From Streptomyces sp. NBC_01454 (lineage in GTDB: Bacteria > Actinomycetota > Actinomycetes > Streptomycetales > Streptomycetaceae): a stretch of 64,000 bases of DNA. The notes beneath the pieces are model-generated. The model was given only the letters and a program-made list of their open reading frames with translations. It was not told where the DNA came from and searched no databases. Within the stretch, counting starts at the first letter, position 1. Each line of letters begins with the position of its first letter. The stretch lies in contig NZ_CP109460.1 in the NCBI RefSeq assembly GCF_036227565.1, forward strand, positions 2,418,001 to 2,482,000. The letters run 5' to 3'. Of the stretch, positions 1 to 64,000 are shown in pieces. The translations under genes and the position numbers were made by a program.

Positions 1-1234
1 TGCGGGTGGTGGAGGTGGCCGGATTGTTGCCCTGGTCGGAGGTGCCCAGATGCAGACCGAAGGCCGGCAGCGCCAGGACCAGCATGACGACGGCCGCGGT
101 CAGGCCCAGCAGCTTGGGGTGCCGTTCGACGAAGCCGGACCAGCGGGCGGCGATGCCGGTGGTCCGCTCGCGACGCGGTCCGTGCGCGGCCAGCTGCCGG
201 CGCTCGCGGCGGCTCAGCGCCCGCATCCCGATCAGCCCGAGCAGCGCCGGCAGCAGCGTGACGGAGGCGGCCACGGTCAGCACGACGGTGAGCGAGGCGG
301 CGAGGGCGACGCCGTTGAGGAAGCTCAGCCGCAGGATCAGCATGCCCAGCAGCGCGATGCAGACCGTGGCCCCGGCGAAGACGACGGCGCGCCCGGCCGA
401 GGCGGCGGCGCGGGTGGCGGCCTCGTCGACGGACAGGCCCGCCCGCAGGCCCTTGCGGTGCCGGGTGACGATGAAGAGCGCGTAGTCGATGCCGACGCCG
501 AGGCCGATCAGCATCCCGAGCATCGGGGCGAAGTCGGCGACGGTCATCGCGTGGCTGAGCAGCGAGATGCCGGCCGAGGCGGTGCCGACGGCGGCCACCG
601 CGGTGAGGATCGGCAGGAAGGTCGCGGCGAGCGACCCGAAGGCGAGGAAGAGCACCACCGCCGCGGCGCACAGCCCGATGATTTCCGGCAGCTGGGCGCG
701 CGGCGCCTCGGTCAGCGCGATCCCGGCGCCGCCCAGTTCGACCTGCAGGCCGTCGCCGGACGCGCGCTGCGCGGTGTCGACGACCTTGCGGACCTGGCCG
801 GCGTCCAGCTCGTCGGTGGGCCGGTCGAAGACCACGGAAGCATAGGCGGTGCGCCCGTCCTGGCTGATCTGCCGCCCGCCCGTCCCGTGGGAGGTGCCCT
901 CCGCGGGCCGGTCGTAGGGGCTGCGCACCTCGGAGACGCCGGGCAGGCCGGCGACCTTCTCCAGCGTGTGCGTCATCGTCTTGGTGACCGCGCCGGACCG
1001 CACCGTCCCGGCGTCCGTGTGCCACACGATGGTGTCGCTGTCACCGGAGCGCCCGGGGAACGCCTTGGCCAGCAGGGCGGAGGCCTGGCTGGATTCGGTC
1101 CCGGGCACCTCGTAGTTGTTGGAGTACGCGGAGCCCGTCACCCCGGCGGCGACGGCGACCCCCGCGAACGCGGCGAGCCAGAGCAGGAGCACCACGATGC
1201 GGCGCCTGAGACACCACCGAGCCAGAGCGGTCAC
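1..1234 (-). CDS. MMPL/RND-family membrane transporter, C-terminus beyond window
   Basis: The gene runs off the left edge; about 411 codons are visible. The product starts VTALARWCLRRRIVVLLLWL, a cytoplasmic basic stretch followed by a first membrane helix. After it comes a soluble extracytoplasmic domain of about 170 residues, then a run of hydrophobic helices (for example around ALFIVTRHRKGL and LLPALLGLIGMRAL). This topology is that of actinobacterial MMPL (MmpL/YdfJ-like) proteins, which export lipids or drugs using the proton gradient. The GTG start at 1234 was chosen because it gives the canonical MMPL N-terminus; the upstream GAGG is only weakly placed. The substrate cannot be inferred. 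No partner gene is seen on the visible side. Confidence 0.88.
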   Translation of the reverse strand, partial: MTALARWCLRRRIVVLLLWLAAFAGVAVAAGVTGSAYSNNYEVPGTESSQASALLAKAFPGRSGDSDTIVWHTDAGTVRSGAVTKTMTHTLEKVAGLPGVSEVRSPYDRPAEGTSHGTGGRQISQDGRTAYASVVFDRPTDELDAGQVRKVVDTAQRASGDGLQVELGGAGIALTEAPRAQLPEIIGLCAAAVVLFLAFGSLAATFLPILTAVAAVGTASAGISLLSHAMTVADFAPMLGMLIGLGVGIDYALFIVTRHRKGLRAGLSVDEAATRAAASAGRAVVFAGATVCIALLGMLILRLSFLNGVALAASLTVVLTVAASVTLLPALLGLIGMRALSRRERRQLAAHGPRRERTTGIAARWSGFVERHPKLLGLTAAVVMLVLALPAFGLHLGTSDQGNNPATSTTR

Positions 1235-1528
1235 GGACCTCGTCTGCTTCCCGGGTCGTGCGTCGATATCTCCCGAGGACGGGTGGTGCCGAGCGCGGAT
1301 GAACGATGAAGAATCAACAGTGAAGGAGCAACGGTGAACGGTGCGAGGCGACAGCGGCCTGCCGCGCGCCTCCGGAGAGGGCGCGTCCCACCTGTTTCGG
1401 ACCTGTTCAGAGCAGGGTCGCAGCCCGAAAAGATCCTTTGACCGCTTTGTGGACTTCCCCACAGAAGGGGAAAGCGGGAACTCTTCGCCGCATCCCGGGA
1501 AGGCCGGGCACCCGCTCGCCCCGCACGG

Positions 1529-1590
1529 CCCCTCTTCCCCCTCTTCCCCCTCTTCCCCCTCTTCCCCCTCTTCCCCCTCTTCCCCCTCTC
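1529..1590. repeat. 9-bp polypyrimidine tandem repeat downstream of phospholipase C
   Basis: About seven copies of a CCCCTCTTC-type 9-mer lie immediately downstream of the phospholipase C stop codon. The unit is strictly pyrimidine on the plus strand. A closely related 9-bp array lies upstream of the same gene near 4001-4041. In one minus-strand frame it reads as a Lys-Arg-Gly repeat, which is not believed to be a protein. Confidence 0.85.
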
Positions 1591-1602
1591 CACCGCCCGC
1601 CC

Positions 1603-3714
1603 TCAGCCCGTGACCGACTCCTCCCCGTTCTCCACGTGCCCCATCAGCCGCCGGTGGAAGGACGCGTCCTCGGCGACCGTCAGGCCGAGGTCGTACCAGC
1701 CGTGCGCGTCCCGGGTGTCATACGCGACGGTGCGGACGGCACCGGCCTTCACCGTCACGGTGCGCGGGGCCGCGTCCGCGTACGCCAGCGGTCCGAGGGT
1801 GAGGGTCAGATCGGCGCGGCCGGGGTTGGTCACGGTCAGATGCAGGGTGCGCCGCGCGGCGTCGATCCGGGTGGCGATGCCGACGGCCGCGGCCGCGCCC
1901 CGCGCCGTCCCGGCGAACTCCCGCCGGAAGCCGTTCGGCCCGGTCACCGTGAAGCGGTAGGTACCCCCCTTTACCGGGACATCCCACTCACCCGCTCCGT
2001 GCACCTCGCGATGCTGCGGCGCGTCCCACTCCTTCGCGTACGGATAGAGCGCCAGATGCGCCGAGGCCCGCCCCGCGTTGCGCACGGCCATCCGGAAGAC
2101 CGCGGCGCCCGGGTCGAGGCCGCCGTCGGCGTCCGGCTGGTACGGCAGCGCCCTGGCCGGCCGGCTGCCGGGCTCCTGCCGGGGCAGCGCCTGGTGCAGC
2201 GGCGGCCACGGTGACCAGCGCCCGCTGAACGCCGGGACCGCGCCCGGCCGGTGCACCGCCGGCTGCCGGCGCCCGCGGGAGAAGTCGAAGGCGGTGGTCA
2301 GATCCCCGCAGACGGTACGCCGCCAGGCGCTGATGTTCGGTTCCGCGATCCCCGTCCAGCGCTCCAGGAAGCGGGTGATCGAGGTGTGGTCGAAGACCTG
2401 CGAGCAGGCATAGCCGCCGACCGACCACGGCGAGATGACCAGCATCGGCACCCGGATGCCCAGCCCGGTCGGCAGCCCCTCCCAGAACTCCCCGTCCGTC
2501 CCGGGCGGCGGCACCGGCGGCGGCACATGGTCGAAGAACCCGTCGTTCTCGTCATAGGTGAGGAAGAGCGCGGTGTGCCGCCAGACGTCCGGGTGTCCGC
2601 CCAGCGCGTCCAGCACCTTGTAGACGAGGGTGGCGCTCACGGCCGGCGAGGACGCGCCGGGGTGCTCGGAATCGGCGGCGGACGGGACGAGGTAGGACAC
2701 CTCGGGCAGCGTGCCGCCCGCCACGTCGGCGGCGAAGGCGGTGGCGGTGCTGCCCGGCAGACCTCGCCGCAGCGCCCGCTCGAACAGGCTCCGCTCGCCG
2801 CGGTCCAGGCCCCGGACGCCCTCCTCCAGCAGCGCCGCCAGCCGGGCACGCCCGGCCTCGTCCGCACCGGCCGCCTTGGTGTAGAAGGCGGTCATGGTGT
2901 GCACCCCGTCCACCTTCACCAGGGCCTTCTTCGCGACCGCCTTGAAGACGGCGTAGAACTCCAGGTTGTTGTCGGTGAAGTTGTCCCACTCCTGGTAGAC
3001 CCGCCAGCTGCGGCCGGCCTTCTCCAGCCGCTCGGCATAGGTGGTCCAGGTGTAGCCGGTGTGGGTGTCCTCCTCGTAGGCGTCGTTGCCCACCGCCCGT
3101 TTGCCGTTGGGCTCGAAGCCCGTCCACCCGCTCACCAGATGGTTGCGGTTGGGGCTGGTGGAGGAGTGGATGGCGCAGTGGTAGGCGTCGCAGACGGTGA
3201 AGGTGTCCGCCAGTTCGTGGTGGAGCGGGATGTCCTGCCGGTCGTAATGCGCCATCGTGGCGGCTGTCTTGGCGGTGACCCAGCCGTTCATCCAGCCGCC
3301 GTGCCAGGCCACGGCCCCGCCGAACCAGCTGTGGTCCAGCGCCCCGATGTACTGCAGGTCCTTCTTCTGCGCGGCGGCCGCCGCCCGCACCGGGAAGGGC
3401 AGCACGGTGCCCAGGCCCAGCAGCCCGGGCTGCTCGTAGATGCTGCGACCGCCGGGCAGTTCGACGGCGTTGCGGTCGGCGTAGCCGCGGACACCGCGCA
3501 GTGTCCCGAAGTAGTGGTCGAAGGAACGGTTCTCCTGCATCAGCACGACGACGTGCCGGATGTCCGCCAGCCCTCCCCCGCCCCGCGCCGGCCGCGCCGC
3601 GTCGGCCGCCAGCGCCTGCTGCAACGACGGCGGCAGCAGCGAGCCGGCCACCGCCGCCCCCGTCACTGCGGCTCCCGCTCCCAGTACCTGCCTACGAGAC
3701 CACTCCGCTGCCAC
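1603..3714 (-). CDS. Tat-exported phosphocholine-type phospholipase C
   Basis: A 703-residue secreted phosphoesterase. The start is GTG at 3714, preceded six bases upstream by GGGAGG. The N-terminus carries a twin-arginine motif (SRRQVL, residues 6-11) and a hydrophobic stretch ending near AALAADAA. The catalytic core begins at about residue 52 with ENRSFDHYFG (61-70), continues through HSSTSPNRNHLVSG, which contains the probable nucleophilic Thr, and includes DENDGFFDHVPPP. These are hallmarks of the bacterial phosphoesterase/acid phosphatase family of non-haemolytic phospholipases C. The last roughly 200 residues resemble the paired C-terminal DUF756 beta-domains. The role is extracellular hydrolysis of phosphatidylcholine or sphingomyelin for phosphate. 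The gene is divergent from the chitinase and flanked on both sides by 9-bp repeats. Confidence 0.93.
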   Translation of the reverse strand: MAAEWSRRQVLGAGAAVTGAAVAGSLLPPSLQQALAADAARPARGGGGLADIRHVVVLMQENRSFDHYFGTLRGVRGYADRNAVELPGGRSIYEQPGLLGLGTVLPFPVRAAAAAQKKDLQYIGALDHSWFGGAVAWHGGWMNGWVTAKTAATMAHYDRQDIPLHHELADTFTVCDAYHCAIHSSTSPNRNHLVSGWTGFEPNGKRAVGNDAYEEDTHTGYTWTTYAERLEKAGRSWRVYQEWDNFTDNNLEFYAVFKAVAKKALVKVDGVHTMTAFYTKAAGADEAGRARLAALLEEGVRGLDRGERSLFERALRRGLPGSTATAFAADVAGGTLPEVSYLVPSAADSEHPGASSPAVSATLVYKVLDALGGHPDVWRHTALFLTYDENDGFFDHVPPPVPPPGTDGEFWEGLPTGLGIRVPMLVISPWSVGGYACSQVFDHTSITRFLERWTGIAEPNISAWRRTVCGDLTTAFDFSRGRRQPAVHRPGAVPAFSGRWSPWPPLHQALPRQEPGSRPARALPYQPDADGGLDPGAAVFRMAVRNAGRASAHLALYPYAKEWDAPQHREVHGAGEWDVPVKGGTYRFTVTGPNGFRREFAGTARGAAAAVGIATRIDAARRTLHLTVTNPGRADLTLTLGPLAYADAAPRTVTVKAGAVRTVAYDTRDAHGWYDLGLTVAEDASFHRRLMGHVENGEESVTG

Positions 3715-3928
3715 GCTCGACCTCCCAGTCGACGGCCCTCGCCACGCGCCCCGCCCGTCCCGTGCGACGCGGCGACGGGGACGGTAGCGGACGGGCGTGC
3801 CGGAGGACAGGTGCACGGGTGCCCAACTTCGCTTTTCCCGGGGGCAGTTGGCCCGACGGCCGGATATCACCGGTTCCCCGCGGTCCCGGGTGGCGGTCCG
3901 CCGCTCATACGCAAGTCCCCGTTGCGCC

Positions 3929-3960
3929 AGACCTCTTGACCACCCCATTGGTCTGAACCA
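3929..3960. promoter_or_regulatory. Chitinase-type direct-repeat / DasR-like operator
   Basis: TGGTCTGAACCA (3949-3960) matches 10 of 12 positions of TGGTCTAGACCA, the core recalled for Streptomyces DasR sites and chitinase-promoter repeats. A second related block, CAGACCTCTTGACCA, lies just upstream at about 3928-3942. The pair sits about 110 bp before the chitinase start. DasR represses chitin and N-acetylglucosamine genes in Streptomyces. The assignment is by motif resemblance only. Confidence 0.5.
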
Positions 3961-4000
3961 TTCTGTCGCCAGAAGCGGTGGCCACCGTCTTGCTGCAGTC

Positions 4001-4041
4001 CTCCCCCTCTCCCCCCTCTCCCCCCTCTCCCCCCTCTCCCC
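4001..4041. repeat. 9-bp polypyrimidine tandem repeat upstream of chitinase
   Basis: Four to five copies of a CCCCCCTCT-like 9-mer lie between the operator region and the chitinase ribosome-binding site. They would be in the chitinase 5' leader. The unit differs by about one base from the array at 1529-1590 on the other side of the phospholipase gene. Confidence 0.85.
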
Positions 4042-4071
4042 GTGTTCCCCCCTTCGGCACTGGAGACCGCC

Positions 4072-5784
4072 ATGCCTCGCACCGCACACACCCGCCCGCC
4101 CCGCCACAGACGCCTGCTCACGGCGGCACTGGCGGCCCTCGCCGCCGCGGCGGCCACCCTCTCCGGCTCCACCCCGGCCGCCGCGGCCGATGTCAACGCC
4201 GCCAGGAACGCGGGCTACGAATCCGGCCTGAGCGACTGGATCTGTTCGGCGGGCAGCGGCGGCACCGTCGGCTCCCCCGTCCACAGCGGCACCGGCGCCC
4301 TCAGGGCCACCCCCACCGCCGCCGACAACGCCACCTGCTCCCAGACCGTCGCCGTCCGGCCCGGCTCGACCTACCGGCTCAGCGCCTACGTCCAGGGCTC
4401 CTACGTCTACCTGGGCGCCTCCGGCACCGGCACCACGGACGTCTCCACCTGGACCCCGTCCACCACCGGCTGGCAGCAGCTCAGCACCACCTTCACCACC
4501 GGCCCCGCGACCACTTCGGTCACCGTCTACACCCATGGCTGGTACGGGCAACCCGCCTACTTCGCCGATGACTTCAACGTCCTGGCACCCGACGGCGGGG
4601 GCGGCACCGACCCCGGGTCACAGGTCCCGGACGCGCCCGGCGGCCTCACCGCCGGCGCGGTGACCCCGTCCTCCGTGGCCCTGTCCTGGACCCCGGTCCC
4701 CGGCGCCACCGGTTACACCGTCTACCGCGACGGCACCAGGTACGAAGCGGTGAGCGGTACGTCCTCGACGGTCACCGGCCTGGCCCCCGCCACCTCCTAC
4801 CGCTTCCAGGTGTCGGCCACCAACGCCGTCGGCGAATCGGCCCGTTCGGCGCAGATCACGGCCACCACCGCCCCCTCGGGCAGCGGCGCCACCCCCGCCG
4901 TCCCCCGGCACGCGGTCACCGGCTACTGGCAGAACTTCAACAACGGTGCGACCGTCCAGAAGATCAGTGACGTGCCCGCCGCGTACGACATCATCGCGGT
5001 GGCCTTCGCGGACGCCACCACCACACCGGGCACCGTGACCTTCTCCCTCGACTCGGCCGGCCTGGGCGGCTACACCGTCGACCAGTTCAAGGCCGACATC
5101 AAGGCCAAGCAGGCGGCAGGAAAGTCGGTGGTGCTCTCCGTCGGCGGCGAGCGGGGCACCGTCTCCGTCAACGACGCCACGTCGGCGGCCAACTTCGCCA
5201 ACAGCCTCTACACCCTCATGCAGCAGTACGGCTTCGACGGCGTCGACATCGACCTCGAAAACGGGCTCGACCCGACCTATATGAGCCAGGCGCTGCGCTC
5301 GCTCTCCCAGAAGACGGGCGGCCATCTCGCCCTCACCATGGCTCCCCAGACCCTCGACATGCAGTCCACTTCGGGCGGCTACTTCCAGACCGCGCTGAAC
5401 GTGAAGGACATCCTCACCGTCGTCAACATGCAGTATTACAACAGCGGTTCGATGCTCGGCTGCGACGGCAAGGTCTACTCCCAGGGCACCGTCGACTTCC
5501 TCACCGCCCTGGCCTGCATCCAGCTCGAAGGCGGCCTCGCCCCCTCCCAGGTGGGCCTGGGCCTGCCCGCCTCCCCCCGGGGCGCGGGCAGCGGCTATGT
5601 CGCCCCGTCCGTCGTCAACGCCGCCCTGGACTGCCTCACCAAGGGCACCTCCTGCGGCTCCTTCAAGCCCGCCAGGACCTACCCCGACCTCCGGGGCGCC
5701 ATGACCTGGTCGACCAACTGGGACGCGGCGAACGGCAACGCCTGGTCGAACGCGGTCGGCCCGCACGTTCACGGCTTGCCGTAA
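4072..5784 (+). CDS. Secreted GH18 chitinase (CBM-FnIII-GH18)
   Basis: A 570-residue extracellular chitinase. ATG at 4072 is preceded by GGAG six bases upstream; an in-frame upstream start at 4042 lacks a ribosome-binding site. A Sec signal peptide ends near AAAAD (about residue 40). A CBM4/9-like beta-sandwich spans about 40-165, a fibronectin type III domain about 190-275, and the GH18 barrel starts at HAVTGYWQNF. The GH18 motif DGVDIDLE, including the catalytic Glu, is intact. The product endo-hydrolyses chitin, feeding N-acetylglucosamine metabolism. An upstream DasR-like repeat supports chitin-inducible control. Its 3' end overlaps the convergent ATPase gene by 16 bp. The closest relatives are likely the bacterial-type Streptomyces chitinases; the exact paralogue was not assigned. 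Confidence 0.93.
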   Translation: MPRTAHTRPPRHRRLLTAALAALAAAAATLSGSTPAAAADVNAARNAGYESGLSDWICSAGSGGTVGSPVHSGTGALRATPTAADNATCSQTVAVRPGSTYRLSAYVQGSYVYLGASGTGTTDVSTWTPSTTGWQQLSTTFTTGPATTSVTVYTHGWYGQPAYFADDFNVLAPDGGGGTDPGSQVPDAPGGLTAGAVTPSSVALSWTPVPGATGYTVYRDGTRYEAVSGTSSTVTGLAPATSYRFQVSATNAVGESARSAQITATTAPSGSGATPAVPRHAVTGYWQNFNNGATVQKISDVPAAYDIIAVAFADATTTPGTVTFSLDSAGLGGYTVDQFKADIKAKQAAGKSVVLSVGGERGTVSVNDATSAANFANSLYTLMQQYGFDGVDIDLENGLDPTYMSQALRSLSQKTGGHLALTMAPQTLDMQSTSGGYFQTALNVKDILTVVNMQYYNSGSMLGCDGKVYSQGTVDFLTALACIQLEGGLAPSQVGLGLPASPRGAGSGYVAPSVVNAALDCLTKGTSCGSFKPARTYPDLRGAMTWSTNWDAANGNAWSNAVGPHVHGLP

Positions 5785-6206
5785 CCCTTGCCGTAACCGC
5801 GGAACTCGCACCACACGATCTTCCCCGGCACGCGCTCGCCGACGCCCCACGCGTCGGCGAGCGCGGACACCAGCAGCAGCCCCCGCCCGGACTCGGCTTC
5901 ATCCCCCTCCCCGTCGTACGGGGCCGGCGCCCACGGCACCCCGTCACCACTGTCGTGCACCTCGACGCGCAGCAGCCCACCCTCGTCCAGCGCCAGCACC
6001 AACCGGTAGCCACGGCCGGGCGGGACGCCGTGCAACAGGGCGTTGGTGGCCAGCTCGCTCACGCAGAGCAGGACGTCCTCCGCGAGGTGGTCCAGGTCCC
6101 AGTCGGTGAGGGCGGTACGGGCGAACTGCCGCGCCCGCGGGACGGATCGGCGTTCGCGCCGGTAGAACGCCGTACGGGCGCAGAGCGCCCGGATCTCCTT
6201 GTGCAT
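5769..6206 (-). CDS. SpoIIAB/RsbW-like ATP-binding regulatory protein
   Basis: A protein of about 145 residues with a GHKL (HATPase_c) fold: the N-box is SELATNALLHG, the G1 box is HDSGDGVPW and a second glycine box is SGRGLLLVSALAD. Proteins of this size in Streptomyces are anti-sigma-factor-like kinases that bind sigma factors or anti-anti-sigma factors, and many sit beside XRE/DUF397 pairs, as here. The start is uncertain: ATG at 6206 is used, with GTG at 6221 and 6215 in the same frame and no strong ribosome-binding site for any. It diverges from the XRE gene at 6320, so a shared control region of about 110 bp is likely. Its stop overlaps the end of the chitinase gene. Confidence 0.82.
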   Translation of the reverse strand: MHKEIRALCARTAFYRRERRSVPRARQFARTALTDWDLDHLAEDVLLCVSELATNALLHGVPPGRGYRLVLALDEGGLLRVEVHDSGDGVPWAPAPYDGEGDEAESGRGLLLVSALADAWGVGERVPGKIVWCEFRGYGKGYGKP

Positions 6207-6319
6207 AACCGCCACTGTCACAGTGCGTCACCATGCTGGACCACAGCGTCAGGTCGTACGGATGCGATGTACGACTTCTGGCGGTGTCATGCCGTCGCGG
6301 GGAGGGGAAGGCAGAGCGC

Positions 6320-7144
6320 ATGCACCCGGCGAACAAACCGAAGAGGATCACGTCCTGGCATGTGATCGGCGCCCAGCTGAGTCACTTCCGCAGGGCCGCC
6401 CGCATCACCCAGCCCCAGCTGGCCGAGATGGTCGGGCTCCATGAGGACACCATCGGCTCCATCGAGCAGGGGCGCAGAGCGCTGAAGCTCGATCTGGCGG
6501 AGACGTTCGATGAACTCCTCGACACGAAGGGGGCGTTGGCGGTCGCGGTGGCCAAGGTTCCCGAGCGGGAGAAGCTGCCCGCCTTCGTCCAGGACCTGGT
6601 GGAGCATGAGGAGGAGGCGCTTACGCTGCTGTCGTACCAGAACCAGGTGGTGCCTGGGCTGTTGCAGACGGGAGCGTATGCGCGGGCGGTATTCGACTGC
6701 CTGTATCCGCCCCTCGATGAGGATGAGGCGGACGAGTGGGTGTCCGCTCGTCTCGACCGGCAGAAGCTACTGGAACGCAAGAAGCCACGACCGATTCTCA
6801 ACTTCATCCTGGAGGAGGCGGTACTCCACCGGCCGACAGGAGGGCCGGAGACCTTACGCGAACAGATCCGCCATCTGCGGCGATGTGCCGAACTACCGTT
6901 TCTGGGCCTCCAGATCATGCCGACCGCCCGAGCCTCCCACGCTTCACTGGATGGTCCACTCGTCCTGCTGGAGACGCCCGGACACGATCAACTCGTTTAC
7001 ATCGAAGCGCAACGGATCAGCTTCCTGATCGATGACCCGGATGAAGTCAGCGTGTATCAACAGGTGTATGGGATGCTGCGATCGCAGGCCCTTACCCCTG
7101 AGGAGACCAGGGGCCTGCTGGACGACTTGCTAGGAGAGTCATGA
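6320..7144 (+). CDS. XRE-family regulator with DUF5753 (WhiJ-like)
   Basis: A 274-residue DNA-binding protein. An N-terminal helix-turn-helix (IGAQLSHFRRAARITQPQLAEMVGLHEDTIGSIEQGRR, read in parts) is followed by a C-terminal DUF5753 domain with VVPGLLQTGAYARAVF and LQIMPTARASHASLDGPL. This is the architecture of the WhiJ-like regulators that are multiply paralogous in Streptomyces and act with small DUF397 proteins in development and antibiotic control. ATG at 6320 was chosen because it directly precedes the HTH and has an upstream purine-rich GGGGAAGG. The stop overlaps the next ATG (ATGA), so translation is probably coupled. A second, diverged copy is at 31893-32708. Confidence 0.9.
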   Translation: MHPANKPKRITSWHVIGAQLSHFRRAARITQPQLAEMVGLHEDTIGSIEQGRRALKLDLAETFDELLDTKGALAVAVAKVPEREKLPAFVQDLVEHEEEALTLLSYQNQVVPGLLQTGAYARAVFDCLYPPLDEDEADEWVSARLDRQKLLERKKPRPILNFILEEAVLHRPTGGPETLREQIRHLRRCAELPFLGLQIMPTARASHASLDGPLVLLETPGHDQLVYIEAQRISFLIDDPDEVSVYQQVYGMLRSQALTPEETRGLLDDLLGES

Positions 7145-7404
7145 CCAGCACAGAAGCCCAGTCCTTCTCCAACGGCCTTACCTGGCACAAGTCGAGCTAC
7201 AGCGGCAGCGCTGGCGGCGACTGCATAGAGATCGCCTACGACTGGCGCAAGTCCAGCCACAGCGGCAGTGAGGGCGGCAACTGCCTCGAAGTGGCCACCT
7301 GCCCCCACGCCATCCACGTCCGTGACTCCAAGAACCCCGACGGCCCGTCGCTCACCCTGAGCGCCACCGCCTGGGCCGCGTTCCTCGCCGACGTCACCAA
7401 CTGA
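7141..7404 (+). CDS. DUF397 small protein with duplicated motif
   Basis: An 87-residue acidic protein coupled by a 4-bp ATGA overlap to the XRE regulator, its expected partner. DUF397 proteins are thought to modulate the DNA binding of their cognate WhiJ-like regulator. Here the diagnostic motif occurs twice: [17 protein letters not shown] near residue 15, then [17 protein letters not shown] near residue 36, followed by the usual HVRDSK and WAAFLADV end. Most family members carry a single motif. The DUF397 protein at 32705-32959 has the same duplicated arrangement, so this looks like a stable subfamily feature and not a local accident. Confidence 0.88.
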
Positions 7405-7421
7405 CCGCGCCCGGGGTGACG

Positions 7422-8426
7422 ATGAAGCACCGCCGACTCGGTACGCACGGGCCGAGCGTCTCCGCGCTCGGCCTCGGCTGCATGGGGATGTCGACCTCGT
7501 ACGGCGTCCCGGACGACGCGGAGTCCGTACGTACCCTGGACCGCGCGGTCGAGCTCGGCGTCACCCTGCTCGACACCGCGGACGCCTACGGGCGGGGCGC
7601 CAACGAGGAGTTCCTCGGCCGCTGGCTGGGCACCCGTACTGCCGCGCAGCGGGACGGGATGATCATCGCGACCAAGTTCGGGCTGCGGCACGACGCCGCG
7701 ACCGGGCGGGTGAACGAGGTCGACTCCTCCGCCGCCTGGGTGCGCGAGGCCTGTCACGCCTCGCTGCGCCGCCTCGGTACGGACCGTATCGACCTCTACT
7801 ACCTGCACCGCCGCGATCCGGCCGTCCCCATCGAGGAGACCGTCGGCGCGATGGCCGAGCTCGTCGCCGCCGGTTCCGTGCGCCATCTGGGCCTCAGCGA
7901 GGTGAGCCCGCAGACGCTGCGCCGGGCGCACGCCGTCCACCCCATCAGCGCCGTACAGCTGGAGCACTCCCTCTTCACACGCGATGTCGTGGAGGGCGAG
8001 ACGCTGGCGACCTGCCGGGAACTCGGCATCGGCGTCGTGGCGTACTCCCCGCTCGGGCGCGGCATGCTGACAGGCGCGCTGGCATCTCGCGACGACCTCA
8101 CCACCGAGGACGCCCGGCGCCGCTGGCCGCGGTTCTCCACGGAGAACATCGACCGCAATCTGCGCCTCGTCCAGGCCGTCCGGACCATCGCCGAGTCCCT
8201 CGGCTGCACCCCGGCACAGGCCGTCCTCGCCTGGCTCCTCGCCCAGGGCGAGGACATCGTCCCCATCCCCGGCACCAAACGCCGTGCCTACCTGGAGGAG
8301 AACGCGGCAGCGGCCGGGATCGCACTCGACCCCGAGCAGACCGCCCGGCTCCGGGCGGCCGTGCCCGACGGTGCCGTCGCCGGGGAACGCTACCCGCTCG
8401 CCGCCCTGGAGCGACTGGGCCACTGA
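7422..8426 (+). CDS. Aldo/keto reductase
   Basis: A 334-residue NADPH-dependent oxidoreductase with the full AKR catalytic tetrad: Asp51 and Tyr56 (DTADAYG), Lys85 (IATKFG) and His129 (YYLHRRD). The C-terminal PIPGTKR motif binds the cofactor's 2'-phosphate. It resembles the AKR13/YajO-like group that reduces aldehydes and ketones; the physiological substrate is unknown. The ATG at 7422 directly precedes the conserved KHRRLG start and has GGGGTG just upstream; GTG at 7416 is an in-frame alternative. It lies 17 bp after the DUF397 gene, in the same direction, and so may be co-transcribed, although no functional link is obvious. A small GCCCG/CGGGC hairpin follows the stop (8428-8439), facing a convergent gene. 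Confidence 0.9.
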
Positions 8427-8444
8427 AGCCCGGTCGGGCGAGGC

Positions 8445-10103
8445 TCAGGTCCCGTACACGCTCGCCACGTTGTTCCGCGGTGCCGGGCGGATCTTCGCCG
8501 CGGGCGCCTCGGCGAAGGCGTGGAGCAGATTCTCCGTGGTCCGGGTGACGAAGGCCCGCGTCCGGCCGTCCATGCCGTGGTCGCGGCCGTCCTCGCGGGT
8601 GCCGGCCATGAGGGCCTCGACCCACCGCATCGTTCCGGAGGAGAAGACGCCGGCGCCGCTCGGCACGGTGTAGTAGGCGGAGTTCGCGTGACTGCTCCGG
8701 CCGTTGCAGACCAGCGGCGAGTGGGCGAGGATCTCCAGCCGCTCCGGCGTGGGCGCCTGCGGGGTGACCCGGTCGTACTCCACCCCGACGAGGTGATCGA
8801 AGGCCGCGCCGCGCCGCACTCCGGTGCCCGCGAAGAGCCAGTGGTCCGCGCTGTGGACGACGTACGGCGCGTCCGTGGGGTAGCCCTCGTAGAAGACTCC
8901 GGTCAGCGTGGACTCCGGGTCGGCGGCGGGCGGTTGGCGGAAGTCGTGGGTGGGCAGGGCCCGGTGCGGACCGGCGAAGTGCGGGTCGTCCCGGTAGGCG
9001 GTCTTGTAGCAGACCACGGTGCGCAGGGCGCCGGACGGTCCCGGCTCCAGCCTCACCCGGCGGAAGCAGGCGTTGGCCCCGAGGAAAGCCAGATTGGTGC
9101 CGGCGTCGCGGGCCCGGGTGACGTGCTGCCGCTGCTCGGGGGTCCAGTACTCGTCATGACCGAGCGAGAGCGCCGCCGTGGCGCCCCGTAGTGCCGACGG
9201 GGTGCGGTGGACGTCCACCGCGGTGGTGTAGGCCAGCGGAAGGCCGAGCCGTTCCGCGAGGACCACCAGCGCGCGCTCGTAGACCAGGAATTTCCCGGCG
9301 CCGTCGGTGTCGTAGGGCCGGTCGAAGCTGACGGCCAGCGACCGCGTCCCGTACGCGCCGTCCGCGCCCCGGTAGAGGCTGTAGCCGCCCCATGCGTTGT
9401 ACGCCTGCCAGGTCGTCACCGCATGCATCAGCACCGTCCGGCCCGCGGCCTGCGCCGAGCGCACGATCAGCGGGACGTACCGCTGGTGGCCGTGCTCCGC
9501 GTCCAGCCGGAGCAGATAGGCGCCCGGCGGCCAGTCGTCGGTGCGCACCGCGAGGCTGCGCTGCCAGTCCGCGCGTACGCTGCGGGTCGCGGGCAGCAGC
9601 CGCGCGGGGCGCTGGCGCCGTCCGGCGACCCGCTCCGAACGCCACACCAGCCGGGCCTGGGCGCCTCGGTACCAGCCCACCCGGTAGGCCGCGACGCGGA
9701 AGCCGGGTGCGGTGGTCGAGACGTACAGCCCGAACTCCTCGCCCGGCAGGACGCTCACCTTGTCGGTGTAGCCCTGGACCGCGTCGGGCGGACCGGCCGA
9801 ACGGATCCGCCAGTCCGGGTCCCCGGGCCGCTCCCGCTCCGCGGCCAGGTCCGGCGGGTCGCCACCGGCGGGGCGGGCACCTGGCCCCCCGCCTGACCCG
9901 GAGTCACAACCGGCGGTCACCCCCGCGGCGAGACCGGCGGCCCCTACGGCGGCGGCCCCGAGGAATCGCCTGCGTACGAGGCCACCGGGAGCGCCGGGGC
10001 TCCCCGGGCCGCCGGGACTGCCGGAGCCCTCCGGGCCACCCGCCTCGCCGCGTTCCACGCCGCCCTGGCGCTGCTCACCGTGCTGCTGGGGGTCGTCACC
10101 CAT
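8445..10103 (-). CDS. N,N-dimethylformamidase-like exported lipoprotein
   Basis: A 552-residue protein. A Gly/Pro-rich cytoplasmic leader of about 40 residues precedes a twin-arginine signal (RRRFLGA, 44-50) and a lipobox-like end, VTAGC, with Cys66 as probable lipidated residue. The mature part, from about WRIRSAGPPDAVQGY, resembles the large subunit of N,N-dimethylformamidase, with conserved WQAYNAWGGYSLY, LSLGHDEYW and SADHWLFAGTG segments. Tat export of this family is common in Streptomyces, and its substrate is generally unknown; amidase activity is not established. The start at 10103 has GGGAG seven bases upstream. It is convergent with the aldo/keto reductase and divergent from the membrane protein at 10376. 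Confidence 0.75.
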   Translation of the reverse strand: MGDDPQQHGEQRQGGVERGEAGGPEGSGSPGGPGSPGAPGGLVRRRFLGAAAVGAAGLAAGVTAGCDSGSGGGPGARPAGGDPPDLAAERERPGDPDWRIRSAGPPDAVQGYTDKVSVLPGEEFGLYVSTTAPGFRVAAYRVGWYRGAQARLVWRSERVAGRRQRPARLLPATRSVRADWQRSLAVRTDDWPPGAYLLRLDAEHGHQRYVPLIVRSAQAAGRTVLMHAVTTWQAYNAWGGYSLYRGADGAYGTRSLAVSFDRPYDTDGAGKFLVYERALVVLAERLGLPLAYTTAVDVHRTPSALRGATAALSLGHDEYWTPEQRQHVTRARDAGTNLAFLGANACFRRVRLEPGPSGALRTVVCYKTAYRDDPHFAGPHRALPTHDFRQPPAADPESTLTGVFYEGYPTDAPYVVHSADHWLFAGTGVRRGAAFDHLVGVEYDRVTPQAPTPERLEILAHSPLVCNGRSSHANSAYYTVPSGAGVFSSGTMRWVEALMAGTREDGRDHGMDGRTRAFVTRTTENLLHAFAEAPAAKIRPAPRNNVASVYGT

Positions 10104-10254
10104 CGCATCGCTCCCGTACGCCCCCTTCCCGTCCAGCCGTCGGGACGATCATCCGCCGACCCGCGCCGCCGGACGACTCCAGGAGGCCCGAATGCGGGTA
10201 CGGCGGCCCCCGGGACCGCAGACCGGAGGCGGCCGCGGCTCGCCCTGACCCATC

Positions 10255-10272
10255 GTCTACAGTCTTGTAGAC
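10255..10272. promoter_or_regulatory. Perfect inverted repeat, candidate operator
   Basis: GTCTACA-GTCT-TGTAGAC is a perfect 7-bp inverted repeat in the 272-bp divergent region before the COG4705 membrane protein. The TACA...TGTA core resembles sites of BlaI/CopY-type winged-helix repressors. No such regulator gene is adjacent, so the cognate factor would act in trans. It is too short for a terminator. Confidence 0.45.
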
Positions 10273-10375
10273 CAAAGCCGGGCAGTGACCACAAACGCGC
10301 GTGGTCGGCTGCACGGCGCCCGACATGCAGAAGGTTGCCGACACGGCGCACCGCGCCGGGAGGGCGGACAAGACG

Positions 10376-11221
10376 ATGGCGCAGTCGAGCAGCGAGGCGC
10401 TGGCACGGCCCGTGGGCGGGGATTGGACCCCCACCCCCGCACCCGAGGGTGGACACGGACCGGGCTGGAGCAAGGTACCGCAGGTCACGGCTTTGTTCTG
10501 GGGAGTGAAGGTACTCACCACGGGCATGGGCGAGACGGCCTCGGACTACCTCGGCCGGACGCTCGGACCGATACCCGCCGGCGCCCTCGGGCTGGCCGGG
10601 CTGGTGACCCTGCTGGTCCTCCAGTTCCGGACCACCCGCTACCGGCCCTGGGTCTACTGGTCCGCCATCGTCATGGTCAGCGTCTTCGGCACGATGGCCG
10701 CCGATGTCGTGCACGTCGTGGCCGGCATCCCCTACACGGTCTCGGTCATCGCCTTCTCCCTCGGCCTGGCCGCGCTCCTGACCGCCTGGTACGTGTCCGA
10801 GGGAACGCTGTCCATCCACAGCATCCGCACCCGCCGCCGCGAGACCTTCTACTGGGCGACGGTGCTCGCCACCTTCGCCCTCGGCACCGCCGTCGGCGAC
10901 CTCACCGCGGGCACCCTGCGCTGGGGCTACCTGCCCTCCGGCATCCTGTTCACCGCCCTCATCGCGGTGCCCGCACTGTCCGGACGCTTCCTCGGCCTCA
11001 ACGCCGTCGCCGCCTTCTGGTGGGCATACGTACTGACCCGCCCGCTCGGGGCCTCCTTCGCCGACTGGATGGGCGTCTCCACCTCCCGCGGCGGCCTCGG
11101 CTGGGGAACGGGCCCGGTCACCCTGACCCTCATCGTCCCGATCGTGCTGCTCGTCGGCTACCTGGCGATCAGCCACAAGGACACCCCGCCCGAGCAGCAG
11201 GCCATGGGAACCACCGCCTGA
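10376..11221 (+). CDS. COG4705-type multi-pass membrane protein
   Basis: A 281-residue integral membrane protein with about eight hydrophobic helices. It carries the motif KVLTTGMGETASDYL near the first helix, and later TYLP-type loops such as RWGYLPSGILF and GRFLGLNAVAAFWWAYVLTRPLGASFADW (quoted in parts; the TRPLGAS/ADW element is typical). This is the uncharacterised membrane-anchored COG4705 family. It may be involved in metal or envelope stress, but no function is established. ATG at 10376 was preferred to earlier in-frame starts because of a GGGAGG upstream, although spacing is long. The gene is followed 20 bp later by a perfect 15-bp hairpin and is probably monocistronic. Confidence 0.8.
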   Translation: MAQSSSEALARPVGGDWTPTPAPEGGHGPGWSKVPQVTALFWGVKVLTTGMGETASDYLGRTLGPIPAGALGLAGLVTLLVLQFRTTRYRPWVYWSAIVMVSVFGTMAADVVHVVAGIPYTVSVIAFSLGLAALLTAWYVSEGTLSIHSIRTRRRETFYWATVLATFALGTAVGDLTAGTLRWGYLPSGILFTALIAVPALSGRFLGLNAVAAFWWAYVLTRPLGASFADWMGVSTSRGGLGWGTGPVTLTLIVPIVLLVGYLAISHKDTPPEQQAMGTTA

Positions 11222-11241
11222 GGGCGAAAAGAACAGCAGGC

Positions 11242-11274
11242 TGCACTCGGCCCCACTCTGTGGGGCCGAGTGCA
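11242..11274. terminator. Perfect 15-bp hairpin terminator
   Basis: The arms TGCACTCGGCCCCAC and GTGGGGCCGAGTGCA pair perfectly around a 3-base TCT loop, starting 20 bp after the membrane protein stop. It lacks a long T-tract, as is usual for Streptomyces. The remaining approximately 250 bp to the next gene (11275-11522) is unusually AT-rich and shows no supported gene. Confidence 0.8.
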
Positions 11275-11522
11275 CGCATTATGGCTGAGATGGTGACCGG
11301 ATCTGTGAACGTAAAGTCAATTTCTGCACTTCTCGACACAGCAGAATTCATCTTGACTGCCTGACGCGGATGCCGGATCTCCCATGGGCAGCCTTGCCGC
11401 TACGTGGCATTGCGTTTTCCCAGTGAGACCGCCACAGTATTTCCACTTTTCGCCGGGCACACAGAAGCTCAGAGCAGCGGTGGAGGGCCCGACCGGAGGG
11501 TGGCGGGACTGCGCCAATGTGG

Positions 11523-11912
11523 TCAGCCGTCGATGGCACGTCCTGCTTCCAGGCCAGCCTCCGTACTGCGAAGCCAGCAGGGCTCGAAGCGGTCCAGGGA
11601 AGTCAGCTCGACCCACTCATCCGAAAGATGTTCTAGGATCTTTTGAGTGCCGCCCGGCCAGTCGAGGAAGTCATATTGATCGGCATTCGAAGTCGAGAGC
11701 TCGCCAGCTTTCATGAGCCCGCTGGAGAGAAGGAACTTCACGATCAAAAGCGCGGCTTCCTTGATGTCACGAGAGGCCGGTTCGCCTGGCTGATTCCACC
11801 AGGATTCCTTCTCACTCTCCACGAGAGCGACAACGGTAGTGAGCCCCACCCAATCTTCGACCCCTTGAAAAAGCACTTCCTCTACCACCGGATTTTCCAA
11901 AGAGACCATCAT
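11523..11912 (-). CDS. Putative immunity protein of polymorphic toxin locus
   Basis: A 129-residue acidic protein, MMVSLENPVVEEVLFQ..., with no signal or membrane segment and no family I can name. Its ATG at 11912 overlaps the stop of the toxin-like gene (ATGA), the arrangement expected of a cognate immunity gene translated from the same mRNA. Base composition is lower in GC than in the neighbours (codons such as GAA, AAA, TTT and TCG-poor runs), suggesting recent acquisition. The assignment as immunity rests on position, size and acidity only. It could instead be an unrelated hypothetical protein. Confidence 0.6.
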   Translation of the reverse strand: MMVSLENPVVEEVLFQGVEDWVGLTTVVALVESEKESWWNQPGEPASRDIKEAALLIVKFLLSSGLMKAGELSTSNADQYDFLDWPGGTQKILEHLSDEWVELTSLDRFEPCWLRSTEAGLEAGRAIDG

Positions 11913-13129
11913 TTCCCTCCCTTGGGGACGTGAATCTTAAAACTCCCCTTGCCTGCGGCAGCGCCATTGATATCGATAGTGTCACCACCCGAACCGGAAA
12001 TGGTCCTGTATTGTACCCTCGTTCCATCCGGGCGTATGTAAAATGTTGCCTTCTCTCCGGGTGCGGGTTTCGGTGCCCCGTCCGTGAGCTTTTCCCAAAT
12101 TTTGTCCAGATCTTCTTGAGGGCGAGTCCTTACAGGCATTTTTCGTCCCGTGTTCTTACCCAGCGCGGCACCGTTGTTTTCGAGGATCTCGTCGGCGGAG
12201 AGATCCTCGATGGGAGTGAGGCCGCCCTCGGGGGGCGGCGCCTCGTTTGATCCACGTCCTCCGCCCCCGCCACGCCCTCCGCCGCGTCCGCCCACGCCGG
12301 CGGGCTCGCGCGCTTCGGTTTCGGCGAGTTCGCGTTCCAGGACCTGGCCGACTTCAGTGGTCTCCGCGTCGACCGCTTCGAACTCGGGCACACCGTCGGC
12401 AGCCGCCTGGAGGTAGACCTCCAGATCGGCGATCATGTCGGTGCCGATGGCAGCAATGGAATCATCGAGGGCGACCTCGACCCCGCCGAGGATCGCGGCG
12501 GCTTCCGCGCTGTCGAGAGCGGCGGCTCCAGCGTCCGAGCCGCCGCCGGTGAACGGGGTCAGCAAGACGCCCACGATGGTCGTGACGGTGATCGCAATTC
12601 CAGCCTCAGCGAGATTCGACTCCGTCTCACTGTGAGCCTCGTCGATGGCGTGAGCGAAAGACTCACAGGCTTTTGCGAGTTCGTCGCAGGCGTGCTTGGC
12701 TGCGGACAGCGGTGCCTTGCCCGCGCGATGACCGCCTTGCCATATCTGCGCCCAGAAACCGGCCATGGCGTCAAGGGAGTCATCATCGCTGTTGTCCGTG
12801 ATCGAGCGCACCTGCTGGTGCAGGTCGTTGCCGAGGTTGTCGATCTCAGTAGCTGCAGTTCGGTAAGCGGCTGCTGCTGCGCGCAGCTTGTCCTGGTGGC
12901 CGTTGGGCCAGTACTTCGCGATGACGTCGGGAACGTCGCTGTGTCCCGGCCCGATGGCGGAGGCCGCATCGGGGTACATGATGTCGGTGACCACGGGAGG
13001 CGCCGGGTACTGCTCCGGCCCGCCCTTCCCACCCTTGGCATTGGAATGGTGGTCGGCCTTCAGGTAGTTGTTGGCCGTGGTCACCAGCCCGGTGGAATGC
13101 TGACCGATCGCGCGTACAGCGCCGGACAA
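11909..13129 (-). CDS. Polymorphic-toxin-like protein, part after an in-frame stop
   Basis: This 406-codon open frame (TTG at 13129, no convincing ribosome-binding site) is in the same frame as the 63-residue frame upstream and is separated from it only by a TAA at 13160-13162. The two are best read as one gene of about 480 codons broken by a nonsense codon. Visible parts: an N-terminal alpha-helical segment (AIGQHSTGLVTTANNYLKAD), a long helical WXG-type region, a hydrophobic stretch (AIAITVTTIVGVLLTPF-like), a Gly/Arg-rich linker ([14 protein letters not shown]), and a C-terminal module of about 100 residues containing FYIRPDGTRVQYRT and GDTIDINGAA, ending KIHVPKGGK. This layout is that of contact- or type VII-dependent polymorphic toxins, with the toxin domain last. 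The toxin type was not identified. Confidence 0.62.
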   Translation of the reverse strand: MSGAVRAIGQHSTGLVTTANNYLKADHHSNAKGGKGGPEQYPAPPVVTDIMYPDAASAIGPGHSDVPDVIAKYWPNGHQDKLRAAAAAYRTAATEIDNLGNDLHQQVRSITDNSDDDSLDAMAGFWAQIWQGGHRAGKAPLSAAKHACDELAKACESFAHAIDEAHSETESNLAEAGIAITVTTIVGVLLTPFTGGGSDAGAAALDSAEAAAILGGVEVALDDSIAAIGTDMIADLEVYLQAAADGVPEFEAVDAETTEVGQVLERELAETEAREPAGVGGRGGGRGGGGGRGSNEAPPPEGGLTPIEDLSADEILENNGAALGKNTGRKMPVRTRPQEDLDKIWEKLTDGAPKPAPGEKATFYIRPDGTRVQYRTISGSGGDTIDINGAAAGKGSFKIHVPKGGK

Positions 13130-13159
13130 GGTACGGAAGAGGGCGTTGGCAGCCGGATC

Positions 13160-13351
13160 TTACTTCCTGCCGAACTTGTGGCCGTAGTCGTCGTTGCCCG
13201 CCATACCTTCGGCGTTCTGCAGCGCGGTGTTGAGGGTTGAGGAGATGGAGTCGAGGCGGTCCTGGCCCTTTGCGAATTTAAGTGCAACGCGGTGCAGATC
13301 CTCGGGATGCAGGTCGATCGGCTTCCCGCCGTGAGCGGATGAGCGGCTCAC
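13160..13351 (-). CDS. N-terminal fragment of split toxin gene
   Basis: A 63-residue frame starting at GTG 13351, with a strong GGGGAGGGGG upstream and a 4-bp overlap (GTGA) with the end of the WXG100 gene, so its start is credible. It reads IDLHPEDLHRVALKFAKGQDRL then ALQNAEGMAGNDDYGHKFGRK (in parts) and ends at a TAA. Immediately after that stop the same frame continues DPAANALFRTLSGAVRAIGQ into the 406-codon frame. A Tyr codon (TAC or TAT) would be a one-base neighbour of TAA at this point. It is likely the amino-terminal secretion module of the toxin. It could be translated alone as a truncated peptide. Confidence 0.6.
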   Translation of the reverse strand: MSRSSAHGGKPIDLHPEDLHRVALKFAKGQDRLDSISSTLNTALQNAEGMAGNDDYGHKFGRK

Positions 13352-13647
13352 CGGCCCCCTCCCCACATGCGCAGGTTGGCGGTGCGCGCCGCCGAGTAAT
13401 TGCCGTGCGCGGTGTGCACGGTCTTGTGCAGCGCGCGGACGGCTCGGTGCAGACTGCGCGAGGCGGAACGCCACTGCTGGTAGTAGCCTCCGGACGCCTC
13501 CCGGGCGTCTCCGTCCCAGCTTTCGGACACCCGCTTCACGGCCTGGTCTAATTCCGTCAGATGCTCCTGGAGCGACTTGGCTATGGAATCGAGTTCTTCG
13601 GTGGCCTCAGCCAAGGTCCCGAAATGGACCTGCAATTTGCCTGACAT
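13348..13647 (-). CDS. WXG100-family (ESAT-6-like) protein
   Basis: A 99-residue helical protein with the central W-x-G turn (SWDGDA, Trp44/Gly46) between two amphipathic helices, the signature of WXG100 proteins secreted by type VII systems or acting as partners of larger effectors. ATG at 13647 follows a GGGGGAAG ribosome-binding site; longer in-frame extensions upstream lack WXG features. It is the first gene of a three- to four-gene operon (WXG100, toxin, immunity-like). Its stop overlaps the next start by 4 bp. No EccC or other secretion machinery gene is in the window, so the apparatus must be elsewhere. Confidence 0.85.
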   Translation of the reverse strand: MSGKLQVHFGTLAEATEELDSIAKSLQEHLTELDQAVKRVSESWDGDAREASGGYYQQWRSASRSLHRAVRALHKTVHTAHGNYSAARTANLRMWGGGR

Positions 13648-13985
13648 GTGCTTCCCCCAGTGGTCAACGGAAGGAAGTCTGCCAAGTAGCGGGGCCCAAT
13701 TTGGTCGATATGCGCCACCACAGGGGCTTTGGCTGGCCAGATTTTGGCGTGATCGTGGACCGTAATTGATCAAGATTAGATGAAGCAAATCTGGCGCAGA
13801 GCATGGGGCACAAGCAAGACATGGTCCTGCTCGGCCACCCAGCGATGCCGGTCTCACCAGACCTGCGGACACACCCTTTACGGCGGCAGCAACGGGCGCC
13901 CAATCTCCCAAAACCGTCCGGAACAATCCAACTCCACGGCCCTCCCCATGTCTGCCAACATCCGGCTCGCCGCTCAGGACATGGT
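13648..13985. other. Low-GC intergenic region upstream of WXG100 operon
   Basis: These 338 bp lie between the WXG100 start and the end of the F420-type oxidoreductase gene. They are clearly lower in GC than the rest of the window. They must contain the promoter of the WXG100-toxin operon, but no confident -35/-10 pair, RNA or open frame with a ribosome-binding site was found. Confidence 0.4.
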
Positions 13986-14882
13986 CTACAGCAACACCGG
14001 TGCCAGTTCCCGCAGTTGATCGAGCCCCAGGCCGCGGTCCGCCGCCACGGGCTGGACGGCGACATGGTCCGCTCCGGCGTCGTGGTGCTCCATGATCCGA
14101 CGCCGTACGGCGTCGACGTCACCCCAGGCCACGATCGCGTCCACCAGCCGGTCGCTGCCGCCGGCGGCGAAGTCCTCGTCCCCGAAGCCGAGTCGGCGCA
14201 GACTGCCGGTGTAGTTCGGCAGCTGCAGATAGAACCGCGTGTGGTGTTCACGGGCCAGCGCGCGGGCCGTCGCGGGGTCGGACTCCAGCAGCACGGCCTG
14301 TTCGGGCGCGAGCAGCGGGCCGGCGCCGAGGATCTCCCGGGCGCGGGCGGTGTGTTCGGGGGTGACGAAATACGGGTGGGCGCCGGCCGTCCGGTCCCGC
14401 GCCAGCTCCAGCATCTTCGGGCCGAGCGCCGCCAGCACCCGCCCCGGCGCCGCCTCGGCCGTCGGACCGTCGTCCGGGGCCTCGTCCATCGCGTCGAGGT
14501 AGGCCCGCATCGCCGCCAGCGGCTTGGCGTAGGCGTGACCGCGCGCACCCACCAATGGCGCATGGCTCGCCCCCAGACCGAGCAGGAAGCGCCCGTCGTA
14601 CCCCTCGGCCAGGGTCCGCGCCCCGGCCTGCGCGGCGGAGGCGTCCCGTACCCAGATGTTGGCGATGCCGGTGGCGACGGTGATCCGCTCGGTGGCGGCC
14701 AGCAGCACAGCGGCCTGGCTCATCGACTCGTTGGCGGGCGTCTCCCCGAACCACAGGGCGCCATACCCCAGTTGCTCGATCTCGCCCGCCGCCCGCCGCG
14801 CCACCGCGGCCGGCACCCGCCCGAGCCCACCGTGCCAGACCCCGACCCGCCCGATCCGCGCGGTGAGAGATTCGTGCTGCAC
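13986..14882 (-). CDS. LLM-class F420-dependent oxidoreductase
   Basis: A 298-residue luciferase-like TIM-barrel enzyme. The start GTG at 14882 is preceded by GGGAGG, giving VQHESLTARIGRVGVW; an upstream in-frame start at 14945 lacks such a site. Motifs include the N-terminal GALWFGETPANESM, VATGIANIWVRDA, and GRFLLGLGASHAPLVG, typical of actinobacterial F420-dependent LLM reductases (TIGR03620-like). The cofactor would be F420 rather than FMN, by family analogy; the substrate is unknown. It stands apart from its neighbours: an AT-rich gap on one side and the gatB terminator on the other. Confidence 0.87.
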   Translation of the reverse strand: MQHESLTARIGRVGVWHGGLGRVPAAVARRAAGEIEQLGYGALWFGETPANESMSQAAVLLAATERITVATGIANIWVRDASAAQAGARTLAEGYDGRFLLGLGASHAPLVGARGHAYAKPLAAMRAYLDAMDEAPDDGPTAEAAPGRVLAALGPKMLELARDRTAGAHPYFVTPEHTARAREILGAGPLLAPEQAVLLESDPATARALAREHHTRFYLQLPNYTGSLRRLGFGDEDFAAGGSDRLVDAIVAWGDVDAVRRRIMEHHDAGADHVAVQPVAADRGLGLDQLRELAPVLL

Positions 14883-15012
14883 CGTTCCTCCCTTGACTGA
14901 GGGCGAGGCCCCGTCCGCATCCGGACCGCGGAGGGGGCTGCTCATCGATCACAGCACGGCGGCCTGCCCCGGCATTCCCCGGCTGGGCCGATCGGGTGGC
15001 CATACGACGAAA

Positions 15013-15052
15013 CGGCCGTCCCCCCGAGAAGTCGCTCTCGGGAGGACGGCCG
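15013..15052. terminator. Hairpin terminator after gatB
   Basis: CGGCCGTCC-C-CCCGAGA pairs with TCTCGGG-A-GGACGGCCG around a 6-base loop, a 17-bp stem with one mismatch. It lies 26 bp beyond the gatB stop on the minus strand and presumably ends the gatCAB transcript. Confidence 0.75.
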
Positions 15053-15078
15053 CTGCGCGGGGGCGGTCCTTGGTGGGT

Positions 15079-16587
15079 TCAGCCCTCGACGCCCAGCTTC
15101 TCCAGGATCAGTTCGCGCACCCGGGCCGCGTCCGCCTGGCCGCGGGTGGCCTTCATGACCGCGCCGACCAGGGCGCCGGCCGCGGCCACCTTGCCGCCGC
15201 GGATCTTGTCGGCGATGGCGGCGTTGGCGGCGATGGCCTCGTCGACGGCGGTGCCCAGGGCACCTTCGTCGGAGACGACCTTCAGGCCGCGCTTCTCGAC
15301 GACGGTGTCCGGGTCGCCCTCGCCGGCCAGTACGCCCTCGATGGTCTGACGGGCCAGCTTGTCGTTGAGCGAGCCGTCGGCGACCAGCGCCGTGACCCGG
15401 GCCACCTGCTCGGGGGTGATCGGCAGGGCGGTCAGCTCGACGCCGTCCTCGTTGGCGCGGCGGGCCAGTTCGCCCATCCACCACTTACGGGCCGAGGCGG
15501 AGTCCGCGCCGGCGTCGACGGTGGCGGTGATCAGGTCGACCGCGCCCGCGTTGAGGATCGACTGCATGTCGTGCTCGGAGATGCCCCACTCCTCGCGCAG
15601 CCGGTTGCGGCGCACCCGCGGCAGCTCGGGGAGCGTGGCCCGCAGTTCCTCGACCCACTCGCGCAAGGGGGCCACCGGCACCAGGTCCGGCTCGGGGAAG
15701 TAGCGGTAGTCCTCGGCGTTGTCCTTGATGCGGCCGGCCGTGGTGGAGCCGTCCTCCTCGTGGAAGTGCCGGGTCTCCTGGATGATCGTGCCGCCGGACG
15801 AGAGCACCGCGGCGTGCCGCTGGATCTCGAAGCGGGCCGCACGCTCCACGGAGCGCAGGGAGTTGACGTTCTTGGTCTCCGAACGCGTACCGAACTTCTC
15901 GGTGCCCTGGGGGCGCAGCGACAGGTTGACGTCGCAGCGCATCTGGCCCTGTTCCATCCGGGCCTCGGAGACGCCGAGCGCCTTGATGAGCTCGCGCAGC
16001 TCGGCGACGTACGCCTTGGCGACCTCGGGGGCCCGCTCGCCCGCTCCCTCGATCGGCTTGGTGACGATCTCGATGAGCGGGATGCCGGCGCGGTTGTAGT
16101 CCAGGAGGGAGTGCCGGGCGCCGTGGATGCGGCCGGTGGCACCGCCGATGTGGGTGGACTTGCCGGTGTCCTCCTCCATGTGGGCGCGCTCGATGTGCAC
16201 CCGGAAGATCTCCCCGTCCTCCAGCTGTACGTCGAGGTAGCCGTCGAAGGCGATCGGCTCGTCGTACTGGGAGGTCTGGAAGTTCTTCGGCATGTCCGGA
16301 TAGAAGTAGTTCTTCCGGGCGAAGCGGCACCATTCGGCGATGGAGCAGTTCAGCGCCAGGCCGATCTTGATCGCCGACTCGACGCCGATCGCGTTGACGA
16401 CCGGCAGCGAGCCGGGCAGGCCCAGGCAGGTGGGGCAGGTCTGCGAGTTGGCGTCGGCGCCGAGAGTCGTCGAACATCCGCAGAACATCTTGGTCTTGGT
16501 GCCGAGCTCGACATGGACCTCCAGGCCCATGACGGGGTCGTACGTCGCGAGGGCGTCCTCGTACGACACCAGGTCAGTGACAGTCAC
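15079..16587 (-). CDS. gatB: Asp-tRNA(Asn)/Glu-tRNA(Gln) amidotransferase subunit B
   Basis: A 502-residue protein starting at GTG 16587 (ribosome-binding site AGGGAAAG). It contains the GatB signature [18 protein letters not shown], then [15 protein letters not shown] with zinc-type Cys pairs, the [10 protein letters not shown] motif, and a C-terminal helical YqeY-like tail (residues about 355-500) that contacts tRNA. GatB is the kinase/tRNA-binding subunit that activates misacylated Glu-tRNA(Gln) or Asp-tRNA(Asn) for amidation by GatA. Length matches the actinobacterial family. It is the last gene of the gatC-gatA-small membrane protein-gatB cluster and is followed by a strong hairpin. Confidence 0.98.
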
Positions 16588-16603
16588 GGTGAAACTTTCC
16601 CTC

Positions 16604-16846
16604 TCAGCCCAGCAGGACGTCGTCGTCGCCCAGGCGCTTCAGTTCGCGGTAGAGGATCGCCAGGCCGGTGACGATCGCCGCGGCCGAAACGGCGGCGTCG
16701 ACCAGCCGGAGCGTGTCGCTCTCCTGACGGGCCAGCTTCGCCTGCTTCGCGACGCTGATGGCGCCGAACGCGGTGCTGCCGATCGACAGGTACAGGCCGC
16801 CCTTGGACTTCTTGAAGTTCTTGGCCTTCTTGGTCATGGCGCTCAC
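16604..16846 (-). CDS. Small conserved-looking membrane protein between gatA and gatB
   Basis: An 80-residue basic protein, [17 protein letters not shown]..., with a lysine-rich N-terminus, two hydrophobic segments ([16 protein letters not shown] and [19 protein letters not shown]) and an acidic end. The GTG at 16846 overlaps the gatA stop (GTGA) and has GAGGAGG upstream, while ATG at 16837 is the alternative. The overlap implies translational coupling within the gat operon. A membrane peptide inside an aminoacyl-tRNA amidotransferase operon is unexplained. No family or function is recognised. Confidence 0.75.
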
Positions 16847-18336
16847 AGTGCAGGTGCCTCCTCTAGCAGCGGGTGACCCCACTTGTCGGTGTACGCGGCC
16901 TCGACCGCGGCACCGACCTTGTAGAGCCGGTCGTCGGCCATGGCAGGGGCGATGATCTGCAGGCCCACCGGCATCCCGTCCTCGGGCGCCAGGCCGCAGG
17001 GCAGCGACATCGCCGCGTTGCCTGCCAGGTTGGTGGGGATCGTGCACAGGTCGGCGAGGTACATCGCCATCGGGTCGTCGGCCCGCTCGCCGATCGGGAA
17101 GGCGGTGGTCGGCGTGGTCGGCGAGACGATCACATCGACCTGTTCGAAGGCCCTCTCGAAGTCGCGGGTGATCAGCGTCCGCACCTTCTGGGCGGAGCCG
17201 TAGTACGCGTCGTAGTAGCCGGAGCTGAGCGCGTAGGTGCCGAGCATGATCCGGCGCTTGACCTCGGCGCCGAAGCCGGCCTCACGGGTCAGGGCGGTGA
17301 CGTCCTCGGCGGACTTGCTGCCGTCGTCGCCGACCCGCAGGCCGTAGCGCATGGCGTCGAAGCGGGCGAGGTTGGAGGAGCACTCCGAGGGCGCGATCAG
17401 GTAGTACGCGGACAGCGCCAGGTCGAAGGACGGGCAGTCCAGCTCGACGATCTCCGCGCCCAGCTCCTTCAGCAGGGCGACGGACTCGTCGAAGCGCTGG
17501 ATGACACCGGCCTGGTAGCCCTCACCGCGGAACTGCTGGACGACGCCGACGCGCATGCCCTCGACGCTGCCGTTGCGGGCGGCTTCGACGACCGACGGGA
17601 CCGGCGCGTCGATGGAGGTGGAGTCCAGCGGGTCGTGGCCGGCGATGACCTCGTGGAGCAGCGCCGCGTCCAGGACCGTACGGGCGCAGGGGCCGCCCTG
17701 GTCCAGGGAGCTGGAGAACGCCACCATGCCGTAGCGGGAGACGCCGCCGTAGGTGGGCTTGACGCCGACCGTGCCGGTGACGGACGCGGGCTGGCGGATG
17801 GAACCGCCGGTGTCCGTGCCGATGGCGAGCGGGGCCTCGTAGGAGGCGAGGGCGGCGCTGGAGCCGCCGCCGGAGCCGCCGGGGATCTTGGTGAGGTCCC
17901 AGGGGTTGCCGGTCGGGCCGTAGGCGCTGTTCTCGGTGGAGGACCCCATGGCGAACTCGTCCATGTTGGTCTTGCCGAGGATGACGACGTCGGCGGCCTT
18001 GAGCTTCTTGGTGACCGTGGCGTCGTACGGCGGGAGCCAGCCTTCGAGGATCTTCGAACCGACGGTGGTGGGAACCCCCTCGGTCGTGAAGATGTCCTTG
18101 AGCGCGAGCGGGACGCCGGCCAGCGGGCCGAGCTTCTCACCGCGGGCCTTCTTCTCGTCCACGGCACGGGCCTGGGCGAGCGCGCCCTCGCGGTCGACGT
18201 GCAGGAAGGCGTGCACCTTCTCGTCGACGGCCTCGATACGGGCCAGGTGGGCCTCGGTCACCTCGACGGCGGTGACCTCGCCGGCGGCGATCTTCGCCGC
18301 GATCTCGGCGGCGGTGAGCTTGATCAGGTCTGCCAT
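16843..18336 (-). CDS. gatA: Asp-tRNA(Asn)/Glu-tRNA(Gln) amidotransferase subunit A
   Basis: A 497-residue amidase-signature enzyme that releases ammonia from glutamine for the GatCAB transamidation. The Ser-cis-Ser-Lys triad is complete: Lys80 (LALKDIF), Ser155 (GGSGGGSS) and Ser179 ([12 protein letters not shown]). The ATG at 18336 was chosen over GTG 18345 because GAGGAG lies eight bases upstream of the ATG and would abut the GTG. It begins 5 bp after gatC ends, and its stop overlaps the small membrane protein gene. Length and sequence are as expected for Streptomyces GatA. Confidence 0.98.
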
Positions 18337-18341
18337 GTCGG

Positions 18342-18638
18342 TCACTCCTCGCCCAGGATCTGCGGCACCTTGAAACGCTGCTGCTCCTGGGCCGGGGCGC
18401 CGGAGAGCGCCTGCTCGGGGGTCAGCGACGGACGGACCTCATCCGGCCGCATCACGTTGGTCAGGGGCAGCGGGTGGGAGGTCGGCGGTACGTCTTGATC
18501 GGCGACCTCGGAGACGCGGGCGACCGCGCCGATGATGTCGTCGAGCTGTCCGGCGAAGTGGTCGAGCTCTTCGGCCTTCAGCTCCAGACGTGCCAGCCGG
18601 GCGAGGTGGGCGACCTCCTCGCGCGTGATGCCAGGCAT
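18342..18638 (-). CDS. gatC: Asp-tRNA(Asn)/Glu-tRNA(Gln) amidotransferase subunit C
   Basis: A 98-residue protein with the GatC pattern [17 protein letters not shown] near the N-terminus and the extended [20 protein letters not shown] belt that wraps the GatA-GatB interface. It is the first gene of the gat operon, and the gatA ribosome-binding site lies inside its last codons. The promoter should be in the 18639-18720 stretch, where a somewhat AT-richer patch precedes the gene. No unusual features. Confidence 0.97.
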
Positions 18639-18931
18639 GCAGCGATCCTCTGCTGGGTTCTCGGAGTGTTCTTGGCTGTAGCGGTATATGCGGGCCCAAT
18701 CCTATTGCGTACCGCAGGGGAATTGCGCAGGGCTTTCCCGCGGGGGCGGGCGGGCCCGCCGCAGGCCGTCGGCGCCCGGTGTCCGGGGGCCCGGTCAGCG
18801 GTCACCGGGCGAGGGGCCCGCGGGCCGGTGATCCTCGCCGGGCGGCGACTCCCGGGGGCCCGGGGCGCGGCGGGGCCGGGGACCGGCCCGGGGCGCCTGC
18901 GGCTCGGGCGGCGTCCGTCAGGCTCGTCGGC

Positions 18932-19203
18932 TTACGGCCCGTCGTCGACGGGATCGTCGCGCACGGGATCGAAGGCTTCGGGCTCGACGGCTTCGGGCCC
19001 GGCGCCGTCGGGCCCGTCGGCTTCGGCCCCGTCGGCTTCGGCCCCGTCGCGGGCGGGCTCGGCGGGCTGATCGCTTCGGCCGGGTGGGAGCTGCGGCACC
19101 GGGGGCGGTGCCGGACCCTCCGTGGGGGCTTCCGCGGGGGCTTCGACAGGGGCTTCGGGGTGTTCTTCGGAGCGGGGATGTGGGACGGCCGGTGGCCGGG
19201 TCA
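18932..19203 (-). other. Coding-like acidic Pro/Ala/Glu tail after the GGDEF-EAL stop
   Basis: Downstream of the GGDEF-EAL stop, the -1 frame stays open for about 90 codons to a TAA at 18932-18934. It reads like a Streptomyces low-complexity tail: VEAPAEAPTEGPAPPP, then DGAEADGAEADGPDGAG, ending DDPVDDGP. Third positions remain GC-rich, as in real genes. There is no start codon or ribosome-binding site of its own. It may be a C-terminal extension lost by a frameshift near 19200, or plain repetitive intergenic DNA. The rest of the 18640-18931 gap shows nothing further. Confidence 0.3.
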
Positions 19204-21309
19204 GTTCAAGACCTGTCCCGAAGGGCGCTCGGCGGCCTTCTCCGCCGCAAGGGCGGCCGTCTCCGATTCACGCTGCCAGCCGCGTTCACCGCGGGCTCTG
19301 AGCCAGGCCGTGGTTTCGTCCGGTGGCATCGCGGCGGCCACCAGCCAGCCCTGTACGGCGTCACAGCCGAGGTCGCGCAGCCGCTCCCAGGTCTCGTCGT
19401 CCTCGACGCCCTCCGCGACGACCAGGAGGCCGAGGGAGTGGGCGAGGTCGAGCGTGCAGCGGACGATCTCGGCGTCCTCGGTGTCGACCGCCAGCCGGGC
19501 CACGAAGGAGCGGTCGATCTTGAGCTCGCTGACCGGCAGGCGCCGCAGGTGGACCAGGGAGGAGTAACCGGTGCCGAAGTCGTCGAGGGACATCTTCACG
19601 CCGTGCGCGGTGAGTCCGGCGAGGGTGTCGGCGGCCCGCTGCGGATCCTCCAGGAGGACATGCTCGGTGATCTCCAGTTGCAGGGCGCCCGGTGGGACAC
19701 GGTGCCGGGCGAGCCGGGCGGCGACCGCGCCGGCGAAGCCCGGGGAGTGCACATCGCGCGGGGAGACGTTGACCGCGACCGGCACCTCCAGGCCCATCGC
19801 GCGCCAGCGCGCCACCTGGGCGAGCGCGGTCTCCAGGACGTATTCGGTCAGCCGCGGCATCAGCCCGGAGGACTCGGCTATGGCGATGAATTCGTCCGGT
19901 GGGACCCTGCCACGGTCCGGGTGCACCCAGCGGACCAGTGCCTCCAGCCCGGCGACATGGCCGTCGAAGCCAACCTTGGGCTGGTAGTGCAACTCGACGT
20001 CGCCCGCGTCCAGGGCGCGCCGCAGATCGCCCAACAGGCCGAGCCGGTCGGGGGTGTTGCCATCCCGCTTGGCCTCGTACAGCTCGACGCCGCTGCGGTC
20101 CCGCTTCGCCTGATACATCGCCACATCGGCGCGGCGCAGCAGGCCTTCGGCGTCGAGGGCGTGGTCGGGGAAGACCGCGACGCCCGCGCTGGCCTCGAGC
20201 ACGAGGGTCAGCCCGTCGAGATCCAGCGGCGAGCCGAGGGCGGCGACGAGATGGCGGGCGACCCGCTGGGAGCTGGTGAGGGAGTCGGTGGTGGGCAGCA
20301 GGACGGCGAACTCGTCGCCGCCGAGCCGGGCGGCCTCGGCGCCGCGCGGGAGGGCGTGCCGCAGCCGGTCCGCGATCTGCAGCAGCAGGCGGTCGCCGGC
20401 GAGGTGGCCGAGGGTGTCGTTGACGGAGCGGAAGCGGTCCAGGTCGATGAGGACCAGCGCGGAGCGGGCGTTGACGCGTTCGGCGTCGTCCAGCGCGGTC
20501 CAGGTGCGCTCCAGCAGCCACTGGCGGTTGGGCAGGCCGGTGAGCGGGTCGCGCAGCTGCTCCTCGGCGCGGGCGCGGGCTATCCACAAGGTGGAGTCCA
20601 ACGCGATCAGCGGGACCGCGAACAGCGGCAGCAGCAGCGGGGCGTGGACGGCGCATATGGCGATCAGCGGGGAGATGCCGAGCAGTGCGGTGCCGACGAG
20701 TGCCTGCCGTACGACGGCCGTCCGGGGGAGGGGGGGCAGCTGGCCGGTGCGCGGGGTGAGGCTGAGCCAGAGCAGCCCGCGGCTGACGGCGAGATAGCTC
20801 GCGGCGGTGACGACGACCTCGGGGAGGACGGAGAGGTTCCAGGCCGGCGGCGACCACGGGTGGCGGACGCTGGAGGCCACCCCGAACGCGGCCAGGCCGA
20901 GCGCCGCGGAGCCGATGCCGAGGACGTCCACGGCGCCGTGCACCACGGCCTGGCGCCAGCGGTGACGCCGGGCGGCGCCGACCAGGACGACGACGGAGAG
21001 GCTGACGAGGGCGGCGGGCACCCAGCCGAACAGCAGCAGGACGGCGAGGGCGAGCGCGGCGCCGGAGCCCGTGCCGCCCCACCAGCGGTCCCGGCCGAGG
21101 GCGACCAGATGGCCCACGATGATGCCGGTGAGGAGCGCCAGCGACCAGCCTATGGAGCCGCCGGGAAACAGCGCGTCACCTTTACCGAGGTTGATGAGGA
21201 CGCCCGTGGCGAGCGCGAGGCCCGCCACGGTGACGATGGTCCCGGGCAGCGCGGGCACGACGAGCCGCCGGAGCCGCGACGCCGGAGCGGCGCTGTCGGT
21301 CGGTTTCAT
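19201..21309 (-). CDS. Membrane-bound GGDEF-EAL c-di-GMP enzyme
   Basis: A 702-residue protein. ATG at 21309 has GAGAGGGA upstream; a longer frame to 21438 lacks homologous-looking sequence. Roughly the first 240 residues form eight or so membrane helices. The GGDEF domain has an intact RLGGDEF active site, while the upstream inhibitory I-site is degenerate (RGAE instead of RxxD). The EAL domain keeps EALVRW, VAVNVSP, LEITEH, DDFGTGYSS, ELKIDRSF and VAEGVED, so phosphodiesterase activity is plausible. It probably tunes c-di-GMP, which controls development through BldD in Streptomyces. It lies between gatC and ligA, as recalled for Streptomyces CdgE-type proteins; the exact name is not claimed. 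The C-terminus may be frameshifted. Confidence 0.92.
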   Translation of the reverse strand: MKPTDSAAPASRLRRLVVPALPGTIVTVAGLALATGVLINLGKGDALFPGGSIGWSLALLTGIIVGHLVALGRDRWWGGTGSGAALALAVLLLFGWVPAALVSLSVVVLVGAARRHRWRQAVVHGAVDVLGIGSAALGLAAFGVASSVRHPWSPPAWNLSVLPEVVVTAASYLAVSRGLLWLSLTPRTGQLPPLPRTAVVRQALVGTALLGISPLIAICAVHAPLLLPLFAVPLIALDSTLWIARARAEEQLRDPLTGLPNRQWLLERTWTALDDAERVNARSALVLIDLDRFRSVNDTLGHLAGDRLLLQIADRLRHALPRGAEAARLGGDEFAVLLPTTDSLTSSQRVARHLVAALGSPLDLDGLTLVLEASAGVAVFPDHALDAEGLLRRADVAMYQAKRDRSGVELYEAKRDGNTPDRLGLLGDLRRALDAGDVELHYQPKVGFDGHVAGLEALVRWVHPDRGRVPPDEFIAIAESSGLMPRLTEYVLETALAQVARWRAMGLEVPVAVNVSPRDVHSPGFAGAVAARLARHRVPPGALQLEITEHVLLEDPQRAADTLAGLTAHGVKMSLDDFGTGYSSLVHLRRLPVSELKIDRSFVARLAVDTEDAEIVRCTLDLAHSLGLLVVAEGVEDDETWERLRDLGCDAVQGWLVAAAMPPDETTAWLRARGERGWQRESETAALAAEKAAERPSGQVLN

Positions 21310-21465
21310 TCCGATCCCTCTCACAGCCGGCTGTGCCCGCGCCACGGCAGGCGCACTCCTCAACAGTAGGCCGCGGAAGGCCGCCTCGGGCAGCGATCGG
21401 TGACGGTTGCCCGAATGCGACCAGGCGTCGCGGATCAATCTGGTATGCGCCGATGGGGTGACACC

Positions 21466-24727
<3,262 letters not shown>

Positions 24728-24803
24728 CCTGGCAGGGTATGCGGCGGCGCGCCGGAGGGGGTGCGGCGGGCGGGGTGCGGCGGGGGTGGGGGCCGGCGGC
24801 CCC

Positions 24804-26249
24804 TCACGCCCGGCTGCGGATGCCGAGCCGTCCGGCCACCGCGGCGGCGGCCAGCGCGCCGGCCGTCAGGGCGAAGGCGCAGGTCGCGCCCCGGTAGCCG
24901 CTGCCCGCGCCCGTGAACACCGCGCCCATGACGGCGATGCCGACCAGGGAGCCGATCTGACGGTTGGCGTTGAGCGTCGCGCTGCCGATATCGGCGTGCT
25001 CACGGCCCGCGGCGTCCATCAAGGCCCCGGTCAGCGCCGGAGAGCTGACCCCGCTGCCGAGGTGGGCGACCGCGAGCACCGCCGCGAGCACCCCGTAGGG
25101 CAGGCCGGGCGTGAGGATCAGGAACAGCAGGACGTACCCCGCAGCGGAGAACGCCAGCGACCCGCTGAGTGCGGCCCGGTTGCCGAGGCGCGACCCGATC
25201 CGGGCGTAGAGCATGTTGCCGAACGGGAGCACCAGCACGGCCGGGAGCATCTGGAGCCCGGCCGTCACCGGGCTCGCGCCGCGCGCGGTCTGGAGGAAGA
25301 GGCCGAGGACGAACAGCACCCCGTAGAAGGCGAAGTTGAAGAGGAAGCCGACCGTATTGGCCGCGGTGAAGCTGCTGTCGGCGAAGAGGGAGACGGGCAG
25401 GATCGGGGTGCGGGCGGCCCGTTCACGGAGCACGAAGCCGGCCGCCGCCACCACCGCGAGCCCGCACGCCGCCAGGACATAAGGGGCGGACCACCCCTTG
25501 TCGGGCCCCTCGATGAGGGCGTAGCTCAACGCCCCGAGGGCGAGCAGGCCCAGGACGTGGCCGCTGCCGCCGAGCGCCGAACCGCGACCCGGGACCGCGG
25601 CGACGACCCGTCGGGTGACCAGCAACCCCACTATCCCTATGGGGAGGTTGACGAGGAAGATGCTGCGCCAGCCGAGGGTGCCGACCAGGAGGCCGCCGAT
25701 GCTCGGCGCCAGCCCGACGGAGGTGGAGACGATCGCGGACCAGATGCCGAGGACCTTCGCCCGGCGGCCCGGCTCGGGAAAGGCGTGCATCAGCAGCGAG
25801 AGCGAACTGGGCATGAAGAGCGCCGCGCCCGCCCCCTGGGCGAAGCGGGCCGCCACCAGGACGGCACCGTTCGGCGCGACGGCGCCCAGCAGGGACGCGG
25901 CGGTGAACACGGCGAGCCCGACGAGATAGATCCGGCGGGGGCCGCACCGTTTCGCCAGGGAGCCGGCGAGCAGCAACAGGGCGGCGAAGGCGAGGACATA
26001 GCCGTCGACCACCCAGGTCAGGCCGGACATGCTCAGTCCGAGCCGGGTCCGCAGGTCGGTGGCGGCGACATTCATGATGCCGGTGTCAAGGCTCGCCATC
26101 ACGAACCCGAGTGCCAGGATGAGGAGTTGGGCGCCGCCGGAGGAGTGCGATGCGGGTGCCCGGTCATCGTCATCAGCCCGGTCCGGGCTCGCCGTCACGC
26201 CAGGTGCCGCTTTCTCAGTGATCATGAATTTAGTTAAAGCTGTAGCCAT
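24804..26249 (-). CDS. MFS multidrug-type efflux transporter (DHA2-like)
   Basis: About 481 residues with 12-14 hydrophobic helices. MFS motifs are present: motif C-like GLAPSIGGLLVGTLGW, the loop motif GSLAKRCGPRRIYLVG, and the N-terminal helix MASLDTGIMNVAATDL, which places it in the EmrB/QacA (DHA2) drug-proton antiporter group. Start choice is uncertain: ATG 26249 is used, ATG 26225 is alternative, and neither has a strong ribosome-binding site. An AT-rich inverted repeat overlaps this start region, and a MarR-family gene lies immediately upstream in the same direction, so MarR-controlled drug-inducible expression is likely. Confidence 0.9.
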   Translation of the reverse strand: MATALTKFMITEKAAPGVTASPDRADDDDRAPASHSSGGAQLLILALGFVMASLDTGIMNVAATDLRTRLGLSMSGLTWVVDGYVLAFAALLLLAGSLAKRCGPRRIYLVGLAVFTAASLLGAVAPNGAVLVAARFAQGAGAALFMPSSLSLLMHAFPEPGRRAKVLGIWSAIVSTSVGLAPSIGGLLVGTLGWRSIFLVNLPIGIVGLLVTRRVVAAVPGRGSALGGSGHVLGLLALGALSYALIEGPDKGWSAPYVLAACGLAVVAAAGFVLRERAARTPILPVSLFADSSFTAANTVGFLFNFAFYGVLFVLGLFLQTARGASPVTAGLQMLPAVLVLPFGNMLYARIGSRLGNRAALSGSLAFSAAGYVLLFLILTPGLPYGVLAAVLAVAHLGSGVSSPALTGALMDAAGREHADIGSATLNANRQIGSLVGIAVMGAVFTGAGSGYRGATCAFALTAGALAAAAVAGRLGIRSRA

Positions 26250-26277
26250 CTGCCACCGCAATGATTACAGCTATAAC
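26233..26277. promoter_or_regulatory. AT-rich inverted repeat, candidate MarR operator
   Basis: GTTAAAGCTGTA (26233-26244) and TACAGCTATAAC (26266-26277) form a 12-bp inverted repeat with one mismatch, separated by 21 bp. It stands out as AT-rich in this genome, lies at the start of the MFS gene and is directly downstream of the marR terminator. It may be one palindromic operator pair or two separate MarR half-palindromes. Confidence 0.55.
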
Positions 26278-26297
26278 TTTACTGAACGGATACGAAC

Positions 26298-26323
26298 GAG
26301 GCCCCGGGACATCCCGGGGCCTC
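26298..26323. terminator. Hairpin terminator between marR and MFS gene
   Basis: GAGGCCCCGGGA and TCCCGGGGCCTC are perfect complements with two bases between them (effective loop of four). It is 23 bp beyond the marR stop on the minus strand, separating marR transcription from the MFS promoter region. Confidence 0.75.
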
Positions 26324-26346
26324 GGTGAAGCGGTACGGCGACAGGG

Positions 26347-26787
26347 TCAGTCGCCGCGCCCCAGCGCCTTCAGCAGGTCATCGCGCAACGCGGCCCGCTC
26401 CTCGGGCGAAAGATGATCCAGCGGCGAGGCGGTCCCCATCCGCCGCAGCAGATCGAGCCGCAACTCCCGCCCGGCGTCGGTGAGAACGAGCTGCTTGGCC
26501 CGGCCGTCCAGGGGATGCGGCCGGCGCACGACCATGCCCTGCTTCTCCAGCTTGGAGATGACGTAGGTGACATTCGGCGGCTCGCAGCACAGCACCCCGG
26601 CCAGCTCCCGCGCGGTCTTCGGCTCGCCGAGCTCCTCCAGCGCCTTGGCCTGCGTCGGCGTCAGATCGAGCTCGGCGATACGGCTGCGCTGATGGGCGTC
26701 CAGCCGGCGGCTCAGCTCCGTCACGAGCCCCCGGATCTCCCGGAACCCGCACCCGGCCGCCGCGGTCGACTTCGCTTCAGTGGTCAC
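26347..26787 (-). CDS. MarR-family transcriptional regulator
   Basis: A 146-residue winged-helix regulator. It has LTPTQAKALEELGEPKTARELA leading into the recognition helix (CCEPPNVTYVISKLEKQGMV), followed by the basic wing VRRPHPLDGRAKQLVLT, where the conserved D-R of MarR proteins is present. GTG at 26787 is the start. It most probably represses the downstream MFS pump in response to the pump's substrate, given the adjacent AT-rich inverted repeat. Two vicinal cysteines (LCCEPP) next to the recognition helix are notable and could allow redox sensing, but that is speculation. Confidence 0.92.
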   Translation of the reverse strand: MTTEAKSTAAAGCGFREIRGLVTELSRRLDAHQRSRIAELDLTPTQAKALEELGEPKTARELAGVLCCEPPNVTYVISKLEKQGMVVRRPHPLDGRAKQLVLTDAGRELRLDLLRRMGTASPLDHLSPEERAALRDDLLKALGRGD

Positions 26788-26889
26788 GCATGCAGCGTAC
26801 GTCGGCGCCGCGGAAAGCAGCAGGGCTGTGGAAAACCGTGAAGCGGGGCCGGGACCCGGCGCCCCGGCCCCGGCCCCGCCCCTGGCGGC

Positions 26890-27579
26890 TCAGCGCCCCG
26901 GCCGCACCGACACATCGTTGATCTCCGCGTCCCGCGGCAGATCGAGGGCCGTGAGGATGGCCGTCGCCACCGACTCCGGGTCGATCCAGCGGGACGGGTC
27001 GTAGTCCTTGCCCTCCTGCCGGTGGGTGCTCTCCTGCATCGGCGTGGCCGTACGCCCCGGGTAGACCGACGTCACCCGGATCCCGTTGTCGTGCTCCTCC
27101 GCCCGCAGCGAGTCGGCCAGCGCCTTCAGACCGTGCTTGCTCGCCGCGTAGGCGCCCCACTCGGCGCGCGCGCTCAGCCCGGCACCGGAGTTGACGAAGA
27201 CGACATGCCCCTTGGCGACGCGCACCAGCGGCAGCAGCATCCGGGTGAGCTCGGCGGGCGCGACCAGATTGGCGGCCAGCTGCCGCTGCCAGGCCTTGGC
27301 CGGCAGGTCGCCGACCGCGCCCAGCTCGATCACGCCGGCGCTGTGCACCAGGGAGTCGATACGGCCCGGCAGCGGCTGCTGCCCGAAGGCCCACGACAGC
27401 TTCTCGGGGTGCGCGAGGTCACCGACGAGCATCCGGGCGCCGGGAAACTGCTCGGCCAGCTCCTTCGCCCGGACCGCGTTGCGCGCCAGCAGCCACAGGT
27501 CCTCCCCGCGCTCCGCGAGCCGCCGTGCGACCGCCGCTCCGATGCCCGACCCTGCGCCCGTGATCAAGTGCGTACCCAT
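26890..27579 (-). CDS. Short-chain dehydrogenase/reductase
   Basis: A 229-residue classical SDR. The Rossmann motif TGAGSGIG lies at residues 7-14, NSGAG and the catalytic Ser are in the VNSGAGLS strand, and the YxxxK pair is in YAASKHGL. NADP preference is suggested by the Arg cluster after the second strand. It is about 20 residues shorter than typical, which is common for the single-domain group acting on small carbonyls. The substrate is unknown. It lies between marR and the LOG-family gene on the same strand, with gaps of about 100 bp on both sides. Confidence 0.9.
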   Translation of the reverse strand: MGTHLITGAGSGIGAAVARRLAERGEDLWLLARNAVRAKELAEQFPGARMLVGDLAHPEKLSWAFGQQPLPGRIDSLVHSAGVIELGAVGDLPAKAWQRQLAANLVAPAELTRMLLPLVRVAKGHVVFVNSGAGLSARAEWGAYAASKHGLKALADSLRAEEHDNGIRVTSVYPGRTATPMQESTHRQEGKDYDPSRWIDPESVATAILTALDLPRDAEINDVSVRPGR

Positions 27580-27687
27580 GGGGTGATCCTAACGAGCGTG
27601 GGACGGGACGCCGGGGAGCGGAGGGAGCGGCCGGGACCGCGGGAGCGGCGGGGACCGTGGGAGCGGCGGGGCCCCGGAACGGCGCGT

Positions 27688-28230
27688 TCAGGCCCCGTTG
27701 CCCGCGCGCTCCGCCAGGTAGGCCAGCGCCCCGGCGCCGTCCGCCGCGAAGAAGACCAGGTCGGTGAGCGGTATCGGCAGGAACCCCTCCGACTCCATGC
27801 GCCGGAACTGCTCCTGCAACCCGTCATAGAAACCAGCGGTGTTCAGCAGCACCACCGGCTTGGTGTGCAGTCCGTGCTTGCGCAGCTCCAGGATCTCGGT
27901 GGCCTCGTCCAGCGTGCCCGTCCCGCCGACCATCACGACGATGGCGTCGGCGCGCGCCAGCATCTGCGCCTTCCGCTCGGCGAGGTCCTTGGTGACGATC
28001 ATCTCGTCGGCCCCCTCACGGGCCTTGTGCGCCAGGAACTCCACCGAGACGCCGATCAGCTTCCCGCCGGCTCGCTGCACCCCGTCGGCCATGACCTTCA
28101 TCAGGCCGGTGTCCGAACCGCCCCAGACCAGCGCATGCCCGCCCTTGCCCATCAACTCGGCGAACCGGCGGGCGGGAAGGACATAACGGTCGTCGAGGTC
28201 GGCGGCGGAACAGAAGACGCAGATGTTCAT
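27688..28230 (-). CDS. LOG-family nucleoside-5'-monophosphate phosphoribohydrolase
   Basis: A 180-residue Rossmann-fold protein of the TIGR00730/LOG family. ATG at 28230 starts MNICVFCSAADL, the standard N-terminus; a longer frame into the repeats is rejected. The motif GGSDTGLM and the catalytic GGxGTxxE (VMVGGTGTLDEATEI) are intact. Family members cleave cytokinin or other nucleoside 5'-monophosphates to the free base plus ribose phosphate. In Streptomyces the physiological role is unclear. It follows a long repeat-rich gap downstream of gdhA. Confidence 0.9.
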   Translation of the reverse strand: MNICVFCSAADLDDRYVLPARRFAELMGKGGHALVWGGSDTGLMKVMADGVQRAGGKLIGVSVEFLAHKAREGADEMIVTKDLAERKAQMLARADAIVVMVGGTGTLDEATEILELRKHGLHTKPVVLLNTAGFYDGLQEQFRRMESEGFLPIPLTDLVFFAADGAGALAYLAERAGNGA

Positions 28231-28336
28231 GTGGCCACGATACGAGCCGGGGGGGGTGGGGGTGCTGGGGGCTGTGGATGGCCGGGGGGCTTCGTCATTG
28301 AGGCCGCGGGGGGGGGCGGGAGCCGCGGGGGGGGGG

Positions 28337-28425
28337 CGGGGGCGCCTCTCTCGGAGACGCCAAGACCCTACGGGGGCGCCTCTCTCGGAGACGTCGAGAC
28401 CTGCGGGGGCACCTCTCGCGAAGCC
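28337..28425. repeat. Tandem direct repeats, period about 34 bp
   Basis: A 23-bp sequence at 28337-28359 recurs identically at 28371-28393, and a degraded third copy begins at about 28404. The core is GCGCCTCTCTCGGAGACG, with a C/G-rich start. The gap between gdhA and the LOG gene also holds two hairpins (28450-28488 and 28532-28556) and a degenerate GACCGGA-type repeat at about 28650-28750. No gene was supported in 28231-28753. Confidence 0.75.
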
Positions 28426-28449
28426 GCCGAGCACTCCGCCGACGGGCCT

Positions 28450-28488
28450 CTTGCGGGGTGCTCGGGGGGTGGGCGAGCACCCCGCAAG
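28450..28488. terminator. Perfect 15-bp stem-loop
   Basis: CTTGCGGGGTGCTCG and CGAGCACCCCGCAAG pair perfectly around a 9-base G-rich loop. It lies 266 bp beyond the gdhA stop and 220 bp before the LOG start, so it could end gdhA readthrough or be a structured RNA element. Confidence 0.65.
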
Positions 28489-28531
28489 GGCCTTTGGTGC
28501 TCTCCCCCGCCCCCGCCCCCTCCCCTTCCCC

Positions 28532-28556
28532 CCTCCTCCCCCTTCGGGGGAGGAGG
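28532..28556. repeat. G/C homopolymer hairpin with flanking G-tracts
   Basis: CCTCCTCCCCC-TTC-GGGGGAGGAGG is a perfect 11-bp stem with a 3-base loop. It is flanked by C-runs on the left (28504-28531) and G-runs on the right (28558-28590), so the fold could extend to about 40 bp. The right side carries at least five G5 runs and could form a G-quadruplex. Confidence 0.7.
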
Positions 28557-28753
28557 CAGGGGTGGGGGTGGGGGCGGGGGCGGGGGACGGGGGGGGAGGG
28601 GGCCGGGAGGAGGGGGCGGGGGGGATTGGGTGACTCGGAAGCCTCAGCTCCGGATCAGGTCCGCCCCGACCGGGTCAGCCCCTGACCAGACTCCGACCGG
28701 ATCGAACCCGACCGGACTCCGGCCGGATCAACCCCGGCCGGACCAGCCCCCGC

Positions 28754-30512
<1,759 letters not shown>

Positions 30513-31313
30513 TCAGCCCGCGGCCGGGGCCGTCGGGGCCGCGGAGGCGACCGTTCCCGCGTCACCGGTCCCGGTCTCCGTCGCCCGCTCGGCCTCGACC
30601 TCGGCCTTGACCATCTTCTCCATCGGCTCCGCGCAGCTTCCGCCCCCGATCACCATTGCCAGCAGGATGGCCACCAGCGTCAGCACGGTCCCCAGCCAGA
30701 CCATCGTGTGCACCGGAATCGTGTACGCGCCGATCGCCTTCAGCACGCACTCGGTCAGCAGCACGGTCCCCCAGATCAGCGAGAACCTCCGCTCGGCCCG
30801 GCGGAACCGGGCGGACCCGGCCATCAGACGGTCCCAGGCGGCCTCGCCGGCCGGGGCGCCCTTCGTCACGAACGGCTTGAGACCGGCGGTCAACAGCGGC
30901 TTCCCCAGGTACACGGAAACGATCATCGAGATCCCGATGGCGCTGCTCGTCACGCTGTCCTTGGCGAGCATCAGCCGCGGATCACCGGTCATCGTGCTGG
31001 TGGCCAGGCCCACGACGTTGACGACGAGCATCAGCATCGCGAGGCCGTTGACGCCGGTGCGCCGCACCAGGCTCCAGACCGTACGCAGCGCCGGCACCAC
31101 GCTGCTCCAGGCCAGCGCGGCCACCTGGCTCAGCCCGAAGCCGTCGTTGAGGACGTAGTACATGGCCAGCGGAATGCCCGCGTCCACGACCACCGGCAGC
31201 AGGCTCTGCACCAGCGCATTGGGTGCCTTGGCGTCCCCGGCGCCCGCACTCCCGCCCCGGCTCCCACCGTCACCCTTGCTCTGACTGTGGCTCTGGCTCT
31301 GGCTCTGGCTCAT
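30513..31313 (-). CDS. VC0807-like integral membrane protein
   Basis: A 266-residue membrane protein with about six helices: for example VVVDAGIPLAMYYVLNDGFG, LAMLMLVVNVVGLATS and TMVWLGTVLTLVAILLAMVI. ATG at 31313 has GGGGGAG six bases upstream. The N-terminus is a Ser-Gln/His low-complexity tract (SQSQSQSHSQS) encoded by a CTCTGG hexamer repeat, so it may vary in length. The family (VC0807-type, also seen as TMEM-like transporters of unknown function) has the motif ALVVPALRTVWSL and LAKDSVTSSAIG. No function is known, and no partner gene is evident. Confidence 0.75.
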   Translation of the reverse strand: MSQSQSQSHSQSKGDGGSRGGSAGAGDAKAPNALVQSLLPVVVDAGIPLAMYYVLNDGFGLSQVAALAWSSVVPALRTVWSLVRRTGVNGLAMLMLVVNVVGLATSTMTGDPRLMLAKDSVTSSAIGISMIVSVYLGKPLLTAGLKPFVTKGAPAGEAAWDRLMAGSARFRRAERRFSLIWGTVLLTECVLKAIGAYTIPVHTMVWLGTVLTLVAILLAMVIGGGSCAEPMEKMVKAEVEAERATETGTGDAGTVASAAPTAPAAG

Positions 31314-31472
31314 GGTGGCTCCCCCGAGTTGCTCTCTGACGGCGTCTTCCTCTGTGCCTTCAGCTTCGGGCACGGCCGCCCCGCGCAACAGACTCGACCG
31401 TCCCGGCTTCCGCATGACATTTGTCAGTGCTCAGGTGTCAGTGCCCAGGTGCCAGCACGCAGTGGTCCGGGC

Positions 31473-31805
31473 TCAGTTCCGCGCGACGCGCAGCGCATCA
31501 CTCAGCGCTTCGGCCAACCGCCGCGAAAGGAAGCGGAACTCGCGGTCCGGCACCTTCGGATCGGCGTGCATCGCCCGCGCGTGGCGCAGTAGTTCCTCGC
31601 CGATGTCGAGCTGCATCTCCTCGATGCTGTCGGCGAGATCGGAGACCGGGCCGCCCTCACCGTCCGTGATGACGAGGCAGGGCCGGTCGTCCGGCGTGGT
31701 CCACGGCAGCAACCTCACCTGCGTCGTGGAAGGCACAGAAAACGCGGAAGGCGCAGAAGGTGCAGAAGGTTCGGGACGTTCGCATCGTGGCGGTTCATTC
31801 ATCAT
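31473..31805 (-). CDS. Small hypothetical protein of XRE/DUF397 neighbourhood
   Basis: A 110-residue protein. After a disordered Ser/Pro-rich start it reads VRLLPWTTPDDRPCLVITDG, then VSDLADSIEEMQLDIGEELLRHARAM and FRFLSRRLAEALSDALRVARN. I recall very similar small proteins commonly adjacent to Streptomyces XRE/DUF397 pairs. They are probably regulators or partners, but have no defined activity. It is divergent from the XRE gene with an 87-bp shared region. ATG 31805 and ATG 31802 are both possible. Confidence 0.72.
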   Translation of the reverse strand: MMNEPPRCERPEPSAPSAPSAFSVPSTTQVRLLPWTTPDDRPCLVITDGEGGPVSDLADSIEEMQLDIGEELLRHARAMHADPKVPDREFRFLSRRLAEALSDALRVARN

Positions 31806-31892
31806 GCGGACAAGCCTCGCCGTACGGATCTAGCCTGGCCATCGAACGGCACCTACTGTGCGCTACCACTCCGCAACTGTGCGAGGTGTGCA

Positions 31893-32708
31893 ATGCCCCA
31901 GAACAACGAACCGCCCGTCAGCCTCAAGATCTTCGGGAAGCAGTCCCGGTTCCTGCGCGAGCAACGCGGCATGACCCGCCGTGAACTGGCCGCGCTCATC
32001 CCCTACTCCGACTCCCAGATCGCCATGGTCGAACGCGGTGAGCGGCCACCGAAGCCGGGTTACGTCGACGCGGTGGACGCGGCGCTCGGCGCGGGCGGCG
32101 TGCTGCGCGTACTGATCCCCGACGTGGCGGAGAAGCACCATCCGGCGTGGGCCGAGGAGTACGTGAAGTTGCAGGCGGAGGCGTTGGCGCTGCATTCCTA
32201 CTGCACGCACCTGACGCACGGTCTGCTGCAGACCGAGGCATACGCCCGTGCCGTGTTCCGCTGCCTGCGCCCCAGCATGGACGACGAGGAGATCGAGAAG
32301 TCCGTCCAAGCGCGGCTCGTTACACAGAAACTGCTGACCCGCAGGCCAGCCTGTCGGATCACCTTCATCCTGGAAGAGCCCTTGCTGCGCAGGAAGATCG
32401 GTGGACAAGTGGTCTGGGATGATCAGTTGAGGCACCTTCTCAAGCTCTCCGAGCTGCACAATGTCCAGCTCCAGGTCATGCCGCTCGGTCGTGAGAATCA
32501 CGCAGGGCTGGATGGTCCACTTACCTTGCTGGAGACTGTGGCCCACCACACCATTGGCTACGTGGAAGGCCAACGGGGCAGCTACTTCCTCACGGACCCC
32601 GATGACATCAGCGTGCTGAGTCACAGGTACGGGACAATCCGATCCCAGGCCCTCGACGCCGAGGCGTCGCGAGCCCTCATTCAGCGTCTGCTGACAGGAG
32701 AGGCATGA
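31893..32708 (+). CDS. XRE-family regulator with DUF5753 (second WhiJ-like copy)
   Basis: A 271-residue paralogue of the 6320-7144 regulator. The HTH is LREQRGMTRRELAALIPYSDSQIAMVERGER; the DUF5753 region contains LTHGLLQTEAYARAVFRCL and LQVMPLGRENHAGLDGPLTLL. ATG at 31893 is preceded by GAGGTG. The last codons overlap the DUF397 start (ATGA). Unlike the first module, no SpoIIAB-like ATPase is adjacent; a 110-residue helical protein takes that divergent position instead. A probable DNA-binding regulator of development or secondary metabolism; targets unknown. Confidence 0.9.
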   Translation: MPQNNEPPVSLKIFGKQSRFLREQRGMTRRELAALIPYSDSQIAMVERGERPPKPGYVDAVDAALGAGGVLRVLIPDVAEKHHPAWAEEYVKLQAEALALHSYCTHLTHGLLQTEAYARAVFRCLRPSMDDEEIEKSVQARLVTQKLLTRRPACRITFILEEPLLRRKIGGQVVWDDQLRHLLKLSELHNVQLQVMPLGRENHAGLDGPLTLLETVAHHTIGYVEGQRGSYFLTDPDDISVLSHRYGTIRSQALDAEASRALIQRLLTGEA

Positions 32709-32959
32709 ACACCGAACTGGCGTGGTTCAAGAGCAGCTACAGCGGCGGGCAAGACGAATCCTGCGTCGAAGTAGCCGTCGCCTGGCGGAAATCCAGCTAC
32801 AGCGGGAGCGAAGGCGAAGCCTGCATCGAGATATCCGCCTGCCCCCACACCGTCCACATCCGCGACTCCAAGGACACCTCGTTGCCCTCCCTCGCGGTCA
32901 CCCCCACCACCTGGGCTTCGTTCCTCGCGTTCGCGCAGGTCGCGCCGGAAGCCGGCTGA
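32705..32959 (+). CDS. DUF397 small protein with duplicated motif (second copy)
   Basis: An 84-residue partner of the preceding XRE protein, coupled by ATGA. It contains two motif copies: WFKSSYSGGQDESCVEV and WRKSSYSGSEGEACIEI. It ends HIRDSKDTSLPS and ASFLAFAQ. The arrangement is the same as in the copy at 7141-7404, although the sequences differ. Immediately downstream is a 10-bp perfect hairpin, so the pair forms a two-gene transcript. Confidence 0.88.
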   Translation: MNTELAWFKSSYSGGQDESCVEVAVAWRKSSYSGSEGEACIEISACPHTVHIRDSKDTSLPSLAVTPTTWASFLAFAQVAPEAG

Positions 32960-32968
32960 CCGGACACC

Positions 32969-32997
32969 GGTGGGGCGGCACCAGGTTCCGCCCCACC
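32969..32997. terminator. Hairpin terminator after DUF397 gene
   Basis: GGTGGGGCGG and CCGCCCCACC pair perfectly around a 9-base loop, starting 9 bp after the DUF397 stop codon. Confidence 0.75.
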
Positions 32998-33244
32998 GTC
33001 CGCCGGTGATCCGGCCGACCCACCAAAGAACCCGGGAAGAGAACCCCACCCACCTACCGCCGCCCCAACTCCTCACCCCATCGGGTGACTTGGGCGCGAG
33101 AGCGTCCGGAATGCGGTTACGCTCATCGCAGTTCCACTGCGACACCAGCACAGACCCAGCACCGACAACCGCACACAGAACGGCCCCCGGCGGGACGGCA
33201 ATCCCGATCCGAGGGCCTGATCACAAGGAAGCAGTACCTTCCCG

Positions 33245-34084
33245 ATGACTTCAGCGCATTCTAACGCGCCCTCCTCCGCGCCCTCACGCCCTTCCAGCGG
33301 CGTCATCCACATCCGTACGCGCCAGACCTCCCACTTCACCGTCCTCGCCAACCGCCTTGCGCAGCGCGCCGGCAGCGCGGTCACGGTCGGCGTCGCGGCG
33401 TACATCCTGTCCCTCCCCAATGGCGCACCGATCACCATCGACGCGCTCTGCACGCACTTCGCCGAGGGCAAGACCGCACTCGCCGGGGCGCTGCGCGAGC
33501 TGGAGGCCGAGGGCTGGCTGGAGCGCCGCGTCGAGCGCGGGCCGCGGGGCCGGATCGTCACCCGTACGTTCGTCCACGACCTGCCGGGAGCGGCCCGGCA
33601 AGCAGCCACGGGAGCGCCCCCGGAGACATCCGGCCCGGGCGCCCCCGGGGCCGCCGCCGAAGCGCAGCGCCCGCCACGATCAGTGCCCGCGCCGGTCACC
33701 GGCCCACCCTCGCCGCAAGCGGCGGAGCTCCTCACCGCCCTCCCCCACCGCGACCGCCGGCTGCTCCTCTCCGAGCGGGAGATCACGGCGCTCACCCCGG
33801 CCGTCACGGACTGGCTCGACCGAGGTGCGGCCCCACAGGAGATCACCGAGGCCCTGACCAGCGGCCTGCCCGCCCGCCTCACGCGCCGCCCGGCCCGCCT
33901 CCTCGCCCACCGCCTCTCCGCCCTGCGCCCGCCGCCCCGCACGGCCCCGCCCGCACAGCCCGGCCGCCCACCCGTCGTGCCCCTCCAGAACTGCGAAGGC
34001 TGCGACCGCGCTTTTCGCGCCGACCGTCCCGGGCACTGCCGCGACTGTCGCTCTGCCTCGCCGGAGGTGTGGTGTGCCGCATGA
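33245..34084 (+). CDS. Winged-helix DNA-binding protein with C-terminal zinc ribbon
   Basis: A 279-residue protein. The N-terminal winged helix reads IHIRTRQTSHFTVLANRLAQ, then ITIDALCTHFAEGKTALAGALRELEAEGWLERR, as in replication-initiator or MarR-like folds. A Pro/Ala-rich linker of about 60 residues follows, then a second helical part (LLLSEREITALTPAVTDWL). The C-terminus has NCEGCDRAFRADRPGHCRDC, a CxxC...CxxC zinc-ribbon candidate. Streptomyces genomes hold many such uncharacterised helix-turn-helix proteins. The ribosome-binding site is distant (GGAAG about 13 bases upstream, inside a small hairpin), so the start may be regulated or wrong. Confidence 0.75.
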   Translation: MTSAHSNAPSSAPSRPSSGVIHIRTRQTSHFTVLANRLAQRAGSAVTVGVAAYILSLPNGAPITIDALCTHFAEGKTALAGALRELEAEGWLERRVERGPRGRIVTRTFVHDLPGAARQAATGAPPETSGPGAPGAAAEAQRPPRSVPAPVTGPPSPQAAELLTALPHRDRRLLLSEREITALTPAVTDWLDRGAAPQEITEALTSGLPARLTRRPARLLAHRLSALRPPPRTAPPAQPGRPPVVPLQNCEGCDRAFRADRPGHCRDCRSASPEVWCAA

Positions 34085-34181
34085 CACGAACCGCGCCACG
34101 GGTGCCGTCAGGATTCCCGGCAGCTGTGGAAGGCGCGCGAGTAGGCTGGGACGCCCGGCAGAGCGAGGAGACGAGTTCCGC

Positions 34182-34547
34182 ATGAGCAGCCAACCAGTGC
34201 ACAGCGACGGTCCCCTCATGCCGATGCCTGATCTGACCCTCCCGGCCCTGCGCTCGGCGGTCGCCGCACTGGCCCCCGCCAAGCTGCCGGAGCTGGTCGA
34301 GGAGATGCAGCAGGCATTCGACCGGGCGGGCCAGGACGGCAGCACGGCACCGATCCGCATGTTCTACCGTCGCTGGGCCATCTTCGTCGCCATCGAGCGT
34401 GATCCGGCCAGAGCAGCCCGATTCCACGCGGCGGAACAAGTGCTGGAGTCCAGCGAGGCCGGAGACGAAAGACAGGACGCCGTTCGACTGATCGGGAGCA
34501 TCGTGCGCACCGCGCAGTGTGAGGTCGAGGCGCTGGAGGCCGGGTGA
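34182..34547 (+). CDS. DUF6247-like antitoxin-type protein
   Basis: A 121-residue acidic protein, MSSQPVHSDGPLMPMPDL..., with the helical core LAPAKLPELVEEMQQAFDRA and IRMFYRRWAIFVAIERDPARAARFHAAEQVLES, resembling the actinomycete DUF6247 family, often found 5' of small RelE-like toxin genes. GAGGAG is 12 bases upstream of the ATG. The stop overlaps the next start (GTGA), the typical toxin-antitoxin spacing. The downstream toxin reading frame is broken, so this may be an orphan antitoxin. Confidence 0.65.
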   Translation: MSSQPVHSDGPLMPMPDLTLPALRSAVAALAPAKLPELVEEMQQAFDRAGQDGSTAPIRMFYRRWAIFVAIERDPARAARFHAAEQVLESSEAGDERQDAVRLIGSIVRTAQCEVEALEAG

Positions 34548-34807
34548 GCACGTGGACGTGGGAGTACGAACCCGACGACTACGGTGACAGCCTGCCGCCA
34601 TCGGTCAGAGCAGAGACCGAACGGATCTGCGCCGAGCTCGCCGTCGTCAACTCGATGATCTACTGAGAAGGCGCTGCCTACCAAGGACCGTCGCCGGGGC
34701 TTCGGGTCGAGCACGGAAGGACGTCCGGGGGCCGATATCTCATGCTGAGCTATCTGACGGACGTGCGCGGGGAACGCATCGTGGTGGTCAGCGTCTCCTG
34801 TCTGTGA
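34544..34807 (+). pseudogene. RelE-like toxin gene with in-frame stop
   Basis: From GTG 34544 (overlapping the DUF6247 stop) the frame reads VSTWTWEYEPDDYGDSLPPS to NSMIY, then meets TGA at 34664-34666. The same frame continues EGAAYQGPSPGLRVEHGRTS to RYLMLSYLTDVRGERIVVVS and ends at 34807. The part after the stop is clearly toxin-like and in frame. The intact product would be 87 residues, whereas only 40 can now be made. The 4-bp overlap and the DUF6247 partner support a former toxin-antitoxin pair. Alternatives are stop-codon readthrough or a sequencing error. Confidence 0.7.
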
Positions 34808-34945
34808 ACCACCTGGGCAGGTCCAGCCGGACCTACGCCTCTGCCCGCGCCTGCCGCCGAGCGATGCAGGTGGCGGAGCCAGGGACGCGGAAGCGCACCC
34901 GCAGAGCTGCGCGGCAGGGGCCAGGACACCAGGGGAGGGCAGCCC

Positions 34946-35195
34946 ATGAGGGTGCAGAAGGAGAGCCCGGTGCAGACCGTAGAGATGTGGCGATTCGAGG
35001 AAATCGACGCGGTACGCCCAGGCGGGAATCCCGTACTACCTCATCGTCAACCCCATAGAGTGCAAGTGCCTGCTCTACTTGCTGCCGAGCGGTGCGCACT
35101 ACCGGGCGTCGTTGGAGGCCGATTTCGGTGAGCCGGTGCCGATCCGTGCCCCGGTCGACGCCGCGCTCGACACCACGGTGCTCTACACCTACTGA
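34946..35195 (+). pseudogene. Uma2-family endonuclease remnant (frameshifted, N-terminus missing)
   Basis: The frame ending at 35195 reads SRKSTRYAQAGIPYYLIVNP, then LLYLLPSGAHYRASLEADFGEPVPIRAPVDAALDTT (in parts). This is the C-terminal third of a Uma2/DUF820 restriction-like nuclease. Just upstream, a different frame reads VQTVEMW, matching the VEVVSPDSR strand that precedes the domain, so a frameshift near 34990 joins them. The first 100 or so residues are absent. It follows the broken toxin gene, so the whole 34544-35195 stretch is decayed. Confidence 0.6.
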
Positions 35196-35208
35196 AGCCC
35201 CCGACCCG

Positions 35209-36339
35209 CTACGCCTCCGCCCGCGCCCGCCGCTCCGTGGTGGCGATGGTGGCCGAGCCGACCACCCGGGTGCCGTCGTAGAGGACGATCGCCTGGCCGG
35301 GGGCCACGCCGCGGACCGGTTCGGTGAAGGAGACCCGGAGCTCGGTGCCGTCGACCAGATCGGCCGTGACCTCGGTCTCGCCGCCGTGGGCGCGCAGCTG
35401 GGCGGTGTACGTGGCGGGGCCGGCCGTCGGGGGGCGGCCGCACCAGCGGGGGCGGATGGCGGTCAGGGCCGTGACGTCGAGGGCTTCGACGGGGCCGACG
35501 GTGACGGTGTTGTCGACCGGGGAGATGTCGAGGACGTAGCGCGGCTTGCCGTCGGGGGCCGGGTGGCCGATGCGCAGGCCCTTGCGCTGACCGATGGTGA
35601 AGCCGTAGGCGCCCTCGTGCGTGCCGAGGCGGTTGCCTGACTCGTCGACGATGTCGCCCTCGGCCGCGCCGAGCCGCTTGGCGAGGAAGCCCTGGGTGTC
35701 GCCGTCGGCGATGAAGCAGATGTCGTGGCTGTCGGGCTTCTTGGCGACGAACAGGCCGCGGCGGGCGGCCTCTTCGCGGATCTCGGCCTTGGTGGTGAGG
35801 GTGTCGCCGAGCGGGAACATGGCGTGCGCCAGCTGGCGGTCGTCGAGGACGCCGAGGACGTAGGACTGATCCTTGGCCATGTCGGAGGCGCGGTGCAGCT
35901 CGCGGGTGCCGTCCTCGCACCGGACGACCGTGGCGTAGTGGCCGGTGCAGACGGCGTCGAAGCCCAGGGCCAGGGCCTTGTCCAGGAGCGCGGCGAACTT
36001 GATCTTCTCGTTGCAGCGCAGGCAGGGGTTCGGGGTGCGGCCGGCCTCGTACTCGGCGATGAAGTCGTCGACGACGTCCTCACGGAAGCGTTCGGCGAGG
36101 TCCCAGACGTAGAAGGGGATGCCGATGACATCAGCGGCGCGGCGGGCGTCGTGCGAGTCCTCGATGGTGCAGCAGCCGCGGGCGCCGGTGCGGAAGGACT
36201 TGGGGTTCTCGGAGAGCGCGAGATGCACGCCGGTCACATCGTGGCCGGCCTCGGCGGCGCGGGCCGCGGCGACGGCGGAATCGACACCGCCGGACATGGC
36301 GGCGAGTACGCGGAGGCGGCGGGGGGCGTCATCAGTCAT
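35209..36339 (-). CDS. mnmA: tRNA-specific 2-thiouridylase MnmA
   Basis: A 376-residue tRNA-modifying enzyme that installs the 2-thio group on U34. It has the PP-loop SGGVDS (16-21), the catalytic Cys pair context ([12 protein letters not shown] and [10 protein letters not shown]), and the [16 protein letters not shown] motif. ATG at 36339 gives [21 protein letters not shown]. Sulfur comes from a cysteine desulfurase, and one is encoded 0.8 kb downstream in the same direction at 37135-38304, with an amidase gene between on the opposite strand. The start faces the divergent amidase start only 54 bp away. Confidence 0.97.
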
Positions 36340-36393
36340 AACCCGTCCAGGGTAGACGGAACCGCCGACCGGGCGGAAAGCGTTGATCAGCGC

Positions 36394-37122
36394 ATGGGGA
36401 AAAGTGACGGGGAGCACGGTGACGGGGGTGGCGGCGAGGGGGCCGCGCCCGGGGTGACGCGGCGGCGGGCGCTGTGGATCGGGGGCGGCTCGGTGGTGGC
36501 CGCCGGGGCCGCGGCCGTCGCGGCACGGGACGAGCTGGCGCGCTGGTGGTGGCGGCTCCCGTGGAACGACAAGCCGCGGACGGCGGGCGAGGTCGACTTC
36601 CGGGGCGCGCGGTGGGTCGCGGCGTCCCCGGAGAACTACCGGCGGGCCGACCGGCCGGCGGACTACGGGATCGACCGGGTGGTCGTCCATGTCGTCCAGG
36701 GCAGCTTCGCGACCGCGCTGAAGGTCTTCCAGGATCCGGATCATGAGGCGGGCGCCCATTACGTCGTCCGCAAGGACGGATACCTCGCCCAGATGGTCCG
36801 TGAACTGGATGTGGCCTTCCATGCCGGGAACCGCGGCTACAACGAGCGGAGCATCGGGATCGAGCACGAGGGGTTCGTGGACCGGCCGGAATCCTTCACC
36901 GCTGCCATGTACGCGTCGTCGGCGCGGCTGACGGCGGGGATCTGCCGGCACTACGGCTTCCCGGCCGACCGGGAGCACATCGTGGGGCATGTGGAGGTGC
37001 CCGGGACGGATCACACCGACCCGGGGCCGCACTGGGACTGGGACCGCTATCTGCGGCTGGTCCGGGCCGAGCTGCACCGGGCCGCACGGGCGACGGAGCG
37101 GCCGCCCGCACGGAAGGCTTAG
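36394..37122 (+). CDS. Tat-exported N-acetylmuramoyl-L-alanine amidase (Amidase_2)
   Basis: A 242-residue enzyme. After a short acidic leader comes the Tat motif [11 protein letters not shown] and a hydrophobic stretch. The amidase_2/PGRP domain, from about residue 75, keeps the zinc ligands: His in VVVHVVQGS, His/Asp near [14 protein letters not shown], and the Glu in GIEHEGF. It likely cleaves peptidoglycan cross-links outside the membrane. ATG at 36394 is separated from the divergent mnmA by 54 bp. It ends 12 bp from the convergent desulfurase gene, with a 6-bp hairpin whose arms contain both stop codons. Confidence 0.92.
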
Positions 37123-37137
37123 GGCGGAGAGGCCCTA
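37120..37137. terminator. Small hairpin joining two convergent stop codons
   Basis: TAGGGC and GCCCTA flank a 6-base loop. The left arm contains the amidase TAG and the right arm contains, on the other strand, the desulfurase TAG. It is short, so termination function is uncertain. Confidence 0.4.
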
Positions 37138-38304
37138 GCTGAGGCCCGCGCTCCGCGCCCGTTCCACGACCGGGCCGATGGCCTGGGCCAGGGCCGCCAC
37201 GTCGTCCGCCGTGGAGGTGTGGCCCAGGGAGAACCGCAGGGTGCCGCGGGCCAGCTGCGGGGACATGCCGGTGGCGAGCAGGACGTGGCTGGGCTGGGCG
37301 ACGCCGGCGGTGCAGGCGGAGCCCGTGGAGCAGGCGATGCCCTGGGCGTCCAGGAGGAGCAGCAGGGAGTCGCCCTCGCAGCCGGGGAAGGAGAAGTGGG
37401 CGTTGGCGGGGAGCCGGCCGGCCGGGTCGGGGTCGCCGCCGAGGACGGCGTCCGGGGCGGCGGCGCGCACCGCCTTGACCAGGTCGTCGCGCAGCGCGCC
37501 GATGTCGCGGGCGAAGTCCGCGCGGCGGGTGACGGCGCTGTGGCCGGCGGCCGCGAAGGCGGCGATGGCGGGGGTGTCGAGGGTGCCGGAGCGCACCTGC
37601 CGCTCCTGGCCGCCGCCGTGCAGCACCGGCACCGGGGCGTACTCACGGCCCAGCAGCAGGGCGCCGATGCCGTACGGGCCGCCGATCTTGTGGCCGGAGA
37701 CCGTCATCGCGGCGAGCCCGGAGGCGGCGAAGTCGACCTCCAGCTGGCCGACGGCCTGCACCGCGTCCGCATGCAGCGGAATCCCGAACTCCGCGGCCAC
37801 GTCGGCGAGTTCACGGACCGGCTGGACGGTGCCGATCTCGTTGTTGGCCCACATGACCGTGGCGAGCGCGACATCGGCGGGGTTGCGGGCGATGGCCTCG
37901 CGCAGCGCGCCGGCATGCACCCGGCCGTAGCTGTCGACCGGCAGCCATTCGACCCGGGCGCCCTCGTGCTCGGCGAGCCACTCCACGGCGTCGAGGACGG
38001 CGTGGTGCTCGACGGGGCTGGCGAGGACGCGGGTACGGGACGCGTCGGCGGCCCGGCGCGCCCAGTACAGGCCCTTGACCGCGAGGTTGTCGGCCTCGGT
38101 GCCGCCCGCGGTGAAGACGATCTCGCTCGGGCGGGCGCCGAGGGAGGCGGCGAGGGACTCGCGCGCCTCCTCGACGGTGCGCCGGGCCCGCCGGCCGTCG
38201 GCGTGCAGCGAAGACGCATTGCCGGTGACGGTCAGCTGGGCGGTCATCGCCTGCACCGCCTCCGGGAGCATCGGGGTGGTGGCGGCGTGGTCGAGGTAAA
38301 CCAT
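37135..38304 (-). CDS. Cysteine desulfurase (IscS/NifS class)
   Basis: A 389-residue PLP enzyme with [11 protein letters not shown] at the N-terminus, the Schiff-base Lys in [10 protein letters not shown], and the catalytic Cys loop [11 protein letters not shown]. The class I-type loop fits IscS-like proteins that deliver sulfur to MnmA. Its physical association with mnmA supports that pairing. ATG at 38304 has no strong ribosome-binding site; a GTG lies nine bases upstream. It is divergent from the truncated hydrolase across a 216-bp gap. The S. coelicolor-type order mnmA-desulfurase is kept with an amidase inserted. Confidence 0.95.
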
Positions 38305-38499
38305 GGTGCGCACGATTCTACGAGCTGGCGCGACGGGCTCCGGGGGCGCATCCGCAGCGCGCGGAAGCTTGGCGTGCCGGGGCGTGGGTTCGCCGGGCCG
38401 GGACGCGGTGCGGGGCGCGGCGCCGGGCGGCCCGCACCCGCTCTCCGCCCTCGACACCTCTCGACACCCCTCGACGCCCCTGTAAGGAGTAACTAGCCT

Positions 38500-38527
38500 G
38501 ACGGTCATGACTGGACGGTCATGACTG
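38500..38527. repeat. 14-bp exact tandem duplication at a start codon
   Basis: GACGGTCATGACTG occurs twice in tandem (38500-38513 and 38514-38527). It duplicates the ATG of the downstream hydrolase: the first ATG is followed within four codons by a TGA that overlaps the second. AAGGAG lies about 20 bases upstream of the first ATG, which is too far for efficient initiation. Confidence 0.85.
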
Positions 38528-39186
38528 GCTGGGTTCTGGACCGTACGTTCCGCACGGCGTCGGGCGACGAGGCGCGATGGGCCGCGCTGGGGGCCGGGCA
38601 GGATGTGTCGCTCGGCGCCCAGGCGCGCGTCTTCACGGAACTGCTGGCGCACTGGGAGCCGGCCGGGACCGGGACCGGGCCGGCCGTGGTGGCGCACGAC
38701 TTCGGCGGCTGTGTGGCCTTGCGGGCGCATCTGCTGGGCACGCACCGCGAGGTGTTCGGGCAGCTGCCGCCGGAGCTCCACCGGGCGCTGGTGCGGGAGT
38801 ACGTGTCCTCCGCGAGTCACGCCGGGCTGCCCCCGGCCGTCCTCGACCGGCTGGTCGAGCCCTGGTGCACGGACGAGGGGCAGCCGGCGTTCTACCGGCA
38901 GATCGGGCAGAACGACCAGCGGTTCACCGACGAGATCCAGGAGCGGTACGGCGAGCTCGCGCTGCCCGCGCTGATCTGCTGGGGCACCCGGGACACCTGG
39001 ATTCCGCCCGCCAGGGGCCGTGAACTGGCGGCGCGCATCCCGGGCTCCCGGCTGCGGCTGATCGACGGTGCGGGGCATCTGGTGCAGGAGGACGCCCCGG
39101 CGGAACTCACCGCGGCGCTGGGGGAGTTCCTGGGGGAGGACGGCGGGTCGGGCCCCGCGGCGGCTACGGGCCAAGGCGGCGGCTGA
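38521..39186 (+). CDS. Truncated alpha/beta hydrolase
   Basis: A 221-residue protein, [20 protein letters not shown]..., of the haloalkane-dehalogenase/epoxide-hydrolase-like group. Its nucleophile element is AHDFGG (Asp nucleophile) and the C-terminal GAGHLVQED holds the His. Compared with the family it is short. After DEARWAALG it jumps to [14 protein letters not shown], leaving out the oxyanion (HG) strand and about 40 residues. After LRAHLLG it jumps to [10 protein letters not shown], omitting the usual VDPVALAPWG strand. Both gaps are in frame. The enzyme may therefore be inactive. Its 3' end overlaps the giant convergent gene by 23 bp. Confidence 0.72.
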
Positions 39187-42100
39187 GGGTGCGGAGAGCG
39201 GCGAGCATCTCGGCCGCCCCGGCCTCCGCCGCCGTGAGCGCGTCGGAGGCGGTGAGCGACTCCAGGGCGGCGCGCAGACGGGACAGACCGGCGCGCGGGG
39301 TCCGGCCCGTCCGCTCCATCTCACGGACGTGGCCGTCGAGTTCGGCCGCCAGGGCGTCCAGGGCATCCAGGGCGTCCGGTGACGTGGCCGGGTCGGCGGT
39401 CCGCGGACCGGTCCCCTCCTCCGCGGGCGGCCGCAGCCGCAGCCGCAGCTGATCGCTGAGCGTCCGGACGGCCGCCGTCAGGTCGCGCAGTGCCGTGCCG
39501 GTGCGGGCGGTCTCCGCGGCGCGCGAGAGCCCCGGCCGGTGCGGACCGGCGGGCGAGGGGTCGGGCTTCTCCCGGAGCAGGGTGCGCAGTTCGGCGGTCT
39601 GCGGGGCGGCGAAGTCCTCCAGGACGGCGAGCGCCTCGCGCCAGTTCGCGCGGGCGCCCTGCTTCCGTCCCAGGGCGGTCCGGGCGTGTCCCCCTGCGGT
39701 CAGTGCATCGGCCCGCCACCGCTCCCCGCCCGGTACCAGCAGGCTCTCCGCCGCGTCCTCGGCGGCCGTGACCGCCTCGGCGGGCCGGACCAGGGCAACC
39801 ATCGCCTCGGCCATCCGGCAGCGGGTGCGGCCCGCCCACAGGCGCTGCCGGTCCGCCTCGAACAGGGGCAGTGCCCGGGAGAGTTCACGGAGCGCGCCGG
39901 CGGGCCGGCCGGCGGACGACAGTGCCACGGCGTGGGCGTAGTGGCCGTGCGCGAGCCGCGGGGATCCGGCGGCGGCGTCGCGGTGGAGGCCGACGCTCCG
40001 CTCGGCGAACAGCACGGCCTCGTAGCTGTTGCCGGTCGCCGCCCAGAGCCGGGCCAGCGCGCCGAGCACCAGGGCCTCGCCGAGTGCGTCACCACGGCGC
40101 CCGCACTGCTCCCATGCCGAGGTGAGATGCCGTTCCGTGGTGCCGTGCCGCGCCTGGTGCAGGGCGATGAGCCCGCGCGCGTACGGGGCCCGGAAACGGG
40201 TCAGCGCATCCCCGCAGCGGCCGGCCAGCTCCTCCGCCCGGCGCGCCGCGGCCTCGGCCTCGTCGGCCCTGCCCAGCGCGAGGTACGCCTCGGCCAGCGC
40301 CAGCCGGGCCCGGCCCTCGGCCCGGGCGTCACCCGCCCCCGCCGCCCGCGCCGCCACGGTCCGGGCGGCCGGCTCGAAGGCGGCGGAGAGCGCCCCGCAG
40401 TCCGCCGTCGTCCCGGCGAGCAGCAGGAGGTCGGCGGCGGTGCGGACGGTCCGCGGGGAGCGGAGCACGGCACGGCGGACGAGGCCGAGCAGCCGCGGCA
40501 GCTCCTCGGCCCAGAAGGCCAGGGCCTTGGTGCGGTCCTTCGTCGTGGGCAGGGGGCCGGGCGAGGAGACCCGGGCCAGGTCCTGGAGCGTCCGCTCCCC
40601 CGGGTACCGCAGGGCGTACATCTCCCGGCCCGCGGCCAGGTACCAGGCCAGCAGCCGCGACAGCGCCGCGTCCCGCTCCGCCGCGGGCAGTTCGCGCCCG
40701 GCGGCCTCGCGGGCCGGGTCCCGCACCTCGCCGGCGAGGCGGTGACGGTCGCCGGCCGCTTGCTCCAGGGCGCCGGCCGCCCTCAGCTCGTCCAGCAGCG
40801 CCCGGGTCCGCGGTGCGGTGTCGTCCAGCAGCGCCACCGCGGCGCCGAAGGGGAGGCCGGCGGGCGGGGTGTCCGCGAGGTCGGCCATGGCGAGCAGGCG
40901 GACGGCGCGGCGCGCGGGTTCGCAGAGCTGCCCGTCGAAGCGCGGGGGCACCGGCTCGGGGCGGCGCTGCGGCGGCACCACCCCGTCCGGCCGGCCGGGT
41001 ACCGCACCCCCCAGCCGCTCCAGCACCGGGCTGGCCAGGACGGCGAAGGCCCGCGCCGAGGCCCGCAGCCGCAGCTCCCCGTCCTCATCGCCCATCAGGA
41101 CCGGGAAGTCGGGCAGCCGCCCCATGTACGGCTCCAGCGACCGGCCGACCGCCTCGACGACCTCCACGGCCGCCTCCGCGCCCAGCCCGCTGAACAGCAA
41201 CTCCCGTACGCCGGGCCGGAAGTCGTAGACGGGCTCGGCGGCCGGGCCCGGTGGCGGTGCGCCCAGGGCGCGGTCCAGGGTGTGGGCGGCGGAGGTGTCC
41301 CGGGCCCCCGCGGTGCGCTCCAGGAGGCCGCCGAGGAGGATCTCCGCCACATGGGTGGGTCCGGCGTCGCGCATCGTGGCGGCGCGCACCAGCTGCATCA
41401 GTGGGGTGGTCAGGGGGCGGACGGCGGAGAGGCGGACCGCGAGCCGGTAGGCCTCGGGGGAGAACGCGCCGCGGAAGTGCGCCAGCAGCTCCTCGGCGCT
41501 GCCCTCGGGCCGGGCCGGCCCCCGGTGCCCGGGCAGTTCGTCCAGCAGCACGGTGTCGATCAGATGCGGCACTCCGGGGCGGGTGAGCAGTCCGGCCCAC
41601 TGCTCCAGCGCGGACGCGGTCGGATGCAGCACGGGCAGCGCGAGCACCCCCGCCGCCTCCGGGTCGCGCTCGCCGCTGAGCGGATCGCAGACGAGGAGGC
41701 GGCCGAGGCCGTCGAACTCGCCGGGCGCGGCCAGCAGCCGGGGCCGGGCGTCCAGGGCGGTGCCGCGCCACAGCCGCCGGGGCAGCGGGTTCAGGACGGC
41801 CAGCGGGCCGCCGCTGCCCCATGCGGCCAACGCGCGGACGGTCTGCGGGCTGCGCCAACCCGGGCTGGTGCCGTCGGTCAGCAGGAAGGTCACCGAGGCG
41901 CCCGCGGACCGCCGGCGGTGCACCGGGCCGCTCGGGTTCCGGGGGTCGATCCGCTGGATCCGGACGGAGCGGAAGACCGTGCTCCGGGCGAGCAGCGCGC
42001 GCAGTTCGGCGGCGAGCGGCCCCCATACCTGCATGGCGGCCGAGCAGTCCACCAACAGCACGGCCGACCAGCGCCGTTCCTGCTCCGGGCGGGCGACGAC

Positions 42101-42748
42101 ATCGAGGAAGCCGGTCTCGGCGGCGAGCCGGACGGTGGCCTCGACGTCGGTGACGGTGCGGTGCGGGTGGTCACGGGATCTGCGCAGCGGACGCAGCGCC
42201 CGGCCCAGCTGCTGGGCATCGGGCAGCGCACGCCCACCGGGCACCCGCGCGGGCCGGGCCCGCTCCGCGTCGTGCGCACCGCCCTCACTCCCCCAGGCGT
42301 ACAGGGCACGCCGGGGCGGGCCGGGGGGCGTCAACGGCCGTGTGAGGTCGGGTCGTTGAGGGTCACAAAGGGAAGCCGAGGGGTCGGTGGCGTCGGCAGG
42401 GTCGGTGGCGTCGGCAGGGTCGGTGGAGTGGGCCGGGTCGGTGGAGTGGGCAGGCGTCGCGGGTGCGGCGTCCACCGACTGGACGTCAGGTGCCGGGTGT
42501 GAAGCGGCCGTTGTGTCGTCGTCACCACCGGCCTCCGCGCCCGCCCGGCGGCCCTCCCCTCCGGCCCCTTCCCCGTCCCCCGTCCCACCCACACACTCCC
42601 CCGCATCCCCCAGCTCCCCCGCGTCCCCCGGTCCCCCGGCCGCCGTACGCCCCTCCATCACCCGGGCCAGCCACAGCACGTCGAGGAGTTCGGTGGCCCC
42701 GAGGTCGTAGCCGGCGGCCGACATCGCCTGTCGCAGTCGGTCGATCAT
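39164..42748 (-). CDS. SAV_2336/vWA-type protein with TPR region
   Basis: A 1194-residue protein, third component of the cluster. The N-terminus ([28 protein letters not shown]) resembles the small helical head of SAV_2336-type proteins. A Pro/Thr/Asp-rich linker with 6-residue repeats ([12 protein letters not shown]) follows. About residues 170-480 resemble a degenerate von Willebrand factor A domain: [16 protein letters not shown] replaces the usual DxSxS, and [12 protein letters not shown] follows. The rest of the middle has AAA-like helical material, and about 830-1130 has TPR helices ([26 protein letters not shown]). ATG 42748 overlaps the MoxR stop (ATGA). Probable scaffold or sensor of the ternary system. 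Confidence 0.78.
42382..42453. repeat. 18-bp in-frame repeats in the vWA protein linker
   Basis: Four 18-bp units encode ADATDP twice and AHSTDP twice in the linker of the SAV_2336/vWA-type gene. The units are multiples of three, so copy-number change would keep the reading frame. Confidence 0.75.
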
Positions 42749-43761
42749 GGCGCCATGGGCTCGTCGAGGCGGTGCAGCACGGCGCCGAGCAGCTCGTCCT
42801 TGGTGAGGTCGGCGCCGCTGATGCGCAGGTGGACGGCGGCCAGCAGCTGGTCGGTGGCCAGTGTCTGGGTCTTCGCGCGCTGGTGGAAGACCTCGATCAG
42901 GTCCTCCGCCGCGGCGACCGCCCGCTCGCCCAGGTTGTGTTCGATGATCTTCCGCAGCCGGTCGCCGGTCGGCTCCGGCAGATCCAGCCGCACGCACCGG
43001 CGCAGGAAGGCGGGCGGGAAGTCCCGTTCGCCGTTGCTGGTCATCACGACCACCGGGAAGTGGGCGCAGCGCACCACCCCGCGGTGGATCGCGACCCGCT
43101 CCCGGCTTCCGCTCAGCAGGACCTGCACGTCCTGCTGGTGCTCGGGCAGCCGGGCCAGCTCCGGGATCTCGAACTCCCCCTCCTCCAGGACCACCAGCAG
43201 GTCGTTGGGCAGGTCGATGTCGGCCTTGTCGAGTTCGTCGACGAGCAGGACCCGGGGCCGGCCGGCGGCCAGTGCGCTGCCGAGCGGGCCCAGGCGCAGA
43301 TACTGGCCGATGTCTCCGGCGGCCGTGGCGCGCGGGGTCCTGGGCCGGCGCACCGGGCCGTGGGACGCCTCGTGCTCCCGGCGCAGCGAGGCCTCCCGGA
43401 GGCGGCCCACGGCGTCATAGCGGTAGAGGGCGTCCTGGAGCGTGGAGCGGCTGTTGACCGACCAGCGCAGCACGTCGCCGAGCCCGAGTTCCTCGGCGAC
43501 GGCATGGGCCAGCGAGCTCTTGCCGGCGCCGGGGCGGCCGGTGACCAGCAGCGGACGGTGCAGATGCAGCGCCGCGTTGACCACGGAGATCTCGTTGCGC
43601 TCCAGGAGGTAGGGCGCACGGGACGCCGCCGTCCCCCCTTCGGCCGGGAAGCGCCGCCAGGGTGGTGGCGCGGGCAGGTCCGCCGGGCCGCGGAACACCC
43701 ACCAGGCTTCCGGCTCCGCCTCCGGGTCGTGGGGTGCGCCTGCTGCGCTCTGTCCGGTCAC
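42745..43761 (-). CDS. MoxR-type AAA+ ATPase
   Basis: A 338-residue AAA+ ATPase. Walker A GRPGAGKSS lies at about residues 75-83 and Walker B VLLVDELDKAD at about 171-181. The sensor segment is VVMTSNGERDFPPAFLRRC, with the Arg-finger-type RRC. GTG at 43761 has GAGGAG eight bases upstream; a longer in-frame start at 43833 is rejected. MoxR ATPases act as chaperones that remodel partners through vWA-domain adaptors, and the vWA gene is translationally coupled 3' of it. It is the NTPase core of the proposed ternary system. A 72-bp gap separates it from the trypsin-VMAP gene. Confidence 0.92.
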   Translation of the reverse strand: MTGQSAAGAPHDPEAEPEAWWVFRGPADLPAPPPWRRFPAEGGTAASRAPYLLERNEISVVNAALHLHRPLLVTGRPGAGKSSLAHAVAEELGLGDVLRWSVNSRSTLQDALYRYDAVGRLREASLRREHEASHGPVRRPRTPRATAAGDIGQYLRLGPLGSALAAGRPRVLLVDELDKADIDLPNDLLVVLEEGEFEIPELARLPEHQQDVQVLLSGSRERVAIHRGVVRCAHFPVVVMTSNGERDFPPAFLRRCVRLDLPEPTGDRLRKIIEHNLGERAVAAAEDLIEVFHQRAKTQTLATDQLLAAVHLRISGADLTKDELLGAVLHRLDEPMAP

Positions 43762-43833
43762 CGCACGTTCTCCTCGTTCTTCGCTGTGTACTGCCGTCCA
43801 CGGGGCACCGTGTTCACGTGCGCACGCGGGCAT

Positions 43834-46008
43834 TCAGGGCTGGGTCAGCACCCAGGCGTCCGGGGCGAGTTGTGGGGGGCGGTGGTCGGGCGCGTCGTAG
43901 AGCAGGGACAGCCGGCGGCCGTGGTGGGAGGTGCTCTCCGGCTCGGCCATCGCCTTGGCCCGCTCCAGGCGCACCACCTCGGGGACCTCGGTGTGGTCGG
44001 CGCCGTCCACCAGGGCCAGCAGGTCCTGGGCGAGCTGTGCGCCGTGTTCGGCGCGGTGCCACAGGACGGTGTGGACGCCCGCCTGGACGCACTGCCGCAG
44101 CAGCGTGCCGTGGTGGTCGGGCGAGCAGCACACGATCACCGTCCCGGCGTCGCGGTGCACCTCCAGTTGGGCGCGGGCGACCATCCGGTCGGTGTGCCGC
44201 TCGTCGAGGACCAGGCGTTTGGCGTGCGGCAGGGCCGCGGTGCGCTGTTTCCATCCGGCGTAGCTCTCCCGGGAGCGCTCCGTGGTCCGCACCACCACCC
44301 GGCGGGTGATCCCCGGGACGAACGGCCCGTCCTCGTCGCCGTCGGGTGACTCCCACGAGTCGACGTCCAGCCCGAGCCAGGCGGACGGCAGGAAATACTC
44401 CACCAGGGCGGTCTCCGGGTCCTCCCGGACCTCGGTGCGCAGCACCCGGCGGATGTCGTCGACCACCTGCTCGCTGCCCGCCTCGGCATCGCGGACCAGC
44501 GCGAGACGGTGCGTCCGGCAGTCGGTGAGGGTCCAGATCTGGTAGGTGAAGCGGCGGCCGGTGGCGGTGGGCAGCAGCTCCACCTGGACGCGCGGGGCGG
44601 CGGGGGCGGCGGCGCCCGGCAGGCCCGGCGCCGGGGTGCGGACCGGGGCGGCGGCCGCGACCACATCGGCGCGGAACTGGCTGACCGCCGCCTCGTCGAC
44701 GCCCGAGCGGGCGCCCACGCGCTCGACCCAGGCGTCCAGGTCCTCGGACGGATAGGCGCCGGCCGCGCTCTCCTCGACGCTGATCCGCACCACCCCTTGC
44801 AGCAGCGGCGGCACGGGCGCGCCGGTGAGGGAGCTGAAGCCCTCCAGTGCGTCCATCACGTCGGCCAGGCCGGCGACGGCGGGCAGTTCCGGGGCGTGCG
44901 GGAGGACCCGTTCGAGGAGGGTGCGCGCATCGGTACGGGTGCAGTGGGCCAGCAGGCCGGACAGATCGCGGCGTTGACGAGTGGTCAGGTACTCGCCGGG
45001 GCGGACCGTGCGGGCGGCGCGGCGCAGCCGTTCCCAGTCCTCGCGGGCGCCGTGGTGGCCGGACCGGGGGTGCGGCTCGTAGGGGCCGGCGGCGGGCAGC
45101 GGCTCGTAGTCCCGTACGAGGTCGAGGAGTTCGGGGATGCCACGGCGGACGCCGACCGCCAGGCCGACCAGCCGTTCGAGGTCGGCCGCCGGGCCCGCCG
45201 AGGGTCTGCCCAGCCGGGCGGCGAGCCGTTCTTCGCAGGCCAGTACCGCCTCGCGGCCCTGGAGTACCCGCTCCAGCGCGGTGAGCAACTGCTGCACCCC
45301 GCGCCGGGCGGTGGGCACCGCCGAGGGCGGCAGCTCGGGGAGTTCGGCCTCGATGGCCGGGACGCTGATGGCGTACATCGTCGTCGGCGGGGCCCCGGGG
45401 GCGGCCGGTTCCGGAGCGTGGCGCACGGCCGCGACCAGACCGACGACGGCCTGCCGGGCGCGGTCCCACAGCGGCCCGCCGCTGAAGCCCTCGGTGACCT
45501 CGGCGCCGCCGAGCACGTCCAGGGCGATCCAGGGCGGGGCCGAGACCCGGGGCACGGCGCGCACGGTGGGCAGCGGATTGCCGCTGGCCCATAAGGCGAT
45601 GGTCTCGTTGGCGTAGCTGTGCTGGAGGAACGGTGCGGGCTCGGCGCCGGCGGGCGGGACCCCGTCCAGCTCCAGGACGGCCAGATCGCCGTGGTAGGGC
45701 ACCTGCCCGGGCCGGACCGGGGCGCTCGTGGTGGCCGTGGCCCGCGGCGGCACCCACATCTCCCGGACGACCCGCCCGGTCAGATCGCGGCCGGCCGCGA
45801 CATGGGGCAGCCGGAGGGTGACCGGGTCGCCCCCGCCCGGGGTGTCCTGGGCGAAACGGTCCCTGCCCAGTGCGCTGTTGACGACATGGGCGCAGGTCAG
45901 CACGAGCCGCTCGGCGACGAGTACGCCCGCGCCGACCGCCCGGCCGTCGTGGCGTAAGGAGACGAAGGACTGCTGGAGCGGGGTGTCCGGGCCTGCGCCT
46001 GCGATCAC
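43834..46008 (-). CDS. Trypsin-like protease fused to VMAP-type C-terminal region
   Basis: A 724-residue cytoplasmic protein (no signal peptide). The N-terminal 200 residues form an S1-type serine protease with a complete triad: His41 (LTCAHVV), Asp108 (HGDLAVLEL) and Ser176 (GFSGGPLW). A middle helical part follows. The C-terminal 300 residues, with PTATGRRFTYQIWTLTDC, AWLGLDVDSWE and VVRTTERSRESYAGWKQR, resemble the VMAP-C (vWA-MoxR-associated protein) domain. GTG 46008 overlaps the upstream stop (GTGA). It would be the effector/adaptor of the system, with regulated proteolysis as likely output. Confidence 0.8.
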   Translation of the reverse strand: MIAGAGPDTPLQQSFVSLRHDGRAVGAGVLVAERLVLTCAHVVNSALGRDRFAQDTPGGGDPVTLRLPHVAAGRDLTGRVVREMWVPPRATATTSAPVRPGQVPYHGDLAVLELDGVPPAGAEPAPFLQHSYANETIALWASGNPLPTVRAVPRVSAPPWIALDVLGGAEVTEGFSGGPLWDRARQAVVGLVAAVRHAPEPAAPGAPPTTMYAISVPAIEAELPELPPSAVPTARRGVQQLLTALERVLQGREAVLACEERLAARLGRPSAGPAADLERLVGLAVGVRRGIPELLDLVRDYEPLPAAGPYEPHPRSGHHGAREDWERLRRAARTVRPGEYLTTRQRRDLSGLLAHCTRTDARTLLERVLPHAPELPAVAGLADVMDALEGFSSLTGAPVPPLLQGVVRISVEESAAGAYPSEDLDAWVERVGARSGVDEAAVSQFRADVVAAAAPVRTPAPGLPGAAAPAAPRVQVELLPTATGRRFTYQIWTLTDCRTHRLALVRDAEAGSEQVVDDIRRVLRTEVREDPETALVEYFLPSAWLGLDVDSWESPDGDEDGPFVPGITRRVVVRTTERSRESYAGWKQRTAALPHAKRLVLDERHTDRMVARAQLEVHRDAGTVIVCCSPDHHGTLLRQCVQAGVHTVLWHRAEHGAQLAQDLLALVDGADHTEVPEVVRLERAKAMAEPESTSHHGRRLSLLYDAPDHRPPQLAPDAWVLTQP

Positions 46009-46475
46009 GGCGTCGCCGTCCCCCCGGATCCGTCCGTGCCGCTGCCGAGGTTCCAGGTGGCGGACACCTTGAAGCTGGCCTCGCCACTGCCGGAGAACAC
46101 CCCCAGGCTCAGATCGGAGCCGAGCGTGACCCCGAACTCGACGGTGACCGCGTCGGGGCGGTGGCTGCCGGCGGAGATCGAGCGGTGGATCTGGCCGAGG
46201 ACGCCGCCGAGCGGGCGCAGGGCCTCTTCCAGGGCCTCGCCGCCGCGGGTCAGCGCCCGGCTCATCCGGGCGTCCACGCTGACCGGCAGGGCGGCGCCGT
46301 AGCCCTCGGGAAGCTCCAACCCGTCCTCGTCGCCGGGGTGCCGGCCCCGGCCCCCGTCCGCCGGCTGCTGTCCGGTGGACCGCTCGTGTGTGCCGGACCG
46401 CTGCCCCGCGGCCGGTTGCCCGTCCCGCAGCCAGACCACGGTCGCGTCGTCGATTCTGAGAGCCACATCCCCCAT
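46005..46475 (-). CDS. Trypco1-like (trypsin-co-occurring) domain protein
   Basis: A 156-residue acidic protein, MGDVALRIDDATVVWL..., whose second half (EALEEALRPLGGVLGQIHRS, VTVEFGVTLGSDLSLGVFS and GEASFKVSATWNL) matches the small CU044_2847-type/Trypco1 domain recalled as co-occurring with trypsin-like proteases in ternary conflict systems. An insert of about 45 residues, rich in Arg, Gly and Asp, lies near the front. ATG at 46475 has no strong ribosome-binding site. Its stop overlaps the protease start (GTGA), so it is the first gene of a coupled four-gene operon. Confidence 0.75.
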   Translation of the reverse strand: MGDVALRIDDATVVWLRDGQPAAGQRSGTHERSTGQQPADGGRGRHPGDEDGLELPEGYGAALPVSVDARMSRALTRGGEALEEALRPLGGVLGQIHRSISAGSHRPDAVTVEFGVTLGSDLSLGVFSGSGEASFKVSATWNLGSGTDGSGGTATP

Positions 46476-46596
46476 GGCGAGCAGTCTGGCATGCGCCGGT
46501 CGGCCACGGCCTGCTCTTTGCGTCACACTTTTTCACCAACGCCCCCGGGACCAGCTGTGGAACGGGGCCGGACGCGACGCCGGGGCGGGCCGGGGG

Positions 46597-47475
46597 TCAG
46601 CCCTTGAGCACCGCGCGCGCCAACTGCCGTGACTGGGCGACCAGTCGGTCCTGGGAGTCCCAGACCTCCGCGTCCTCCTCCAGGAATCCGCCGGCCATGT
46701 TGCGGGTGGTGATGGCGACCCGCAGCGAGCCGGGGGCCGGGCGGTGGCGCACATGGGCGGTCAGTTCGACGGTGGGCACCCAGCCCAGCAGGCCCATCTC
46801 GAAGGCGGTGGGCGGCAGCGCGTCGACGGTCAGCAGCAGGGAGAGCGGGTCGGGGTCGCGGCCGTCGGCCAGACCGAACCAGGCGCGCATCTCGCCCTTG
46901 CCGGAGGGGGCGCCGACCGCCCAGCCGGCGGTCTCCGGGTCCAGGCGGAGGTCGAGCCGCTCGGTGATGGCGGTGCTGCCGGGGATGACGCTGCCCGCGC
47001 CGGGGGCGAGGGGGGTCCCCCCGCGCCGTTCAGGCGTGGCGGAGGCGCCGAGGCAGTGCTCGTACGGCGGGATGGCCGGGGGCTTGGCGGTGGTGCGGAC
47101 GTCGTCGGGCAGGGCGTCGAGGTCGCCGTACGAGGCGAGCACCCGCAGCCGCTCGACCTCGTTGCCGTCCGCGTCGGTCTGCAGGAGGCGGGCGGTGCCG
47201 GTCGACATGGTGCGGCCGGTGCGGACCACCTCGGTGCGGATGACGGCGGGGCCCGGGACCGAGGCCGTCAGGTAGTGCGCGGTGACCGACATCGGGTCGG
47301 GGTGCGGGAGGGCGTCGCCCAGGGCCCGGCCCATGAGGGCGAGGAGATAGCCGCCGTTGACCGCCTGGATGATCGTCCAGCCGGCGGAGAGGTGGGCGTC
47401 ATAGACGCCCGGGGCGCGGCGGCTGACCGCCGTGTCGCGGTCGAACTCGCTGTTGCCAAGGGTCACCAGAGCCAT
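46597..47475 (-). CDS. Acyl-CoA thioesterase (TesB/hotdog family)
   Basis: A 292-residue double-hotdog protein. The N-terminal half has GWTIIQAVNGGYLLALMGRAL and SVTAHYLTASVPGPAVI, and the second half has GEMRAWFGLADGR and TVELTAHVRHRPAPGSLRV. This is the thioesterase-family arrangement of actinobacterial TesB-like proteins hydrolysing acyl-CoAs. ATG 47475 is used; GTG 47484 is an alternative. It is divergent from the TRIC-type channel with a 96-bp region holding a TACCG/CGGTA palindrome at 47500-47511, a plausible TetR-type site. Confidence 0.9.
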   Translation of the reverse strand: MALVTLGNSEFDRDTAVSRRAPGVYDAHLSAGWTIIQAVNGGYLLALMGRALGDALPHPDPMSVTAHYLTASVPGPAVIRTEVVRTGRTMSTGTARLLQTDADGNEVERLRVLASYGDLDALPDDVRTTAKPPAIPPYEHCLGASATPERRGGTPLAPGAGSVIPGSTAITERLDLRLDPETAGWAVGAPSGKGEMRAWFGLADGRDPDPLSLLLTVDALPPTAFEMGLLGWVPTVELTAHVRHRPAPGSLRVAITTRNMAGGFLEEDAEVWDSQDRLVAQSRQLARAVLKG

Positions 47476-47499
47476 GGGTTGCACGCTACACCGGATAGT

Positions 47500-47511
47500 T
47501 ACCGACCGGTA
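47500..47511. promoter_or_regulatory. TACCG-AC-CGGTA palindrome, candidate TetR-type operator
   Basis: A 5-bp perfect inverted repeat with a 2-bp centre in the divergent region between the thioesterase and the channel gene. Several actinobacterial TetR regulators of acyl-CoA metabolism use ACCGACCGGT-like sites, from memory; no regulator gene is adjacent. Confidence 0.4.
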
Positions 47512-47521
47512 GTGTCAGTTT

Positions 47522-47552
47522 TTCCGGCCTCGGCCGGAAGCAATCCTTCCGG
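47522..47552. promoter_or_regulatory. Two overlapping, mutually exclusive hairpins before channel gene
   Basis: TTCCGGCC-TC-GGCCGGAA (47522-47539) and CCGGAAG-CAATC-CTTCCGG (47534-47552) share the central CCGGAA. They cannot both form at once. They lie just before the TRIC-type start, as expected for a leader switch, or could be chance. Confidence 0.35.
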
Positions 47553-47571
47553 GCCTGCGATGATGTGCGCC

Positions 47572-48207
47572 ATGCTTCACGTCCTCTACCTGGTCGGTGT
47601 CGCGGCCTTCGCGGCGAGCGGGGTTCTGGCCGCCTACCGCGCCAACATGGACCCCTTCGGCGGGCTGGTGCTCGCCTTCGCCGCCTCCATCTCCGGCGGC
47701 ACGCTGCGCGATCTCATCCTCGACCGGCGGCCGCTGTACTGGACGCACGACTGGGTCCTGCTGGCCGTGATCATCTGCGTCGGAGTCGGCACCATGGCCT
47801 ATCTCCGGTTCTGGCAGCTGCCGCACAAATCGCTGCTGGTGGTCGACGCGATCGGGCTGTCCGTCGTGACGGTGATCGGCGCGCGGGCCGCGATCGAGGC
47901 CGGCGCCACCCCGCTCGCCGTGATCATCCTGGCGGTGCTGACCGGTGTCGCCGGTGAGGTCATCCGCGATGTGCTGTGCGGGGAGTTCCCGCCGCTGCTG
48001 TTGCGCGAGGACGTCTACGCGATCGCCGCGCTGGCCGGCGCCTGCTGCTATCTGCTGCTGCACCACCTCGGAACGGGCGCCACCCCCGCCGCGGGGATCT
48101 CGGCGGGGGTGGTGTTCGCCCTGCGGATGGGCGCGGTCTACCTCGGACTGCATCTGCCGCGGCCGCAGCAGCTGCGGCCCCGGGGCGGCCGGCCGGACGC
48201 CGACTGA
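47572..48207 (+). CDS. TRIC/UPF0126-type cation channel protein
   Basis: A 211-residue membrane protein with seven predicted helices in two repeats. Each repeat has the glycine-aspartate signature: ISGGTLRDLILDRRPLYW near residue 42 and AGEVIRDVLCGEFPPLLLRE near residue 130. This is the bacterial homologue family of trimeric intracellular cation channels (old UPF0126). ATG at 47572 gives MLHVLYLVGVAAF; earlier in-frame ATGs at 47560 and 47563 are alternatives. It is convergent with the M1 peptidase gene, with only 15 bp between the stops. Confidence 0.9.
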   Translation: MLHVLYLVGVAAFAASGVLAAYRANMDPFGGLVLAFAASISGGTLRDLILDRRPLYWTHDWVLLAVIICVGVGTMAYLRFWQLPHKSLLVVDAIGLSVVTVIGARAAIEAGATPLAVIILAVLTGVAGEVIRDVLCGEFPPLLLREDVYAIAALAGACCYLLLHHLGTGATPAAGISAGVVFALRMGAVYLGLHLPRPQQLRPRGGRPDAD

Positions 48208-48222
48208 CCCGGGGCGGCGGGC

Positions 48223-49632
48223 TCACTTGCCGGGCAGCGCCGGCTTGGTGTCGGTGTCGAGCCAGGTGTGGAACAGGTCGCCCAGCCGCTGGCCGGAGAT
48301 CTTCTCGGCGAGCGCGATGAACTGCGCGGTGTCGGCGTTGCCGTAGCGGTGCTGTGCGGTCCAGGCCGGCAGCAGCTTGAAGAACGCCGGGTCGCCGATC
48401 CGCTCGCGCAGCGCCTGGAGCGTCATCGCGCCCCGCTGGTAGACAGAGTCGGCGAACATGGTGTCCCGCTTCGGGTCGGCGATCTTCTGCTTCCAGAACG
48501 AGTCGTCGGCCGGGATCTCGTTGTACACCTTGCGGAAGGCGTCATGGGCGCTGAGCGTCCCGCGGTGCTCGGACCACAGCCACTGGGCGTAGCTGGCGAA
48601 GCCCTCGTTGAGCCAGATGTTCTTCCACTGCTTGACGGAGACCGAGTCGCCGAACCACTGGTGGGCCAGCTCGTGGACGATGGTGGACTCGCTGCGGACG
48701 GCCGAGTAGACCGGCTTGGACTGCACCTCCAGCGAGAAGCCGGCCTGCGGCATGTCGTCGACGATCGCCCCGGTCTCCTCGAAGGGGTACGGGCCGAAGA
48801 CCTTCGACCAGTAGTCGGTGGCCTCGGCGGTGACGCCGTAGACGTCGACCTTGCCGGTGGGCAGGGTGGGGTCGGTGGCGACGTACATGGGTATCCCGCC
48901 GGGGGTGGTGCCCGTGCGGACGTCGAACTTGCCGATGGTGGCGGTGGCCAGGTACGTCGCCATCGGGCGGCTCTCGCGCCAGTGGGCGTAGGACCGGCCG
49001 TGCGCCTCACCCGAGTTGATGAGCCGGCCGTTGGAGACGCCGGTCAGGCCCTTGGGGGCGTCGATGCGGATGTCGTAGGTGGCCTTGTCGCTGGGGTGGT
49101 CGCTGGAGGGGAACCACGTCGAGGCGGCGTTGGGCTCGCAGGCGACGAAGACACCGTCCTTGGTCTTCATCCAGCCGTAGTCGGAGCCGAAGACGATCGG
49201 CCCGCTCAGCGGCTTGGGAACGCCGTGGTAGGCGAGGGCGACGGTGAACCTGTGGCCGCGGCGCAGCGCGAAGTCGGGGCGGATGGTGATCTCGTCGCCG
49301 GATCTGGTGAAGTGCGCCCGGCGGCCGTTCACCCGCACCGAGTCGACCGTCAGCTTCTGCAGGTCGAGGTCGAAGGCGGAGAGGTTCTGGGTGGCCCTGG
49401 CGGTGAGCGTGGTGCGGCCGTCGAGGCGGCCGCTGGTGGGGTGGTAGCTGACGCCCAGGTCGTAATGCAGGGCGTCGAAGCCGCCGTTGCCCATCTTGGG
49501 GAAGTACGGGTCCCCGGCACCGGCGGCACCGGCGGACGCGCCGGGCGCCGCGGCGATCGAGGCGGTCGCTGCCACCGCGGTGGCCAGGGCGAGCCACCGG
49601 GAGGTGCGGCGCGCAGAACGGGAGAGTGCCAT
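48223..49632 (-). CDS. Secreted M1-family metallopeptidase
   Basis: A 469-residue exported aminopeptidase-type enzyme. A Sec signal peptide (ALATAVAATASIAAAPGASA) is followed by a beta-rich domain and the zinc catalytic domain with HELAHQW (HExxH) and, 18 residues on, the third ligand in NEGFASY. The classical GAMEN loop is replaced by a diverged stretch. ATG at 49632 has AAGGGA eight bases upstream. It probably clips amino acids from extracellular peptides, and lies next to a dipeptide ABC transporter, which would import the products. Convergent with the channel gene. Confidence 0.94.
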   Translation of the reverse strand: MALSRSARRTSRWLALATAVAATASIAAAPGASAGAAGAGDPYFPKMGNGGFDALHYDLGVSYHPTSGRLDGRTTLTARATQNLSAFDLDLQKLTVDSVRVNGRRAHFTRSGDEITIRPDFALRRGHRFTVALAYHGVPKPLSGPIVFGSDYGWMKTKDGVFVACEPNAASTWFPSSDHPSDKATYDIRIDAPKGLTGVSNGRLINSGEAHGRSYAHWRESRPMATYLATATIGKFDVRTGTTPGGIPMYVATDPTLPTGKVDVYGVTAEATDYWSKVFGPYPFEETGAIVDDMPQAGFSLEVQSKPVYSAVRSESTIVHELAHQWFGDSVSVKQWKNIWLNEGFASYAQWLWSEHRGTLSAHDAFRKVYNEIPADDSFWKQKIADPKRDTMFADSVYQRGAMTLQALRERIGDPAFFKLLPAWTAQHRYGNADTAQFIALAEKISGQRLGDLFHTWLDTDTKPALPGK

Positions 49633-49730
49633 GAGCCATCCCTTTCGGACACACGGATGAAGATCGAACAACCGTGCCGACTCTGCACCCTCCCGTTGTC
49701 CTTCGCCCAGGACTTTGCCAACTCCAGGTG

Positions 49731-50864
49731 CTATTCGCCGGTTGAGGACCCGTTGCCGCGGTCCCCGTCCGCCGGAGCGGCGGCGGTCGCCGGGTCACCG
49801 GCGTTCTCCGGGTGGTGGCAGGCCACCTGGTGCCCGGTGCGCAGCGCGACCAGCGGCGGCTCGGTGGTGGTGCACACCTCGGTCGCCTTCCAGCAGCGGG
49901 TACGGAAACGGCAGCCGGAGGGCGGGTTGATCGGCGAGGGCACATCGCCCTTGAGCAGGATCCGGTCGCGCTGGGTACGCCGCTTGGGATCGGGCACCGG
50001 CACCGCGGACAGCAGCGCCTTGGTGTACGGGTGCATCGGCGACTCGTAGAGCGTCTTGCGGTCGCTCAACTCCACGATCTTGCCGAGGTACATCACCGCG
50101 ATCCGGTCCGAGACGTGCCGGATGACCGAGAGGTCGTGGGCGATGATGACGTAGGTCAGGCCCAGTTCCTCCTGGAGGTCGTCCATGAGGTTGACGACCT
50201 GCGCCTGGATGGACACGTCCAGCGCGGAGACCGGCTCGTCGGCGACGACCAGCTTGGGCTTGAGCGCCAGGGCGCGGGCGATGCCGATGCGCTGGCGCTG
50301 GCCGCCGGAGAACTCGTGCGGATAGCGGTTGTAGTGCTCCGGGCTCAGGCCCACCAGCTCCAGCAGCCGCTGCACCTCCTTCTTCAGCCCGCCCTCGGGC
50401 TCGACGCCCTGGAGGCGGAAGGGGGTGGAGACGATGCCGCCGATGGTGTGCCGCGGGTTCAGCGAACCGTACGGATCCTGGAAGATCATCTGAACGTCGC
50501 GGCGCATCGGCCGCAGCTTGCCGGGCGACAGATGGGTGATGTCCCGGCCCTGGAACTCGATGGTGCCGCCGGTCGGTTCGTCGAGCCGGGTGATCAGCCG
50601 GCCCATGGTCGACTTGCCGCACCCGGACTCCCCGACGACGCCCAGCGTCTCCCCGGGCCGTACGTCGAAGTCGATGCCGTCGACCGCCTGCACCGCCCCG
50701 GCCTGCCGCTTGAGCAGCCCCTTGGTGATCGGGAAGTGCCGCACCAGACCGCGCACCCGCAGCAGCGGCGCGGCGTCCGGGGAGGCCTCGGCGGAGCGCT
50801 CCGCCGGGGTCTCCCGCTTCTGGAGCGGGATCTTCTTGCTCTGGTCGTCCGTCGTCTCGGTCAC
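49731..50864 (-). CDS. dppF: Dipeptide/oligopeptide ABC transporter ATP-binding protein (DppF-like)
   Basis: A 377-residue ABC ATPase with Walker A GESGCGKST, signature HEFSGGQRQRIGIARAL, and Walker B VVADEPVSALD. The C-terminal Cys-rich oligopeptide-transporter motif (INPPSGCRFRTRCWKATEVC) binds an Fe-S or metal cluster in this family. GTG 50864 overlaps the dppD stop (GTGA). It is the last gene of the dpp operon and ends 98 bp before the peptidase start. Confidence 0.94.
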   Translation of the reverse strand: MTETTDDQSKKIPLQKRETPAERSAEASPDAAPLLRVRGLVRHFPITKGLLKRQAGAVQAVDGIDFDVRPGETLGVVGESGCGKSTMGRLITRLDEPTGGTIEFQGRDITHLSPGKLRPMRRDVQMIFQDPYGSLNPRHTIGGIVSTPFRLQGVEPEGGLKKEVQRLLELVGLSPEHYNRYPHEFSGGQRQRIGIARALALKPKLVVADEPVSALDVSIQAQVVNLMDDLQEELGLTYVIIAHDLSVIRHVSDRIAVMYLGKIVELSDRKTLYESPMHPYTKALLSAVPVPDPKRRTQRDRILLKGDVPSPINPPSGCRFRTRCWKATEVCTTTEPPLVALRTGHQVACHHPENAGDPATAAAPADGDRGNGSSTGE

Positions 50865-51972
50865 AGCTTCGGCGCAATCTCTTCGGTCCAGATACGCTCC
50901 CGCTCCTCCTGCGGCAGGTGGCAGGCGGAGAAGTGCCCGCCGCCGGCCTCGCGCAGCTCGGGACGGACCGTACGGGTCAGGTTGTCCTTGGGGACGTCGG
51001 CGTACGGGCAGCGGGGGTTGAAGGCACAGCCGGACGGGACGTTGATCAGGCTGGGCGGGGAGCCCTTCACCGGGATCAGCCGCTCCGTCTGGTCGCGGTC
51101 GATGCGTGGCATGGAGCCGAGCAGTCCCCAGGTGTAGGGGTGGCGGGGCGCGGAGAAGATCTTCTCGGCCGGGCCGCGCTCGACGCACCGTCCGCCGTAC
51201 ATCACCAGCAGATCGTCGGCGAGTTCGGCGACCACCCCGAGGTCGTGGGTGATGAGGACGACCGCCGAGCCGAACTCCTTCTGCAGGTCGCGGATCAGGT
51301 CCAGGATCTGCGCCTGGACGGTGACGTCCAGGGCGGTGGTCGGCTCGTCCGCGATCAGCAGCTCGGGGTTGTTGACCAGCGCCATCGCGATCATGGCGCG
51401 CTGGCGCATCCCGCCGGAGAACTGGTGCGGATGGTCGTCGACCCGCTTGTCGGGCTGCGGGATGCCGACCCGGTCGAGCATCTCGATCGCCCGCTTGCGC
51501 GCGGTCTTCTTGTTCACGTCGTGGTGGACGCGGTATGCCTCGACGATCTGGTTGCCGACCGAGTAGAAGGGGTGCAGCGCGGACAGCGGATCCTGGAAGA
51601 TCATCGCCATCTCGCGGCCGCGCAGCCGGCGTACCTCGTCCGGGTCGGCGGAGACCAGCTCCTTGCCGTCGAGCCAGATCTCACCGGACATGGTCACCTT
51701 GCTGCGCTGCCGGCGCGAGGCGCGGTGCAGACCCATGACGGCGAGCGAGGTCACCGACTTCCCGGAGCCGGACTCGCCGACGATCCCGAGCGTCTTGCCC
51801 TTCTCCAGGCTGAAGGTCAGCCCGTCGACGGACTTCACCAGCCCGTCGTCGGTGGGGAAGTGCACCTTCAGATCGCGCACGTCGAGGAAGGCCGCGTCCC
51901 GCGGTGCCTTCCCGGGCGCTTCGGCGGCGGCCGGGGCGGCTGCGGCCTCGGCCCTGTCCTCGGAGGAGTCGG

Positions 51973-51976
<4 letters not shown>
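50861..51976 (-). CDS. dppD: Dipeptide/oligopeptide ABC transporter ATP-binding protein (DppD-like)
   Basis: A 371-residue ATPase. Walker A GESGSGKSV, signature HQFSGGMRQRAMIAMAL, Walker B LLIADEPTTALD. The C-terminus carries the matching Cys motif (VPSGCAFNPRCPYAD). An Ala/Glu-rich N-terminal extension of about 25 residues precedes the domain. GTG 51976 overlaps the dppB stop (GTGA), and its own stop overlaps the dppF start. DppD and DppF form the heterodimeric motor. Confidence 0.94.
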
Positions 51977-52983
<1,007 letters not shown>

Positions 52984-53060
52984 GGGGCGCGGCGTCGGCG
53001 CCGCGGGCCGGACCGGGCCGGCCCGCGGACACCAATGCCTTCACCTGCCTTCCGGGGCTG

Positions 53061-54812
53061 CTACTTCTTGACGCCGATGTTGAGGTAGTCGTACTGACCG
53101 CTGAAGGCCGAGGTGGACACCAGGTTGGTGGCCTTGGGCGAGCGGTACATCAGGACCTTGAAGTAGGTGAGCGGAACCAGCGCCGCCTGCTCCATCGCCT
53201 TCTTGTCGATCTCGGCGTAGGCCTTCTCGCGGGCCGCCTTGTCGGGGTTGGCGATGGCGCTGTCGAGCAGCTTGTTGATCGCCGGGTCGTCCAGCTCCGA
53301 GAGGTTGGTGTTGCCGGACTGGCTGATCGCCTTGCCGTTCAGGATCTGCTGGAGGTAGCCGTAGCCGGTCGGGAAGTCCGAGCCCCACTGCATCATGATC
53401 AGGCCGGCGTTGTTCTTCTTGTTGAACTTCGGCACACCGGCGTAGTCCGAGAAGTACTTGCTGGTCGGGTACGACTGGATCTTGGCGGTGACACCGATCT
53501 TCTTCAGCGAGTCGATGATCGAGGTGGCCGCGTCGACCTCGTCCTGGCGGTCGTTGCGGGCCAGGATCGTGGTCGTGGTCTTGCCGGCGCCGCACGCGGC
53601 CCAGTGCTTCTTGGCCTCGGCGAGGTCCAGCTTGTCGCCGGCGTACTTCTGCGGATACAGGTCGTACTTCTGGTAGCCGTCGATGTCGGTCGGCAGGACC
53701 GTGGAGGCCACGTCACCGCGGATCGGGCCGCCGAGCGAGGTCTGGACGGCCTTCTTGTCGATCGCGTACTCGACGGCCTTGCGGCACTCCAGATTGTCGA
53801 ACGGCTTCACCTTGGTGTCGATCGCCGTGTAGACGAGGCGCTGGCCGAGCGCGTTGTCGGTGTTGGCCTTCTCCTTGGCGTCGGTCAGCAGCTGGGCCTG
53901 CGTCTGTCCGTCGACCCCGCGGCCGGCCAGGTCCACCAGGGTGTTGCCCGACTGGAGGTCCTTGTCGATGGTCGACTGGGCGACCTTCAGATTCAGGACG
54001 ATCTTGTCCGGCAGCTGCTTGCGCAGCGGGTCAGTCTTCGCGGACCACTGCGGGTTGCGCACCAGGGTGAGCTGCTTGCCCTCGTCGTAGCTCTGGAACT
54101 TGTACGAACCGGTGGACATCACCGCCTTGGTGTAGTCCGCGCCCTTGTCCTTGGCCTGCGGGACCGGCGCGGTCTGTGGGGCGCTGACCAGGTAGTCGAA
54201 CTCGGCGAACGGCTTCTTGAGGTGGAAGACGACCGTCTGCGCGTCGGGGGTCTCGATGGACTTCAGCCCGGCCTTGCCCTTGTCCTTGTAGGGACCCTTG
54301 TAGCCGCCGTCGTTGTCCTTGAGGAACTGCTGGAAGTAGTTCGGGCCCAGCGAGAGGGTGTCACGCGCGAAGTTGCTGCGCTCGACGGCGTACTTGACGT
54401 CCTGCGAGGTGACCGCGGAACCGTCCTCGTACTTGACGCCCTTGCGGAGCTTGTACGTCCAGGTCTTGCCGCCGTCGCTGGACTTGCCCATCGACTCGGC
54501 GAGGTCCGGGGCCAGCTCGTTCCCCTTGGCGCCGGGGCCCGGCTTGAAGGTGGTCAGCGGGCGCGCGTAGAGCCGGCTGAAGTTGTAGATGAAGGCGTAG
54601 TAGGTGTTGCCCGGGTCGAACGACTCGGGGGCGTCACTGAGTGCGTAGGTGACCGTGCCCCCCTTCGCGTCCGAGGCATTGACGACGCCCTTGGTGGCGG
54701 CGTTCGCCTCGCCCGAACCGCTTGCCGAGTCCTTGCCCCCGCTGCAGCCGGCCAGCAAAAGGCCCGCACTGGTGATGGCCGCAACCGCCGCGACCGGAAC
54801 TGACCTTCGCAT
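53061..54812 (-). CDS. dppA: Dipeptide-binding lipoprotein (DppA-like)
   Basis: A 583-residue extracytoplasmic solute-binding lipoprotein. The signal ends in LLLAGC with Cys23 lipidated. The SBP family 5 fold includes VTYALSDAPESFDPGNTYY and TWTYKLRKGVKYEDGSAVT. It captures oligopeptides for the permease. ATG 54812 has AAGGGG about 12 bases upstream. It sits between dppC (92 bp upstream) and dppB (77 bp downstream), unlike the classical dppA-first order. Confidence 0.95.
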   Translation of the reverse strand: MRRSVPVAAVAAITSAGLLLAGCSGGKDSASGSGEANAATKGVVNASDAKGGTVTYALSDAPESFDPGNTYYAFIYNFSRLYARPLTTFKPGPGAKGNELAPDLAESMGKSSDGGKTWTYKLRKGVKYEDGSAVTSQDVKYAVERSNFARDTLSLGPNYFQQFLKDNDGGYKGPYKDKGKAGLKSIETPDAQTVVFHLKKPFAEFDYLVSAPQTAPVPQAKDKGADYTKAVMSTGSYKFQSYDEGKQLTLVRNPQWSAKTDPLRKQLPDKIVLNLKVAQSTIDKDLQSGNTLVDLAGRGVDGQTQAQLLTDAKEKANTDNALGQRLVYTAIDTKVKPFDNLECRKAVEYAIDKKAVQTSLGGPIRGDVASTVLPTDIDGYQKYDLYPQKYAGDKLDLAEAKKHWAACGAGKTTTTILARNDRQDEVDAATSIIDSLKKIGVTAKIQSYPTSKYFSDYAGVPKFNKKNNAGLIMMQWGSDFPTGYGYLQQILNGKAISQSGNTNLSELDDPAINKLLDSAIANPDKAAREKAYAEIDKKAMEQAALVPLTYFKVLMYRSPKATNLVSTSAFSGQYDYLNIGVKK

Positions 54813-54903
54813 GATGGTCGGTGCCCCTTCGTTCGTCGAGAAAGGTCAACATCAAAACGTCAAAATGCCGTGGAGAGAGGTGAGCGGGCGCCCCGCGCCG
54901 CCG

Positions 54904-55902
54904 TCAGCGGCTGCGCGGGTCCAGCGCGTCCCGCAGACCGTCACCGAGCAGGTTGAAGGCGAGCACGGTGACGAAGATCGCGAGGCCGGGGACGATCATG
55001 TACTGGGGGTCGACCTCGTAGTACTTGACCGCCTGGTTGAGCATGCCGCCCCAGGACGCCTGGGGCGGCTGGATACCGACGCCCAGGAAGCTCAGGGCCG
55101 CCTCGAAGAGGATGTTGGAGGGGATCAGCAGGGTGGAGTAGACGATGATCGGCCCCACCAGGTTGGGCAGCAGTTCCCGGAAGAGGATGAACGGCCCGCG
55201 GGCGCCCATGCCACGGGCGGCGTCGACGAATTCACGCTCCCGCAGCGAGAGCGTCTGGGCCCGCACGATGCGCCCCATGTACGGCCAGTTGAAGAAGCCG
55301 ATCACGAAGATCAGCACCGAGATGTGCAGCGGCAGGCCCTCCAGGCCGAAGGCGCCGCCCTGCAGCGAGGCGGAGATCGCGATGGCGAACAGCAGCAGCG
55401 GGAAGGCCAGGAAGACATCCATCATCCGGCTGATGAAGGCGTCCACCCGCCCGCGGTAGAAGCCGGCGACGACCCCGAGGACGGTGCCGAGGGCGACCGA
55501 CAGCAGCGTGGCGCCGAACGCCACGATCAGCGACACCCAGGAGCCCTCCAGGATCCGGGCGAGCAGATCACGGCCGAACTTCGGGTCCACACCGAGCGGA
55601 TGGTCCGCACTCATCCCACCCAAGTCCCCCTTGGGAAGGGTGGTGTTGGGGTCGATCAGCGCCTGGTGGGGGCTGTCGGGGTCGAGTCCCAGCAGGGCCT
55701 GGAGGGGCCGGGAGAAAGCGGCGACGAGGATGAGCAGGATGACAACGATGGCACCGGCCACGGCGACCTTGTCCCGCCGGAAGCGCAACCAGGCGATCTG
55801 ACCGAGCGAGCGCCCCTCGATCCGCTGTGCTTCCACGCCCTTCAGCACCGCTTCCGGCTGCGCCTGGGCAGCCGCCCCGGTGGTCTCGATCGGTGCGGTC
55901 AC
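54904..55902 (-). CDS. dppC: Dipeptide ABC transporter permease (DppC-like)
   Basis: A 332-residue permease, first in the operon. The N-terminus has a long cytoplasmic arm then WLRFRRDKVAVAGAIVVILLILV. The typical extracytoplasmic HPLGVDPKFGRDLLARILEG is followed by five helices with the EAA loop EFVDAARGMGARGPFILF. GTG 55902 has AGAGGGG and a second AAGG upstream. Its promoter lies in the 418-bp region to the next gene. The order C-A-B-D-F is as I recall for Streptomyces dpp loci. Confidence 0.93.
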   Translation of the reverse strand: MTAPIETTGAAAQAQPEAVLKGVEAQRIEGRSLGQIAWLRFRRDKVAVAGAIVVILLILVAAFSRPLQALLGLDPDSPHQALIDPNTTLPKGDLGGMSADHPLGVDPKFGRDLLARILEGSWVSLIVAFGATLLSVALGTVLGVVAGFYRGRVDAFISRMMDVFLAFPLLLFAIAISASLQGGAFGLEGLPLHISVLIFVIGFFNWPYMGRIVRAQTLSLREREFVDAARGMGARGPFILFRELLPNLVGPIIVYSTLLIPSNILFEAALSFLGVGIQPPQASWGGMLNQAVKYYEVDPQYMIVPGLAIFVTVLAFNLLGDGLRDALDPRSR

Positions 55903-56320
55903 GGTGCCTTGACCCCTCTCGGCCGGCGGTGCCGGCCCACATCCCTGCCGCGAGAGCGGCCTGCTTCACATCACTGGTGCAAGTCCTGCGGATGTCCCGG
56001 AAGTTCGCACGGCGGATTTCGGGGATTCGCGTGACGTCGTGCGGGATGACACTCGCACAAGGAACCGAGGTCCTCTGCTGCCGGAGTCTTCATCCGAGTT
56101 GCGATCACTCACCAGACCCGGTCGGGAAAGGATGCGTAACTGTGATGGTCCGCGGCTGCCCGTTATACGGACATCGGCGCGGTGTGAGCGGGGCGCACCA
56201 CCGCGGGAAAGGGCCTCAACCGCGGGGCATACCAGGAGAATTCACCCGGAAAAGCACCGGTACCGGCGCCGGGAGAGGTCCGTACGGAGAGGTCCGTACG
56301 GAGAGGTCGGTACGGAGAGG
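55903..56320. other. Intergenic region upstream of the dpp operon
   Basis: These 418 bp hold the dpp promoter and leader and, at their right end, the 14-bp repeat array (56273-56328). A TATAAC-like -10 candidate at about 56173-56178 on the minus strand lacks a clear -35 partner. No RNA or small gene was supported. Confidence 0.4.
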
Positions 56321-56328
56321 TCAGTACG
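56273..56328. repeat. Four 14-bp tandem repeats at SseB-like gene end
   Basis: GAGAGGTCCGTACG is repeated four times with small changes in the third and fourth copies. The last copy contains the stop codon of the SseB-like gene on the minus strand, and the array extends into its 3' flank. CCGTACGG-type dyads recur every 14 bp. Confidence 0.85.
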
Positions 56329-57112
56329 GGCGCGGGTAGCCGTAGCCGGGGGACGGGGCCGGAGGCTGCTGCTGGACGTAGCCGTCACGGTCGAAGAAGG
56401 GGCGCGTGGAGGCCCGCATCCACAGGGCGACCGGGTCGTAGTCGTCGTTCATCGCGACCGTGGAGACCGGCAGGCCGTCCGGCACCGCGCCGATCGACTG
56501 CTGGATCATCAACCGCACCGAATCCACCGCGTGCTGACCGGTGTCGTACAGATCCAGACCGATCGCCAGATAAGGGGCGCCGAGCGCGGGCTGTACCCAG
56601 GCCCGGCGCAGCGACCGGACGGCGGGCGTCCGGTGGGCGTTCTGCGCGAGCAGCGCGTAGAACTGCGGGATGTCGATGACCGGCTCGGTGATCCGCAGCG
56701 GTCCGGCGGGCAGCCGGTCGAGGCCGCCGGCGATCCGGCGCAGGTCCAGCCAGGGGATGCCCACGCCGCCCCCGGGGGCGTGCGGGTTCAGCCACAGACC
56801 CCAGCGGTCGGGGAAGAGCGCGGCGGCGATCTCGGGGCCGGTGACCACTTCGTGGTCGCGGTTCCAGCCGGAGGCGGCGAGTTCGGGCGCCGAGGTCACA
56901 CAGGGGGCATAACCGAGGCCGTCGACCTCCATGTTGCCGTACTGCGCGTCGGGCGAACCGGCCCGCCCCTGCCAGAGCAGCATCCAGACCTGGCCCGCGG
57001 CGAGCGCGTGCAGCAGCGCCTCATAGGCGTCGTAACGGCCGGGCGAGACCTGCTGGAGCAGCTGCTCCAGCGCTCCGGCCGCCGTCGGCCCCTGATGCGC
57101 ACCCGCGCTCAC
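56321..57112 (-). CDS. SseB-like protein (first copy)
   Basis: A 263-residue acidic soluble protein with the SseB N-terminal pattern (YEALLHALAAGQVWMLLWQGRAGSPDAQYGNMEVDG, in parts) and SseB-C-like FYALLAQNAHRTPAV and APYLAIGLDLYDTGQHAV. SseB (enhanced serine sensitivity) is of unknown biochemical function. Its siting next to gcv/glyA supports a serine/glycine link. A Pro/Tyr-rich tail (PGYGYPRPY) extends into the repeat array. GTG 57112 is the start. A second, diverged SseB gene follows at 57175-57972. Confidence 0.78.
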   Translation of the reverse strand: MSAGAHQGPTAAGALEQLLQQVSPGRYDAYEALLHALAAGQVWMLLWQGRAGSPDAQYGNMEVDGLGYAPCVTSAPELAASGWNRDHEVVTGPEIAAALFPDRWGLWLNPHAPGGGVGIPWLDLRRIAGGLDRLPAGPLRITEPVIDIPQFYALLAQNAHRTPAVRSLRRAWVQPALGAPYLAIGLDLYDTGQHAVDSVRLMIQQSIGAVPDGLPVSTVAMNDDYDPVALWMRASTRPFFDRDGYVQQQPPAPSPGYGYPRPY

Positions 57113-57174
57113 GTGGTCCGTCCCTTCAGTCAGCAGGGCACGTTAGGGGTGCGCCCGCCCGTCATCCAACCAGC

Positions 57175-57972
57175 TTACGAGTGGTCCCGGGAGTAGAAGG
57201 GCCGCACACGCTCCAGCATCCAGTCGGCGACCGGGTCCCCCTGGGCGAGATCGAGCATGACGAGCTGCACGGGCCAGGGCACCGGCACGGCGCCGAGCGC
57301 ACGTCCAAGGGCTGACAGTACCGCCTCACGAGCCGTGCCGTCGTGCAGTGCGGCGGGGTCGGCCACGACCTGGACACCGACGAACAACGCGGGCGTGTCG
57401 CCCTCGATGCTGGCCAGGGCACGCCGGGCACTCAGGACAATTCCGGCGGCGGAGAACTCCAGTCCGGCGGAGGCGAGGAAGTCCACCGGCTCCTCCTGCC
57501 AGTCCGGCTCGAAGAGCCGCACCCGGCCGCCGCTCGGCAGGCCGTCCCCGCCCTGCGCTCCGCCGCGGCACAGCGCGAAGACCGCGGCCGGCGGCAGCGG
57601 GACGCCTATCGTGCCCTCGGGGTTGACGACGATGCCGACCTGCGGCGGCAGCCCGCGGGCGAACTCCAGGGCCGGGGCGACGGTGAAGGACATGTGCGAG
57701 CCGACCGCCCGCAGGAATTCCTGCTCGGAGCTGTAGACCGGGACATATGGCGCGCCGCCCATCTCGACGGTGGGCAGATCGAGTCCGCGGGCACCGGGGC
57801 CCGCGCTCTGCGGGCCGCCGCCGTTGGGCAGCGGCACCCACACCCGGCTGCGCCCCAGGACCTCGACGATCCGGCCGCCCGCACCCGGATGCCCGACCGC
57901 GGCGGCCAGGACCTCTTCGAGTTCGTTAGCCGGCCACGCCAGCTGCGGTATCCCCTGTTCCGGCAATGTCAT
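57175..57972 (-). CDS. SseB-like protein (second copy)
   Basis: A 265-residue paralogue of the neighbouring gene: RVWVPLPNGG, then YVPVYSSEQEFLRAV, LPPQVGIVVNPEGTIGVPLPPA, and a C-terminal half VGVQVVADPAALHDGTAREAVLSAL. ATG 57972 was chosen; GTG 57996 is the alternative. Probably co-transcribed with the first copy (62-bp gap). The pair may modulate serine stress resistance. No enzymatic motif is recognised. Confidence 0.8.
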   Translation of the reverse strand: MTLPEQGIPQLAWPANELEEVLAAAVGHPGAGGRIVEVLGRSRVWVPLPNGGGPQSAGPGARGLDLPTVEMGGAPYVPVYSSEQEFLRAVGSHMSFTVAPALEFARGLPPQVGIVVNPEGTIGVPLPPAAVFALCRGGAQGGDGLPSGGRVRLFEPDWQEEPVDFLASAGLEFSAAGIVLSARRALASIEGDTPALFVGVQVVADPAALHDGTAREAVLSALGRALGAVPVPWPVQLVMLDLAQGDPVADWMLERVRPFYSRDHS

Positions 57973-58063
57973 CTCAACCCACCCGTTCCCAACCACGCCT
58001 TCTGGAAAAAGACCCTAGACGAGATGGCGGGCGGTGAAACCTGCGGGGCGGGTCCGATCTCGC

Positions 58064-58822
58064 TCAGCCGAAGCCCACCGTCTCCAGGGCGTTCGCCGCA
58101 CGCCGGTCGAGAAGGACCGCCGAGCCGACCCCGGAGGGCAGGTGGGCCGCCTCCGCCGCGCCGAGCAGCCGGCCCACCGCCCCGCGGTGCCGCGCGAAGG
58201 CGTACCCCGACACCCCGCGCCCACGGGCCTCCTGGCCGGAGCGCGCCACCTCCGGCGGCACATCGAGCAGCACCAGATGCAGCCCGCGGCCGCCGCGCAG
58301 CGCCGTCCGGGCGAGCCAGCCGCGCACCCACGCCAGCGTCCCGCAGTCGTGCACCACCACGCTGTCGCCGGAGCGCAACGCGCGGCGCAGCGCCAGATAG
58401 TGGGCGACCCGGACCAGCGGGCGGTAGAGGGCGTAGGGCAGCCGGCGCAGCCTGCCGCGCTCCCACCGTTCGCGTACGTCCTGCGAATCGATGCGGTGGA
58501 CCAGGGCGCCGCGCCCGTCCAGCGGCGGCACCACACGGTGCATCAGGGTGCTCTTGCCGCTGCCCGGCAGCCCGGAGACCACCACCAGATCGCCCGCCGG
58601 GAACCGCAGCTCCACCGCGCCCCGCGCCCGCCCCGCGCCCCGCAGATCCACGACCCCGGCGCGGCGGCCGGGCCGCAGGACCGTGCGCCGCGCCCGCCCG
58701 CCGCGGGACACGGCGGCGGCCCCCGCCACGGCGCCGGGACGCACGGCCCCGGCAGACACGGCCCTGGCGGGCACGACCCCCGAAGTGGCACCGCATGCCG
58801 CTTCTCCGTGCACCGTGATCAC
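58064..58822 (-). CDS. P-loop kinase-like AAA protein
   Basis: A 252-residue protein with an unstructured Ala/Arg-rich N-terminus of about 65 residues, then VVVSGLPGSGKSTLMHRVVPP (Walker A), VVVHDCGTLAWVRGWLAR, and DVPPEVARSGQEARGRGVSGYAFARHR, like small-molecule kinases of the zeta-toxin/phosphotransferase type. The substrate is unknown. GTG 58822 or GTG 58813 may start it. It diverges from the gcv riboswitch transcript. Confidence 0.72.
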   Translation of the reverse strand: MITVHGEAACGATSGVVPARAVSAGAVRPGAVAGAAAVSRGGRARRTVLRPGRRAGVVDLRGAGRARGAVELRFPAGDLVVVSGLPGSGKSTLMHRVVPPLDGRGALVHRIDSQDVRERWERGRLRRLPYALYRPLVRVAHYLALRRALRSGDSVVVHDCGTLAWVRGWLARTALRGGRGLHLVLLDVPPEVARSGQEARGRGVSGYAFARHRGAVGRLLGAAEAAHLPSGVGSAVLLDRRAANALETVGFG

Positions 58823-59040
58823 CCTCCCCGTCCGGTTCTGTTCCGGTTCGAGTCCGTCCCGTACCCGCAGAGTGTCAAGAAAAGGTAATGCCCATCAAGG
58901 TGGTTCCCCGATCCGCCCACGTCATGGGCGGGGCACCCACAGGGGCTCCTGTATCCGGCGAACCCGTGCAATGATGTGGCCGCCAGGTGCACCATGCGTC
59001 TCACTTGTGCACCGCCAACTCCATACCGGCCGCTTGAACC

Positions 59041-59252
59041 CGCGCGGGAGAGTCCCCGGCCGCCATGGGCGGGGCGCCGAAGGAGCAAGTCCTCCCTTGA
59101 ATCTCTCAGGCCCCTATACCGCGCGGGCTAGGCAGATCTGAAAAGCGAGCCACCGCCCGGTTCATGGGATGGCTCCACCCAAGGTGCAAACCGGGTCCGT
59201 TCGCGGGATCCCGGTGAACCTCTCAGGTTCCGATGACAGATGGGGAGAACGT
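59041..59252 (+). ncRNA. Tandem glycine riboswitch
   Basis: Two aptamer-like domains precede gcvT. The first has CGGGAGAGTCC, GCGCCGAAGGAGCAA and GAATCTCTCAGGC. The second has GGTGAACCTCTCAGG and CGATGACAGATGGGGAGAAC. These are conserved glycine-riboswitch blocks. Glycine binding by both aptamers would switch on gcvT-gcvH-glyA. Boundaries are approximate. Confidence 0.88.
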
Positions 59253-59282
59253 CCTCTCACCCATGCCTGGGAGCCCAGAACC

Positions 59283-60410
59283 ATGACTGATGCCCCCCGC
59301 CGTACCGCGCTGGATGCCACCCACCGTGCACTCGGCGCGACCATGACCGACTTCGCCGGCTGGGACATGCCGCTGCGCTACAGCAGCGAGCGCGAGGAGC
59401 ACCTCGCCGTCCGTACCCGCGCCGGCCTCTTCGACCTCTCCCACATGGGCGAGATCACCGTCACCGGCCCGCAGGCCGCCGATCTCCTCGACTACGCGCT
59501 GGTGGGCAACATCGGCGGCGTCAAGACCGGCCGCGCCCGCTACACCATGATCTGTGAGGCCGAGGGCGGCATCCTCGACGACCTGATCGTCTACCGCCTG
59601 GCCGACCAGGAGTACATGGTCGTCGCCAACGCCTCCAACGCCCAGGTGGTCCTGGACGCGCTGACCGCACGGGCGGGCGGCTTCGACGCCGCGATCCGCG
59701 ACGACCGGGACGCCTACGCGCTGCTCGCGGTGCAGGGACCGGAGTCCCCCGGCATCCTCAAGGCGCTGACCGACGCCGACCTGGACGGCCTGAAGTACTA
59801 CGCGGGGCTGCCCGGCACGGTCGCCGGCGTCGAGGCACTGATCGCCCGTACCGGCTACACCGGCGAGGACGGCTTCGAGCTGTTCGTGCGGCCGGCGGAC
59901 GCGGTCGCCCTGTGGGAGGCGCTGTCCGCGGCCGGCAAGGACGCCGGGCTGGTGCCCTGCGGTCTGTCCTGCCGCGACACGCTGCGCCTGGAGGCGGGCA
60001 TGCCGCTGTACGGGCACGAGCTGACCACCGCGACCACGCCGTTCGACGCGGGCCTGGGCCGGGTCGTGAAGTTCGAGAAGACCAGCAACAACGGTGACTT
60101 CATCGGCCGCGCCGCGCTGGCCGCGGCCGCCGAGCGCGCCGAGGCGAACCCGCCACGCAAGCTGGTCGGTCTGATCGCCGGGGGCCGCCGGGTGCCGCGC
60201 GCCGGATACCGGGTCGTCACCGCCGACGGCACGGTCATCGGTGAGGTCACCTCCGGGGCGCCCTCCCCCACCCTGGGCAAGCCGGTCGCCATCGCCTATG
60301 TCGACGCGGCCTACGCCACACCGGGCACCGAGGGTGTCTGCGTGGACATCCGTGGAAGCCATGAGCCGTACGAGGTCACCGCGCTGCCGTTCTACAAGCG
60401 GCAGAAGTAG
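59283..60410 (+). CDS. gcvT: Aminomethyltransferase (glycine cleavage T protein)
   Basis: A 375-residue folate-dependent enzyme. Start ATG 59283 has GGGAG nine bases upstream. Family landmarks: LFDLSHMGEITVTGPQA, ANASNAQVVLDAL, GLSCRDTLRLEAGMPLYGHEL and the C-terminal OB-like region (LVGLIAGGRRVPRAGY). It takes the aminomethyl group from GcvH-lipoate and makes methylene-THF plus ammonia. The gene encoding GcvP is not in the window. It is directly under the glycine riboswitch. Confidence 0.97.
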   Translation: MTDAPRRTALDATHRALGATMTDFAGWDMPLRYSSEREEHLAVRTRAGLFDLSHMGEITVTGPQAADLLDYALVGNIGGVKTGRARYTMICEAEGGILDDLIVYRLADQEYMVVANASNAQVVLDALTARAGGFDAAIRDDRDAYALLAVQGPESPGILKALTDADLDGLKYYAGLPGTVAGVEALIARTGYTGEDGFELFVRPADAVALWEALSAAGKDAGLVPCGLSCRDTLRLEAGMPLYGHELTTATTPFDAGLGRVVKFEKTSNNGDFIGRAALAAAAERAEANPPRKLVGLIAGGRRVPRAGYRVVTADGTVIGEVTSGAPSPTLGKPVAIAYVDAAYATPGTEGVCVDIRGSHEPYEVTALPFYKRQK

Positions 60411-60539
60411 CGGCGCGCTCCCCCGGGAGCCGACCACGGCGCGCGCCCGCGCGTCTCACTGTGCAAGACCCTCCCCCGGCCGCGCGCCAGGGGCGACCCC
60501 CTTTCACGACCACACCCTCGCGTACAGGAGAATCGAGCC

Positions 60540-60917
60540 ATGAGCAACCCCCAGCAGCTGCGCTACAGCAAGGAGCACGAGTGGCTGTCGGGCGCCGAGG
60601 ACGGCGTCTCGACGGTCGGCATCACCGAGCACGCGGCCAACGCGCTCGGCGACGTCGTCTTCGTGCAGCTCCCCGAGGTCGGTGCCACGGTCGCGGCGGG
60701 CGAGACCTGCGGCGAGCTGGAGTCGACCAAGTCGGTCAGCGATCTCTACTCGCCCGTCGACGGGGAGATCGCCGAGATCAACGAGGACGTCGTCAACGAC
60801 CCCTCGCTGGTGAACTCCGCCCCGTTCGAGGGTGGTTGGCTGTTCAAGGTGAAGACCAGCGGTGAGCCGGCCGAGCTGCTCTCGGCCGACGAGTACGCCG
60901 CCTTCATCCAGAGCTGA
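60540..60917 (+). CDS. gcvH: Glycine cleavage system H protein
   Basis: A 125-residue lipoyl carrier. The lipoyl Lys64 lies in [15 protein letters not shown]-terminal YSKEHEWL and [20 protein letters not shown] match the H family. ATG 60540 has AGGAG ten bases upstream. It is 129 bp after gcvT and 98 bp before glyA, in one probable operon. Confidence 0.97.
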
Positions 60918-61015
60918 GCCGCCGGCTCCCCGTCCGCCCCCGCCCGAGCGGAAGCCCCCCGGCCGCTGCGTCCGGCCGGACCCCGATCGCGCCCCTGACT
61001 CCCCCAGGAAGACTC

Positions 61016-62275
61016 ATGTCGCTTCTGAACAGCTCCCTCCATGAGCTCGACCCCGATGTCGCCGCCGCCGTCGACGCCGAACTCCACCGTCAGCAGTCCA
61101 CCCTCGAAATGATCGCGTCGGAGAACTTCGCCCCCGTCGCCGTCATGGAGGCCCAGGGCTCCGTCCTGACCAACAAGTACGCCGAGGGCTACCCCGGCCG
61201 CCGCTACTACGGCGGCTGTGAGCACGTCGATGTGGTCGAGCAGATCGCCATCGACCGCATCAAGGCGCTCTTCGGCGCCGAGGCCGCCAACGTCCAGCCG
61301 CACTCCGGCGCACAGGCCAACGCCGCCGCCATGTTCGCCCTGATCAAGCCGGGCGACACCATCCTGGGTCTCAACCTCGCCCACGGCGGGCACCTGACCC
61401 ACGGCATGAAGATCAACTTCTCCGGCAAGCTCTACCACGTGGTGCCCTACCACGTCGACGAGAAGACCAACCTGGTCGACATGGAGGAGGTCGAGCGCCT
61501 CGCCAAGGAGCACCGCCCCAAGCTGATCGTGGCCGGCTGGTCCGCCTACCCCCGCCAGCTCGATTTCGCCGCGTTCCGCCGGATCGCCGACGAGGTCGGT
61601 GCCTACCTCATGGTCGACATGGCGCACTTCGCCGGCCTGGTCGCCGCCGGTCTGCACCCCAACCCGGTGCCGCACGCCCACGTGGTGACCACCACCACCC
61701 ACAAGACCCTGGGCGGCCCGCGCGGCGGCGTCATCCTCTCCACCCAGGACCTGGCCAAGAAGATCAACTCCGCGGTCTTCCCCGGCCAGCAGGGCGGTCC
61801 CCTCGAGCACGTGATCGCCGCCAAGGCCGTCTCCTTCAAGCTCGCCGCCTCCGACGACTTCAAGGAGCGCCAGCAGCGCACCCTCGACGGCGCCCGGATC
61901 CTCGCCGAGCGCCTGGTCCAGGACGACGTCAGGCAGCACGGCGTCTCCGTGCTGTCCGGCGGCACCGACGTGCACCTGGTCCTGGTCGACCTGCGCGACA
62001 GCGAGCTGAACGGGCAGGAGGCCGAGGACCGTCTCCACGAGGTCGGCATCACCGTCAACCGCAACGCCATCCCCAACGACCCGCGGCCGCCGATGGTGAC
62101 CTCGGGTCTGCGTATCGGCACCCCGGCGCTGGCCACCCGCGGCTTCACCGCCGACGACTTCCGCGAGGTCGCCGACATCATCGCCGAGGCCCTCAAGCCC
62201 GCCTACGACGCCGACGCCCTCAAGGCCCGGGTCACGGCCCTGGCCGACAAGCACCCCCTCTACCCGTCGCTGTGA
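61016..62275 (+). CDS. glyA: Serine hydroxymethyltransferase
   Basis: A 419-residue PLP enzyme interconverting serine and glycine with THF. The active-site Lys is in [14 protein letters not shown]; other signatures are [15 protein letters not shown] and [16 protein letters not shown] 61016 has AGGAAG just upstream. A strong 12-bp hairpin follows. With gcvT-gcvH it forms the glycine module under the riboswitch. Confidence 0.98.
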
Positions 62276-62295
62276 CGCGTCTCATGCGCTGACCT

Positions 62296-62325
62296 CCCCG
62301 GCCCGCCCTCGCCGGCGGGCCGGGG
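62296..62325. terminator. Hairpin terminator after glyA
   Basis: CCCCGGCCCGCC and GGCGGGCCGGGG form a perfect 12-bp stem with a 6-base loop, 20 bp after the glyA stop codon. Confidence 0.8.
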
Positions 62326-62430
62326 GGCGACGGGACGGGACGGAGGCCGACGGCTCGGTGGAGCCCGGGGCCACCACCCCGGGCTCACGCCCCGCCCCTC
62401 TCCGCCCCCTTGCCCTCCTTCTCTCCCCTC

Positions 62431-62484
62431 TCCCCCTTCGCCCCCTTCTCTCCGTTCTCCCCCTTCGCCCCCTCTCTCCGTTCT
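62431..62484. repeat. Tandem polypyrimidine repeat between glyA and sdaA
   Basis: Two near-identical units of about 26-28 bp (CCCCCTTCG...TCTCTCCGTTCT) lie in a C/T-rich stretch beginning near 62400. The second unit has a 2-base deletion. The rest of the glyA-sdaA gap (62485-62792) presumably carries the sdaA promoter, but nothing specific was recognised. Confidence 0.75.
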
Positions 62485-62792
62485 GCGGAATTCCGGGGTG
62501 TCCGGCGCCCTGACCGGCCTCCCGGTCCTGCCCCGGCCGACCGACCCCGCCTCCGCGTCCCGGCCGGCCCACCACCGGGGCTCCGACGGCCGGCAGCCGT
62601 GCGGGGCCCGGCATCCACCGCGGCTCCGCATCCCTCCCGACACCGGCTGTTACCTCCGGCGACGGATACCCGCCGGCTTCCGTCCGGAGGCAGCGCGTCC
62701 GGTCCGCGTTACGCTCGACAATCGGCGCAGAAACGTACCTCCTGCTCCATTGCTCCACCGTCCACCACGAGCAGACAAGGGAGTCCGCCCCC

Positions 62793-64000
62793 GTGGCCAT
62801 CTCCGTCTTCGACCTCTTCTCCATCGGCATCGGCCCCTCCAGCTCCCACACCGTCGGCCCCATGCGCGCCGCGCGGATGTTCGTCGGACGGCTCAAGAAG
62901 GACGGCCTGCTCGCCCAGACGGTCAGCGTGCGCGCCGAACTCTTCGGCTCCCTGGGTGCCACCGGCCACGGCCACGGCACCCCCAAGGCCGTCCTCCTCG
63001 GCCTGGAGGGCCACTCCCCCCGCACCGTCGACGTCGAGACCGCCGACGACGAGGTGGAGCGCATCCGCACCACCAAGCGCCTGCGGCTGCTGGGCGCAGA
63101 AATAGGCGGCGCCCACGAGATCGACTTCGATGAGTCGTCGGAGCTGATCCTGCACCGCCGCCGCGCCCTGCCCTACCACGCCAACGGCATGACCCTCTTC
63201 GCCTACGACGGCACCGGCGCCCCGCTGCTGGAGAAGACGTACTACTCCGTGGGCGGCGGCTTCGTCGTCGACGAGGACGCCGTCGCGGGCGAAAACCCGA
63301 TCGTGCCCGACGACACCGCCCTGACCCACCCCTTCCGCACCGGCGACGAGCTGCTGCGGCTCTCCCGCGACACCGGGCTGTCGATCTCCGCCCTGATGCT
63401 CCAGAACGAGAAGGCCTGGCGCACCGAGGACGAGATCCGCACCGGGCTGCTGGAGATCTGGCAGGTCATGCAGTCCTGTGTCACCCGCGGTATGAGCCGT
63501 GAGGGCATCCTGCCCGGCGGCCTGAAGGTCCGCCGCCGCGCCGCCCACTCCGCCCGCCAGCTGCGCTCCGAGGGCGACCACAGCGCCCGCGCCATGGAGT
63601 GGACCACGCTCTACGCGATGGCCGTGAACGAGGAGAACGCGGCCGGCGGCCGGGTGGTGACCGCCCCCACCAACGGCGCGGCCGGCATCATCCCCGCCGT
63701 TCTGCACTACTACGTCAACTTCGTGCCGGGCGCCGACGAGGAGGGCGTCGTCCGCTTCCTGCTCGCGGCCGGCGCGATCGGCATGCTCTTCAAGGAGAAC
63801 GCCTCGATCTCCGGCGCCGAGGTCGGCTGCCAGGGCGAGGTCGGCTCCGCCTGCTCGATGGCCGCCGGCGGCCTGGCCGAGGTCCTCGGCGGCTCGCCCG
63901 CCCAGGTCGAGAACGCCGCGGAGATCGGCATGGAGCACAACCTGGGGCTGACCTGTGACCCCGTCGGCGGTCTGGTCCAGATCCCGTGCATCGAGCGCAA
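62793..64000 (+). CDS. sdaA: L-serine ammonia-lyase, C-terminus beyond window
   Basis: The visible 402 codons start at GTG 62793 (AAGGGAG upstream): [24 protein letters not shown], the hallmark of iron-sulfur L-serine dehydratase. [16 protein letters not shown] and [15 protein letters not shown] (Fe-S cysteines) follow. It deaminates serine to pyruvate. Placement after gcvT-gcvH-glyA and near two sseB genes indicates a serine/glycine catabolic cluster. The last part is cut by the window end. Confidence 0.96.

Follow-up and report, generated by a model that had tools for sequence, protein, structure and literature searches.

Four genes on the minus strand of the window, the whole stretch of 64,000 nucleotides of Streptomyces sp. 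NBC_01454 analysed here, encode a Trypco1 protein, a trypsin-VMAP protein, a MoxR ATPase and a vWA component (Table 1). The Trypco1 stop overlaps the protease start by four bases (GTGA, 46008-46005) and the MoxR stop overlaps the vWA start in the same way (ATGA, 42748-42745), with no overlap between the protease and MoxR genes. These coordinates bear out a preliminary description made from the letters alone, which listed four same-strand genes with these two 4-bp overlaps. The MoxR gene has a second in-frame start candidate, an ATG at 43833, upstream of the GTG at 43761. A scan of the locus for promoters and terminators gave no signal clearly above chance.

Table 1. Features of the locus, in positions of the window.
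Feature	Position	Strand	Details
Trypco1 protein	46475-46005	minus	156 aa; Trypco1 domain at residues 68-142; PF19493, E 5.7e-17; NF041216 match
Trypsin-VMAP protein	46008-43834	minus	GTG start; 724 aa; PF13365, PF20028; protease 26-191, middle region, VMAP-C 486-707
Trypsin-like protease domain	45436..45933	minus	H41 (45888-45886), D108 (45687-45685), S176 (45483-45481)
VMAP-C domain	43888..44553	minus	PF20028, E 4.7e-34
MoxR AAA+ ATPase	43761-42745	minus	GTG start; 338 aa
vWA component	42748-39164	minus	1194 aa
Constant N-terminal half of vWA protein	41012..42748	minus	Helical N-terminus, then linker, vWA (D234, D292) and a C-terminal extension ending near residue 579; NF041121, E 3.5e-95
Linker of vWA protein, residues 580-605	40934..41011	minus	26 residues; Pro/Gly-rich; 4 Arg/Lys
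AfsR-derived C-terminal half (winged helix and TPR), residues 606-1058	39575..40933	minus	NF053617, E 1e-84; no SARP, NTPase or Walker A
C-terminal extension of vWA protein, residues 1060-1194	39167..39571	minus	Past the AfsR match; no Pfam match

The preliminary description had named scattering of the genes in relatives as evidence against a system; the four-gene order was found intact in 13/13 fetched relatives, which indicates that the association is not due to chance. VMAP, MoxR and vWA follow one another on one strand in the window and in all 13 (the locus L050 ends inside the vWA gene), and the Trypco1 gene adjoins the trypsin-VMAP gene throughout.

Pfam recognised Trypco1 (E 5.7e-17), VMAP-C (E 4.7e-34; 118.7 bits against a cut-off of 27), Trypsin_2 (E 2.8e-7) and AAA_5 (E 1.1e-6). 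The complete catalytic triad noted before is confirmed, H41, D108 and S176 being invariant in 15/15 aligned sequences, and inspection of the protease N-terminus by eye found no long hydrophobic stretch. The MoxR protein carries the Walker A motif GRPGAGKS and, as in VMAP-type MoxR, the N-terminal motifs WWVFRG (residues 20-25) and PPWRRF (33-38), which fit the published WxhapG and PsWRxa (PMC7159879, section 9) with Pro at the 'small' position. A third VMAP-C match elsewhere (G000:C1:873013) reached 27.1 bits against the cut-off of 27 and was treated as marginal; in its frame (L053:9531-10622) Pfam found a LuxR-type regulator and no VMAP-C at E 0.001.

Since Pfam names no vWA domain on the 1194-aa protein, the label rests on the NCBIfam SAV_2336 N-terminal model (E 3.5e-95) and on the aspartates D234 and D292, which are invariant in 15/15 aligned sequences, their strand positions being deduced from the motif. 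Only the third MIDAS position departs (Ser to Ala in DCSAA), so that calling the metal motif degenerate, as was done before, overstated the case. E20, D23 and W26 show little or no variation, with a spacing one residue shorter than the published [D/E]xxx[D/E]xxxa motif. In the C-terminal extension of the domain, S430, E469 and R515 are invariant in 15/15, on the assumption that these are the published conserved S, E and R.

Judged by sequence, the four genes form a VMAP-ternary (MoxR-vWA) system of the Trypco1/trypsin type, itself an ordinary member; the earlier assignment to such a system was right, with VMAP-C recognised and the genes together in the 13 fetched relatives. These systems were predicted in 2020 (Kaur et al., eLife, PMC7159879) and are reported to be widespread in multicellular bacteria (PMC7159879). 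The locus shares with them the VMAP-MoxR-vWA order, the N-terminal trypsin on VMAP, the Trypco1 neighbour, the MoxR N-terminal motifs and a vWA C-terminus whose domains vary (PMC7159879). According to the sections of PMC10910872 drawn on here, VMAP-MoxR-vWA genes coupled to CARF domains lie beside type III CRISPR loci, which supports a conflict role for the family. PADLOC gave only weak partial ATPase matches (TRIP13 best, 2.8e-6; IetA, 2.4e-5) and a TPR match (0.033), and PHROGs gave ATPase families for MoxR and nothing else. At the level of titles and abstracts, we found no experimental test of a VMAP system, its trigger or its output.

What appears to be new is an AfsR-derived tail on this known kind of predicted conflict system. 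AfsR is a global regulator of the SARP family and the master switch of antibiotic production in Streptomyces. Residues 606-1058 of the vWA protein match the NCBI AfsR model with 285.2 bits, against a full-length cut-off of 1430 that the resident AfsR gene passes with 1640. They are 39% identical to the AfsR of the same genome (E 3.9e-61), and the next paralogue reaches only E 2.7e-4. A generic TPR tail is ruled out, AfsR being far ahead of all other own-genome paralogues. The same residues match residues 542-988 of the AfsR in PDB entry 8k60 (E 1.3e-54; see also 8jke and PMC10936776). By these matches, the segment is the C-terminal half (winged helix and TPR) of AfsR; unlike AfsR, it is fused to vWA in a protease operon, and the SARP DNA-binding domain and the NOD with its Walker A are both absent, this form having lost the SARP and NTPase altogether. 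The preliminary description, which named a vWA/TPR protein, missed that the TPR half is AfsR's, and that this is the changeable part. No AfsR match was found in 15 vWA proteins from other VMAP lineages (0/15). AfsR, SARP and BTAD are mentioned nowhere in the main text of PMC7159879; since AP-ATPase-TPR, HTH and TPR tails are named there, parts of this architecture may be in its supplement. FxSxx-type VMAP systems, as presented in the relevant part of that paper, likewise have a vWA fused to TPRs without an NTPase, together with a separate AP-ATPase; here, by contrast, the TPR half is AfsR's and the flanking genes compared among relatives are metabolic.

The C-terminal extension beyond the AfsR match is common to G194, G090, S. 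kronopolitis, S. sioyaensis and S. inhibens. Two of these, S. kronopolitis and S. sioyaensis, also preserve the reading frame of the tail, which is thus intact in three species in all; the tail's dN/dS is 0.37-0.45, about twice that of the vWA half, so that the constraint is moderate. A tail without function, left over and decaying, would suit the graded steps in which the SARP and NTPase are reduced or missing among relatives, but the intact frame and the dN/dS make this very improbable.

Analysis of 107 database relatives of the vWA protein revealed an AfsR-type SARP in 72 (two SARPs in 22 of these, S. clavuligerus ATCC 27064 among them) and a Schlafen-type helicase replacing the AfsR-type tail in 21. 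Some carry a whole AfsR, at 58-66% identity. Among the 81 AfsR-type tails, a number that leaves out two rows with generic STAND parts, winged helix and TPR are present in 76, the SARP in 72 and the NTPase stretch in 61; the parts retained point to sensing. Two of the five tails without winged helix and TPR (P0205 and P0207) have Pfam matches to a PQQ-type beta-propeller, which is another binding superstructure. The commoner forms, in which the SARP is kept, take more than sensing to explain.

In the 22 two-SARP forms, the second SARP keeps the base-reading pair T88/R92 of AfsR in 21, with a median of 10 of 12 DNA contacts, and SARP works as a side-by-side dimer (PMC10936776, section 7) that two SARPs in one chain could mimic. 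The tails of these tandem-SARP relatives can probably also bind AfsR operators, and the system may thus act on transcription there. In clade B the second copies retain 15-17 of 19 RNA-polymerase contacts. Such features would fit an AfsR-type activator, gated by both protease and chaperone, that switches on AfsR-regulon or antibiotic genes during an attack, with the window copy as a reduced offshoot; in the published excerpts drawn on here, antibiotic clusters in Streptomyces are induced by phage infection and aminoglycosides block phage. We regard such an output as distinctly unlikely, since the window copy has no DNA-binding domain and T88/R92 is missing in 41/50 single-SARP relatives and in 22/22 first copies. 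Of the 19 RNA-polymerase contacts, the 22 second copies taken together keep a median of only 8, compared with 7 for first copies and 4 for single SARPs; many second SARPs could therefore bind DNA without activating.

The SARP trees point to repeated capture from the resident afsR, or repeated exchange with it. A single AfsR capture was rejected for the SARP part (p 0.0118, all tail SARPs), with the all-tails grouping set at the test of the winged-helix/TPR tree, before any SARP tree; for the winged-helix/TPR part it was not rejected (AU p 0.123). A single capture of the second SARP copies and clade A gave p 0.0089, which is indicative only, because that grouping was chosen after the SARP tree was seen. 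The winged-helix/TPR tree left out five long rows (two outgroup paralogues and the tails of G036, G031 and G154) and the SARP test left out two (G031 and G154), trees that include these rows having been built as well; long branches call for caution, and gene conversion with the resident afsR would give the same picture. The window-type winged helix/TPR part branches apart from every resident AfsR, and in BLAST it favours the AfsR of its own hosts no more than others (means 198 and 197), which indicates an old or fast-evolving copy; the AfsR ligand may, on this sequence evidence, no longer be shared by the window tail.

The SARP parts of the tails resemble the hosts' own AfsR, the same thioesterase gene neighbours the cassette in 7/13 relatives, and the MoxR-vWA pairs known so far act as chaperones in assembly (PMC7159879, section 8). 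All this would suit a view in which there is no conflict system here, and a MoxR-vWA chaperone module with a housekeeping task serves to mature or regulate AfsR signalling in development. Against it stand the patchy distribution of the cassette (14 of 199 sampled Streptomyces, its own genome included), its presence on megaplasmids too and the swapping of the tail for a helicase, and we consider such a module improbable.

Our best reading, which we favour tentatively as plausible rather than probable, is that a sensor half captured from AfsR has been coupled to a protease gated by MoxR; the mechanism, like any anti-phage role, is inferred. The AfsR-like winged helix and TPR would bind the same thing as AfsR's own TPR half or, alternatively, the factor by which an invader interferes with AfsR. 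Binding would be relayed through vWA to the MoxR ring, and the ATPase would remodel the complex so that the trypsin domain of VMAP is freed or activated, with Trypco1 as a putative adaptor or brake; the window lineage would have kept the sensing part only. In the parent protein, AfsR, the SARP domain is inhibited by NOD and TPR until ATP binds (PMC10936776, section 9). The preliminary description proposed that an invader signal is gated by MoxR and a protease kills the cell, which is close to the literature's VMAP model. In the sections of PMC10907252 used here, DGR-diversified VMAP systems similarly have a vWA protein as putative sensor, which relays through MoxR to the N-terminal effector, a trypsin, of VMAP; their binding domain is a hypervariable C-type lectin, whereas here it would be a captured host regulator. 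Against a sensing tail, in the relevant passages of the founding papers the vWA C-terminus is the site of effectors (PMC7159879; PMC8195603), and invader recognition is assigned to the third component rather than the vWA tail (PMC8195603).

An effector role could take the form of dominant-negative action, the protease cutting the Pro/Arg linker so that the AfsR-like half, once released, binds AfsR or its partners, thereby shutting the AfsR pathway or blocking an invader that needs AfsR. The proposals of PMC7159879, in the part drawn on here, include proteolytic effector release, and inactive copies that serve as decoys or dominant negatives; the window tail is an inactive portion of a protein that the same cell also has in active form, and a 26-residue linker with four Arg/Lys is present. 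We hold this unlikely, given that identity between the tail and the resident AfsR is no more than 38-39% and that two tandem-SARP relatives (P0006 and P0007) have linkers of 1-2 residues, so that linker cutting is not a general feature, and tail release by it is not supported as a rule.

The sensor reading we favour has a broader version, possible but rather doubtful: the host AfsR would have been repeatedly captured by a protease-armed immune system as an integrated decoy or sensor, AfsR tampering or an AfsR signal would trip the MoxR-gated protease, and tandem-SARP relatives would also act on AfsR operators. Integrated decoys exist in plant NLR receptors, to which this would be a bacterial parallel; if true, the antibiotic switch is under immune guard and immunity is directly wired to chemical warfare. 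In either version, a tail built from AfsR hints that bacterial conflict and the control of antibiotic production are connected, in a genus well known for its antibiotics. The changeable module being the host's own, structurally studied antibiotic regulator, it offers a concrete handle on VMAP systems, with known operators, known contacts to DNA and RNA polymerase, and natural forms in which the individual parts are retained or missing, and what VMAP-ternary systems sense becomes testable. As to phage-borne AfsR as a candidate source or trigger, AfsR matches occur in 4 of 50,697 phage records, all partial and none annotated.

Analysis of the window, which covers positions 2418001-2482000 of the 9.46 Mb Streptomyces sp. 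NBC_01454 genome (G000), indicates that four minus-strand genes, Trypco1, trypsin-VMAP, MoxR and vWA, lie where the preliminary description had placed them, with starts and stops located in the sequence and both proposed 4-base overlaps present in the DNA. Pfam and NCBIfam identified a Trypco1 domain (E 5.7e-17) in the first protein, VMAP-C (4.7e-34) and Trypsin_2 (2.8e-7) in the second and an AAA domain in the MoxR protein. The vWA protein matches the SAV_2336 N-terminal family of NCBIfam (3.5e-95), which we take to be the vWA component of VMAP-ternary systems, and Pfam names no vWA domain in this region. The protease catalytic triad, described earlier as complete, is invariant in 15/15 aligned sequences, as are both vWA aspartates. 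Compared with the text of Kaur et al. 2020 (PMC7159879), the proposed assignment to the VMAP-ternary systems fits in the order of the genes, the VMAP-C domain, the Trypco1 gene next to trypsin, the aromatic motifs near the MoxR N-terminus, the two vWA aspartates and the changeable tail, and the locus is therefore an ordinary member; one motif printed there for the start of the vWA protein is spaced differently in the window protein. A second complete set is present in the same genome; Pfam gives no match at E 0.001 for the 1141-aa vWA protein of that set.

The point of interest within this known kind of system is a link to AfsR, the regulator of antibiotic synthesis. Residues 606-1059 of the vWA protein align to positions 539-982 of the 986 of AfsR (NCBIfam, E 1e-84), and the tail matches S. 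coelicolor AfsR in PDB (1.3e-54). Its best paralogue in the genome is one 998-codon gene (39%, E 3.9e-61; runner-up 2.7e-4), which is AfsR according to the NCBI model (1640 bits, cut-off 1430). The window copy has no SARP (the DNA-binding part), no NOD and no Walker A. Nei-Gojobori dN/dS between the window and S. kronopolitis and S. sioyaensis was 0.19–0.21 for the vWA half, 0.37–0.45 for the AfsR half and 0.48–0.57 for the C-terminal extension, and 0.205 for VMAP and 0.093 for MoxR (S. kronopolitis only); the tail is thus kept, yet faster-evolving. The terms AfsR, SARP and BTAD do not occur in the main text of either PMC7159879 or PMC8195603, and among the literature matches listed no title or opening of an abstract connects SARP or AfsR with MoxR-vWA systems. 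Partial AfsR matches (34–41% identity) also occur in the phage records MT835530, MT835531, MT836527 and MT836681, unannotated contigs from human faecal samples.

The close lineage, defined by a VMAP at least 56% identical, was found in 14 of the 199 genomes sampled from the genus, counting G000 itself, and a MoxR search across 295 genomes added no close member at 70% identity. The order-wide search gave a close match in 6/197 genomes, all of the same genus and three of them outside the earlier set. The four-gene order is kept in 13 fetched relatives (one locus, L050, ends inside the vWA gene), and 11 of their 12 complete vWA proteins carry AfsR-type tails; the exception, G075, has instead a helicase of Schlafen group 3 (E 1.5e-81). 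Four genomes (G149, G019, G006 and G015) show a whole AfsR (58–65% identity) with an extra SARP ahead of it, a form shared by the megaplasmid of S. clavuligerus ATCC 27064 (61%); the G019 copy lies, by coordinate match, on a 1.6 Mb plasmid of Streptomyces sp. NBC_01237. A control set of 20 loci from other VMAP lineages included five in which no vWA match was found; among the vWA proteins of the remaining 15, none matched AfsR at E 1e-5.

Among 107 database relatives sorted by BLAST, winged helix plus TPR was present in 78, SARP in 72 (two SARPs in 22 of those), the NOD stretch in 63 and at least one of these three parts in 83; a Schlafen group 3 helicase tail, as at locus L049, was present in 21, and 3 have neither the helicase nor any of the three parts. 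AfsR tails may be over-represented in this set, since the query included the AfsR tail and only 7,991 candidates were scored with E limited to 1e-80. Leaving out P0199 and P0210, whose STAND-TPR part with a nucleoside phosphorylase does not match the window's own tail, 81 AfsR-type tails remain: 76 with winged helix plus TPR, 72 with SARP and 61 with NOD. Winged helix plus TPR is missing from five of them: P0008 and P0010 (partial according to the source), P0203 (short), and P0205 and P0207, which have two SARPs and PQQ-type beta-propeller hits in precomputed Pfam and no TPR half. In the same Pfam data, the vWA relatives P0206 and P0208 each combine a CHAT peptidase-like domain with VMAP-C in a single protein. 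The short window type accounts for 6 of the 81. Judging from these proteins its loss of SARP and NOD is recent, because the records under the name S. sioyaensis include both forms: P0126 and P0128 are of the short type, whereas P0146, whose vWA half shares 95.8% identity with that of the window protein, retains SARP and the NOD stretch.

The AfsR contact residues reported in PMC10936776 were mapped by alignment onto the tail SARPs. Of the 12 DNA contacts, a median of 10 is conserved in the second SARP of the 22 tandem proteins, with the base-reading pair T88 and R92 in 21, and a median of 5 in the first, with the pair in none; in the 50 single-SARP proteins the median is 3.5/12 and nine have the pair. 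RNA-polymerase contacts are less conserved (a median of 8 of 19 in second SARPs, 7 in first SARPs and 4 in single ones), with 15–17 of 19 present in clade B second SARPs in a smaller alignment. The activation domain looks truncated in the first copy of G036 and in G064, G194 and G090 (9–10 of 19 places gapped), as suggested by the smaller alignment and the BLAST and Pfam ends; in the larger alignment no copy had at least 8 gaps among the 19 places.

Concerning origin, we compared clade A (window-like tails and hosts G000, G064, G194, G090 and G036, with G048 as host) and clade B (tails and hosts of G149, G019, G006, G015 and G096, plus database relatives). In the winged-helix/TPR tree, clade B tails fall inside their own hosts' group of resident AfsR (99/93, 91/84) and clade A tails stand apart as a long-branched cluster that no resident AfsR joins; a single tail clade was not rejected (p 0.123). 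In the SARP tree, clade A tails cluster with clade A residents (94/87). A single tail clade for SARPs was rejected (p 0.0118). BLAST agrees with the SARP tree for SARPs: mean scores against clade B and clade A residents were 319–362 and 284–297 for clade B second SARPs and 267 and 240 for G096, and for the SARPs of G036, G064, G090 and G194 the higher scores are those against clade A residents. No such agreement is seen for the clade A winged helix/TPR part: here the window tail scores alike against both groups of residents (198 and 197), and for G064 and G194 clade B residents give the slightly higher scores. Either repeated capture or gene conversion of the SARP with resident afsR may account for the trees, and both fit.

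Beyond these observed parts, residues, fusions and losses, we prefer a reading in which the AfsR half would act as sensor, with its signal relayed via vWA and MoxR and the trypsin protease as putative output. Three observations favour it: no other part is kept as often as winged helix plus TPR, the window's clade retained only this part, and propeller hits replace it in two relatives. Against the sensor reading, the founding group, in the text of PMC8195603, places effectors at the vWA tail and invader recognition with the third component. The AfsR tail may instead have a dominant-negative or a transcriptional role. A conflict role of the family is supported by CARF-coupled VMAP-MoxR-vWA genes beside type III CRISPR loci, as outlined in PMC10910872. 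Chemical defence is a plausible background: three papers report induction of the S. venezuelae chloramphenicol cluster by phage infection (PMC10117723), of secondary metabolites by phages (PMC10276819), and the blocking of phage by aminoglycosides (PMC9239200).

The cassette is flanked by cysteine desulfurase and a thioesterase. The thioesterase-side neighbour is shared in 7/13 relatives, and neither flank was found near the cassette in 6/13. In 14/14 fetched genomes without the cassette at this place, the flanking genes are 170–5857 bases apart, and three of these genomes carry the cassette elsewhere.

Positions of the cassette, related loci and neighbouring features
Feature	Location	Strand	Remarks
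Trypco1, trypsin-VMAP, MoxR, vWA cassette	window 39164-46475	minus	
Variable chromosomal interval	window 37135-47469		cysteine desulfurase to thioesterase
Alpha/beta-hydrolase-like frame	window 38521-39186	+	by eye; convergent, 23-base overlap with vWA gene 3' end
Streptomyces sRNA scr4677 match	window 32999-33244	+	67.9 bits
Glycine riboswitch	window 59035-59131	+	67 bits
Second Trypco1, trypsin-VMAP, MoxR, vWA set	L052 (G000:C1:2660000-2679999), about 5513-13664	minus	
Full tandem-SARP AfsR fusion	L124 (S. clavuligerus ATCC 27064 megaplasmid), 8451-17767		well-known antibiotic producer
Same core, Schlafen group 3 helicase as vWA tail	L049, 10824-15671		tail common to 21/107 database relatives
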